Positions 1 through 64,000 of a stretch of 64,000 nucleotides of DNA are shown in pieces. How positions within the stretch are numbered: the stretch's first letter is position 1; every line of letters begins with the position of its first letter. A program made the position numbers and the translations under genes. The notes beneath the pieces are model-generated. The model was not told the DNA's origin. It worked only from the letters and a program-made list of their open reading frames with translations, and did no database searches. This stretch comes from Scatophagus argus (Eukaryota; Chordata; Actinopteri; Scatophagidae), in contig NC_058494.1 in assembly GCF_020382885.2 (NCBI RefSeq), forward strand, positions 26,882,329 to 26,946,328, in the 5' to 3' direction.

Positions 1-284
1 AGTCAGTTTTCACTCTACAGGAATAAACAGAAAAAAGTTCCTCCTATAGCAGCACTACTGAGCACACGGCGTACAGGACGGACTGTATTAGCTAACCTAC
101 ACACACACGCACACACACTTTCTATTCAGCTTCTTCACACAAGCTCCTGATGCAAAGAGCGAAGACATGAAGGTCACGTTTTGCTTTCAGACACATGATG
201 TTAACCAGCCAGCGTGTCTCAGCTTGATTGTACCTGACGTTCAGCTCCCAGTTCAGCAGAAACTAATAGCTCAGAAATTACAGC

Positions 285-286
<2 letters not shown>

Positions 287-326
<40 letters not shown>
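287..326. repeat. (GT)n microsatellite
   Basis: About twenty uninterrupted GT dinucleotides. The short open frames across it, giving VCVCVC or THTHTH peptides, are artefacts of the repeat. Confidence 0.97.
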
Positions 327-327
<1 letters not shown>

Positions 328-687
328 ACACACAGATATCCTCAGCATCTGAAAGTGACTGATTTAATCCACACAGTGTGTAAACAGTGATGCGGTCGCG
401 TCTGAATCGAGTGAAATTCAGTCTGAACTGCATCCAGCCGAACAACCAGGAGTCCCGCCTGCTTTCAGACTTGATTTCATCACAGTCTTTCCCTGCAGAA
501 CCACTCCTCACAGAACATCTACCTGATGCAACATGCTGGGATGCGGCCTGTTAATGATTTACCTCATAAACATTTAGATCAAGCCAGCAGACTCAGACTC
601 TCGTAAAATGTGGTGAACATCCATGAAGAGGGTAAAACTAGCTGTGTTTTAGTTTTGTACATTCATTCACTCAGTCAGTCAGTCACT

Positions 688-712
688 CATTCATTCATTC
701 ATTCATTCATTC
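688..712. repeat. (ATTC)n tetranucleotide repeat
   Basis: Six or so copies of cattcatt-type tetranucleotides follow a degenerate cactcagtcagt run. Confidence 0.9.
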
Positions 713-941
713 ACAGAGGTTTGGGTCTGCTTGGCTAAAATCAATTGTTTACTTGCTTCGATACAAAGTTTTCAGTCTGGTGAGAAATGCTCGCCTGCCC
801 AACATTTTTACTGTTTCGTATAAGACTTGTCTTTAAATGCTGTTAAAAGTCCTAATTTTGACTGCTCCACACACCCATAGTCTGAATAAATATTGACTTT
901 TCTGCATTCAAAGTGTTTCCAAATGTTTAACATGTCCCCAG

Positions 942-3900
942 GTTGTTGCCATAGCGATGGACGTTTTCACCGACGTCGACATTTTCAAAGAGATCGTCGC
1001 TGCCACGATGAGGAGGGTCGCAGTCTACATCCTGCTGGATGAGACGCACTTCGGCAGCTTCGTCACCATGTGTCACAGGATGGGCATCAACGTCCAGGAC
1101 CTCAAGGTGAGGAACCTGCCGCCACCGTCGAATCAGACCCGCCAATGTCAAGCCGGTTTGAGAACTGATGCGGACAAAGCACACGGTTCAAAGGCTGGAA
1201 ATTTAATCAGCAAAATGCCACTAAAACAATCTAAACTTGAGCAGGAAGTGAAGCCTGCCGCCCCTCACAGGCCTCTCCTCAAGCCTTAACCTATTTCAGT
1301 GACGCAGCAGTTTGCTGTCACACATCAGAAGGGATGACGTGAATATAAAAATACTTTTTTTTTGTCTAGTGAGATTTTACAGGATTTCAATCTGCTTAAG
1401 GAGTTTGCAGTCTCACTTTGGGAAAGCGAAATATTTTTCATGTGGTGGACCCCAAGTATTTGAAATGTAATGCTGATTACACAACAGCACACATTTCCAG
1501 CAATGCAAGAAAACTTTGGCTGTGGTTAAAAAAAGAAAAGCTTTCTAATATAACAGGCAAACCAGACACCAGCTGATGTTTATCTTGCAAAATTTGGCAA
1601 AAAATGTACTCAGACTGTTAATGCTGGAGACGTCCTGCACCTCCAGTGAGTGGGTGGTTTTATTTTTGGGAATGAAAAGCCAGAAATGTCAGCATCTTGA
1701 GCAACAAAAACAGACAGTAACATCTTAGAATAAAGCATTTGTACAAAACCATGAAAAGCACCTTAATCTGCTCTTAACGTGTTCCCACAGTCCCCGATGC
1801 AGAATGAAACGTGAAAAGTGCTGATATTTAAAGGTACCCTGTGGAGTTTGTGTCCTTTGTTAGATCAGTGTTTTGATGAGAGGAAGAAGAAGAAGACGAA
1901 GGCTAGCAAGTAAAAATGAACATGTACAATTTCAAATTGCATGAGGAAGCAAATGTTTTGACATGTTCGTCAGACCTCAGCGTGTTTTGGCCAGAAACTC
2001 CACGGGATACTTTTAACGCCTCGGTGATATTTTACCCTTTAAATGCTATAAATCCCCTCATTAAATTACCAGGTGAGAGCAGGCTGAGGAATAAAAGCCA
2101 CCTTCATCAACTTGATCCTGTCTACTGAGGATCTTATAAAAACTTTAAGAGGATTTTGAGATTTTTGATGTCACTGCGTACAGTAAGATGCTGTAAAAGT
2201 TTCACTTCCTGTCTGGGCCACAAGGTGCTCAGACAAAACCGATGCTGACTATTAAAATCAATAATGTAGACAGTGAAGTACAACAAAATAACCCGTTAAA
2301 CGTGATCTGATGTGGACGTTTTCTGACATTTTGGTGTGTAAAAATCGCCCATCTTCCTCTCCTCCAGCCGTACGTTTGTCGATTTGTATTCCACCGCCGT
2401 TCGCTGCCAGAGGAAGTTTGGCCTGCTGCATGACCTTTCTTCTATTGGCAGGAGCATTTAGTGGATTAAATCTGACATTTGCTCCACGCCCTCGTGAAAA
2501 CGCTGTCATTTACCAGCATTCCCCTGCCATGTTTCCACCTGTCATTATCATACGAGAGACAACTGCAGCAGCCGCGGGACTGATCTGTTAGCGGGGCTGG
2601 ATTTTCCTGTTGAACTGCATCAGAACAGGACAGGAGTCCAGACTCCACGACATCAGAGCTCACACGGTGACGGCTTTGTGAACTTTGTGCAAAGTGCTTA
2701 GCCAGTAGCCATACCAAAATACCAGCCTCAGAACAACTGACGCACAGGTTTGATCTTGTCAAGTATTACAAAGGGTGTCTGTGTGTGTGTGTCTCAGTGT
2801 GTGTGTGTGTGTGTGTATTAAAGCTACCAGTAATGGGAAAAAAATCCTGCTGTACTTTCCGGCTTTACTTTGTTAAGAATCTACTTAAACCCCCCCAACT
2901 ATGAAGTCATAGCTGAAGTAAAATGAGTAAAACAAAACAAAAAAATAAATCCTCAATTCACAGACAGACTATACACACCTTTTTCCCTCACTGATCATGT
3001 CAGACTCGCTGGTTTTTCCTCCCGTTTCTTCTTCCTGAGGTATCTCCAACCTGTTGACGCTTTTTGTTTCTCCATCAGAACATTCGTGTTCGGACGGTGC
3101 GAGGGCAGCAGTATCAGTGCCAGTCTGGGATGAAGTTCCATGGAGATTTGGAGCAAAAATTTATTCTGATAGACTGCCGAACGGTGTTGTATGGATCATA
3201 CAGGTGAGTCGGTCCTACCTTTACCCACTCAGATCCCACAGCAATTAAAGTATGGGTCCCGTTTGGTGCCTCTTATAGTTTTGCTCTGGAAAACCAGCAC
3301 CCTGTCACTAAAATGCAGTCTGTATCAGGATGTCCTGTTTGGGTATAGACACTCAGCTGTGATTGCATCTAGAAGCTTTTATCGTGATCTGATCTCAGCC
3401 AGGTACAGGATGTCTTGGACCGACCTCGTAAAAACTTGGGAAAAAATTATGCCACATCCATTTAATTTCTGTTTGTTGACTAACTGCTAGTGTGTACGAG
3501 GCAAGAAGCAAAAAGACCCAAAGACAGACAACCGGGTGGGCAGACAGTAAGACTTTGGTGATTTATTGGAAGACTGTTGATACCTTAGCTTACAGAAAAG
3601 GGTAGCAAATCCAAAACAAAATAATTAGCTTGTGGAGCTCTGGAGTTCTAGTTTCTTCTCTGTTTTCTTCTCTGTTTGATCCTAAGTCCTGCCGTATATA
3701 TTTAGTACAACAACGATTCAAATCAGAAAGCTTTGCATCAGCTCATTATTAGCAAGGTGTAAAATCTGCTCATCGTCATAATTTCTGCTGGCTCTCTGAT
3801 GACTGTGTCGCCATTTTATTTTTCAGCTACACGTGGTCGTATGAGAAGATCAACCTCAGCATGGTCCTGGTCATCACAGGTCAACTGGTCTGCCATTTTG

Positions 3901-5837
3901 ACGAGGAGTTTCGAAGACTCTACGCCCGCTCTACAGCTCCATCAGTTCAGTCCAAGGAGAGGTCATCTGTCCAGTACATGAGAGACTCTATGAGCCTGCA
4001 GAGCCTAAACTCCAGTCAGCTATCCCTCCACCAGATGAGATCCAGAGGGATGCATGGCATGAGAAGCGCCCAGGATGACAGGTTTCACAATCCCAAAATG
4101 TTGACCAGAGGCATGAGCATGCAGGAGAGGCTGCATCAGTCTCACTGCCCTGACATGGGAAATCTGGTGCGGGGACACAGTTACAGTGGAGAACTGCAGA
4201 GGCTTAACTCCATGACTCGGCTGAGGATGGGAACCAAGGACATCGGAGGCCACGTTACTCCAGAGAGGACTGGCTCTAACCTGAGGGGGATTGGTGACAT
4301 ACTGCTATCAAACAGTTTGTCTCAGCAGCATCTGAGGCACCAGAATCTCTATGGACCGGACCAGAATCTGATACCATTCAACTCTGAATCGTCACTCCAC
4401 AGGTGGAAGATGGACACATACCTTAAAGAGAGCACTGCGCCTCCGAATGCATCATGTGATGTGATTTCCCCTGTGACGTCTCCATATAGCAGTTACACGG
4501 GCTTAAACGAGCATCAGTCTCAGCTGATCCACAGTAGATCAAGGGACATTAAGTCCAGGATGGACGAAACAAGACAAAAGAGGCTCAGCTTGCAGGACTA
4601 CACCAGTCTCAGGCAGAGCCAAGAGTCCCTGAGGTATCTGACGGAAAGACCTTCCTTTATGTCCTCACTAAGAGGTCTGGACACGAATGTGGCAGAATTA
4701 GAATCAAATGCACAAAACGGTTATGGCTTGGAATCATCCAACCACAAAGACAGTGAGCCAAATAAGGAAGAAGTTCTGACTTCTTCTCACCGCTCTGCTT
4801 CTCACTACGATGTCAAAAAGGTTTCAGATCAAAAGATGACGCAGACGTATGACTGGCACGAGCCTCTCTCCAGGACAACCTCGGCGGGTGAATTAGATAT
4901 GAAACTAAAGGATCCTTCACTGAAGCTCTCTCATTTGCAGCCCAGTGGTCTCAGTATCCAGCACACAAGAGCGATGGAATCTTTGATCGAAATCCCCGAA
5001 GAGAGAGAGGGTTCAAATACACGCGCCAACAGTTCAGACTTCATTGCAATCAATGAGGAGATTCACCAAGACGAAAAACATCTTCCACAGGAGTCCTATA
5101 TGAAAATGAGCTTACCTGCAGAATCACAACATCAGGATCAAGCCAGAGGAAGCCATGGTTCTATTGCTAAAATGTCCAGCAGCTCAGACTCTGTTACTCC
5201 AGGAGAAGGACAGAAATCAATATGGGATGAGACACAAACTGTCCCTTCCACAGGGTTCCAGCATGCAGTGGATGCTAAGAGCAGTCACATGGAAAAAGGA
5301 CAAACACAATACGAGGAACAGACCCTTCAAAGGAAAAATTCCTTGAGAATGAAAGTATATTCGCTGCTCACATCAGATGACAAGAAAACATCCAAAAAAG
5401 AGGAGAAGTCGCTCCAAAGAAAGACCTCATTGAAATCAAAGAATCCGTCGGGATTAAACCAACCACCTACCAACCAGCAAAGCATCTCCAGTTTGCATAA
5501 CTCAGTCAGTGGGCCTTCAGAGACCGAGAAGCAAAAATCTCCGTTCCTGAGACTATCTACTCAGCGTTCAAGCAAAAAGAAGACAAACGTCTCAGCAGAG
5601 CAGGACCGAGGCTCTGGGTGCACTCAGGAAGGTGAGGGAGCGACTGTCTATCAAAGAACGAGAGTCTACAGTCGATTCGAATATTTGCTTACCACTGAAA
5701 ATGTTTCCAAAGACAGAGGTTCTTCAGCGAACCGGCCCGACTCTGGCCATCCAGCCTATCAGTCACAAAGTGGCACTGACAACAAACTGGGAAGATTCAT
5801 GCAGCGAGTAGGAAATCTTATAGGCAAGAACAAGTAG
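942..5837 (+). CDS. fam83b: FAM83-family protein, probably FAM83B (5' end outside the window)
   Basis: Three exons are visible: 942-1106, 3079-3203 and 3827-5837 (stop). Each has AG/GT borders and the phases join into 766 residues. The first two exons and the start of the third encode the second half of the DUF1669 (phospholipase D-like) domain: [10 protein letters not shown], then [10 protein letters not shown], then [10 protein letters not shown] and [10 protein letters not shown]. In the PLD-like motif, K and D are kept but the histidine position holds glutamate, as is usual in this family, which anchors CK1 kinases instead of cleaving lipid. The remaining roughly 650 residues are low-complexity and rich in Ser, Gln and basic residues, ending in [16 protein letters not shown], a conserved-looking tail. 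FAM83B in mammals acts in EGFR/RAS/PI3K signalling. The choice of B over other paralogues rests on length, tail and the human chromosome 6 neighbours, so the family is firm and the paralogue probable. Confidence 0.82.
1828..2016. mobile_element. 189-bp TTAA-flanked MITE in the fam83b intron
   Basis: The left end reads TTAAAGGTACCCTGTGGAG. The right end, reverse-complemented, reads TTAAAAGTATCCCGTGGAG, an inverted repeat of about 25 bp with few mismatches, flanked on both sides by TTAA. TTAA targets are typical of piggyBac-type transposons. The element has no coding capacity and is non-autonomous. Confidence 0.8.
2779..2817. repeat. (GT)n microsatellite
   Basis: Two GT runs are separated by a short ctcagt interruption, inside a fam83b intron. 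Confidence 0.9.
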
Positions 5838-8130
5838 AGTTGCAGCAAGAGAAGAAGGCCGCCATGCTCAGGAATAAAAGGCAAAGCTGGTGCACAGTGA
5901 ATCTGTTGTTTACTGATGTAATGTGTGTGTTCAGTGTGCAACCTTTCCCTCTGATGGCTCAGGTATCAGGGAAGTGCCTGTCCAATTCCCTGACATGGAA
6001 GTCACAGGCAGGGGGCGCTCAGGTGAAAATAACAGCAAGTCAAGTTGTTTACCAGTGAAGTTGAATCAGTTGATGTGACAAAAAATGATCAAGTAAGATA
6101 AAATGTAAAACTGAAAAATTATACAAAAATATATCAGTGTTTATAGTGAATGTGCTTGTTCCTTTCAAAGGTTGGTGAAAGTATAAATCTGGTGAGCTTT
6201 CATATTTTGTCTGTTCATAACAAATCCCATGAAAAGACCAAAACCAAACAATGAACTCATCCCACTAACATCCACAGCCTGGTTTCTGCTTCTGCACATC
6301 AGTGAGCCCTCACTCTCAGGTCATTTTGACTCAGTCCCACCTTGTCCTGCTGCCCCACATATACTCACATGACGTGGATTAGCAGAGGTTTGTTTGAACA
6401 CCAGAGCACACCTGTGATGTGTGTGCATATGTGTACACGTTTTGAAGGTTATGTAGCCATCTTTTCTGACAGAGCACTCAACGCATGAGCTGACAGCATG
6501 AAGTAATCAGTGGACCTTAAATGTCAATTTGACAACTTTGACCAGGGCTTGTAGATGTTTATTAATTTCAGTCTAGTTATGCAAACTGTGAACATTGTGA
6601 GAAACAAAGCAGTGTCAGAGGTGAGAGCCAGAAAGGAAAGTCAGAGAGAAAATCATCCATTTGGGTCTTTTCATGGAATTTGTTAATAATAACAAACATA
6701 AAGCACCACCAGCTTCGTCCTTTAGTGTACTTTTGCTTTGTCTGTTTTGTAAAAATGTAGTTTTTCTAGTATGGCTTAATGTTGTGTGTTTGTGATGATT
6801 TTATCAAAAATGCATTAAAGATATTCATGCTTGTGGCACCTACGACTGTAAAACGGAGAAATCCAGATGTTTAATAAATAGAACATCAGGACAACCACTT
6901 TGACTGTGTTGAGACAAATGAGGTGTGACCTCTCTGACATCTCCACGAGCAGGTTTCATTGGATCTACGTTTTACTGAAAAATACTGTAGCTCCTTGGAT
7001 CTCATTGAAGACTACTGGTTATCCAAACTCAGTAGTTTAGTAAGACATCGCCTCTGGAGAAAGGATCTATATAATATGTACATGTGACTTATCAATGTAG
7101 GTCACAGCAAAATTCCACTGGCTTCAATTGTATTTGTACTGCAGCAGAAGAGAATCAGAAAAAAAACCCCAAACACATATCATAAAACTAACAACGTGTA
7201 TAAGTACCAGTGAGGGTACATCAGAAATGTGTTCCTTGAAGAACCTGGAAAAGGCAGTGTGGAAAACATTTCCACCTCAAGGTCTTTTTATTTGCTGCTG
7301 CCAACCTTTTGACCAAATCACATGATTTTCATCAGCAGATGGAGTTTTCTCACATGTTAATTGCATTTGTAAAACTAAATATTTTTCTACTTGTCATCAT
7401 GACAGCTAGTAAATGTCCCCGCCGAGGAAGATCATGTGATATAACTGAAAGCTCCAGAACAGCAGCCAACTGGATGTTTGATTTAAATTGTTTTCTTTTT
7501 TCTGGTAAAATGTGTTCTGAATGCTCACAGATGAAAATGTGGATTGTTTCAAAAACAAATGCAACACTTGAGGGTTTTTAGGTGTGAAACATATGTTGTA
7601 AGTACAAGCAGATCTGATGAAAAAGCAATAAGAAAACCAACTTGTTTCTCGAAAGCATTTTTTCTTTAAATTCACATTTTCAGCTCAGCTGAAAAGCTCT
7701 TGTCAAGTCTGAGGTCACAGAAGATGAGATTTAAGTACTGCTTTACTTCTGTACCTGAAAACAAGACTTAAGGTCAAAAGCCATGCTAGCGACCCCAAGA
7801 GGTTGTAAAGTTTACTACACTTATTTTAGCTGTAAGTTTGCAAGATTCTGCTTTTATTTCCCTTGCCATTACAATGGTTAATGATGTAGTACTTATACTA
7901 TATATATATACTTATAAACTTCTATGTTTTCGCAGGAACAGCTGTATCAGTATTGTCCTTAAAATGAATAAAAACATAAACACACAACAACAACATTGCA
8001 CAACACTGCTTTGTACATTGAGGGTGCACTTGTACCTTTATTTTGAAAAAAATTCAGACAAATATCTACACTCTGTATAATAATGAGCTGTCAAAATTAT
8101 ATGTAAAATAAAAAGCTTTTTTAATCAAGC
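5838..8130 (+). other. fam83b: Probable fam83b 3' UTR
   Basis: This is AT-rich sequence after the fam83b stop with no supported gene. AATAAA hexamers occur near 6872 and at 8107-8112. If the second is used, the 3' UTR is about 2.3 kb and ends beside the opposing lgsn poly(A) signal. Transcript extent is inferred. Confidence 0.5.
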
Positions 8131-8152
8131 TGTTGTTTTTCATGCTTTTATT
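8107..8152. terminator. Back-to-back poly(A) signals of fam83b (+) and lgsn (-)
   Basis: AATAAA on the + strand is at 8107-8112. Its - strand counterpart, read as TTTATT on +, is at 8147-8152. Expected cleavage sites 10-30 bases downstream of each would fall between them, so the two convergent transcripts should end in the same few tens of bases. Confidence 0.6.
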
Positions 8153-8200
8153 TGCGCGGCAGGAAGAAGCGTGTGTCTTATTCTACGACGAGGAGGATGT

Positions 8201-11200
8201 CTAGATGAAATACTCCAGGCACTTGTTCCTCTCATCATCCAGTTCTTGGGTCTCAATCTCAAACTTTTTCATGGCAATGAAATACTGAACAAACGGCTCT
8301 CCGAGGGCACTGCGGATGACGTGATCATCCGCCAACGCCTCCAGAGCATCATCGAGCTTCACTGGAATGGCGAACTCTTTCTGCTGACTGGGGGCTTTGC
8401 TCAGACTGCTGTCGACATTCAGGTTTCGTCTGATGCCGTCCAGTCCTGCGGCCACAGTAGCAGCCAGCACAATGTAAGGGTTGGCCATGGCTGAGCCCAG
8501 CTTGTTGTCAATGTGCATCTCCCTCCTGCCATGACACTTGATATTGAAGGAGCTGCTGTTATCATTGCAGCCACAGGTGGCACACAGAATTCGTTTGGGG
8601 TCTTTGATCGTCTTGGCGATGTGGCTCCGGCAGCCTAAGCCAGGCGACATCAGACAGCTCAGGGCGGCAGAGTGGGTGAGGAGCCCGGCCAGCCATTTCC
8701 TGCCGATCTCAGACAGATCATTTGCCTTCTCCCCGCTGTGGAAGAGGCTACGTCGACCATTAGCATCCCACAGACTGTGAGAGAGTACCCCAGCATTGTA
8801 CAGTCCATCATCGGTGAAGAAACTAGCAATGTAGCTGTGTTTACGAGCCATCTCTTTGATGCCAGTGCGGAAGGTGAAGGCACTATCTGCGGCCGCAATC
8901 CCAAACTCTGGCCTCAGGTTGATTTCCATCTGGCCGGGGCCACTTGCAGACGAGATGCTGTCTATGTCTGCGCCCATGCAGTACATGCTATCCACCAGCT
9001 GCTGAAAGAAAGGCAGGTCATGGTTGCTGAGCAATGTGGTAGCTGGGAACATCAACGTCTTTGGTCCGATCCGGTCTGGTGCTCCGAGGACGCAACATTC
9101 GTAGGTGAAGGATGAGTGCAGGGAGAATCCCATGCTTTGGAGCTGGCCAAGGAGCTGCTTGGCGATGAGACGAGGTGATGTGCGAAGGGGGCTTCCTGTG
9201 ACGGTGCAGGGGTCGCAGATGACCCGGGCTGTCTGCTCGGCCCAGGGCAACATCCTGAAGGTTGAAAGATCCGGGATCAAAAGGACATCACTGCTGAAGT
9301 TGGCAGTGCTGGCATTGTCCACTTCATTGCTCTTGGGGCTCAGGGTCAGCTCCAAGTAGCTTCTCGGCATTGGTACCCCATATGCTGCTTTCTCCTGTGG
9401 GTACAAGCAGCAGTTCAACATTTTTGGAAATCATTAATTTTCTTTTTGAGAGCTGGAGTTCTTTTTGAGAGAAGAAAATTTCTGTGTTATATGTATTCAG
9501 ACATGAATACTGAGGTGATCATGCTAGCTTAGCATGAAGAGAAACAGGCGAAAACAAACACAGATGAAATATGTGATGTGATGTAACAGAAGGGAAACCA
9601 CGTGTTAATTAGAGAGATGTGCCAGTCAACTTGTTTTAAAAATTGGACATAGCAATGCTAAATGTTTCCTCCTGCTTCCTGCCTTTAAGCTAAGGTATGT
9701 TAAATGCCTCACTGCTTGAGCTTCATCATTTTCTTAGAGATCAATAGGTAGATAGATAGATAGAAAGATAGATAGGTGGTTAGGTGGGTGGGGTGTATTA
9801 CATGGAAGAAGCGGACAGGCACTGTCTTGGACCTGGACACCCCGTGGAGGTCGGTGGCCTCGAAGCGAACAAAGTTGATGTTTTCTCTGGCAATCTGCTG
9901 CTTGATCTGCTCCATGGCTGAAATGAACCTCTGATTCCCAAAGATCTCCACAGTCTCGTTATCTTTGGAAAACAGTTTGAAATGTCTGCTAAAACACTGG
10001 ACAACCGTTGGAGAGTTTGATTTCAGACACAATGTAGTCCATTTTTGAATAAAAACATAAGTAAACCCATGTATTTCCCTCAGTATTTCTAAAGGTCAGG
10101 GCTCAGTTTGATTTCAGTGAGTACTGCTAGATGATAAATCTGATGAGCTATGAGCTAATTTAAGATATGTTAGTCTCTGTCAGTACCTTGACCAACAGTA
10201 AGAGTATGCCAATTTAGAAACAGTGTCATCAATACAGAGAGCGCTGACAAGTTGATTTTTTGTTTGTTTGTTTGTTTGTTTGTTTTAGCTGTAATATGTC
10301 TCTTGTATCTTGGTTACATTTAGATAAAAAATAGAATCCCATTGGTAAAACAGCCTTTAAATAGACAAAATAAGCCATTGTTTCAAATGTAAAAATTATT
10401 TTTTTTAGAGATGTTGAGATGTAGATCCTCCTACTGGAACTCAAGACCAAATTAAACTACAAACTGACAAATCAATTCGTAACAATTGAAAGGCCTCTTT
10501 TTTCAGGTAAAAGAGGTCATCCGTCAATCACTGAATCCGAGTTAAATCAAAAAAGCCACAATTCAAAAATATTTCTTGAGTGTTGGAACCCTGTTAGCGA
10601 AGACCTCAGTCTAATCTCAATATGCATCTTCATTTCTATCAGGGATAAAATTTTAACCAAAGCATCACCAACCTGTATGAGAATCTCCAGTCTCTCCCCA
10701 GGAGCTGCTGCTTGCATTTGTGTGTGGACTGACTGTAGGCTGACTATTTGTGTTGGCATCAGACCTGAATGAGCTGGATGAATCCATGGTGGAAGGCAGC
10801 TGAATGGATGTGCTCTCTCTGGAGCTGGGCCCCCTTCTGGAAGCATCAGAGTGGGGTTTGAAGGTGCTGAACACCCTGTTGGGGTTTCCATCGTCCTGCC
10901 GTCCTTCGGGTCTTCCGCTTCCACCTCTACCACCGCGGTTGTTGCTGCTTCCGTGGAGGTATGTGTAAGGACTCCCTGGCTTCCCATCCACTCTTCCCCG
11001 GATGCTGAGCAGAGGACTGTCCCTGAGGATGGTCTTCAGCTCCTCCATGGTCTGCCGGGGGACACCCATCTCACCGTAGGACACCCTGGTTTGAGAAGAC
11101 GCATCTCTGGTCCAGTCGTCCCCAACGGCAGGTTCATCCACCCTGGGATCTTCGGGTCTCTCTGGGGGTCTGTGAGGCACAGGGCCAATGGAGATCACAG

Positions 11201-11583
11201 TGGGGGTGTCTGGAGGTAAAGGGATGCTGGTGGGAGGGTGGACGATGGAGGGACCTCCTCCTCTTCCTGCCGCTCTGCTGCTCCAATCCACCGGTGGCAC
11301 ATATTTTCCAGTCACCCGCACTCCCTTCCTGTTGCCCAGACTCATCCCTGTGCCATCTATCTGGTCTTTGCTCCTAGTCTGTCCCTCCTGGAAAACACAC
11401 AATAGATCTGTCACAAGTATTTAGTAAGAGAAGTTTGTATGAAAAGAGTCACAGAATGGTGCAAAGAATCCAATCTAGTCGACAAACACATCAAAAGCAT
11501 GCATCCATTCACACTTTTGTGCTGAAACAAAATGAAAGAGTTAAATGTGGCTTTGTTACCTTGGAATCTTCAGAGTCATTCAT
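8201..11583 (-). CDS. lgsn: Lengsin (lens glutamine-synthetase-like protein)
   Basis: There are four coding exons: 11560-11583 (start, MNDSEDSK), 10673-11387, 9802-9962 and 8201-9394. They sum to 2094 nt, or 697 residues. All introns are GT-AG and in phase. Exon 3 gives NFVRFEATDLHGVSRSKTVP, the start of the glutamine-synthetase N-domain. Exon 4 carries the catalytic-like domain (LLIPDLSTFR, ARVICDPCTVTG, PGQMEINLRPEFG, KLGSAMANPYIVLAA) and ends ERNKCLEYFI, nearly as in mammalian lengsin. Lengsin has no known synthetase activity and is regarded as a lens structural or chaperone-like protein that binds intermediate filaments. Exon 2 encodes about 238 low-complexity residues rich in P, R, S and G, making this protein longer than the human one of about 509 residues. 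The poly(A) signal lies only about 50 bp after the stop. Confidence 0.93.
9741..9790. repeat. (GATA)n-like and (GGTG)n-like tandem repeat
   Basis: Several imperfect GATA units are followed by ggtgg/taggtggg runs inside the last lgsn intron, ending just beside the exon 3 donor. Confidence 0.8.
10256..10285. repeat. (TTTG)n tetranucleotide repeat
   Basis: Seven or so TTTG units in an lgsn intron. Confidence 0.9.
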
Positions 11584-14500
11584 TTCTTTCTTTGTAATCT
11601 TTCATGAACTGTGATTTGGAATTTCATAGCCCTCTTGTGAAGGCAGAGCCTCACTCGCACATTAATTTTTATAGACAATTGGTACAATAGTGACGGATTA
11701 GAAAATTCTCTTTGTCCCACCGACACTCACTGGAGTCCGGCTGGAAACTGGCACCTGCCGGCCTGCTGGTGGACACTGAACCACTGCTGCTTTGAGCTCA
11801 TTGGCTGTGGGAGAGGACAATTCAGTGCTGCCTTTGTGTCACTGCAGAGAGAAACAGCAGAGCTCAGCAGCTCTGTTTGTGCTTCCAGAAAGATAAGGGA
11901 GCAAAAGTATTTATTCCAGTGAGATGAAAACGCAGCAACTACGAGGAGCAGACAATGAGTTTGGTTTGTGATGGTCTGCGCGTTAAAGAGCTGCGATCTG
12001 AGTGAAATCTCTGGTCAGCAGGGAACGTCAGCTCAAACAGAAGTCTAGCTGTTTTCTGCTTAAAGGAACAGTTCACCCAAACGTGACACTTCAGTCATTA
12101 TCTCCTCAACCCACATGCTGATGGAAACTCGGATGAAGTTTCTTAGTCCACAAAACATTTCCAGCATAATCCAGTTCTCCGGAAGCACCGAGGTCCCAAA
12201 TCAATTTGAAAAGACAATATTGTGAGAGTAGATGCATGTTTCCTGGTGTGCGTTGACACAAGAGAAAATAGTTCCTACATGAAACTGGTCACAACGACGT
12301 TGAGTTTTTCAGATGTATTTTTTTTGTCTCTTTGAGCACAACAAGTGAAGTGCCATCTAGTTCCATTATGGTAAAGTAAAAGCAGGCATTTCTACAGCCG
12401 ATATCTCACAACTCTGCAACTCCATGATGGATGGATGAGCAGCACTACAGGGAAGAAGAAACATGTATTTTTAACTTTTATGAAAGACAAATCAAGCTGT
12501 GCTGACGGCAGATGAGCGCCAAGCTACAGGACTCGTGTGAGGCTATGTTTCATGGGTCTGCGTTAAAAACAAATGTTCTCGCTAGGACGTCTCCCGGAAA
12601 GAAAAATTACTTAATCAGAAATGTCACCTAAACTCAATTTAAGCTCAAATAAATATTAATTTTTGAGCAAATTATTATTTGAAATTTGTTCTTTATCTGT
12701 TGTATCGTGTGCTTGTCTATGAACTCGGCTTTAACTGTATTCTCACTATACAATGGAGTTTAACTGACTAACCAACCAATGAGTGTCTCTATTTGCTCCT
12801 TGGAATTTGTCAGGATTAATAATCAGAAAACAGACTTACAGAAAAAAGTATTAACAAAAGACTTTCCATGACCAGACAGTTTTATGAATGGTTTACTGTT
12901 GCTCTAGTAGCAAAACATTACTGCGGTGATATTTTAAGAAAGCCTCTATTAGAATCCTATAGTGTGACTTACAAAGAGATACTGAGAGATATCTTTAAGG
13001 GTTTATTTGACATGACAGACCTCCTGTTTATCTCACTGAACCTCCGGCGAGAGTGACTCAGCTCTGACTTCAACACTCATGACTCAGCATGAGACACTTC
13101 CTAATATCAAATGATTCATTATAGAGAACTTAATTAGGATGCAGTCACCTCAGAAATCAGCTTCACATCCTACCGGCATCAGCTTTAATGTGCTGGTCAG
13201 TGATACAGACCTACGTGTAATCAGAAGCTGCTGTCACTTTTATCCAAGCTGATAAACCAGTAAAGGCTCAGTTCACACAAATTGCAAGACGAGGATCTAA
13301 TGTGGTTTTTGTTTCTGATCGAACATGTTGTGTTGCAGTGGAAGTGGATACAGATGTGTATAGAGTTTTGGCACACAAAGACACTTTGCACAGGATGTCA
13401 GTGAAATCCTACTGCCAGTTTGCATCTTAACAATACAATAAATGTTTGCTTTTGGCCTGCGACCCACCGTTTAGTTTCACTTGTTGTCCTCCAAGGGAAG
13501 AGTGGCCATAAACAGTATCGTAACTGATTTGTCCAGAGAGTATGTTATTCTGTGACTAAAGAGCCTAAAATATAGCAATTTACACAAAATATTACATCTA
13601 TCAGAAAAGACAGCTTTATCTACAGCTTAAAGCAGTGAAAAATATTTTAATAAGTCAGCAACAGCAACGCCTCTTGGATGCATGCATGGTTAGATACCAT
13701 CAAGGGAAACAAGGAGAAATAATGAATAAATGAATTTATTTCATTTATTCACTCATTTTTGTGCAAAGCTTTACAGATTTTTCTTTCAATTGTTCAATAA
13801 ACTCCATCAATTTGAAATCTAGCTTGGCCAAAGTGGGCGCAGGGCGGTTCTGGAGGAGACCGCCTTTGGTTTTGTTAAAACACTTTTGGTCGTAATGTTT
13901 CAGTGTTTCTTTGTGGTGATTTCTGGTGTCCACACGTGGCTGCACGAGGCCTCAGCAGCCAGCAGCTGGTCGCAGCTGCATGGAGGCAGGGAGATGTCTG
14001 GGCAGAACACCTCGCGTTTTCAGGGTGGGGTTTAAAAGAGCTGCCAAACTGCGGGCAGTTCAGCGTAGGCAGGACCGGAAGTTCCCTGGGTTTCTCTTCA
14101 AAATAGAGCTCAAGGTGTGTCACAAGAACAAAACATGGAGACAGCTGTTGTGAATTAAGCAGTAATATAACAGTTTAATCATATATAAAATTATACCTGA
14201 GAATAACATTTTCAGAAATATGACAAATAAAATCCATTTCACCGTTTCTTACATCTAAAGGCTGTAAAGCAGAAGTCAAGGCTGAAATACTGAACAATGT
14301 TTGTTTTTATGGGAGGACCCTGTGATTCCAGTTTTGTCATGTGTTGGTGGTAATTTTTGTATTTGAACTTTGCTAGAAGGATCACAACTTCAGAGAAATC
14401 ACCTGAAGGCTGCAGAAACTGGTTAGACAGGGTTGTACAAAGTTTGCCTGATAAATGTTTACACTTTGGTGATACAAGTATTTATATTGTGTTTGGTACC

Positions 14501-14950
14501 ATATTAACCCAAATATTATGTTTTAGTTTTGGTTTTCTGAAGTGATGGAGGACTACAGAACAAGACAGTAATGTAGAGTCCTCACCACAGTAACTCTGAA
14601 GTACTGACTGCTTACTAATTATGAATTTCCTACATGGCCTTGCAGGCTAACACTTTATATCAAATGTGGAAATTTTAACAAGAAATCCTCTGGTAACAGC
14701 CTAAACCAAATGAAGAAAATCAGGATTAGAAAATTTTATATTTATGTGCAAAATTTTAAATGAATTGTTTAGTGAAAAGAAATCCTTGAATTGCTTGTTT
14801 CGCCAGTTCAACAGTGGAAAAAAAAGAGAGTGATTCCGACTTTACAAAAATCAAACAAATAAACAAAACTGGGAAAATCAATTAAAAAAGATAACAGAAG
14901 CGCACGCTAACTCGTAGTACTGTTTTATTGTGAAAGTTCTGACAGGAAGT
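11584..14950. other. Intergenic region between lgsn and ptp4a1 (divergent promoters)
   Basis: No exon with splice sites and protein similarity was found. The lgsn promoter must lie at the left end. The region holds a decayed MITE copy (12060-12480). Short open frames such as those near 13.9 kb have no recognisable product and no splice context. Confidence 0.55.
12060..12480. mobile_element. Decayed MITE copy of the 'AACAGTTCACCC' family
   Basis: It begins TTAAAGGAACAGTTCACCCA. Its right half (caacaagtgaag..., ggcatttctacagccgatat, gcagcactacagggaagaag...acatgtattttta) matches the right half of the better-preserved element at 44745-45000. The right terminal repeat is not recognisable. Confidence 0.6.
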
Positions 14951-14959
14951 TGTCTTCTT

Positions 14960-15640
14960 CTTTCTTTTCCAGGCTGACAGAGTCGCCGCTGCGGATCAGG
15001 AGACTTCGGCTCCGCTCGGAGAAACAGCAACGGACTGTATGGTGAAGAACCGTTTACCCATTTTACCTTTTTCTGGGGACCGGCTGTATGATTAAGCTAC
15101 AATCTTCAATGAGTAAGCATATCCCAGTAAGTAAAATGTTTCCCGCGGCTGCCATTTTGTTTCCGTTTTCATTTCCTCGCCTTGTGTTTTAACTCAGTCC
15201 TCTATCGTTACCAGCTGGCCTTCATGTTTGTTCGGTGAAATCACGGCCTGCTCGTCGTGAGCCCGGTTTAATTCCGCCCCGACTCGAACGTTTAACGTCA
15301 AATCTTCCTGTACCGTAACATAAGCAGACTGCGCGGATGTTTGTCCCGGTTATTTAAGCGTAGCTGAACCCTGCTGGGGTGCTCGTCATGGGGAGGAAGC
15401 GGGCTGCTCCTGACTCGAAGTTTCTGACGGATAAAATCGACGTATTTCTCATGTGAAATAAGTCAAAAACGTAAAAGACATTTTGTTCCCGGTTTCCGAC
15501 ACAGACTGTCCCCGCGCTGCTTTGGCGAGGCGTCGTGTTTGTCACCTGAACGCACCGTGTAGCTCTTTGACAGTGCCTATAGGCCGCTAACGCTATATGA
15601 TGGCGCCCGGGCTGTCCGCACACAAAGGACACTTTACGGC
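14960..15640 (+). promoter_or_regulatory. ptp4a1: CpG-rich promoter and first non-coding exon region of ptp4a1
   Basis: CG dinucleotides are clearly denser than in the flanks. A possible exon around 14.97-15.11 kb ends at a consensus donor (a|gtaagc near 15110). Just inside the intron is GCCATTTTG (15151-15159), a YY1-type site common in vertebrate CpG-island promoters. The exact transcription start cannot be set from sequence alone. Confidence 0.5.
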
Positions 15641-16275
15641 TCTGTAATGTAATGCAACATCTAGTCAAAGCACCACTTCTGTACTTCTCACCTCTTTTGT
15701 CTTTCCACATCACACATTTCATATTTTCTGAGTCTGCCAGCCGCTCCGTTTTGCTCGCTGTGCAACATTTTCCACCAAATGCTGTTTCCCCAGCCGGAAA
15801 ATACCGGATTAACAAAAGCATAGTTGAACAGCTTAGGGTTTAATATTTGAAGCATAAGCTGCAGACAGACACGTCCAGTACAGCAGGCCTTCAGGTGGTA
15901 CACCCGCCTCGGGGGGTGGGTGTTGAGGCCAAACGCTTTAGGAGCAGTGAAAGCGTTTGTGAGTCAGATTTGTGGTGATAATAAGAGAGTGTTGTGTTTA
16001 AAGCCCAGCAGAAGGCCTCGTGGTGAGCTCAGCTTTCACAGATATGACCCAGATGTCAGAAATGACACATCCTTCCTATTGTACTCCAGCAGCCATTAGG
16101 TAAGACGGTGCAGCGTGACTTTATATAACACCCTGCTGGGTAGAGTTTCATCTGTGCCCTGTATTTCTTCTTTATATCTGCCTTTTGGTTTGAGGCTGTT
16201 TTGTTTTCTCTTGTTAAGCTCACCCGTTCAGTATGGATCAAATCCCACACCCCACAGTGGATGGTGTTTATCTTA

Positions 16276-16299
16276 AACACACACACACACACACACACA
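16276..16299. repeat. (CA)n microsatellite
   Basis: Twelve or so CA units in the ptp4a1 5' intron. Confidence 0.95.
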
Positions 16300-16730
16300 G
16301 GGAGGAGTTTAATTGGTCTGAAAGTTGTTTGAAAACACTGGACGACCTGATTTCAGTGTAATAATGAGTGTTAATGTAAACGCAGGTTTTCTTCTGTTAC
16401 GATGACCTCATTTCATTTCTGTCAGGGTTTTTCGTTGGCTGTGGACGAGTGCAGGAGTTGCAGGAAGAGACCATTTAAAGACGTCAGACAAAGAAATTGT
16501 GTCGTATTTGTCCGTCTGCTGTGCCTTTTCTGTGTTCCACCTTTTCTTGTGAAGAACTGATGAGTTTGGCTTTTCAGCGTCGGTTTCAGTGTGCAGGAAG
16601 GTGTCTTCAGTGTGACGCTACAGACATGAATTCACTCTGATGTTTAGAAGAGCTGACCAATAAGTCATATTTTCATAGTCGCTGTGATGTGAACGTGTGC
16701 GACAAACACATTGCAGCTAATCATTTTATT

Positions 16731-16754
16731 CACACACACACACACACACACACC
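16731..16754. repeat. (CA)n microsatellite
   Basis: Twelve or so CA units in the ptp4a1 5' intron. Confidence 0.95.
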
Positions 16755-17742
16755 GCGCACTCACACTCAGCATCAGATGGCAGAGCGTTCACACCATTCG
16801 GCCGGTCAGGTAAAGCGACCCTCAGCTTCGATGGTGTGACGTTGATGGCGACCGCGAGGTTAGCGAGCACAGCGTCTGCCTGAGAAGGAGAAGAGCTCAC
16901 ATCCTCACTGCAGTGAGGTCATATTGTCATGCAGTTTTTTGTCATATTAAGTTATCGTTTTGTGTTATTGTGCCAGTTATTGTGTTTTTGTTTTTCCACT
17001 TAACAAAAAATAGTCCAGGATCAACAGTAAAAACAAAATAATCCAGACTGTTCAGTAACCCTGACAGCCTTCCAGTCCTTCAGGGTGTGTCAGTCGAGTC
17101 CTTACGCTTCTGAAGATGTAAAAAAGGACATTTCTTTTGTTTCTTTTGGTTGATAACGACTGATTTCTCTGATGTTTAAAGTTAAGTTCAAACTTAGACT
17201 ATTTGACTGTTCCAAGTTTGAGTGAATCACGTTCTCCAATAACATCTTGGACGCAAAGTTAGTTGGTGTAGTTAACATCGGTAACAGATTCTTTTTCCTT
17301 TGTGATAAAACATAAAGTCTGGTTTTAATGAGGATATTTTACCTTTTGTCTTTAAGCTCTTTTAGTTATGACAGTGAAGTGAATCTCTTTGAGTTGTGAG
17401 GTGAGGACCTTTGGGGCCTTAACATCATCATGTTTCTGCCAGCCGTTTAACAAATAATTCAGCACATAAGCTTAGTGTTCGTACTCTGCTCACTGTCACT
17501 TTGTTTGCAAAATGAATGGGTGGAACTCGTCGTGAAATAAGGATACCGTTGGCTGCGAAACCTGACATTAGTGGTGGAGTCACAGGACGGCAAAACATTT
17601 TCTGCCACCGGTCTTGGGTCTGTTATCTATGGGAACAAGGAGAATACAAAGTCCACCACCAGGAGCTGTGCTGTCACGTGTCTCTTTTTTTAGAGTCTGT
17701 GTTTTTAAAAACATCTTCCTCTTCCTCCTCTCGTGTCCTGCA

Positions 17743-18310
17743 GCAGTTCTGTGGTGTTCTGGGTCACACATTTATGGAGTTTCTGAAGGGCAGTGGAGAC
17801 TACTGCCAGGCTCAGCACGCTGCCTATGCAGACGAGTGAACAGCCGAACTCGCCATCGATCCGACGCACTTGAGCCGCAAGAGGGACCCCGGGAAGTTGG
17901 CAGGACCGGGACGCCTCCCAGAACCAGCGACAACTCGGCCTGGATGGGGTAACTCCACCCGCTGCACACTGCCCTCGTCGGCTTCCGCCTGGCCTGAATC
18001 AAGGTGGAACCAGCCTTGTTTTTTTTGTTTTTCTTCCTTTTCTTTTGTTTTATTGCGAAGCAGAGGGTTTTGAGTTGTTTCTCTGGTCGTCCGCCCTTTT
18101 TTCGGCCGCTCGCTCCCCAAATTTGCCCGTCACAGCCTTCGTTTGTGTTCAGCCTCGCCAACCTCGACTGAAGACTGGAGGATTTCTGTTTCTGGGTTTC
18201 TAGAAGCTAGCTGGACACGTTTTGTTTGACATTCCCTCCGAGTTAAACTCAGTGTTTACATTAGTGTTTTTAAATCTGTGGAAGACTTTTGTTATTTTTG
18301 CGTTGTCACC
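17743..18310 (+). promoter_or_regulatory. ptp4a1: ptp4a1 5' leader exon
   Basis: A strong acceptor (ctcttcctcctctcgtgtcctgcag, ending at 17742) opens an exon that runs into the start codon at 18311. In its 568 leader bases I find only two ATGs. One opens a 21-codon upstream ORF (17774-17839). The other opens the minimal reading ATG GGG TAA (17943-17951). The rest is ATG-free, which suggests the leader is under constraint. Confidence 0.6.
17774..17839 (+). CDS. Upstream ORF in the ptp4a1 leader (21 residues)
   Basis: ATG at 17774 opens MEFLKGSGDYCQ... and stops at TGA 17837-17839, well before the main start at 18311, so it does not overlap the phosphatase frame. PRL-1 and PRL-2 mRNAs in mammals are reported to carry an upstream ORF that makes translation respond to intracellular magnesium. 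The position here suits that role. Whether the peptide or only the act of translation matters cannot be told from this sequence. Confidence 0.5.
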   Translation: MEFLKGSGDYCQAQHAAYADE

Positions 18311-20820
18311 ATGGCTCGTATGAACAGACCCGCCCCTGTGGAGATCACCTACAAAAACATGAGGTTCCTCATTACCCACAATCCCACCAACGCCACCCTG
18401 AACAAGTTCATCGAGGTGAGTCCCAGTTTCATTGGTTAAAATTTACTGAGTCACACTTAAGGGAAATTTACAAGGTTACAAATTACAAAAGTCCCCGAAA
18501 CTTCATGTTCACATTTTGGAAACGTGTAGGACGAAGTGCTGATGTGCTGGGAAATATTTTTATATGGAAGCTAATAAAACATTCAACGTGATCTGATTAA
18601 ATGTTTCCACAGAAGCTCTCCTGCTCCTGTGTTTTTTTATTTTCTTATAAATCCTGTTTTTGCAGGAGCTGAAGAAGTACGGAGTGACCACCGTCGTGAG
18701 AGTTTGCGAGGCCACCTATGATGCCACCCTGGTGGTGAAAGAAGGAATCCAAGTTCTGGTGAGTTCAGGCCTGCCGACCTCCTTCATGACTGTTGATGCA
18801 GCTCTGTGTTACACTAAACCCTGACGGGTGTGTGTGTGTGTGGGTGTGTTTTCTAACCGTGTTTGTTTATCATGTTGTATAAAATTTTCCATCCATAAAA
18901 CTCATGATGTCATGATGTTGCGCTCACAGCGTCCTGTTGCCAGCATGGTGCTTTAATCATTAAATCTAAAGATTTTTTTTTAGACCTGACATGTAGAAAG
19001 TTCCTTTGATGCTTTAGTTTCCTAAACACAATGACAGAGAAGATAAGCCCTCCCTGCTGGCGTCAGCCTCACTCTTCTTTTGTCTCCGGTTCTGAGAAAC
19101 TGGGCGGATGACGTCATTTCCTCTTTTCTCCCTCTTCTTTCCCAGGATTGGCCGTTTGACGATGGAGCTCCTCCCTCCAACCAGATCGTGGACGATTGGC
19201 TGAACCTGCTGAAGCTGAAGTTCAGGGAGGAGCCCGGCTGCTGCATCGCTGTCCACTGTGTGGCAGGGCTGGGGAGGTGAGCGCTCGCTGCCAGAGGGAT
19301 TAAAGTATTACGTTCCTATCACACGGGATAATATTTTACATGTGATTTCTGTCAGTCGTCTTGCCTCGTCCTGTTTGCACATCCTCTGATGCAGAAACTG
19401 TTAGCGCTGTTGACTGGTCTGAGTATAAACTGTCCTCCTGTTTTGACGTCAGGAAAATTAGGAGCAAGACCAGCTTCGTCCACACAATCACTCGTGTCAA
19501 CCAGAAATCTTTTTAGTGTTAGTGTTTATGTGTCTCCCGTCATATTTGGTTGTGGAAGACGTGACTAGAAAGTTGGAAATCAGCATCAACCACCAGCCAA
19601 ATGCTGGTAAAATGCTGGCGCATTTCAGCCACAGAATAACGATTTGAAATTGAGCGTCTGGTGAATTTATGTGTTAAATTTCATTTTGACAAACAGAAGG
19701 AGGTGAGACATCTGTTGTTGCCGTCCGAAATTCAAGCCAGAAAAATGCAAAGCAACAGTCTTGTTTTGTCCCACTTGTGTGTTTGCGTAGTTTGGACAAC
19801 AGCCCATCAAACAGGTTGTTTTTGTTGTGACCTGAGGTTCAGGAATAGCTCCACGTCCACTCCCTGAACTCCTAATTTGTTGGTGTCGTCTTACACCTGC
19901 GGCTCTGTTTAACACGCAGGCTTTAATTAGCTGAGCTCAGCCACAGACGTGAAGGTTGGAGAGAAGGAGGAGGAGAGAAGTGTTGAATGGGTGGGACAGT
20001 GTAATCACCTGACGTGCTCCGTTTCCTCCTGCAGAGCTCCGGTTCTGGTGGCCCTCGCCTTGATCGAATGTGGGATGAAATATGAAGATGCTGTCCAGTT
20101 CATTCGACAGTAAGTTCACGTTGTCACGGTGACAGACTGAAGCTCAATGGCACCTGGGGATTTTAAGAAGCCTGAGTACATATATGCACATAGCAAAGGT
20201 AGTCGGGAGGGCAGGAGGGGGGACAGAGGCAGCACAGGTCCTGAACTGGAATCAGACTGGAGGTGTGAGGCTTAACCCAGAATACTGTTTATTTTTTTAG
20301 CCCATGCAAACATTGTTATTCAAAAAGATTTCCAGGCTAAACACATGTAGTTACATTTGTATATTGTGACCAGGACTCATTTAACAGCTGAACAAAAAAA
20401 AGGACTCGCGAGCGCCCTCTGCTGGACAAACTATGTAACCGTGACTTCCCTCGAACGTGCAGCAGGTTCCTTCTCCACAGCAGTTTGTCTGTGGTGAACC
20501 CAAACTGGCTGACGTCTGAGTGCTTGGCGGTTTGCCACTAATTCTGACATCTTCCTGTTTTTCTGCGAGACGACATTTGTCCCAGAAGCTGAGTGTTTGG
20601 GTGGTCCTTGAGGCTGGAAGCTACAAGACAGGGTTGAAAATGTCACCCGGAATACGTCATCGCCGTATGTGTAATGATTTCACGTCTCGTCGTCTCTTCC
20701 AGGAAGCGTCGAGGAGCGTTCAACAGCAAGCAGCTGTTCTACCTGGAGAAATATCGTCCAAAGATGCGCCTGCGCTTCAAAGATTCCAACGGCCATCGCA
20801 ATAACTGCTGCATCCAGTAG
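18311..20820 (+). CDS. ptp4a1: Protein tyrosine phosphatase type IVA 1 (PRL-1)
   Basis: Five coding exons at 18311-18415, 18666-18758, 19146-19276, 20035-20109 and 20703-20820 join to 522 nt, or 173 residues, exactly the usual PRL length. The start is [16 protein letters not shown]. The general-acid loop is [11 protein letters not shown]. The catalytic P-loop HCVAGLGR (cysteine near residue 104, with alanine after valine as in PRLs) is split across exons 3 and 4 at the arginine codon. The tail has the basic stretch KRRGAF...RPKMRLRF and the farnesylation box CCIQ. PRL-1 acts at the plasma membrane and endosomes and binds CNNM magnesium transporters. Identity to PRL-1 over PRL-2 and PRL-3 follows the [10 protein letters not shown] ending and lgsn adjacency, as in mammals. 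Confidence 0.97.
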
Positions 20821-21840
20821 AGCCAAACCCTGAGCCACGCCAACCCCCCTCCCACAGCAGAAGAGTTCAGTTCAGCCTCGCGAGCTTCTTACCTGGCAGG
20901 TCGTTTCTTATCTTTTCTTTCTTTTTTTTTCTTGTGTTGAAGTATTTTATCTTGAAAAACCATGTGTTTACTGTCCCCTTCTTGCGCCGGGTTTGAATTT
21001 AAGTGTCAAAAAAAAAAAGAAAAAAAGAAAAAACACAAACCAGTTTTCTCTTCATGTGCCCAGAAAAAAAACCCAGAAATGAGGCAGGGCAGCGCTGAGT
21101 CGTGTGTCGTAAGGATGTTGGATTACGTGTTTGTCTGCATCCCAAAGATTTTGATTGGCCAGTTTACACAGCCTGAGAATTAAAAAACACCCCGTTCACT
21201 GTTAGGGTTCTGTTTGGAGACTGACGAGAAAGAGGTATGCCTTCCTTCAGATCAGATGGTTCATCCCTAAATGCCTTACAGTCGAAGTGGAACAAAGGCA
21301 ATCGAGGCGGGAGGCGTCGACTCTTGCCAGCATTTGGAAGACGCGTTTGACTTTTCTACTCGAAACAAACAGAAAAAAAAACAAAACAAAATCGTTGCCT
21401 TTGTCTCGTGCAGGAAGTCTTACACTCACTTAAGCCCTTCAGTAACTATTTTTTAATATAAAATGCTTAACTGTTGCAATATTTGTCAATTGAAAGTCTA
21501 GGAACTTGTTTCGTTTCTTTATCAAACCTTCTGTTTACTAATTAACTGCCATGTCCGAAATGTGATTATTTTATTTTTCTTTCTTTTTTTTTTTTTATTT
21601 TATTTTTTGGCTTCAAACTGGACTTCCAACGTCTGCGATATTTTGTATGCCTTTTTATTTGATGTCTGTAACTTAAGACTTGGATACTTGATGATTTTAT
21701 GTATTTGAAAATGTGTATTATTATTAGGTTGGCTATTTATACTATCAATGGATGTGTGATTTAGTACCGTGAGCGACAAAAGTTGTACCTGTTCACCAAC
21801 TTGTGAGAGTACATTAAATGATACACTGAAAAACAACAGA
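20821..21840 (+). other. ptp4a1: ptp4a1 3' UTR
   Basis: About 1 kb of A- and T-rich sequence with homopolymer runs follows the stop. A candidate ATTAAA poly(A) signal lies at about 21812-21817, just before the LINE fossil. No ORF is supported. Confidence 0.55.
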
Positions 21841-21870
21841 GAGAAGTTTGTGGCTGGTTATTTCCACAGG

Positions 21871-22585
21871 TTGAACAGCAGGAGATAGAAAAGATTAGTA
21901 AGGACAAAGTTAGGGTGGCTTTGAAGAGCATGAAGAGTGGGAAGGTGGTTGGTCCTGATGACATACCTGTGCAGGTATGGAAATGTCTGGGAGAGATGGC
22001 AGTGGAGTTTTTAACTGGTTTGTTTAACAAGATCTGGAGAGTGACAGGATACCTGTGGAATGGAGGAAGAGTGTTTTGGAGCTGATTTTCAAGAACAAGG
22101 GAGAAGTGTGAGTTGTGGAAACTGCAGAGGTATCAAGCTGATGAAAAGAGGTGAAGAACTGTGTGCAGGCTGGATGGAATGGGTGGAGAAAGGAAGAATG
22201 AAAGGTTTACAGGACGGTGGTGAGACCAGCCATGCTGTACGGTTTAGTGGCTTTGAGGAAAAGACATGAGGCAGAGCTGAAGATGTGGAGCTTTTCTTTG
22301 GGCGAGACCAGGAGGGATGGGATCCTCAGGAATTGAGTACATCAGAGGGACAGCTCATGTGAGATGCTTCAGAGACACAGTTAGAGAAGCCAGGTTGAGA
22401 TGGTCTGGACACGTTCAGAGGATGCTGAGGTTAGAGCTGCCAGTCAGGAGGTCTAGAGGAAGACCAAAGAGGAGGTTTATGGATGTAGTGAAGGAGGACA
22501 TGAGGGAAGAGGGACTTCCTTCATGTCCTCCTGCAGAGGATAGGGTGAGACGGAAGCAGATGATTCGCTGTTGCGAGTCCTGAAA
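21871..22585 (+). mobile_element. Internally deleted non-LTR retrotransposon (LINE) fossil
   Basis: One frame gives VGPDDIPVQVWKCLGE and FLTGLFNKIWR, the start of a LINE reverse transcriptase. Frameshifted pieces follow: CGNCRGIKLM, AGWMEWVEKGR, EYIRGTAHVRCFRDTVREAR, RWSGHVQRM and RGRPKRRFMDVVKEDM. The last is the typical C-terminus of RTE-like fish and insect LINEs. The middle (palm and finger motifs, including the catalytic DD box) is missing and several frameshifts occur, so the copy is dead. The ends are approximate. Confidence 0.85.
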
Positions 22586-24240
22586 GGAAAAGAAGAAGAC
22601 GAATTCTTCTTGTGTGTGAAGCTAAAATAAAACTTTTCTTCCAAATGCTTTTTTAAAAGCAGTGTAGTTGGACAAAAAAAATAGAAAAAGAGAAGCTGAA
22701 GGTCCACTCCTGACAATTTGAAAACCTGAAGGTAAAAGGTTAGGAGGTTTTGACTTTTCTCAGCTCTTCTTCAGTCTTACTTGCTTTCCCAGAAACAAGT
22801 CGCATCTCAAAAACGTTTGAGTCTAACCAGTATGAATCACTTTTCATCTCCTTCAAAGACTCAATCACATGATTAGAGCTGCAGCCAGTGATTGTTTTTA
22901 ATTAATGAAGTATTTTTCTGATTAAACAGTTGTGTTGTCTATAAATTGTAACAGTTTCCCAGATCCCAAAGTGACTTCTTCAAGTTGCTTCTTTTACTGT
23001 CATGAATTAGCAGCAGATCCTGACATTTGACACATTTGAGAACCAGCAAATGTTTTTCCTTGAACAATGAGTTGAAAGATTATCAAAATAGTTGGCGGCT
23101 AATGAGAAAAACTCACTGGCATCCTGTTCTAAACTGTGAAAGCAGACTGACGCAGGAGGCATCGCAGCTTTAAAATGTGTCATTCAGGACGTTAGCCTCT
23201 CGTGTCGGAGACAAAAGTTTATCTGCCACCCTGTGGTCATTTTTAAACATAAAGTGTTAAGACTCCCAAAGCAGCCGCCTTCTTCTTCTTCTTCATCTCA
23301 CCTTCCTCTTGTTCTTCTTCTTCTACTACTTCTGATGACCATCCTGATGTAGCAGCTTCCCCTGAACTGCAACCTCACAAGATGATCTGCTGATCCCGAC
23401 TCAAAACAAAAGACTCACGTTTGGTTTGACTTCACAGCAGATATTCAAACGCTGAGAGCGTCGAGTTGAACACTTTGGTGGACACAGTTGGACGCACTTC
23501 TGCGTACTTCTTGTCCTTATTGTCAAATCGGATCCAGTTTCTGTCACCCACCTCCAACTGAGGTTCCCTCCTGAATGCTAAAGTATCACAGCAGTTTGTG
23601 AGTCCAGGACTCTGGACTCTCTCACATGTGAAGTCCCTTCTGTGGTCAGGTTTAGCCAATAATAGCACTTTGCTTAAAGGAACAGTTCACCCCCTAACTG
23701 TCCTTATGAACTCACCACCTCATGCTGACTGTCATGGAAAAGATCGCGGCCATGTTGACAACATTTAATCCTGAAGTTTAAAATCATTTTCACAAGCTGC
23801 TGTGATACTGCGTTGAAAACAAAACATTTAACCTCAAGTTTTCATTAATTACAGAATAGCTGAATTCAAAAATATTTTTGTCAGCTAATCAGGAGGAATC
23901 AGCTGCTGTTTGTGTGTGAAGTGAACTTTAAAAATGTCACTATTTGAAACAACCCCTTGGTTTTACATTTAAATGCATTCATCTTTGCAGACTGAACCAG
24001 TGGACTTTTTTGGAGCATTCAGTTAGAGTAAATTGTGGGCAGAGTGGGATGTTTATGATGCACTGAATCTCATCTAATTGCTGCTGATTTATTTGAAGCA
24101 GGATTTTAAAACTCGTAAAACTTGACTGGCAGGAAAAAGACAGCTTCAGTGTAAAAAAAAAAAACAAACTTGAAAAACTTGTGGCGTGTTTTCACAGCAG
24201 GATCATCAGGGGTCGGTTTGTAGGAAGAAGTGCAAGAGGT
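22586..24240. other. Intergenic region between ptp4a1/LINE and the col9a1 3' end
   Basis: No gene is supported. It holds a CTT-rich imperfect trinucleotide tract near 23278-23332 and a MITE end at 23674. The transcripts on either side converge here. Confidence 0.5.
23674..23760. mobile_element. MITE end of the 'AACAGTTCACCC' family
   Basis: TTAAAGGAACAGTTCACCCC is followed by ...caccacctcatgctgactgtcatgg, resembling the start of the copy at 12060. The other end was not located, so the extent is uncertain. Confidence 0.45.
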
Positions 24241-24244
24241 TATC

Positions 24245-24864
24245 AAAATGTGTTTATTTCCTCCTTTGTACAACTCGAAGATGTCACTTTGAACCTTGAT
24301 ATAATAAATAAGAAGTCATATAAAACTGCCAGAGAGGTTCTCGCACATCACCGCCCTCCGACCACAGAAACAACAGTCGTCATGACAGAGAAATTATCAA
24401 ACATATCCTACATTTAGAGTGAAAGGCACAGAGGGGGCGTTTAAGTGGATAAACAACAAAGATACTCACAAACAAAATGTACGTCATCCAGCAGTATAAT
24501 TTGGCGTATTGACACATTTACATAAACATACAGAAGAACTTTCAGACTTGTCTCGTCGTTGCTTGAATTGAAATGGGGCTGGCGGGTTTGTACATATTCA
24601 GTGAGTTCTTACTTCCTCTAATTTTACAGTACAAAGATGGCAACACTGAGGTTTTTAGCTAGAGGAGTTCCAGAAGGTGAGGTGTGCTGTTCGGTGTCCA
24701 CCTTCATGTCAGTTTAGAACGACAAAGATGGCTTCAAGACAACAAAATTACTTCCCAAAATGAGAGGATCAAATTTTATAAAAACGTACAAACCAAGTGG
24801 ACAAATGGACAAATTTTCCACTGAGTTTTCCTCCAGTCTCTCAGTTGTCCTCTCCAGTCCCTCC
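24245..24864 (-). other. col9a1: col9a1 3' UTR
   Basis: Non-coding sequence between the col9a1 stop codon (24865-24867 on +) and a - strand AATAAA (TTTATT on + at 24253-24258). The length of about 620 bp is plausible. Confidence 0.55.
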
Positions 24865-27800
24865 TCACATCTCACTGGGGCCCTTCATGCTGGAGTCCTT
24901 TGCAGACACCGGCGACGCCACCATGGGTAGGACGCACTGTGACGACTCACAGTAACTGTTCAGACCGGGGGGACCGGGAGGCCCGGGAACGCCGGGAGTA
25001 CCGGAAACACCACGGGGGCCCCGCTCTCCATCACGACCATCTTTGCCGTAAGCTGGTCGGCCAGGTTCACCTGAAACAAGAAAAGTTTCATCAGACCACA
25101 CGGCCACAAGGCAGTTTTTTAGACCTTATTCCAGAAAAGACGGTAATCCTACCAAGCTGCTATTGAAAATTAATATTCCATTATAATTCCTGTTTAGGTG
25201 CAGCTGTGCACGATTCACTTAACAAACACAACCTCGTTATCCAAAAAATCTGCTGATGTCCAAGACCTTGGACTGAACATTTCCTACCAAAGTAGGTGCG
25301 TTTCTTCTGACTGTAAATGGGCATGAGGTCGTGTGTTGCAAACTGAACTACAAACCCTAACTAATATTTAGGACTTGCTGCGTACATGTCCAAAGGACAC
25401 TCCTCCTTTTCAATGTAAATATTTCAGCACCGTAACTCAGGTAAAGGTGCAAATCTAGAAGAATTCTGACTGATATACAAGCTGTAGATGTCTTATATTT
25501 TAGAGCAGTTTTAGTATATAATCATATATGCTTTTAACTATAGAGTGTTTAAAGCACTAAATGTTAAATATATGCTAAATTACAGATCATCTTGTGCCTC
25601 CAACATGAATGACCTTTTCTACGTTGACGATATCTGTGTTTTCTTTGTCTTAAAGTTGTACCAGATTCAGCCTTCCGGATGGTTATTTCCCCTCAGACAG
25701 TAAATGTTTCTATATGCCGTTCACCGACTAAAGATGCTTCAAAGTCAGAAATTGAGGACATTTGTTCTAAAACCAGATACCTTAGTCATGCTTGTCATTT
25801 ACCTGGCAGGCCGGGTGCACCTGGTAATCCTTTGGGTCCTCTTTCTGTGGGTCCTCTGTCCCCTTTGTCACCCTGGTCACCTGCAGAGAGGAAACATAAT
25901 TATCACTGAGAGCAGACACATATAATTGAAGTTCCCATATTTAGCTGAAAGTTCAAGCTCAGACTTCACATCTCATCCGTTTCTTCATTAACGTGAAGAC
26001 GACTTTGATTGGTCCCCGAGGAGGAAGTGACTGTCACCGCGGCACATGGGTCAAATAAATCAAATAAAAGCCAAAGATTCAACCTGACGTCTTCAGACCC
26101 TGACCACGAGAACTTCTCTGATAGTTTTGACTACTAATCTATTTACAGAATGTACAGAAGTACAGAAGTTTGGTTTTCACAAGATCACAATTGCAATTTT
26201 ACAGATGAACCAACATGACTAATTCCAACACCACAAATCTAAGTACAGATCTGACAGCAGTGCTCTCTTCCTCCCAGTTTTGAAACCCACACCCCTGACT
26301 GTGTGGAACTGAATGGGGTGACTTTTATCACCCACATCAGGATCTAAGGAAACCCTGAAGCCAAATAACTAAAGCTGACTTGAACCTCAGGAAAGCGATT
26401 GCTGTCCACTGTGACTGGATGAAACAGCACGTTGTCAGGGTCCGGATCGGAGGTATACTCTGGCTCCATGATCAATTTAATTTGTTCTAATGTGTGACTT
26501 GGTGGGGTATTTAATAAATTATTGTTCCCCTACGATTATAGTAAGGTCCAAAAATCAGCATGTCTGGTGGTGTCTCTGCTGTGATTGACAGGCCATCAGT
26601 CATAAGTAAATGAAAAGTAAATTCTCATTTCTTCATTCTTGGCCTTCATTTCCCAGATGTTGGGGTTCAGCTCAAGAACCGTATAGTCGCATATTCATAT
26701 GATCATAGACCTGCTAATCTGAATCTCACCTTTGGGTCCTTTGCGACCCATTAGCCCAGGTGGACCCTTCAGTCCGGGAAGACCTCGAGATCCGGTGTGT
26801 CCAGGGAAACCGTTCTCTCCGGCGGGGCCTGGAGGTCCAGGTGGGCCGGGAGGACCAGGTAGCCCAGCGATGCCTGACTCAGGCCTCCTAAGGCTGGCGG
26901 CTAGCTGGGCCAGCTGCTCTGTGACACAGGAGGACATGTTTGGCGTTTATATTTAGATGGTACTTCAATCCATGAGCGTCTGCAGCTTTTATCAGGGACA
27001 TCTCTGTGTAGTTTGGGTGACCCTTTAAGAAGGATGAGCATCAGTTACTGGACCTGCAGAAGATGACAAACACTTACCTTGCATTACTCTCATGCAGACT
27101 TGTTTGATGTGCGTATCGGTGGGTGATTTTCCCTGAATAAACAGATTGTAGATAGCGATGAGCCTTTTGTTCAAACAGCAGCATTGCAGACAAACATCAC
27201 ATGCAGGCAGTCCCCTGAGGTGTGATGCAAAACCACTCCCAAAACATTCTGTCATTTCTGTTGAATGATGGCGAAACTATTCTGTTGAGTGATCATTTTA
27301 CCAGAACTTGAAAATCAGGTCCTGGTTCAACTGTCCTCCAGCACAATAAGCAGCTCTGACTCAGCAGAAAGCAGTCACAGAAAAGTTTGGGTTTAAAACA
27401 CATCTCACCGCTGGTCCCTGTGCCCCCGGCAGGCCTGGTACCCCCATGTTGCCCTGCATGCCGCGGGGTCCCGGTTGGCCTGCCTTGCCCTCTTTCCCCG
27501 GCTGACCTCGACCGCCCTCAGGTCCTTTATTTCCCGTCTCTCCTGGTGGGCCTGTCTGCAATCAACAGGAGCAGATGGACACCAACATTCAAGAAGGTTA
27601 GATACCAGCAAATAAGACAACTCAAGAACATGGTTCCACTTTGTGTTTTTTAACTGAAGAAAGTGACCAAATCCAGGCATGACATTTATTAAGAAGCTTT
27701 TCATGACATATTCAAAATGTCCCGCAGCTGCCTCACAGTTCAAATGTACAAGCTGTAGAGAAGTAGCTGCCTGTGAAACCCCACGACATAAAAATAACAC

Positions 27801-30800
27801 AGCAATTATGTCAGAAAACAAACATGGACTTTATGTAAATCACTCAGTCAAGTGCAGTGTTGTAATGTGGTTATGATGCTTTGTTTAGAGGAACATACCG
27901 AGCCTTTCTCTCCTGGTTCTCCTTGGTCACCCTGTCAGGGAAAAGATTTGTTCATAAATGTTTGACTGCAGAAAGCTGCATCCAAAAGCTGAAAGCAAAA
28001 TATACGTTTAGACGTGTTTTTCATCCCATAGTACCAAACTTTCGGCATACCTCAATCATTTGACAGGATTTCACGCAGGTTTTAGTCAAACTGATTATTC
28101 TACTACTTTGAAGTCTGCATGAAAGTGAAAAGCAGGTGTTTCATTAGTCGATCACTCACCATGTCTCCGTGCTCTCCAGGTGTTCCTTCAGCACCTGCAG
28201 GTCCCTATAATAAAAGGTGCATGACAGATTTTTGGCCCTTTTGTGTGCTACAACTCAACGCTGTAATCTGTTTTAATAGCAGGTGCAATAATACAACTGA
28301 TGAAACATACCTGCTCTCCCTTTGCCCCATCAAGACCAACGGCACCCTGAAAAGAAGAAATATGATGATTGAACAAATAAATCTTCTTAGGAATCTTTTT
28401 TCTTCACCTTTGTCCTCTGCCTCATTCCGTCTGACTGAACTTTTACTTTTCAGAAATAAGACTTCTAGCTTACTAGACGATTTTGTGCTCCTCACACTGA
28501 GCTTGACAAAAGATGATATTTTGTCAGTTTTCATTCTTCATTCTTTAAGACAAGAGTGTTAAAGAGGCAATGTGTTTTCAAGTTTTAATGTACAGTATGT
28601 TAACTCCAGTGTGACGTCATTCCACGCTCCTATTTCCAGCTTCCAACGTGAATGTTGCCCCAATGTTGCTAAAGGTATTAGTGAGCTAATGCAACCAAAA
28701 TTTTCCAATGTATGAGTACTAATAACGGTCATGTTCATTTTTTATGTTCACTATGATATCGTTAGATGTTGTTTGAACATCTGAATGAAACATGAGACCG
28801 TTGGATACAGATAGCGATGACAATGATACGCCAAGCTCCTCTTGGGATCGTGGCTTTCTTTTGTCAGATACTTTCAAAAGCTTGCTACTGTTGCTGGTTT
28901 CTCCAGTATTATCGACGCCAACTTTAAACTTGCAATAACTGATTGTTTGTGACCACAGTGGAAATAAGATATGACATATCATAAGTTGATTTGAAGATCT
29001 TGTTAGCAAACAGATGCTTATTATATCCAGCAGTTTCGAAGTAACATTAGCACTGTTGAAGTCGTGTTTTTTGGTTTCTACTCTGTGAAACGTCTGGCTC
29101 TTTAGCTGCTAAATGCTAAATAGTATATACCTGTATGACTCTTTTGATATTCACATCAACACATTCTCATCACAGCTTCGCTCAAATACAACTTTAGACA
29201 TTTCTGATCAGCCAAAATAACATTATATCAGTATGGGGCTTATCATGTGTCACTTTGTGTCTCTTACTCTGTCGCCTTTCTGGCCACGATAACCAGCAGG
29301 ACCAGGAAGTCCAGGAAGGCCTGGATCCCCTTTGCTTCCCTGTCAAACACACACAAAAATAAACTGTTAAATACACAGACTCAAAACACAAGACTGACTG
29401 TGTGGAAACACCCCACCCCCCCATCCCCCCTCCAGGCATTAACCTGACCGCATCCACAGAAAAATAAAAAAAACATTTTGGTGAGGCTGGCAGATCCTGA
29501 AGACCCCATCCACCCACCCACTGTCCCTCACATGTTTCTGGGTGTGTGCAGGCACTGATTGTGGTGTACAGTGGGGCGATGGGTTTCAGGCATTCCTGGG
29601 GAACAGAGAGCTCTTTCACGGCTTCTCAGCTTCTTTTCCTGCCCTGAATCCCCCCTGAGCTGTAGAAAAACCCCTTGGGCGTTCAGATTTCTGTAACAAG
29701 GGCCCATTCATGCACGCTCACCAGCAGATTAGAGACTTAACTGCAGGGACTCAAGTTCATAAAGACTTGCACTATTTAATAAAAACATGGCACTAGACAT
29801 CTGTTCCCAGATACAAGGTTTATCTTGGTGAATGATCCTTGTGTTGAATAATACATTCAGGATAGGAGACAGTATTTATGAACAGTGATCGCTCGCTTTG
29901 TATTTCAGGGCCTTGATGTCTCCGTTTGATAGAGTCAGTGTTTACAGCAGCACAGACTGAGCTGGGCAGAAAGGCCAAGCTGCTACTCAGAAACATTTTT
30001 CACTGTTTCTCGAGCCATCTATGCTCTCATTTCCATCTGTATCCTTTCCTATAACATTAGTACCATAATCCTGTTGTTTTCCCTGCAGGTTAGTTCGACC
30101 AAAAGAGGAACATTTTTAACCTTGTTAAAACCTTTTTAATTAATTACACCTTCATAGTAATAATAATAATATCTTTTATATAGTTATGGTCCAGGTCTAA
30201 CAGTCTTCATTTACTATCATAAATGACTAAAACAATTAATCAATTATATAGAAAAAAAGGTTGCCATATTTTGTTTTTGTTTGTTTGTTTTTGGATCGAC
30301 TGATTGATTAACTATCTTGCAGCTGTAGTTCTTTCTTGATGCCTTTTTGTTTCAATGTAACATTACCCACAATTTACCATAAAGGTATGTGACTTCTAAC
30401 TAATGTTTGGAGTACCACAGGGTTCACTACTCTGCCCACTCCCTTTCTTTTCTGTGGCAGTTATTGTTTTGCAGTTATTATTCTCTCTTTATTAAGTTTA
30501 AGCTCCAGGAAAGATTACCCCAAATAAAATAGCAGGATTGAACACTGTTGGAAAAATTTAGAATAATCTAAGCACACACCTCAGCCAAATGTACAGTAAA
30601 GGTCTAGTCGTTTTTAAACGTTTTAATCCGGAAATGAGACATATTTATTATTGGGGATGGGAAGGAGATGTTTAGTAAATGTTCAGATTATTATACTTTG
30701 GTGTATTCTCTGACACTGTGTCAGTCATTGGTGTGTCATGGTGTGGTGTCAAAGTGTTGGGTGAGGTTTTGTTGTTAAACTCCCTCTCTCGGGTCTTACT

Positions 30801-33800
30801 CTGGCTCCTGGTGATCCTGGAGGCCCGTCATGCCCTCTCTCGCCTCGTTCACCCTAAAAGAGAGAAAGGAAAAGGTGGAATTTGGTTAGAAAACAGAAAG
30901 AGTCACAAATCAAACTTAAATCCAGAGCTGCACATGAGTTTTAGTCAATAGCCAGAAAAACATTCTGGGGTAATGAGTATTGGAGAGCAGCATCTGCGTT
31001 AGAGCTCGAAGTGAAATGTGGATGCACGTGACTCACTGGTCCTCCTCTGGGTCCAGCAGGTCCAACCTCTCCCTGCTCGCCACGCTCGCCCTGGAAACAA
31101 AAAACACATCAGTACAAATAATTGCCAGGGGCATAAGTTTTTGTCTTGCAGTTCAACTGAGACGTGGTTGATTGTGCCATGATGGATTGAGGAAATTCCC
31201 TTAAAAAAAAAAAAAAATCCAAAGACTAAACACCAAATTTGTGCTTTTACATACTTGCCAAGAAGCTTTATAATGAAGTAACTTTATAATGGATGTCTTT
31301 GAACTCACTTGTTTCCCTGAAGACCCCATCAGTCCGACAACACCTGGATCACCTGTGACTCCCTGGTGACAGAAAAGCGGTTTATTTTACTGAGGAACAG
31401 TGTAGGTTTCTGGTATGAAAGTGTTTCTCAGTGTTGTACAAGCTGTTCATACCTTTGCACCGCTGACTCCTTTTTGGCCGTATGTGCCTGGTAAACCCTG
31501 CATGAAACAAACAGTAGCAACATCTGATCTCGAAAAGGCAAGTCTCGCACTGTTAATGAAGACTCAGCAGTCACACTTACAGGAAGTCCTTGTGGGCCGG
31601 CGTCACCTGGAGCCCCACTTTTCCCTGGAAGACCCTGAAATCAGCAGAAACAAGCTGTCAGGAGAATTTATTAAAGGACACAAGACCAATTTAATCTACA
31701 AATTCAGACTTCTATTTAAAATTACACAAAAAAAATGCACTACTGTAAAATATTTTTAAAAAATTGTTACCTTGGATCCTGGCAGCCCAGGTATCCCCTC
31801 ACGGCCATCTGGACCAGGGAGACCCTGTTGAGAAAAAAGATGAGAGCTTCAAATACTTAAAATAGATAAGACAGTTGAACTGTTGGATAGGAAGGGGATT
31901 GATTGATTGACTGATTGATTGACTGATTGATAAGATGAAGCAGTGCTCACAGATTCTCCTTTTGGTCCTGGTACTCCTCTGATTCCAAGAGGACCTCGAT
32001 CCCCCTGAGGAACAAAGAAGAAAGTAGATTTAATTCCATGATGTCTCTTCTTTATTTTAAAACATGAGTACAGAAAACGACGTAATCTTCCTCATTAAAC
32101 TACTTGCGTTTACAGGGTTAATGTTGTTGTTCTTGATCCAATTTAAGATCTTACCAGCACTCCTGGTGGCCCGACCTCACCTATAACTCCTCTTTGGCCT
32201 GGATCACCCTAAAAATGTCACAGGTTGTCATCAGTATTTTGTCTAAATAACAATAAGGGAGTCGATAGACGTGATACAAAAATGAGTACTCACTGGGCTG
32301 CCCTGGATTCCACGAGGACCTACATCACCAGGTTTTCCACGCGGTCCCTGTTCAAAAAGATGGGAAATGTCAGTTTTTTACATTCCTTTTTTAAATTAAA
32401 GACTAAAATTATGTCTGCGTATTTAAATGCAGACAGTTGACTGGTAAAAAATAAAAACGGAAGAGGTAGATGTTGCCTACGTCCCTGAAATTAGACGCAG
32501 ACTATTGACATGTATAACGATGTCTTCACTTTCTCTCACTGTACAACAATGAAGCCAAAATGTCCCGGTTAGGAGTTCTGCCATCTTGGTGTTATTTGGA
32601 GCAAGAGTCTGTGCAGTAGTGATCAGGAGGTGGAGCCACAGTATCAAGTTCCCGCCCATACACCCATCTGACCCAATCAGGAGCAGCCCTCAGCTGTCAA
32701 TCATGAAGTCCCTGCCCCTTTTTAGCATCAAATAACTAATTAAATACAAACTCAACAGAAAAAATGAACACTTGAACAGACGTCAGCGTGTTAAGAACTA
32801 CCTAAAATGAGTTTCTAGTTTGGCCCATGTCCCATCTGTTAACATGAAGGGGTGGGAGTTTATGAGCTGTACTGCAGCCAACCACCAGGGGGTGATCAAC
32901 ATGTTTTGGCTTCACTTTTAGATAGTATTGTCCAACGTTTATATTGTGTTATGAATCCACAAAAGACCTCTTACCCTGTCACCTGTGGAGCCCATTATTC
33001 CTGGGAGGCCTCTTGATCCCCCTGGGCCCTAGAATTACTCAGCGGATAGAGAAGAAGAGACAGAAATGTCCCATGTTAATATGTTTGACTGTGAGGAGTC
33101 TCAGTGGCTCAGTAAGGAGACAGCATTCATAGAACAGAACAGTGAAATATTTTACTGGTAGGCCTTGAGCTCCAACTTCACCCTGCGGTCCCTGATCACC
33201 CTCCTCTCCCTGAAACAGAACACAAGCCAGTGAAGTCAAGCCGTGATATGCATCTGTCAGTTTTCATCAGCATTGTTCAGATTTGTAAAACACAACCTAA
33301 CCCATAAGAAACTGTCATCAATTAAACCATTTTTAGCTAATAAGCAACATACTGTGTTTGTACACATGTCAGAGTCTCTGCAGCAAATGAATACATTTCA
33401 GTACATCTCTGTCAGTCAGGAAAACTGTTATCGGACACAGGAAGAGACCATAGGGGACGCTACCTTGTGTCCTTGTCTCCCAGGCTCACCAGATTCACCT
33501 TTAACCCCTTTGTGGCCCTGTAGGAAGGAACAACGAGTTAAATTTATCCATAAAATTCATTTAGCCAAACAGCCGGTCAGCAGATTTAGTCAGTGTTGCA
33601 GAGTGAAAATAACATCAGCATCAGAGAAATTTCACTTACTTTCATACCAGATAGCCCGGGATGTCCAGTCAGGCCAGATGGGCAGGCGTTAGGACACTGA
33701 AAAACACAGCAGCCTATTTGAGGTCATGGAAGAGCCCTGCCCCTAGGGGGCGCCACAGACAGTATGCCCGCTGACACAGTTAGCAATGGCAGTGAAAGTT

Positions 33801-33948
33801 TGTTGTCTTGCCTTGTTCAGAAATGTTTTTATGTGCACCGTCTTTTTGTTTGGTTCCCAGAACATGAAACTCGTTTCTGGGGTAGTTATACTGCACTTCT
33901 TCTGCTCAGCGCATTCTTCAACTTGAATTTCCCTCGGGATCAATAAAG

Positions 33949-33993
<45 letters not shown>

Positions 33994-33994
33994 G

Positions 33995-34037
<43 letters not shown>

Positions 34038-37000
34038 GTCTATCTATCTGTCAATCTATCTATCTGTCTATCTGTCTATCTATCTATCTGTCTATCTATC
34101 TATCTGTCTTCAGCTGTCATTGCTTGTGACCGACCGTCGCTTTAGAGAATGCGCTACAGATTGTTTAAATAGGGCCTATAAACTGATGGCAGAAGGAAGT
34201 ATTTTTTGAATGGTTGTAATGAATCTTCTTTGGGATCAAACGATCAAACTTACCAGGTCCTGGCCTTGATACACGCCTGGAGGACCCTGAAAAAAACAAA
34301 CACGACGTGGTTGAATTTAAGTAAACTTAATCATCTTTTTCGGCACAGACTTTTTTGTTATCGCACATGAAATACGTGCACCTAAAACTCTAGAAGTCGA
34401 CACCACATTAATGCGTCTTGATGCAGCAGGCCCACGGTGTCGCACACTTCATGATTCACTTTATTTATTGTTAAACAACGCAGGACTGTACAACAAAATG
34501 ACAGTTTTGGTCCCTTTAAGCTCACAAAATCAACATTACACGAACAGATGATTAAATGACAAGTCACAGAATTAAACCCGTCTCCTCTGACAGTGAGGAA
34601 GAGCAGTGGAGCCCGAAGCCGTGTCCCTTACCCGAGGTCCGACAGCACCCGTAGGACCCACTTGACCTCTCTTTCCTCTCACTCCCTGTGGGAGACAAAG
34701 GTCAGCTCTTATGAATATACTTCCTTATTCTTATTCTCTTCTCTTTTACGTTCTCACACGTTTATCAACAGATTGATTGCTTAATGTAATAATCACGTTT
34801 ACTTGACAGGCTTGTACTTACGGGTGGTCCAGCTTTGCCCATTTCACCTGGTAGGCCGTCTGTCCCTGGAATTCCCTGTTGACCAACACCAAATCCCTTA
34901 ATATATTGAGAAAAATCTGACACTAAGATGAATGCATATTTCGTTCAGATATGTTGCATGTGTTTTGGGGTGAACCGTCCCCTTAAGTGTCCTTGTCTTG
35001 ATACTGGTGCTGCTGACTGACAATTTATATTCTCATTTCTCCTGTAGGAAACGATGTGTAAATCCTTTTTTGTTTTTTGCAGGATTCCTTCTTTGGTTGT
35101 GGTAATAATATCATCACTTCCTGTAAACCTGCCACTGAGTTTCTCTTACCCGTGCCAAGCTGAGCTGATTTACCACTAACAGTGCGGTGTATAAAGTGTG
35201 ACACTGGAGGTACTCACATCGAGCCCGTCAGGTCCGACACCCTGTGAGGGAGAAGTCAGGGATTGACTGATTGAACTCATATTTACAAAAGTCACTGATG
35301 AGGTCAAACGTTAAGTTTAGCAGATTATCACATTCTGTTTTATATGTTTGTTTTACCCAGAGTCCCAACAATAAGCACACTTCAGTATATAGTGTTAATG
35401 ATGTGGCCTAACACATGAGCAGCAAAGGTTTACAGAACTCTCACACAGTTTTATCCTCCGTCTACACGTTGTGTTAAAACATAAATGTAAAAGTTATATT
35501 CAGGTGGATCTTTGTACTTACAGGCTCTCCGGGAGGCCCACGTGGTCCAGGATCTCCCTGAAAACAGACAAGAACAGAAAGTCAGAAACCAGGGAGAACA
35601 ATCTTTAGCTGCTCAGAGGTCGGATCAGCAGTTCTGCAGAATGAGAATTAGCGCTGACATTTCAACAGAAAGTCAATAAAAATACAATAATAAGAAACTC
35701 ACTTTTGGCCCCTTTAGGCCCACTGAGCCTGGATCTCCAGGAGGTCCAACAGGTCCCTACAAAGACAAAGACAAAATCCCTTAAGAAACCGCAAATGATG
35801 AAAACGGAGGACACGACACAGTCGACGCTGAACTTTTGAACCCATTTGGCCTTAATTATATACACTAAAGTAATCTCTGGTAGCTTCAGTCTTATGTGTT
35901 TAATTTTTTGTGTTGGGGTTTGGAGCAGGAAGTAAACTTCACATGGAGGTTCTGGACTGGGACCTGGATTGGGACTTAAAGACGTAAAGGTTCGGGTCTC
36001 AGTTTTTACCCCCATGCAGAAATTGAATGCACCCAAGGTCTTGTCAGTGGCTCTTAGGCGATTATCCAGCTGTGTGAAGATTAACTTGGCTGCTGCTCCA
36101 AGTGAAGGAGTTTCAGGATCTCAGACCTGAGCTGGAGAACATCTCAGGATGGGATGGATGGATGGGTTGTTTCTCTTCCACATGTTTTTGGCACATACAA
36201 CATATCTGACCTCGCTTCTCACTGTGTTCCCAGTGACATTGGAGACTCATATCAGGAGGAGGTGTGGCCCTAATTCTCCTCTTTAGCTCCTCCCCTTCTC
36301 CTTAGATATCCCTCAAAACACTCTCGAAGGCAACCAAACACACCTCAAACCAGACTACCCCCAAAGCACAACCTGGTTTTCTAACTGCACTTCACTCTGG
36401 GGGTACAGAAACTGTCCACCTCCTCTTTGAGCTGTCAGAGTATGTTTGGTGGACTCTGTTTCAGTCCTCATGAATCTGCCGCTCTGTCGCCGACCCCACA
36501 GCAGACACACTGAGTCCATTCTGCGCCGACTTTCCCAGCGTACGTTTCCGTGCAGCCGATCCCCGTGCACACAAAAAGACTCCTGTTTCTCTCAGGAGTC
36601 CACTCGAGACGCTCCCTTTAATAGCCACATTGATTTATTCAAGGAACTTTTTTTTCTTTGCTCGGTGGAAGCCAAGACAAACTGCTCACATTAGCATTAG
36701 ATCTGCACAGCTCAGATCTTACACACATTCAATACATCCTCTTGTTAGAGGGTTTCATCTGCTGGACTGAAGGAGCCGCTGGATTCAAAGTTCAACAGAA
36801 TCTTTTACTTATTTTTTTGTTTGTTTTAAAGACAAGCCCTTTAGATCAGCTGTAAAACGTGTCTGGTGAATGAGCACCACGTCCTGAAAACCCAGGCTGT
36901 GCCCACCGTTAGACTCATCATCATGTCAACGTGCTGATTCACTTACATCTGCGCCTGGAAGGCCTGCAGCTCCAGGAAGTCCGTCTCTGCCCTTCTCGCC

Positions 37001-38640
37001 ATCAGGGCCCTGGAAGCAGAAGTTCAGCTCACATTAGTGAAGGTCCTTGTTCGCTTGCATCAATCCCACAGTCAGCAGCCATTCATTTAAACCAGTAATT
37101 AAAAGTCCACTCACTGGTCCTCCGTTCACGGTGGAGTCTTCTCCTCTGTCGCCCTGAAGGTACATGGAGAACGTGTTCAGAAGATGTTAAGTGGAACTTC
37201 AGCTTGTTGCACAGAGCGTTAACCACCACTGGGGTCTTGTCTTGTATATTACACAATTTAACACACCAAGGAGATTTTGGAGCCTGGTCGCAGTGAATTT
37301 GGACAGTTTAGATTTTGACCACTTTAAGGCAGAATATGTTTTAACTCATGACTGTGGTCTTGTTGTTTCATATGCAGAAGTTAAGAAAAACAGCCTGTCC
37401 TTTTTCTCTGTGCAAACACAAAACATATTTGAGTTTGTTTTGGCAAAATTCAAGAAGTCATGGATTTATTTTCAGCCCACAGTGCAGCGTTCAATCTTTT
37501 AGTTGTAGAACGTAAAAAAATGACAAAGCAGAGCAGTTTTGACCATTAGGTACGTTAATCTGTGTGGAAGATGGTGGAACATCACCTTTTTTATTTCCAA
37601 AGGAATTATTCAAGCAGCAGCTGCTTTTTCTCCTGCTTGTGTGAAAACAATGAAAACCTGCTTCACTGAGCTGATTAATCCATAAATCAGCTGATCCACG
37701 GCTTTGACCCACATCTTACAACTGAGAAGAAACGAAACCACGACTCACATCAATGCCGTCCACTCCGGGCACGCCAGCTACTCCAGGCGGGCCCACGGGG
37801 CCTCTGGGTCCGACCGGGCCCCTCTGTAAAACAAACACAAATCTCCACTTTTACTGTTTTTTCTCGCTGAATTTCACTTCTAAAAGTCATCCAGCGCTGC
37901 TGCCGGTTGTGGTGTGAAGGGCGGCTCACACAGAGTCTCATTGTTCGGGTGATGTGAGGGGAAAGGTCACGAAACTGAACCTGGTTTCCCCTTATAGTCC
38001 AATTAAACCGCCTAAGTAACAGCATGTGTTCGGGTTACTGCTGCTGTCTGGACTTGGTGCCAGGTGTGCACACTGGACTGAATACTTTAAATTCACCCAA
38101 TTTCAACATTCACGTGCCGCAGATTGATATTCTGAATAGCTTATACAATTATACACACTGTGACCTAAAATCCAATACTAAAACTGTAAATTGAAAAGAT
38201 AATTAAAGTGCATTAAGGTAAAAGTATCTCACAATAGCACCAAACACAGGTTTCATAGGAAGCATATGTGGAAAATACATACTAAATGTACAATAAAAAA
38301 ATAAAGTTGATTCCTCACTGAGCAACACAAATAATCTAAAAATACCCGAAGAAATATTAAATATGATACCATAAAATATTACATTTAATGTATTTACGTT
38401 CAGTAATCATACAGACAACTCACATTCTCTATATATTGTAATGTCATTAAACACTATAGAGTGCACTAAGCTCCATGTGAATGCCTACAGGAATATTACA
38501 GGAATATGCTGGTGTTTCCTGTCCAGGAGGTGAAGGAGAGAAAATAAAGAGCGCCGATGTCTCACCTGAGCAGAGCAAATCAGCACGATTTGCAGTAAAA
38601 TCACCAGCAAAGGCTCTCGACAGATCCCAGAGAGAGCCAT
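24865..38640 (-). CDS. col9a1: Collagen alpha-1(IX) chain, short (NC4-less) form
   Basis: Thirty-two phase-compatible exons sum to 2064 nt, or 687 residues, close to the human short isoform. In transcript order on + coordinates: 38566-38640, 37749-37823, 37115-37153, 36947-37009, 35703-35756, 35522-35557, 35218-35241, 34822-34875, 34632-34685, 34254-34286, 33640-33696, 33464-33517, 33156-33209, 32975-33028, 32294-32347, 32155-32208, 31951-32004, 31771-31824, 31581-31634, 31453-31497, 31309-31362, 31037-31090, 30800-30853, 29268-29339, 28311-28346, 28160-28204, 27899-27931, 27409-27555, 27078-27132, 26730-26918, 25803-25880, 24865-25070. Exon 1 is a signal peptide ([18 protein letters not shown]). 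COL3, COL2 and COL1 Gly-X-Y blocks follow, separated by NC3 (CPNACP) and NC2 ([11 protein letters not shown]), then NC1 ([10 protein letters not shown]). Many exons are 54 bp, as in fibrillar-associated collagens. The product is a cartilage collagen coating type II fibrils. Confidence 0.93.
33945..34110. repeat. Long (TATC)n array at a retroelement-like 3' end
   Basis: About 165 bp of TATC units with scattered tgtc variants. It follows directly on the phrase ccctcgggatcaataaagta, which I recall as a common fish retroposon 3' end with a TATC-type tail. It lies in a col9a1 intron near the NC3 exons. Confidence 0.85.
34950..34986. mobile_element. Possible right end of an 'AACAGTTCACCC' MITE
   Basis: TTTTGGGGTGAACCGTCCCCTTAA resembles the right terminal repeat of the 44745-45000 element. 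No matching left end was recognised, so this is weak. Confidence 0.3.
36040..36165. repeat. Possible fragment of a dispersed fish retroelement
   Basis: ctgctgctccaagtgaaggag...atctca followed by a ggatggatgg tail resembles, from memory, a widespread fish LINE 3' segment. It lies in a large col9a1 intron (35757-36946). No reading frame is left. Confidence 0.35.
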
Positions 38641-39289
38641 GGTCTTCCCAGGGCCAAGGAAGACGCCAAAAGTCCCTTTTTCCCAGATTAGATGGGGCTC
38701 ACACACGGTCCACCTGTCAGTCTCCCCCCTGACTGAAACCCCACCGCCTGCTCGAAGGGGAGGATGTTAGAAAGTCCTGATTATTCATGAGATGCTGAGG
38801 CTCTGCAGGAGGAGGAGGAAGGCTTCTGTGCACAGACTGGGTGGGGTGAATGCACCTTTATTTTGAAATGAAGTTTGGTGCCTGCAAGTCCACCGCATTA
38901 AACATAACAGAAAACTATTTGATATTATCCTTTACTTGGCTTTAGGATGGACATCTTTGTTTTTGTAAAACATAATTTTGTCCTTTAAATGCTTAAAAAG
39001 TGTTAAAAGAGAAAACCGGTAAAGTTAGATGTTTTGACATAGTCATCTTTTAGGTTTATTTTTATCATTAAATATCAGCCCAACTAAAAGTACTGCATTC
39101 AAAACCTTACCAAACTAAAGTATTATTAACAAAACGTACATTTTTTCTACTGATACTTTTGTACTTTTACTTCAGTGAAAGTTTGAATGCAGGACTTTTA
39201 CTTGCAATGGAGTATTTTATACTGCGATGTTGCTGCTGTGACTTCAGTAAATGATTTTAATGGTTGTTAGTGACAAAAAGCGCTGCTTC

Positions 39290-39533
39290 CACACTCCGAC
39301 CCAATGGATGGCGCTACAACATTAGACTCCCAACCGCGAATAAGACAAGCGAAGAAGAAAAAGACCGGAAGTTCACCAACGACAAAGGCAGGCGTCCTTT
39401 TCAAAGCTCGTTAACGGCTGTTGTCTTGGTGCCGTTCACGAACCTGTAAACAACAGAGCAGGAAGACGGCTGCTATGAACCGGTGATGTTACGGTGGTGT
39501 GTGTAGTGTAGCAGCGCGGCGGCCGCAGTGCAG
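39290..39533 (+). promoter_or_regulatory. hyls1: hyls1 promoter and non-coding first exon
   Basis: ACCGGAAGT (39364-39372) is a consensus ETS site in a locally CpG-rich stretch. A clean donor (gcag|gtgaga) after 39533 suggests a non-coding first exon. It lies head-to-head with col9a1, whose start is about 0.65 kb to the left. Confidence 0.5.
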
Positions 39534-40136
39534 GTGAGACACAAGCCGTCTGCTATCAGTTAACGTTGTTTAGATTGGCTGCCTGTTGCACTGCTACAAC
39601 GTTAGCCGAGCTCGCTTCCGCTCAACTTCGCATTCGACCAAGATGTGCCAAACCCTCTTCAAAAATATGACACTTTAGGCTTGCCTGTCAACAAGTATCA
39701 TGTTAGGGTTGTTAAACCGTAGGGCTACGGTTAATACACTGGCTGCAGTTATATTCGGTGTGCACAAGGGCTAAAACTAGCTAATATCGTTGGGTTTAAA
39801 GAGCCGGCGCTCTTTTATTGGATGGCTACGTGTTTCAGCTTTCTGAGTAATCCACTTGTATTTGTCACATTTCGTATGTAGTCAGGTGTGGTAATGGCTG
39901 ACACAATTCACCAGTTGTGTACGTTTGACGGTGACGGTCAGTAAAGATGCATTAAATGTCACTTGAGTGAATGGAGTTCGCTTTGAAACAGACATCTAAT
40001 GCAGCCTGATACAGCAGCTCAGCAGTAAACCCTAACCTTCAGCTGAAACTGAAACTGTCTGTCATCTGACTCGTCTAAATCAGCCCGTAAGAACTCTTTC
40101 TACAAAGTCTCCTGTTCTGCGTTAGATTATATATTC

Positions 40137-40395
40137 AATTTAATTCAGTTCGGTTCATTTATGTAGCGCCAATTCACAACAAAAGTTATCTCATGACACT
40201 TTCCAATTAGAGCAGGTCGAGACCAAACTCTTTAATTAAACTGTAATGCAGAGAGCCCAACATTCCCCCTTGAGCGAGCACTTGGCGACAGTGGAGAGGA
40301 AAAACTGCCTTTCAGAAGGCAGAGACCTCAGAGCAGACTGCGGCTCAAGATGGGCGGCCATCTGCCTTGACCGGTTGGGTTGATAGATGTTATAT
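40137..40395. repeat. Dispersed fish repeat beside the first hyls1 coding exon
   Basis: The stretch tgtagcgccaattcacaac ... cccccttgagcgagcacttgg ... gcggccatctgccttgaccgg matches from memory a repeat found in very many copies in spiny-rayed fish genomes. It ends about 50 bp before the start codon of hyls1. Confidence 0.65.
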
Positions 40396-40446
40396 TGTGA
40401 TGTCTTTTCCTTCCTTCTGTCTCCTTGACTTGAAGCTGAAAATATA

Positions 40447-43400
40447 ATGGACAACCTGGATTTCTCTGAGGAGGAAATTCAAGAACAACTGGCGATCCTG
40501 GGCTACAAAAACATACCAAAACACAGACTGCGTGAATTCAAGAAAGGTCAGACATCCCTCCCTGATGAACACCATGTTGTTTTTCAGCCTGGTTTGTAGC
40601 TCGTTCGGGCCCTGAGATGTTTGCATTTTGCTGTCGACTTACTGGTCAACTTCGCATTGTTGTATTTTTAAAAACTCTCAAGAAAAGATTGAGGACATGG
40701 AAAAGTTCAGGGGTTCCAGCTGATCTTTGTGTAATGGCAGATCTTGATGAGCTGATCCGACATGGAGAGTGGAGCAGCCTGGCCTCACCCACTCAGATAA
40801 ACTCGTCCAAATCTCCGCCCGCCACGTCTCAGCCGAGTCCTCCTGCCTACACCAAAGAGAAAGGTCAGGCCACCTGTCTCACACTGTCCTCTGAGAAACA
40901 CAGCAGTCTAGTCAAACTGGTTAAGATTTTCTCTCCAAGAGTGTTGTGTGTTAACTGGTGATTTCTGTGTTTTTGCTCGCAGTCAGTCCACCAAGTGAAG
41001 GGTTTTTCCTACATGCTGGACCAGGGGACTCTGACAGACATGTAAGTGCTGACTGCACCACTGACACTGTGTTTGGATTCTGTACAATCTGAATATGCTG
41101 TACGCGTAAAAAGAGAAATTAAAACTGTAGAATTTGTTTGGTAGTCATTTTAGAATTTTTTTATTCTCACACACAAAAAAATAAGATTTAAAATGCAGGT
41201 ATGTTAGTCAGTTATGCTTTCATTCTAATCATTTCATTAGAAGGCCAGGAAGGCTTTCACACTCACACCATCCAGAGTGCGTTAACCCTGACCTGAACCC
41301 AGGGCCTGTAGGCTCTGCCTCTGAAGACTGGTGCTTCGCCGTTCTTCGGGTGGCTTGTTTTAAGAATCGGACGAGATAAAACTGAAGACCAAAATGTGGA
41401 CTGAACCAACAGATATGGAAACACTCACACTTTTCATGTGATTAACAGTGTGTGTGTGTGTGATTTGACGCAGGTGCTCCCCACCTGTCTGAACGGAGAC
41501 CACGGACAGCAGCAGCAGGGATGCCGAGACTCTTACGCTCAGCACTCGGTGGCCCCGAAGCTCCGGCTGCCCCCCGGGGCCCCCAGCAGGCTGCAGGTGG
41601 AGCCGGACCCCGACGACACCCTCCACCCGTCGCTCACTGACAGCTACACGTCCACTCCTGACAGCCGGGGGAGACGCTTCATCAAGAGAAAAGTCCTGAG
41701 GTCATTTTAATGAGACTTGTATCCACAGACTAGACTGACGCCAGATTTTTGGGGTTGATAGCTGGTGTAAAGGAGGAAACAAATTGTGGTGACTGATGTT
41801 ATTTATTGTGTCAATTATAATGAGGAGAATAAAAACGACACATTTCTGTTGGCAGTTCTGATAGCAGAACCCAAACGAACTCATTCATTATAAGGTCTTA
41901 AAATGTCTATGAAGGAAGACATGCAGCAGGCCAAAAGAAAAGCTGCTCTGTGACAGCTCAGACTGGAGCTTTGTACTTCATCATCTCTGCTGGAAGTCTA
42001 ACAGTAATGTTGATTTTTGTTCTTCACTCACAGGAAACATAAAGGACAGTCTCTTGTGTGCGATGAATCAGTCTACAGTGAAGACTCAGGTAACGTTGAA
42101 AATATGTTGTATGAATTTTGACATACGAAGTTTCACGTTAAGAGTTACTTTCAAATCTTTAGAAGTTCTCAAAAATATGAAAGGATAAACACAAATCCTG
42201 AGGTGTCCTGGCCGCTGAGTCCAGTTCGTCTCACAGTCCGCTTTGACTGAACACAAAGCAGTAGAGATGTGATCCCTCCGGTCACCAGTAGATGGAGCTG
42301 TGTCAGCTTCGAGAAGCAGCCCGGCAGAACCGGTGGAGGCTCCTGGAAATCATGTTAATCCTCTTAGCTCGTTCCTTAAGCCCTCACAGACCACACGCTG
42401 CACACACCTCAGCAGGACCGCAGGTCGCCAACATGTACAAGATGTACGACAGGAAGTGGGACGACGAGAGCGACGACGACAAGAACTCTCTCAACTCATC
42501 TTTTTGGTCTGATGGAGAGCGTCCTGAAGAGGAGGAGGAGGAGGAGGAGGTGGAGATTGAGCCAGTGGCCAGAGAGGAAGACTCCAAACCTGCTGTCGAT
42601 GGACAGGACTCTCAGCTGGAGACTTCAGAGGAGGAAGAGCCTGAGCTGAAAGAGGACAACATGAGCGGGGAGAGTTTGGAAGGTGGTAGTAATGACGACG
42701 GCGATGAAGAAGAAAGTCATGGCAGCAGCTGTGACAGTCCAGCACCAAGTCTGATGACCTCCGGCTACGGCACCTACAGACCAGAGGAGCAGGAGGGCGG
42801 AGACTACGTAGACGACCACACCGCAGTGGAGTTCGATCAGGACAGTCGGGGAGATCTGTCTGAGACGAGAGACAGCGAAGAGGACGATCGTTCGCTTTGC
42901 AGCTTCAGCGGGTTTGACATCAACCACACGGAGCCGGACTACGACGAGACCCGTCCGCTGAGCGTGTTACCGGACGCAGAGACTGGAGCTGAGGTGGCTG
43001 ACTGTGGAGATGAACGTCTGCATGCAGAGGTGGACGTATCGCACAGGAAAGCAGAAGAAGAAAAAGACCAAACTGACCAGGAGACATTTGAACATGAAAA
43101 TGAGACAAATGCGACTTCAGAGGACAAACAACACGTCACTGTGGTTGAAGACAAACTCACAGCGGATGAGAAGCATTTGGAAGGTGGAGGTGATGGAGCT
43201 GAAAGGGAAGAAGAAGAAGAGAATAACAAGGAGAAAGCAGAGGATCAGGACGAGTCTTCAAGCAACATCAACTTTATCGACTCCAAAGTGGATTTCAGCC
43301 GGATGACGCACAGCGACATGTGTGAGCAGTGGGAGGGGAACCTCAGACAGAACAAAATGGGTAAATGCTTCCCCGTCCCCCAGTTTGTGATGTTTATCTG

Positions 43401-45431
43401 TTCACAGTGCTGACATCAGGTCGTTAAAGGGATGAAATTCATGGATTTACTTCTGGAACCTAAATAACACCTCAGATCAAAATCTACTTTGTGTATCGAG
43501 TGTCCATCGCACATGAGGCGAATCACAGCGTCAGTAAGTCCTCTTTGAGCCTTTAATTTTACTTCTGGGCTGCGTATAAAAGGTTGCAGTCTGCAAACTC
43601 TCCACTAGATGTCGCTAAATCCTTCACACCAGACCTTTAAATCCCTCAGACAATTAAAAGACTTTACAAATAATCTCTTGATTCAAAAGACAAACCTCAA
43701 CTTGCGTGTATGACTTTTATTGTTGCTCGGTTGCTGTTCTGTTTGGGACGAGACGTGAGCGGCTGTTTGTCTCAGCGTCAGCTCTCTTATGTTTAAAACT
43801 GGTTTCATTCAGAAACCGAAATCACTCTGGGATTCATTCTGTTCCACCTCACCCAGAAGTTCATGTTATGTTCACGTTCATGCTGTTTCTGTGCAGACGC
43901 GGCGAGCTGTCTGGAGGAACGACTGGCAGAGCTTCATTTGTCCACGTCGGCTCATCGCGACTTGGAGATGGAGAACGAAGACGTGACGAGCGACAGCGAC
44001 GGCCTGAGCTCGGAGACGGGGGACATCTCCGTGAGCGCCTTCGAGTCCTACATAAGAGGCATGGTGGGTAACGTAGTCTGTCAGGGCGTGGCGGCAGACA
44101 AGCTTCCACTGTTTGTGTCTCAGGGCTGACTGAATCACTTTGCTGTCGTTTCTTTCTGGACAGACTCGAGCTCAAAGTGACGTGGACTTCAGACCCAAAC
44201 CCAAATCCTGTAAGTCATCAGCAGCTTAATGGACCAAATCATATTATTGTATTTTATGCTAAGCTGCCTTAAAATTTATCAAAAAACATATTTGTTTCAG
44301 TCATCCGACCAGTGATGAGTCAACAAACCCTTAAGAAGACGGATCCAGTTGCCAAGTAAGTTCAAAACATGAAAATTACTCTGAAGATTCACCCCAGGAT
44401 AAAATACGTGATGAGTTCTGCTCAAAGCAACTTTAACCACCAGTTACCGAAACACGATTATGATCACGATTGAGGGTTTGGTCGTCTCTGCAGGTATTTC
44501 CAGTATAAACAACTCTGGGAAATGTTCAAACTTCCAGGAGAGAAGGACCGCAGAGCTCTCCGCCTGGAGATAAAGGTGTGGAAACAGATCTTCAAAACAA
44601 AGTGTCCAAATATTGACTCTGAAGCTCCACCTGCTTGTCAGCCTAAGTAACTTCCCCACACAGTCTTCCCTCATATCATCCATGTAGCATCTGGCTTTCA
44701 GTGTCGGACATGTTAGTCCGCACCTGAAGCAGCCACGGTGACGCTTAAAGGGACAGCTCACCCCAAAATCAAAACTACATATTTTTTTGCATAGACAAGC
44801 TTGTGCTAATCAGCCTCTCATTCAGGACTCATGACTTCTGGGAAGAGATGTCGCCTGCCACACTTTTAGCACCACAAGTGAAGGCAGGCGTCTCTTTACG
44901 GCTGATACCCCCAACAGCTCCAGCACCAGAACTATCCAGACAAACAGCACTACGGGGCAGAGGAAACGTATTTTGATGTTGGGGTGAACTGTCGCTTTAA
45001 ATACGCTGAGTATAACCAGCTGGTGTTCAGTTGTTGTTTTTGTATGTTTTGCTTCAGTAAGTTTTGCTTTTTGTTTTCAGGAGCGACTTGCATACCAGCC
45101 TCCACCAGTAAGTTTTCAGATCCTCATCCTCAACATGTTCGTGTGTCAGCCAATAATCAGCCTGTTCCTGGTCCACTCAGTATTTTTCCTTCAGCCTTAA
45201 AGTCTGGACAGGAAAAAACAAAAAAAACCCCTCACTGTTGACTTGTAGACTCAGTTTTCAGAATGGCTCCACGTTAAAGTGTGGATCTGTCGTGTGTTGC
45301 AGCCTAAACCTCGGAGGGTCTACGTGCCGAACACCTACGTCGTGCCAACGGAGAAGAAGCGCTCAGCCCTCCGCTGGGAGATCAGGAACGACTTGGCCAA
45401 CGGCCTCCTACCTTACAAATTCAGCTATTGA
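40447..45431 (+). CDS. hyls1: Hydrolethalus syndrome protein 1 homologue (centriolar)
   Basis: The canonical exon chain is 40447-40546, 40741-40863, 40983-41041, 41474-41700, 42034-42089, 43897-44063, 44164-44209, 44301-44355, 44494-44575, 45081-45107 and 45303-45431, giving 1071 nt, or 356 residues (human about 299). The N-terminus is [20 protein letters not shown]. The middle carries [12 protein letters not shown] and DESVYSEDS. The C-terminus holds the HYLS box [13 protein letters not shown] and [20 protein letters not shown]. The aspartate matching human D211, mutated in hydrolethalus syndrome, is kept (codon 44342-44344). HYLS1 binds the centriole and is needed for ciliogenesis. An optional in-frame exon may lie in the 42090-43896 intron. 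AATAAA is at 45463-45468. Confidence 0.93.
42416..43360 (+). CDS. Candidate acidic cassette exon or nested ORF in hyls1
   Basis: An open frame of about 315 codons lies inside the hyls1 intron between 42089 and 43897. With acceptor ctcagcag|GA (or ctcag|CA three bases earlier) and donor ATGG|gtaaat, it is phase 1 at both ends. Insertion would therefore keep the hyls1 frame and give about 671 residues. The product is strongly acidic (poly-Glu, many Asp and Ser) and starts near [20 protein letters not shown]. It has patches such as [14 protein letters not shown] and [18 protein letters not shown] that look like conserved protein and not low-complexity filler. I do not recognise the family, and human HYLS1 has no such segment. 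It could instead be an alternative first exon (ATG 42434) or an exonised insertion. Confidence 0.55.
43430..43650. mobile_element. Probable non-autonomous transposon fragments
   Basis: ctccactagatgtcgctaaatc...accagacctttaa resembles, from memory, the tail of a very common fish non-autonomous element. TTAAAGGGATGAAATTC near 43425 may be a separate end. Pairing of the ends was not established. Confidence 0.35.
44745..45000. mobile_element. 256-bp TTAA-flanked MITE in a hyls1 intron
   Basis: Left end TTAAAGGGACAGCTCACCCC; right end, reverse-complemented, TTAAAGCGACAGTTCACCCC. The inverted repeat extends about 28 bp with a few mismatches, and TTAA stands at both borders. Related copies are at 12060, 23674 and 46395. 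The TTAA target suggests a piggyBac-type source transposase, which is not in this window. Confidence 0.82.
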
Positions 45432-45462
45432 TTTTAAGCCACATGCCTTTTCAGATACTTTT

Positions 45463-45504
45463 AATAAAACTTTGTTCTTTTTTAAATAATTTTGATTATT
45501 TATT
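45463..45504. terminator. Back-to-back poly(A) signals of hyls1 (+) and mrpl4 (-)
   Basis: AATAAA on + is at 45463-45468. The - strand AATAAA, read as TTTATT on +, is at 45499-45504. Expected cleavage points overlap, so the convergent genes should share a 3' end zone. A further + strand AATAAA is near 45524. Confidence 0.65.
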
Positions 45505-45581
45505 GTTGACATTTTGTTAAGCATAATAAACAGAAAGAAAACAGTTGTCTGGCTGCAGTCGGTGTGTGTATTACAGGTGGT

Positions 45582-48500
45582 CTACGGGAAGTCGGAGTAG
45601 GGCAGTTTGAACGGGTACAGAGGCGTGTACCGCTGGTCGTGCCACAGCAGCTTGTCTTCCAGAAACTTGACGGTTTCCAGCGTGAGGACGACGGCTTCGT
45701 GTTTCAGCAGGCTGTGGACGTTCAGACCTGACAGACAGAAGACAGAAACATCTGCTAGTGGCAGGCTGTGCACCTCAGGAGGTTTGCCAACTTAAACACT
45801 GAAGCCGTTAAATAAAAGGCTCCTCAGACAGGGTTTCTGCACGTCTTTAAAAGTCTACAAACAGTCTGACTGTAGGCCTTAAAATATCTAAAAATCGATC
45901 TGAGTCCAGGTTTATAAACACCTGAATTCCCCTTTAAGTAAAAGTTACATTAGCTTCAGTCTGACTTAAATTTGTCTCGACACCCTAACAAATCTGGAAA
46001 AGACCGATCAGTTAGAGGCGGCAGTAACTCACCGACGGCTGGAATGAGGTTGACCGTCTTCAGACTTGCTGTCGCCTGAAGGATGTTTTCAGGAAAATCT
46101 TCACCTCTGAAAGCAACGAGAACGACTTCAGCACGGAGCGAATGAAGTTGTTGTTTAAGGCGGCGGACGAGTCTTGTTGCTGATGATACTCACACGTCGA
46201 CGATCAGCAGCGACTCTCCCCAGTGTCTGTGCCTGATGAGCTCCAGCAGGTGCTGGGAGTCGGGGGTGGGGATGTTCAGCGAGTCCACGACGTGAAGGTA
46301 GGCCTGCGAAAACACGCAGCAACACGCTAACAAATCAACCACTGATGTTACTCATACGCACGCGATGATATGAAGAACATAAATGTGCAGATGGACTCCA
46401 ACAGTTCACACAAAAATGAAAACTAGCGTGTTTTCAAATCAGTTTAGGCCTTGCAGCTTATGCAGGCTGGAATTATGAATGGAGCCTTTTTACGTGGCCG
46501 TTCTTTACTTTTTAAAACAAATCTCCAGCTTGTTTAGCTGTTTAGCAGAATGCTGCAGAGATCCAGAAATGTTGTGAGGATGAAGACGCTTCATGCAACT
46601 TTTCAACTGCATGTCGGTGAGGAGATGATGACTGAATTCTCATTCTTGTGTGAACTGTTCCTTTAAACAGACACGCGTCATCAAACTGCGGTCCAGACTG
46701 ATTCCGGGTACCTGAGCCATCTTGCAGCTCAGAGCCACCTTGAGTCCTTGCACTCGGACCTTCATGGGTAACATGTAGTAGAAGCTGGTCGGCCCTCGGG
46801 GTCCGTGAATCACCCCACCTGAGAGGAACACGCCGCCGGTCAGAGGAGATCACGTGACAGAAGGGAGGCGACACGTTACGACAGGACAGACTCATAACTG
46901 AAAAACACAAGCAGCAGGCGAATGAAGACGACTAAACGCGGTCACCTCCTCTCCACAGCGGCGATCGGATGCTTCCGTGACGCGCTCTTCCACTTCCTTT
47001 CTGTCGCCACGGTTTCCTGCCTCCACCTCTGACCTCCGACCTGATCTTCGTGTTGGCGTGACTCTGACGGATGAGAGCAAACGGCAGTGAAGGGAACGTT
47101 AGCTTCAGTTAGTCTGGCGTTCTCAAACAATAAACGAACAAACAAAAAACAAATCTGCATTTCTTTTTTGTCATGTTTGTCAGATTAAATCAGGTTCAGC
47201 TGATCAGGAAGTTGTTTTTAGGTGACTTAAAAGAAGGTTGTGATGGGTGGACTAAGCGTTAACAGGCCAGAGTTCTTCACTTTTAACCCGGTTAGATCAC
47301 CATGGCAACAGACGCAGCACACCCAGCCTGGTCTGGAGTTTCCCATTCAAATCGTCCCTTTCACTAATTCTTTTCCTGGTGAAATAAATGTAATGCAGCT
47401 CAGGCAGATGAGATGCTGAACGCTAACGTACTGGCGAGCAGCGACGTGTGCATGTTGGCGTCCGCCTCACGTCTGCTGTCAACGCGGTCAGAAATGTTCT
47501 CCTTTAACAAACAAACATGTTTGTGAGTGAGTGACAGACTGCAGTAATCAGCACGGCTTCCCGAGAGAAGAACGCATGTGTTTTGTTCTGAGGTGCCGGT
47601 GCTCTGGTGCGCCATCTAGTGGCAGGGAGGGCTGTTTTACTGTTAACTTTCACCTTTCTGTCACCTTATTTGCTGAAGTAATTTGTTTATATTCCTCACA
47701 TTTCTCCATCGTGACAACCAGCTCGTCTTGACTGAGGAGACGCGATCAAAGGACGCACCAAACGCACTCAGAGCCAGAGGCAGGAAGTCTGAATTAACTA
47801 ATAAAGTCAATAACCACAGAATTTATCTGCAAAGGTGACTAAGCTGCCTCACGGTTTACCTCCCTGCAGTTCAAAATAAGATCTGATAGATACGAATGTG
47901 CTTTTTAAAGCGTATTTATGTGTTTATGTTTTCCGATGGAGGATCAACCCCGGACGTGTACACAAATCATCTCACAACCAATCATCAATCACAGCGCGAA
48001 GCCATCCGACAACATTTAGCCAACATTTAAAATGAGCGAGTCTGTGACTTACAATTCTTTTGTAGTTCCTCTGCCATACTTCAACATCATGGAGAATGTC
48101 GAGCCTGAGAGGAGAGCGAAGACACGACTCATTAACACACTTCATACAGACTTTCCTGATGCGTCTGGACTTCAGGTGAGCGTATGAGCACACGGCTCTG
48201 ACTGTTCCCACAGAACAGACGGCACACAGCTTTGGAATGAAAGAAACAACAGGATACTGGGGGAACTTGGTCCATAAACCTCAGAGCTGATAACAGCTAA
48301 TGACGACTGATGTTTGGGACAGGAAGTGAGGACGGGACTGACGCTGTCCTGTCACTTTAAACCCTGTCAAAGTATGTAATAACTTTAGAAATGTAAACTG
48401 GGCTTCACCTCGGAGGCACCGCGAAGACATCCGGGTGGAGATGAGCCAAACCCAGAGGCTCGCTGTCCTTCCTCTCCAGAGTCTCCACCCACGTCTGGAC

Positions 48501-49525
48501 GGGGCTCAGGTGAGCGGGAACGACGGCATCGCACCTCCTCAGGACAGGAAGGGAGCAGTCAGCAGGAGGAGGAGGACGCTCTGCAGGAGAAAAGTCAGCA
48601 TGAGACATCTGAGAGGAATCACTCTGCTGTGATGTGCAGGAGGTTTACATCGACGTGCAGACCGGAAACACGACAAACACACGATGAGTGAGATCTTCAA
48701 GATGAGGGACATTCTGAATGCACACAAGACGTCTTGGGGAGAAACAATATTTCATGTTTAGGCGCATAAATCAATAGACTTTAAAGACAGTGGATAACCT
48801 CAAAATCATCTGTTTACTTCACACATCACATCAGATTAATGACAGCAGCGTCATCATCATCACATTTAGTCTGCATGTCCACAAGCCGAAGGGTCTGACT
48901 CACTTAGTCTGGCAGGATCTACGAGGTTTGCGGGCAGCAGCAGATTTGGAGGCAGAATACTTTCACCAGAGAACGACGAGGCGAACTGAGGAGGAGAGAA
49001 TGGAGTTAGTGGAGCAGCTGGACGACAACATACAAGAAAAATATCTGCGGCCCCTCAGCAGCCGCTGCGAGATCTTCCGGTGTCGCATTAACTAAGCTGA
49101 ACGGGTTCGTTTTACCGGATAAATGACAGAACTGAGCACTTCTGAAAAACGTTTCATACACGATGCTAAAGTAATGTCACACCGAGTGATGACTATTGTG
49201 ATTTATTCCTTCTCATCTGAATAAAAACGTATTTTACACCTCTTACACCTCTTTCTAAAGAAAGCAGATTTCAGACTTGTCGTTCTTAGCTAAACTTTGT
49301 GAGCATTAAAGGAAAATAAACGTCAGCAGTGCAGCCAGTTACCCCAGAGCTAACTCACTTGTATTTTATGCTATACAGACACCGTCACTCTCCTTTCAGA
49401 CGCTTTGGCCAGTTGATGTTCTGACACCAAGTGCTGTACGTGCAGCTAAACATGGCTGCAGGTTAAACGTTACTCACCCTTTTAACGACTCCTCTGCCAC
49501 AAATTACCAGCGAGCAGCGAAACAT
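45582..49525 (-). CDS. mrpl4: Mitochondrial ribosomal protein L4 (uL4m)
   Basis: Nine exons in transcript order: 49478-49525, 48904-48985, 48409-48580, 48053-48104, 46946-47063, 46712-46818, 46194-46303, 46033-46106 and 45582-45727. They sum to 909 nt, or 302 residues (human about 311), with every phase consistent. Exon 1 gives [16 protein letters not shown], basic and free of acidic residues, as expected for a mitochondrial presequence. The family core follows: [60 protein letters not shown], and the end [18 protein letters not shown]. uL4m helps build the exit-tunnel side of the mitochondrial large subunit. The first two exons are the least certain, being set by splice sites and phase more than by similarity. 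Confidence 0.93.
46395..46666. mobile_element. MITE copy in an mrpl4 intron
   Basis: Left CAACAGTTCACACAAAAATG pairs with the right end, which reverse-complemented reads AACAGTTCACACAAGAATG, followed by TTAA (46663-46666). The left TTAA has decayed. It belongs to the same family as the element at 44745-45000. Confidence 0.65.
47064..48052 (-). other. Large mrpl4 intron
   Basis: Just under 1 kb between the exons coding YKRI and SHANTKIR. No nested gene or well-formed repeat was seen. Confidence 0.6.
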
Positions 49526-49639
49526 TTCTGTTCAGTTTTATTCCACAGTCAAACACGCACTTAAAGTCCTCTTAAATCACCTGAAATACACATGATACGC
49601 GGAATAGAAAAGTGTTTGCCGGATGAAAGGTCGTGCTCG

Positions 49640-49735
49640 TTATCCGTGTGGTGTGTTGGCGCGCGTTGATGACGTAACGCAACAAACGCATTAGCTACGC
49701 GACTGCGCCGTAGGAAGCGGAAGTTCCCGGGCTCT
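49640..49735 (-). promoter_or_regulatory. mrpl4: mrpl4 promoter
   Basis: TGACGTAA (49670-49677, CRE-like) and CGGAAG (49718-49723, ETS/NRF2-GABP type) lie 150-200 bp upstream of the start codon. These site types are typical of nuclear genes for mitochondrial proteins. No TATA box was seen. Confidence 0.5.
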
Positions 49736-49794
49736 TTAAAAGTAAAGCTAACAAAAAAAAAAACTTCAACAGAACTCAGATGAACCAGATATCA

Positions 49795-50805
49795 AATAAA
49801 ATGTTTATTAATGGATAAGTTAACATTTTTACATAGGTTTACTTCAGTAACCTCTTGAAAGCAGGGGTTTACAGCATGTTATTAGTACTTAAGTCTTGAT
49901 AAAGGATCTTCAGTAAACACTTCCTCCACCAGAAGTCACTGATCAATGCAATCTATTATGGACTTAAATAAATGCAAACTTGATGAAACAGTTTGTAGGT
50001 TGTCTTTCTCAATAAACTGGCACAATGTGATTTAAGAAATAAATATATATGTTTGTGTTCCTATTTTTTGTACAATATAACAACAAAATTATACATGGTG
50101 TGTCAATTGTAACCAATTTTAAAAACTTCATGGTCACATTTAAAATGGCTTAAGGCACTTTATATAGTTTGATATATATAGTAAACTTAAATATTTTTTA
50201 TGTTGAAACAAAAATCGGTCCATAAATGATACAGACTTAACAACATACTGTACATCCCCAATATAAATAAAATAAAGTGAGCATTTCAAAAGCATAAACA
50301 AACAGTATAATATGAAAATCTGCTCATTTTAAACATTCATTGGACAATATCTAATTATACAATCGTATATAAAACCATAAAAAAAACTACTTACATCCTT
50401 TGATCTTGTAATAGTACCTTAAAGTCCTCAAATTTCTTCCTCAAGTTTCATCATCAGTATTACACTGGAGAGAAAATTTGGGGATCTTGTGTGCCAACTT
50501 AGTTGTTAGGTACTTGTTTTGTTTTCAAACATGCACTGTATACTACAAACATGGTACAAAATAACAAATGTGAAAAAGCTTGAATTTACACATGATATAA
50601 GTGCAAAAATGCCACATTGTAATATAAGTTCCATCATTTCAATGTATTAAAAAAAAAAAAAAACTTAAATGAGGGCAGTAAGAGACACGTTTTAGAAACA
50701 GAAGCATTAATACAACAGCTTAAATTGGCATAAATAAACAGAATATGAAAAGCATACCAAAAGAAACACTTGGTACTTCCTACTGAAACATCAGCTGTGT
50801 GAAAC
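49795..50805 (-). other. 3' UTR of the AHNAK-like gene
   Basis: About 1 kb of AT-rich sequence between the stop codon and a - strand AATAAA (TTTATT on + at 49804-49809). The signal lies under 100 bp from the mrpl4 promoter elements, so the two same-strand genes are tightly packed. Confidence 0.6.
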
Positions 50806-53800
50806 CTACATGAGGTTGGAGAAAAAGAAAGTTGACCCTTTTAGGTCATTTTCATTTGGAACTTCAAGGTTCACATTTGTTGGATGAAAGACAGGCCGCC
50901 CCAGTGTGTTACTTTTACGAGTAGGCATTTTTTGATTTTGTGCTTGAGTGGGAAAAACAGTGACATAGTATCCATCTGTACTGTCAGGTGGTCTCACTCC
51001 TGAATCTTGAGAAAGATGTGGCAATTGCGCGTTAGATACCAGCCGCATTGTTTTCTTAGGCTTTGCATATAAGTCAGTGTCAGCAGGGGGAATTCCTCTG
51101 GTATGTCTAGGGTCCCTCATGCCAATATCAAAACCTGATGGGGAGAGCACCAGTCCGTTGTTATGTAACGTCTGGAGATCCAGTGTCGAACCTCTGGATC
51201 TAAGCACATGATCCTTTCCTGTGAAATCATCAATATTGAGATCTGAGCGACTGAAGTCAATATGGTGGCTTAAATGAGCATCTGCCAGAGGGTAACTTGA
51301 CCTTACTTTGCTGCTATGAGACTTTCTGTCAGTCTGACGAAGTCTGACATCCCTATCTACATCCAGGACAGGCATCTTCATGTTAACCATTGGGATATCT
51401 GATCTACGATTCTTATAGGAAGGTCCCTTGTAATTTAGTGAAGGATTATCAATGTTGAGATCTGGATTTTTGAGATGCAACTTTGGATTCTGCATCGATG
51501 CTTTTGGCATGCCAAAGTCCATGTTTGGAACACTAACATCTTCACCTCTGATGTAACCCTTTAACTGTGGTGATTTCATGTTCGGTTTTGCATTTGGAGG
51601 AGAAATATCTAGATTTGTTGGTCTCAAAGAAGCACCAAAATCAATATCACTCCCTGTCCTATAAAGATCCGAGCCTCCAAACTGAGGCAACTTGAAAGAA
51701 GGGAATTTGAACTTTCTGTCTGCCAAATCAAAATCAGTCTGAGGACCCTGGATGTTTCCTGAGGGAACATTCATGTCAAATTGTGGATCTCTTATTCCTC
51801 CTTTGACTTGAGGGGCAATAAAGGTCATGTCAGATCGTCCTATGTTACCATTTATTCCTAAATCAGGGCGTTTTGCATTGAGGTCTAGCTTGGCACCTTG
51901 AAACTTTGCATCTGGCATACTTATATCAGAACCTTTCAATTTACGTCCTGAAAGATTAATTTCTGTTTCTGCCTTAGGTCCAGAGAGACTGAGGTCTGGT
52001 GCATTTAAACTTGGCATTTTTAATTTTCCTTTGGGGCCATTAACATCTACATGTGGGATATTCAGTTCACGCGTGTTGAAGTCCCCATTTATGTCAACAC
52101 TGGGGCCTTTGGGCATCTTTATTTTGGGCTTTTTGATCTTTGCATCAGGGAAACCAACAGTCACATCTGAAGTGTTCATGTCTAACTTGGGAGCTTTAAG
52201 GTCTGTGTTTGGTAAGTCCATCCTGGGGGCATCGATTCCACCTTTCATCTTTGGAGCTTTGAGATTCAGATCTGGAGTTTTCAGGTCTGAATTAATGTGC
52301 AAATTTGGTCCTTTTGGTAATTTGGCATTAATATCTGTTGACTTGAAATCAAAGTCTGGACTAGAAAACCCCACATCAGGCATTTTAAAAAGTGGCTTTT
52401 TTAGTTTTCCCGATGAGCTGCCAAAATCAACATCTGGCATTTCAAAGCCAGGTTTGGACCCTTTAAGGTTGATGTTGGGTGCACTGATGTCAATGTCTGG
52501 GCCATCAAAATTCCCATCAATATCAGGTCCTTTTAGATTTGGTAGACTAACTTTAGGCATTTTCAGTTTTGGCATTTTCATCTTCGCTTTGGGTGAACCA
52601 ACGTTGACATCCGGAGTATTCACATCTAATCTGGGAGCTTTAAGGTCCATATTAGGCAAGTGAGGCTCAGGGACATCAATTCCACCCTTTATCTTTGGTG
52701 CTTTCACAGTCAAATCTGGTGAATTCAAATCTGCATCCATGTCCATGTTTGGCCCTTTTGGTAATGTACCTGAAAGATTGAAATTAGGAAATTTCAATTT
52801 ACCAGAGGGAGCTTTAACATCCAAGTCTGGAGCATGAAACTCTCCCTTTGGTTTTGCCAGTGTTGGCATTTTCAGTTTACCAGATGGCATGTCTAAGTTG
52901 AGCTTTGGGGTACTCAGGTCCAGTTTGGGGCTTTTAAGGTCAGCCTTTGGCATGTTTATATCTGGTGCCTTTATTCCACCGCTGAGTTTGGGACCAGAGA
53001 TATCTAGGTCAGGGGATTTAAGGTCCAAGCTAGGGCCATCTAACTTTGGACCAGAAAGGCCAAAATCTGGCAGGTTAAAATTTGGCTTTTTGAATTTTCC
53101 CGAGGGACCAGCCACATGAACATCTAAGTCAGCTTTAGGACCATTCAGGTTGATGTTTGGTGCATTTAAATCAACATCTGGCCCATCAATTTCAGGTCCT
53201 TTTAAGCTTGGCATGCTAAATTTAGGCATTTTCAATTTTGGTACTTTCAGCTTTGCTTTGGGTGAACCAATGTTGACATCTGGAGTGTCCATGTCTAATT
53301 TGGGAGCTTTAAGGTGCATATTAGGCAAGTCCATGTCAGGGACATCAATTCCACCCTTTATATGTGGATTTTTCAGCTTTAGGTCTGGTGATTTCAGATC
53401 TGTGTTAATGTCCATGTTGGGTCCTTTTGGTAATGTACCTGAAAGATTGAAATTAGGAAATTTCAATTTGCCCGAGGGAGCATTAACATCCCAGTCTGGA
53501 GCATGAAGTTCTGGCATTTTCATTTTACCTGATAGCATGTCTAAATTGAGCTTTGGAGTACTGAGGTCTAGTTTGGGACTTTTGAGATCAACCTTGGGCA
53601 TGTTTATGTCTGGTGCATTTATACCACCCCCAAGGTTAGGACCAGTGACATTTAGGTCAGGTGATTTGAGGTCAAGGTCAGGACCATCTAACTTTGGACC
53701 AGTAAGGCCAAAATCAGGCAGGTTGAACTTTGGCTTTTTGAATTTTCCAGATGGACCAGAAATATCAGCATCTGGCATTTCTAAATTAGCCCTGGGACCT

Positions 53801-56800
53801 TTAAGATTGACATTGGGTACATTTACATCAACATCTGGGCCATCTAAGTTTCCATCAAACTCAGGTCCTTTTAGGCTTGGAAGATTAAATTTAGGCAACT
53901 TGAATTTGGGCATTTTAAATTTTGCCTTGGGTGAACCAATGTTGACATCTGGAGTATCCACATTAAACTTGGGAGCCTTAAGGTCCATGTTGGGCAAGTC
54001 CAAGTCAGGAGCATCAATTCCACCCTTTATCTCTGGAGCTTTCAGACTCAAATCAGGTGACTTAAGATCCGCGTCCAGGTCCAAATTTGGTCCTTTTGGT
54101 AATGTACCTGAGAGGTTGAATTTGGGCAATTTCAATTTGCCTGAGGGAGCATTAACATCCCAGTCTGGAGTATGAAGTTCTGGCATTTTTAGTTTGCCTG
54201 ATGGCATGTCTAAGTCAAGCTTTGGGGTTCTGAAGTCTAGTTTGGGACTTTTGAGGTCAACCTTTGGCATATTTATGTCTGGTGCATTTATACCACCCCC
54301 AAGGTTAGGACCAGTGACATCTAGGTCAGGTGATTTGAGGTCAAGATCAGGGCCATCTAACTTTGGACCAGTAAGGCCAAAATCAGGCAGGTTGAACTTT
54401 GGCTTTTTGAATTTTCCAGATGGACCAGAAATATCAGCATCTGGCATTTCTAAATTAGCTCTGGGACCTTTAAGATTGACATTGGGTACATTTACATCAA
54501 CATCTGGGGCATCTAAGTTTCCATCAAACTCAGGTCCTTTTAGGCTTGGAAGATTAAATTTAGGCAACTTAAATTTGGGCATTTTAAATTTTGCCTTGGG
54601 TGAGCCAATGTTGACATCTGGAGTATCCACATTAAACTTGGGAGCTTTAAGGTCCATGTTCGGCAAGTCCAAGTCAGGAGCATCAATTCCACCCTTTATT
54701 TCAGGAGCTTTCACACTCAAATCAGGTGACTTAAGATCTGCGTCCAGGTCCAAATTTGGTCCTTTTGGTAATGTACCTGAAAGATTGAATTTGGGTAATT
54801 TCAATTTGCCTGTGGGAGCATTAACATCCCAGTCTGGAGCATGAAGTTCTGGCATTTTCATTTTACCTGATGGCATGTCTAAATTGAGCTTTGGAGTACT
54901 GAGGTCCAGTTTGGGACTTTTGAGATCAACCTTGGGCATGTTTATGTCTGGTGCATTTATACCACCCCCAAGGTTAGGACCAGTGACATTTAGGTCAGGT
55001 GATTTGAGGTCAAGGTCAGGACCATCTAACTTTGGACCAGTAAGGCCAAAATCAGGCAGGTTGAACTTTGGCTTTTTGAATTTTCCAGATGGACCAGAAA
55101 TATCAGCCTCTGGCATTTCTAAATTAGCCCTGGGACCTTTAAGATTGACATTGGGTACATTTACATCAACATCTGGGCCATCTAAGTTTCCATCAAACTC
55201 AGGTCCTTTTAGGCTTGGAAGATTAAATTTAGGCAACTTGAATTTGGGCATTTTAAATTTTGCCTTGGGTGAACCAATGTTGACATCTGGAGTATCCACA
55301 TTAAACTTGGGAGCCTTAAGGTCCATGTTGGGCAAGTCCAAATCAGGGACATCAATTCCACCCTTTATTTCTGGAGCTTTCAAACTCAAATCAGGTGACT
55401 TAAGATCCGCGTCCAGGTCCAAATTTGGTCCTTTTGGTGAAATGCCTGAGAAGTTGAAATTGGGCAATTTCAATTTGCCTGAGGGGCCATTAACATCCCA
55501 GTCTGGAGCATGAAGTTCTGGCATTTTCAGTTTACCTGATGGCATGTCAAAGTCAAGCTTTGGGGTTCTGGGGTCTAGTTTGGGATTTTTAAGATCAATC
55601 TTTGGCATGTTTACATCTGTGTTTATGCCAGCACCTAGACTGGGACCAGAGATATCTAGGGCGGGTGATTTAAGGTCCAGGTCAGGGCCATCTAACTTTG
55701 GACTAGAAAGCCCTAAGTTAGGCAGGTTCAAGTTTGACTTTTTGAATTTTCCCGATAGCCCAGTAATATCAGCGTCTGGCAATTCTAAATCAGCTTTAGG
55801 GTCTTTGAAACTGACATTGGATGCACTGATGCCCATGTCAGGACCATCAAAACTGCCATCAATCTCAGGTCCTTTTAGGCTTGTAAGACCAAATTTTGGC
55901 ATCTTTAATTTGGGCATCTTTAAATTTGCTCCGGGTGACCCAATGTTGACATTTGGAACGTCCACATCTAACTTTGGTGATTTAAGATCCATGTTTGGTA
56001 AGTCAAACTCAGGGGCATCAATTCTACCCCTTGTCTTTGGAGCTTTAAGACTTAAATCTGGGGATTTTAGATCTGTGCTTATGTCCATGTTTGGTCCCTT
56101 TGGCAATGTACCGGAAAGGTTATATTTAGGCATTTTAAATTTGCTTGAGGGAGTGTCAACATGCATGCCAGGAGCATCAGGAACGGAAAGATCTAGTTTG
56201 GGTTTATTAAGGTTCATCTCGGGCAAACTTAAATCTAGGGATCCTATCGCCCCCTTAAATTTGGGGGCTGAAAGATCAAACTCTGGAACATCTGGAGAGT
56301 GGAGGTCTAAATTTGGAGTGCTGAGATGTTTAGACATGTTTGGCACACTCACATCAGGAGCATCAATGCCTTGTATCCTTGAGGATTTCAATGTTAGTTC
56401 AGGTGTTGTCATCCCTTCATTGACAGTCACATCCTTTTTCTTTGGTAATGTGCCAAAGAGCTTAAATTTTGGCAGCTTCAGCTTGCCAGAGGGAGCATCA
56501 GCATCAATGTCCAGTTTACCAGAGGGCATACTAATATCCACATCAGGGGTATTAAGGTCTAACTTTGGGTCTTTGAGATCAACACCAGGCAAACTGATGC
56601 CCCCTTTTAACTTGGGAGAAGATACATCCATGTCTGGAGTTTTCAACTCGTATTCAGGGCCTTTAGCTTTAGGTCCAGACAGCCCAAAGCCTGGCATTTT
56701 GAGCCTCCCAGATGGGCTTGCAATATCTAAGTCATTTGAGGGTAAACTTAAATCAAAATTTGGTTCTGCAATTTCAGCTTTGAGACCTGATGCTGCCACC

Positions 56801-59800
56801 TGCAGATCTGATCCTGCTAAATCTCCATTAAAATCTGGAACTTGAATTTCTGGTAACTTGAAATTGGGCATAGCAAACTTAGGAGCCTTGTACTTTCCGG
56901 TTGGACTTTTAATGTTAACCGAAGGAGTATCAATGGTTAAATTTGGTCCTTTTAGAGCAGCTTTGGGTAGATGTGTTTCAGGAGGACGAATTCCACCTTT
57001 TATCTTTGATGCATTGAGACTTAGGTCAGGAGTTTTAACATGAGCTTCACCATTGCCTGAGACCCCAAACTTTGGAAGAGTGAATTTATCAGATGGAGAA
57101 TCCACATGCAAATCTGGAGATTTAAGATCAATTTTTGATTTCTTAAGCGGCATTTTCACTTCCCCAGAAGGCATGTCAATGACCGGTCCAACACCTGACA
57201 TTTCTAGGTCTAAATCTGGGGATTTCCCAGAAAGACTGAGCTTCGGTAATTCTGCATAACTTGAAGGGTCATCCACATTTAGATCTGGCTTTTTTAGTTT
57301 CTTGGAATACTTGAGACTGAGTTTACCAGAGGGAACATCTGGGGTTCCTATATCTGTTGTCTTGACCTCATATCCTGGACCACTAGAAGAAGGTCCAGAG
57401 GGCCCCATGTCTGGCAAGTTGACTTTGGGCATTTTTAGATCTGGCAATGTTCCAAGATCATTTGGCAATGTCAAGTCAACTGATGGACCATCAGTGTTTG
57501 GCACCTGTATACCACCTGTGTTGACATTTGGACCCTCAGGTAATGTTCCAGAAATATGGAACTCTGGAGCATTAAACTGTGGATTTCTAGTATCGGTTTC
57601 CAGTCTTGGTACCTGAGCTCCAATTAGAGCAGTCCCCATCGAGCTGAGACCCATTGGTGGAAGGTTCAGATTGCTGCTATATGCTAATCCTCCAGGATCA
57701 TCAGACTGGGAATCATCATTAACTTTTGTGCTCAAAGTCTTCGTTTTTAAACGCCCAAAGTCAACTCCGAGGCGAGGCAAGCTCATGTCGTGTTTTCGGG
57801 TGACCTTGGACGAGGTTGGCACAGTTGGCTTGATGGTAACCTCCCCATCCATAGGGCTCTCATCACTGAGAGAGTCACTTTTCATAAACTTCTTGATTTT
57901 GTTATTGTAGAGTTTGCTGTAGGAATCCTTCAGCATCTAGAAATGTAAACCACAACATGGTGAATGTACTTACATTGCAGTTTTAGCAATTTTAGCATTG
58001 TTTCCATGACAACAGTTGAACATTGAAGGGTACACACACACACACACACAAAGTGTGAGTTTACAGATTACAGATTACAACCAACTGATACAACCCATCT
58101 CACCCTCTCTTATGGTGGTTACTAAAATGTTAAAAACACCAAAAAAAAAAAAAAGAAAGAAAAGAAAATATCTTGCTTGCTATGCTTAGTTGAACATCAC
58201 AACATTTCAAAAAATGTGCAGCATTGTGGACCATTGCTGCATGAGAATACAAGAAACTAATTCATTAATTGTGTTTGACTTGATAATATCTGTATTCCAC
58301 CTACTGTCTCAAGACTGTTGGTGCACTGGTCCAGATTTCCAACGCTCTTGCTCCGGTTGTTCTTTGTGAGGACTTGGATCTTGTCGTTATATGGCTCCAT
58401 CAGCTTCAGTACTTGTAACACCTCCTCTTTGGAAAGTTGATCAAAGTTGATTGTTGCCCCCAAAATTTCATCCCCTGAAAAAGAAAAAAGTCAAGTGTTT
58501 GCAAAAAACAGTAATTTCCAGATGACTGAAATGTTTTCATCTGGGAAAATCCTACTATTTCATAAAGAGAAAACTTATACTGAAAACCTAATCCAATGGC
58601 AGTGAGTTTTATTTAAATGAATCACAATATGGAATTTTGAGAGTTTTTGAAAGGAATGCCATGCTGTATGTCAAACACAATTTGTAAATATCCATTTACA
58701 CAGAGAGACTAACAAATATGCAATCCGATACAACAGCACTGTATTGAACAGCACATTTATGAACCATTTAATTTTAACACGGTAGTTGTTTTACCTTCCC
58801 TCAGTCCCTGACTGGCTGAGGCGGTGTTGCTGATGCTGGATACGACCAGAGCCCCCTCGTCTGATCGCTCCAGGGTCAAGGCATCGGACAGACTCCTTCC
58901 CCTGCGGTGTTTCGGCTGCAAGCCAAGACATTTCATTAAATGGTTAAAAGAGAAGCACGCATCAACAGGAGGAGCTTTTAAAGGCATCATGCAACAGAAT
59001 TTTAACTATTAACATGTTAACAATATGTGGGTGTTTCGTACCATGATCCTTATGTTTCTGTCACAGTGGCACTGAAAAATCCCTTTTTCACTAAACCTAT
59101 AGATGAAAACAAAATGTTCAGTAAACACATTCAGCTGTTATGGGAACATGATACAGAGCAGTTCTTAGTGCACATGAAACATAACATGCAGCTTTTAGAT
59201 AGTGTCACATATTAAAGCTTGTTAAAAAAAAAAAAAAACGTCAATAAAACAGATGAAGCAGAAGGATCCAGCAAACAGCTCTGATCATACGAGCGGGTTA
59301 AACTACTGAGAAAATGTTACGTTTACATTAATTTAAGGGTGCTTTATGCAGCGTATTAAGTTGAGTTGATTTAGATAAACATTATGTATGTATGCAATTG
59401 TCATACGAGTGCTGAGAGACAAGTTCATTTACTGAACTTTCACAGCATTAATGTAATGCATTAATGGCAGTTACAGGAGTGACACCCAGGTTAGCACTGC
59501 AGGTGCATCACTCAGGTATGCGAGTTATGGCGTCTGAGCTCTGTGGCTCCAACTGAGGAAAAGTGGGAACAGGTTTATCGAGAGTTCTGCGAATAAGTGT
59601 TCTGTTGTTGGGTGTTTCCTTTCTGTAAGCACACAATGTCAGCAGTAACCACACCCACCACTCTGCAGCACAGGAATCCTGGCAGAACAGTGAATCCAGA
59701 CACACCAAGTTCTGTCCACATCATGTGACATGATGAGCAAAGATGAGCTGAATGAATGAAACCGTTTGCTCTGCGTCACCATCTAACTGCAGTTTATGCA

Positions 59801-60685
59801 ACTCCACACGTCAAAATGAAAGTATAGAAGTTACCATTAAAAACAAGCAGGAGGAAAATTCAATCTGTAATGAAGAATTCCTCCACCTATTACCAGTAAT
59901 TACCACCAGGTTATCACAATTACCAAGTTTACGTTATGTTAAACCCCTTTAAGTCAAATTATGGTCAGGTATAGAGCAGAATTTTCAGACACGTGTGTCG
60001 ACAGGTGTTTACCACGTCAACCTCTGCCAACCACGAGATCTTCACAGGAACTGTGCCATGAAACGATTAAATGAAAAGACCAAACAGCGACAATATTCAA
60101 CCAACCAAAACCCGAAAACATGATGAGGTAAAAAGGTTCCACATCCCAAAAGTGCATTTTTAATGTTTGCTTCGTCAGTCTGCAGTTGGAGGGAAACAGC
60201 TGACTTACTACCTGAAAAGTTACTAATTAAACATTTTACAGATAAGTCAAAGTGCACACGCCTGCAAAAGCAAATGTATGAAAATGTTCCCGCAGGACGA
60301 GCTGAATGCGCTACAGACACAGAGCCTCTCAGGCATTTTATGTTTCATAAGTAACACAAAAGTGTGTCACGTTTGTAATTTGGCAACAGAGCGTCTGTGG
60401 TGCGCAATACCGACCAAACACATGCAGACCAGCAGTCCCCCAACACGAGCCAGCGCGGACTGTTAACACGATAAAAGACCAGGAACGTGAAAACTGCAGC
60501 AGGAGGCATAAAACCTTTCAGAAACATTCTGCGTGCTGATTGGATACTGCGGACCGACAGCAGATCAAAAACACCTGTAACAGAACAGACGTGTGTAACA
60601 GTGTCTCAAAGGAGTCGACCAGCGGAAGAACCAAATCCCACAGCTGAGAGGAAAACTCATAACTGAAACTGACCTCAGGGTCCAT
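50806..60685 (-). CDS. ahnak: AHNAK-family giant scaffold protein
   Basis: Four coding exons: 60674-60685 (MDPE), 58795-58915, 58305-58474 and the giant exon 50806-57936. Together they make 7434 nt, or 2477 residues. Exons 2-3 encode a PDZ domain (LREGDEILGATINFDQLSKE), as in AHNAK and AHNAK2. The giant exon begins MLKDSYSKLYNNKIKKFMKS, comparable to the AHNAK segment after its PDZ. It then runs through hundreds of short motifs of the type LKMPKFKLPKFNLPSLKGP, LDLKSPDLDVTGP and VNIGSPKAKFKMPK, forming about 220-residue higher-order units. AHNAK proteins are submembrane scaffolds linked to calcium channels, annexin-S100A10 and actin. Human AHNAK is more than twice as long. Which paralogue this is cannot be settled here. 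An in-frame ATG further upstream (60749-60751) could also serve as the start. Confidence 0.85.
52889..55543 (-). repeat. Higher-order tandem repeats of 648-669 bp in the AHNAK-like exon
   Basis: The same landmark recurs at 52889, 53537, 54206, 54875 and 55544: one spacing of 648 bp, then three of exactly 669 bp (223 codons). The three 669-bp units are nearly identical at the DNA level, while the units outside are clearly more diverged. This suggests recent unequal exchange or gene conversion. Confidence 0.9.
58026..58049. repeat. (CA)n microsatellite
   Basis: About ten CA units in the intron before the giant AHNAK-like exon. Confidence 0.9.
58916..60673 (-). other. First intron of the AHNAK-like gene
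   Basis: AT-rich sequence of about 1.76 kb between the MDPE exon and the first PDZ exon. No exon or structured repeat is supported. Confidence 0.5.
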
Positions 60686-61699
60686 CAGGCAGGTGTTTCG
60701 GTGGGCGTCCAGCCTCCGTGGGGTTGAGGTTGTGTTCAGGATGTGGTGCACGGAGTCCAGTCAGTCCATGCTGTTGGCTCTGCTGGCTGTGAATGAGGAG
60801 AGGAGGGCCAGTCAGGGTGGACCAATACTTGACTTAAAGCAGACAAACAGGTTCCACCTTAACCGCCCCGCCTCCATTACCTGTCAGCAGACATAAACAC
60901 ACGCATCATCACACACCCTGATGCAAACACACCTTGACTACCACACGCCTGCAGCTCGTATTCATACAAACACACACACACAAACACACTACAGCTTGAA
61001 TCTCTGGCCCGCTTTTCCTCATACGTCAACACACCTGTTCACGTGTGCCCGTATGCAGTCTAGACACACACACACACACAGTGTGGGTTTTCATGCCCAC
61101 TGGGGACATTACATAGACTTACATTCACTTCTTGCAGACTTACTCAAACCACAACCATAACTGGCCTAACCCTGACCCCGACCTTTGACCTTTACCCTGA
61201 CCTTAACCTGAACCTCAAACTCAACCTAACTTTAAACCGAGTATTCAACCTAAAAGTTATTCATGTCCCCATAAGGTAGGTGAGTCCCCACGTGCAGCTG
61301 TGCAAACAGGTTTTTGTCCCCATGAGATCATAAAAACACACACACACACACACACACACGTGTCAGACACCATTACAGCCGAAACTTTGACTTTCAGGAA
61401 CCAAGCAAAAAAAAAAAATAAAAAAACAAACACTCCCCTTGACAACGTGAGAAGTTTATGAACATGAGAAAAATGCTGACCTGTGCCAAGGGAGTGGCAG
61501 GTGTTCACTGTGTGAGTCACTCACTGCCGTGTGTGTGTGAACGTGGAGGGAGAAAACACACAGAGCTCAGCAGCATTCATACGGTCATTATGTAATCTTA
61601 CCTGGACAGGTGAGGCCACTGTTGGACGGTACATAAAAGCAACTCTGTCCCCAGGTGAAACAAAACAGGTACGACAACAACGTTCGCTACAAACAATCC
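60686..61699. other. Upstream region of the AHNAK-like gene, CA-rich
   Basis: Holds CA microsatellites near 60970-60985, 61064-61080 and 61337-61360, a GGGGACA/TGTCCCC repeat unit and telomere-like degenerate sequence (see the adjacent entry). No coding exon was found. The AHNAK-like promoter must lie near its left end. Confidence 0.5.
61080..61365. repeat. Dispersed repeat with GGGGACA/GTCCCC units and a CCTAACC-like tract
   Basis: cactggggacattacatagact, then a degenerate run (ggcctaaccctgacc...ctttaccctgaccttaacc), then gtccccataaggtaggtgagtccc and tttttgtccccatgagatc ending in a CA microsatellite. I recall such GGGGACA-bearing elements next to CA repeats as common in fish genomes. It is not a true telomeric array. 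Confidence 0.5.
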
Positions 61700-63271
61700 C
61701 TGTTTATTATTTATTACAGTTTGTACTGCGCTGTGGAAATTAAACAAAATGAAAGGAATCTGAAATGTTGAATACATCACATATCGTCACATTGCACATA
61801 CAGCCTGTCAACATTTCATCTAGTGAACCCAAACATTCAAAAAGACAAAAACTGTTCAATCAATATTTGAATTTAAAGGTTACATGAGAGCTGTCAAAAG
61901 AAAAACAATTGTGTCGATAATCCATTAATTGCTGGATTGGTGTGCTTGTTTGAAATCATGTCAAACCGGATGCTAATTAAATATCAATCACACAAAGTGG
62001 ACTTCACAGGCTGGGTTGGGAGTCACTGGAGTCACTGCCTTAGGACATCGTTAGAGGCATTTTGCACCGTTTCCTGAGGTTTCATAAACCAAAAATAATC
62101 AGAAAATTAGGCTAATCAGTGATGGACTTTAGCTGCAGCTCTGGTGCCAAAACACCCACACAAAACAGTCTGCGTGACAACCTGTGCTGTTAGCGTGGAG
62201 CTCAGTGACGCCCAGTGTGTGATTTCATATCACAGCTGGCTTCATGCACAAGTTCACGCCACAAGTACATTAGAACACAAGCGTTTGTAAAGGAAATACA
62301 GAGAATATAAACAGAGACAAGAGTGGAGACACTCAACACGTTTACAGGCAGCCAGTTCGTTGTAGAAAAACCTTCCCTGTGCTTTTAAAAAAAGTACAAA
62401 AAAACACGTACATAAAGATAAAATCAAGGTTAGAAAATTAAACAAGCATGTCCGAAGTCCCACTGATCTTGTGCAAAAGACCAAAAAAGCATAATTATTT
62501 TAAGAAAAATAAAGATAAAATGAAAACATAAAGATGTATGTCACGTGTTGTCAGCTAAAGATGCTGCATTTTTGCTAAAACAAGGAAATGAAGTTTAGGA
62601 GCCAAGCTGATAAAAGCTCCATTCTCAGTTTTCTCTTCTTGGGTGATTAGTTGTAAACATCTAAAACTAGCAGCAGAAGAGTGTAAAAGTGTCAAATTAA
62701 TTCTGCTCCCATCATTGACACGTCGATGGTTCCATCAAATTAGGGTTTGGACCATAATGTCAGACTGATGCTGCTTCATCCCTGACTGCAACTAAACCTG
62801 CAGGACAACATGTCACTCATCTGAACAGCAGCGTTTGTTCTACATGTGTAAATCCTCTGCAGTGATGTACAGTAACTTATTCAGTTTCTTCCACAGTCTG
62901 AGGCTTTGTGTTCCTCCGCTGTCTAAATTATGGTTAACAACCCTGCAACAACACCGGCAGGAACATTTTCCCCAGATGTTTGGTAGCAGCTAACGCACGG
63001 TAGGTATTTTTAGATTTCTTCTTTCTCACATTTATTAAAATAGTCAAACATAAGTGCGGCTACTGACCCACATCAGCCACCGCGGCTGGTTTATATGAGC
63101 CTTCGACGGGCGATTTGTCCTCCATCGTGTCCACAGTGAAGAGAATCAAACCATGAGATCAAACGGGCAAAAGAAAAAGTCATTTAAGGGGAAGTGGAGA
63201 GAAAATCCACCAATCCAGGAAGAATTGACCCCATCTCGAAGTTCCCTCCCTCCAGCATCTTCGCCGTCGTC
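61700..63271 (-). other. Probable 3' UTR of the ABCC10-like gene
   Basis: Non-coding sequence downstream of the transporter stop. Candidate - strand poly(A) signals (TTTATT on +) are at 61703-61708 and 61710-61715, and another is near 63030, so the true 3' end is uncertain. Confidence 0.45.
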
Positions 63272-63653
<382 letters not shown>

Positions 63654-64000
63654 CTACGTGATCACCACAAACAGAAGTCAACAGCAGCACAGGAAAGACG
63701 AGAGCGACGAAACGCGAGTCCAACGCAAACTGCATTAAACACCAAACCAAACGACGGAAGACGCGTGCAGCAGCTGCTGCAGGGTTACTGCGCTGAGCAG
63801 CACTGGAGAGCACATGTTACTGCTGCTTTGACAGCTGCCTGCTGCTTTAGCGCCTCATAACTGCTGCTATGTTGAACAGCAGCACAGAAATGTAAATACA
63901 CACAGGAAATCACAAGAGCTGAAGTGCTGAAAAATGCAAAGCTTTTGTGTACTTTGGATTCAATCTTAGAAGTAAACTTTCAGCGAGAGTGAAACAACGT
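63654..64000 (-). other. Intron of the ABCC10-like gene
   Basis: Sequence beyond the acceptor at 63654-63655. No further exon was recognised before the window ends. Confidence 0.6.

Follow-up and report, generated by a model that had tools for sequence, protein, structure and literature searches.

Symmetric cassette exons, with phase 1 on both sides and NAGNAG tandem acceptors, are a known exon type. A coding unit inside an intron has been described for hyls1 itself, in Drosophila, where PMC7253586 places the gene chiffon in a hyls1 intron, describes one chiffon isoform as sharing an exon with a portion of exon 2 of hyls1 and, in a supplementary legend, assigns the two genes a common promoter. 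The host protein, HYLS1, is a ciliopathy protein that, according to PMC10960023, promotes the assembly of centriole triplets in human cells. In the same paper, residues 151-299 of human HYLS1 are reported to suffice for the formation of incomplete-microtubule superstructures in human cells, a role in trapping the tail of the beta-tubulin TUBB is suggested for residue D211, and the authors propose a repulsion of polyglutamylated tails (PMC10960023).

Within a window of 64,000 nucleotides of the fish Scatophagus argus (contig 2, positions 26882329-26946328; the whole stretch of DNA that was analysed), we found that intron 5 of hyls1 contains a coding stretch for acidic residues that can be compared with both systems. 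It is like a NAGNAG cassette in having a length divisible by three, the same phase on both sides and a CAGCAG acceptor, but at 945 bases it is very long for one, almost the size of the remaining protein. Its likeness to chiffon is that of a coding unit within a hyls1 intron; however, chiffon is a Dbf4 orthologue of 1,695 residues lying between hyls1 exons 1 and 2 (PMC7253586), whereas the fish stretch encodes 309 acidic residues in intron 5 and matches nothing in Pfam at E up to 10. Chiffon is a precedent showing that hyls1 is able to host a further coding unit, with no homology implied.

The host gene was modelled from 11 joined coding exons on the + strand (40447-45431; Table 1), which by spliced translation give a protein of 356 residues. 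The HYLS1_C domain (PF15311), encoded by exons 6-11 (43897-45431), is matched in this form over its entire profile (positions 1-90 of 90, residues 261-346, E 1.6e-39). The fish 356-residue form is like HYLS1 in having a complete C-terminal domain, and the exons bearing that domain are also present downstream in both longer predicted forms. To our knowledge, human HYLS1 is without any such acidic segment. The human protein also differs in length, with 299 residues in the numbering used in PMC10960023 versus 356 and a predicted 671 in the fish forms. Spliced translation reproduced the coordinates of the junction 42089/43897, which is in phase 1, as an earlier note on this DNA had claimed. Splice sites were scored with a hand-entered matrix and ranked within 41000-45999 (304 GT and 406 AG sites), and on this scale the ten hyls1 donors, with one exception, lie between 6.84 and 9.03. 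The donor of exon 4 at 41700 is poor (GAG/GTCATT in the frame-consistent model) and is absent among the best 45 of the 304 GT sites, the 45th of which scores 3.41; exon 4 may have a different edge. The CpG ratio is 0.99 at 39250-39749, close to where the hyls1 promoter probably lies.

Table 1. Features of the hyls1 locus, in positions of the window
Feature	Coordinates	Strand	Basis or remark
hyls1 coding exons 1-5	40447-40546, 40741-40863, 40983-41041, 41474-41700, 42034-42089	+	spliced translation
hyls1 coding exons 6-11	43897-44063, 44164-44209, 44301-44355, 44494-44575, 45081-45107, 45303-45431	+	spliced translation
Host intron 5	42090-43896	+	phase 1; donor 42089 score 7.86, acceptor 43897 score 9.30
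Better-scoring acceptor, first exon base	42390	+	score 7.90, rank 9 of 406 AG sites in 41000-45999
Tandem acceptor CAGCAG, first exon base 42413 or 42416	42413-42416	+	both in frame with exon 5
Candidate start codon ATG, context GCCAAC-ATG-T	42433-42435	+	start of the putative 477-residue form
Acidic coding stretch	42433-43359	+	309 residues; shuffles, translation, codon choice, rhythm, own-genome search
Phase-1 donor AATGG/GTAAAT	43360-43361	+	score 4.81; coding signal seems to end here

Several other genes share the window. Tail to tail with hyls1 lie pieces (45590-49560, - strand) of what we take, by eye, to be a mitochondrial ribosomal protein L4-like gene. Repeats make up one uninterrupted open frame of 2376 codons at 50809-57936 on the - strand, which presumably, again by eye, is AHNAK- or periaxin-like. 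Pfam further identified a glutamine-synthetase-domain frame at 8204-9427 (- strand, E 3.8e-57), which we assume to be lengsin-like, and, at 3852-5834 (+ strand, E 3.3e-5), the last part of a SACK1 (FAM83-type) gene.

Inside intron 5, and on the strand of hyls1, we found an open frame of 373 codons (42292-43410), and frames of at least 373 codons appeared in none of 1000 dinucleotide-shuffled introns (mean 103.8, maximum 237). It could be argued that a purine-rich, non-coding stretch is here free of stops by chance, given that runs of GAG and GAA and the paucity of T lower the number of stops, but shuffling 42413-43413 by itself gave a longest frame of 233 codons in 2000 tries, versus 332 observed. 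Because a T-poor stretch is easily without stops, we added two tests independent of stops, one of codon choice and one of three-base rhythm, and both are contrary to a non-coding origin. The synonymous codon choice of the acidic stretch, at +41.6 bits, is like that of the window's genes, and 500 random synonymous recodings of the same stretch gave -44.8 bits (sd 12.1, maximum -8.6); the reference consisted of gene pieces, namely the hyls1 model, the glutamine-synthetase-domain frame and the FAM83-like frame, and the contrast was the base composition of nearby non-coding DNA. The three-base rhythm, taken by thirds of the stretch, reaches 10.80, 5.33 and 8.28; it is 0.71 in the part of the intron upstream of it (42090-42412) and lies between 2.01 and 3.54 in the four hyls1 exons that were measured. 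Shuffles, codon choice and rhythm together rule out a chance open frame; the non-coding explanation is largely refuted, and we give it hardly any credence. We can say with good confidence that the acidic stretch in the hyls1 intron is coding.

What this coding stretch belongs to was judged from its two edges. In our view the best explanation, with a somewhat better than even chance of being right, is that it belongs to the hyls1 transcription unit, as a protein-coding exon whose right end is joined to exon 6. Inclusion of the 945 bases 42416-43360 indeed keeps the hyls1 frame, as had been claimed, and extends the spliced translation from 356 to 671 residues with no stop before that of hyls1; moreover, the acceptors 42413 and 42416 and the donor 43360 all have the phase attributed to them. 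Of the exon proposed in the earlier note, the coding stretch is well supported, the phase-1 donor edge at 43360 is supported by the end of the rhythm there, and a cassette that can be skipped is a possible reading of it.

At the right edge, the rhythm drops from 8.28 in 43049-43359 to 0.22 in 43361-43896, and the 17 codons beyond the donor have an intron-like share of purines by codon position (0.35/0.41/0.35, versus 0.73/0.69/0.52 inside). Since the coding signal appears to stop at 43360 and not at the stop codon 43411-43413, splicing to exon 6 is favoured over a gene that ends at 43413; the tail compared, from the donor to the stop codon at 43411, is only 51 bases long and gives support rather than proof. 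The same two observations tell against a small independent gene lying within the intron, equipped with a promoter and 3' end of its own and no part of HYLS1, which would begin at ATG 42433 and either run unspliced to the stop codon (326 residues) or be spliced to exons that were not found. Such a gene, the main rival to the exon and possible although we would sooner doubt it, would nevertheless fit the unremarkable score of the donor 43360 and an ATTAAA at 43653 that is followed, by eye, by a T- and GT-rich stretch and could end a short transcript. The donor is an ordinary one, ranking 23rd of the 304 GT sites in 41000-45999, and six GT sites in the same intron outscore it (43189, 43754, 42993, 43183, 43533 and 42549), four of which fall within the acidic frame. 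Its phase 1 fits exon 6, and reading on across that junction meets no stop before the one of hyls1.

At the left edge, two features compete. The acceptor at 42416 scores 5.20 (rank 29 of the 406 AG sites in 41000-45999) and that at 42413 scores 1.23 (rank 105). Eight hyls1 acceptors were scored, all but 40741 and 40983, and 42416 exceeds three of them (41474, 4.34; 45303, 4.43; 44301, -2.92). Entry from exon 5 at the better-scoring acceptor 42390 puts the acidic frame out, and the region is then read in a frame with stops. The right phase occurs at six of the 17 AG sites in 42292-42457 (42314, 42317, 42320, 42368, 42413 and 42416); phase agreement alone has about a one-in-three chance and is weak evidence for an exon. 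The candidate start codon, on the other side, is well placed, 17 bases past 42416 and right where the acidic sequence begins. Its good context, and a coding signal that extends from about there onward, also favour the nested gene, against which stand the absence of TATAAA, TATAAG and TATATA in 42090-42432 and CpG ratios upstream that are not island-like (0.79 in 42000-42499 and 0.56 in 42250-42749). For the preferred reading, an exon joined to hyls1 exon 6, the left edge is explained equally by an internal start at ATG 42433 and by the cassette acceptors 42413/42416, and we regard the two as about equally open.

We hypothesise that the right end, spliced at 43360 to exon 6 (43897), would yield a product made of a long acidic, probably disordered segment and the C-terminal half of HYLS1. 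If the segment is entered by splicing from exon 5 into 42413 or 42416, as a cassette, the protein would have 671 residues. If it is entered at the internal start, spliced translation predicts 477 residues, in which the acidic part would replace the normal N-terminus ahead of the C-terminal half. In either case we infer that the stretch would be transcribed, spliced and translated.

Searches for relatives of the acidic stretch found none in the collections covered. Its 315 residues matched no Pfam family at E up to 10 (PF15311 spans the C-terminus of HYLS1 only, and this null is uninformative for the other parts of HYLS1) and no PDB chain at E up to 10; a known domain or a solved relative was accordingly rejected as far as Pfam and PDB reach. 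None of 13 pattern matches in viral contigs and none of 81 in prokaryote genomes was confirmed as a relative, and neither collection is of fish, so these results say little; the stretch may well be known already among fish proteins. Searches of the fish's own genome (570.7 Mb in 48 contigs) with the whole acidic protein found only the stretch itself (15 of 15 candidates scored), and with its DNA found itself and 14 short matches, all confined to the surroundings of the GAG run (query bases 99-157). With no second copy in its own genome as DNA or as protein, a recent retrocopy or mobile element was discarded; flanking direct repeats of at least 12 bases were absent around the stretch, a threshold at which shorter target-site repeats would be missed. 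A structured RNA was likewise discarded, as 38000-50000 has no Rfam match at gathering score. In the literature, no title on such a hyls1 exon was found among the matches listed.

The lack of a relative in Pfam, PDB, viral contigs, prokaryote genomes and the own genome would suit a decaying exon or gene remnant that was coding until recently and has since lost its splicing-in, as would a weak acceptor at 42413, a moderate one at 42416 and an ordinary donor at 43360. Yet the 373-codon frame is still open and its synonymous choice still gene-like, and we consider such a remnant unlikely. There is, moreover, a weak in-frame similarity at the DNA level between 42621-42714 and 43113-43218, with repeat pairs 492-504 bases apart. 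When the halves of the stretch were compared, their score was reached by five of 300 codon shuffles for DNA and by 669 of 1000 shuffles for protein. The stretch is perhaps the product of an old internal duplication, of which there is a weak sign in the DNA and none in the protein.

Glutamate and aspartate make up 33% of the 309 residues and serine 10%. The computed pI of 4.05 equals the floor of the program, and the real value may be lower; net charge lies between -4 and -13 in all 19 overlapping 30-residue segments measured across the stretch. Together with 19 CK2-like sites, this composition suggests a segment that is disordered, strongly charged and possibly phosphorylated. In the exon reading, it would precede the C-terminal half of HYLS1, corresponding to the human part that handles the beta-tubulin tail, and we hypothesise that it could tune tubulin binding, for example by competing with or repelling the negatively charged tubulin tails. 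A bolder and quite improbable extension is that in some fishes one gene yields two HYLS1 proteins, and that the acidic exon mimics a polyglutamylated-like tubulin tail and so restrains the HYLS1 box. If this were true, the choice of splicing or promoter would control the ease with which centriole triplets or the basal bodies of sperm are built.

If the stretch is instead a nested gene, fish hyls1 would host a second coding unit, as PMC7253586 describes for Drosophila. If, on the other hand, the stretch is an exon joined to hyls1 exon 6 and the isoform is real, it would provide a ready-made test of the effect of charge near the HYLS1 box on tubulin handling, and it would illustrate how a conserved gene can acquire a large orphan coding segment.
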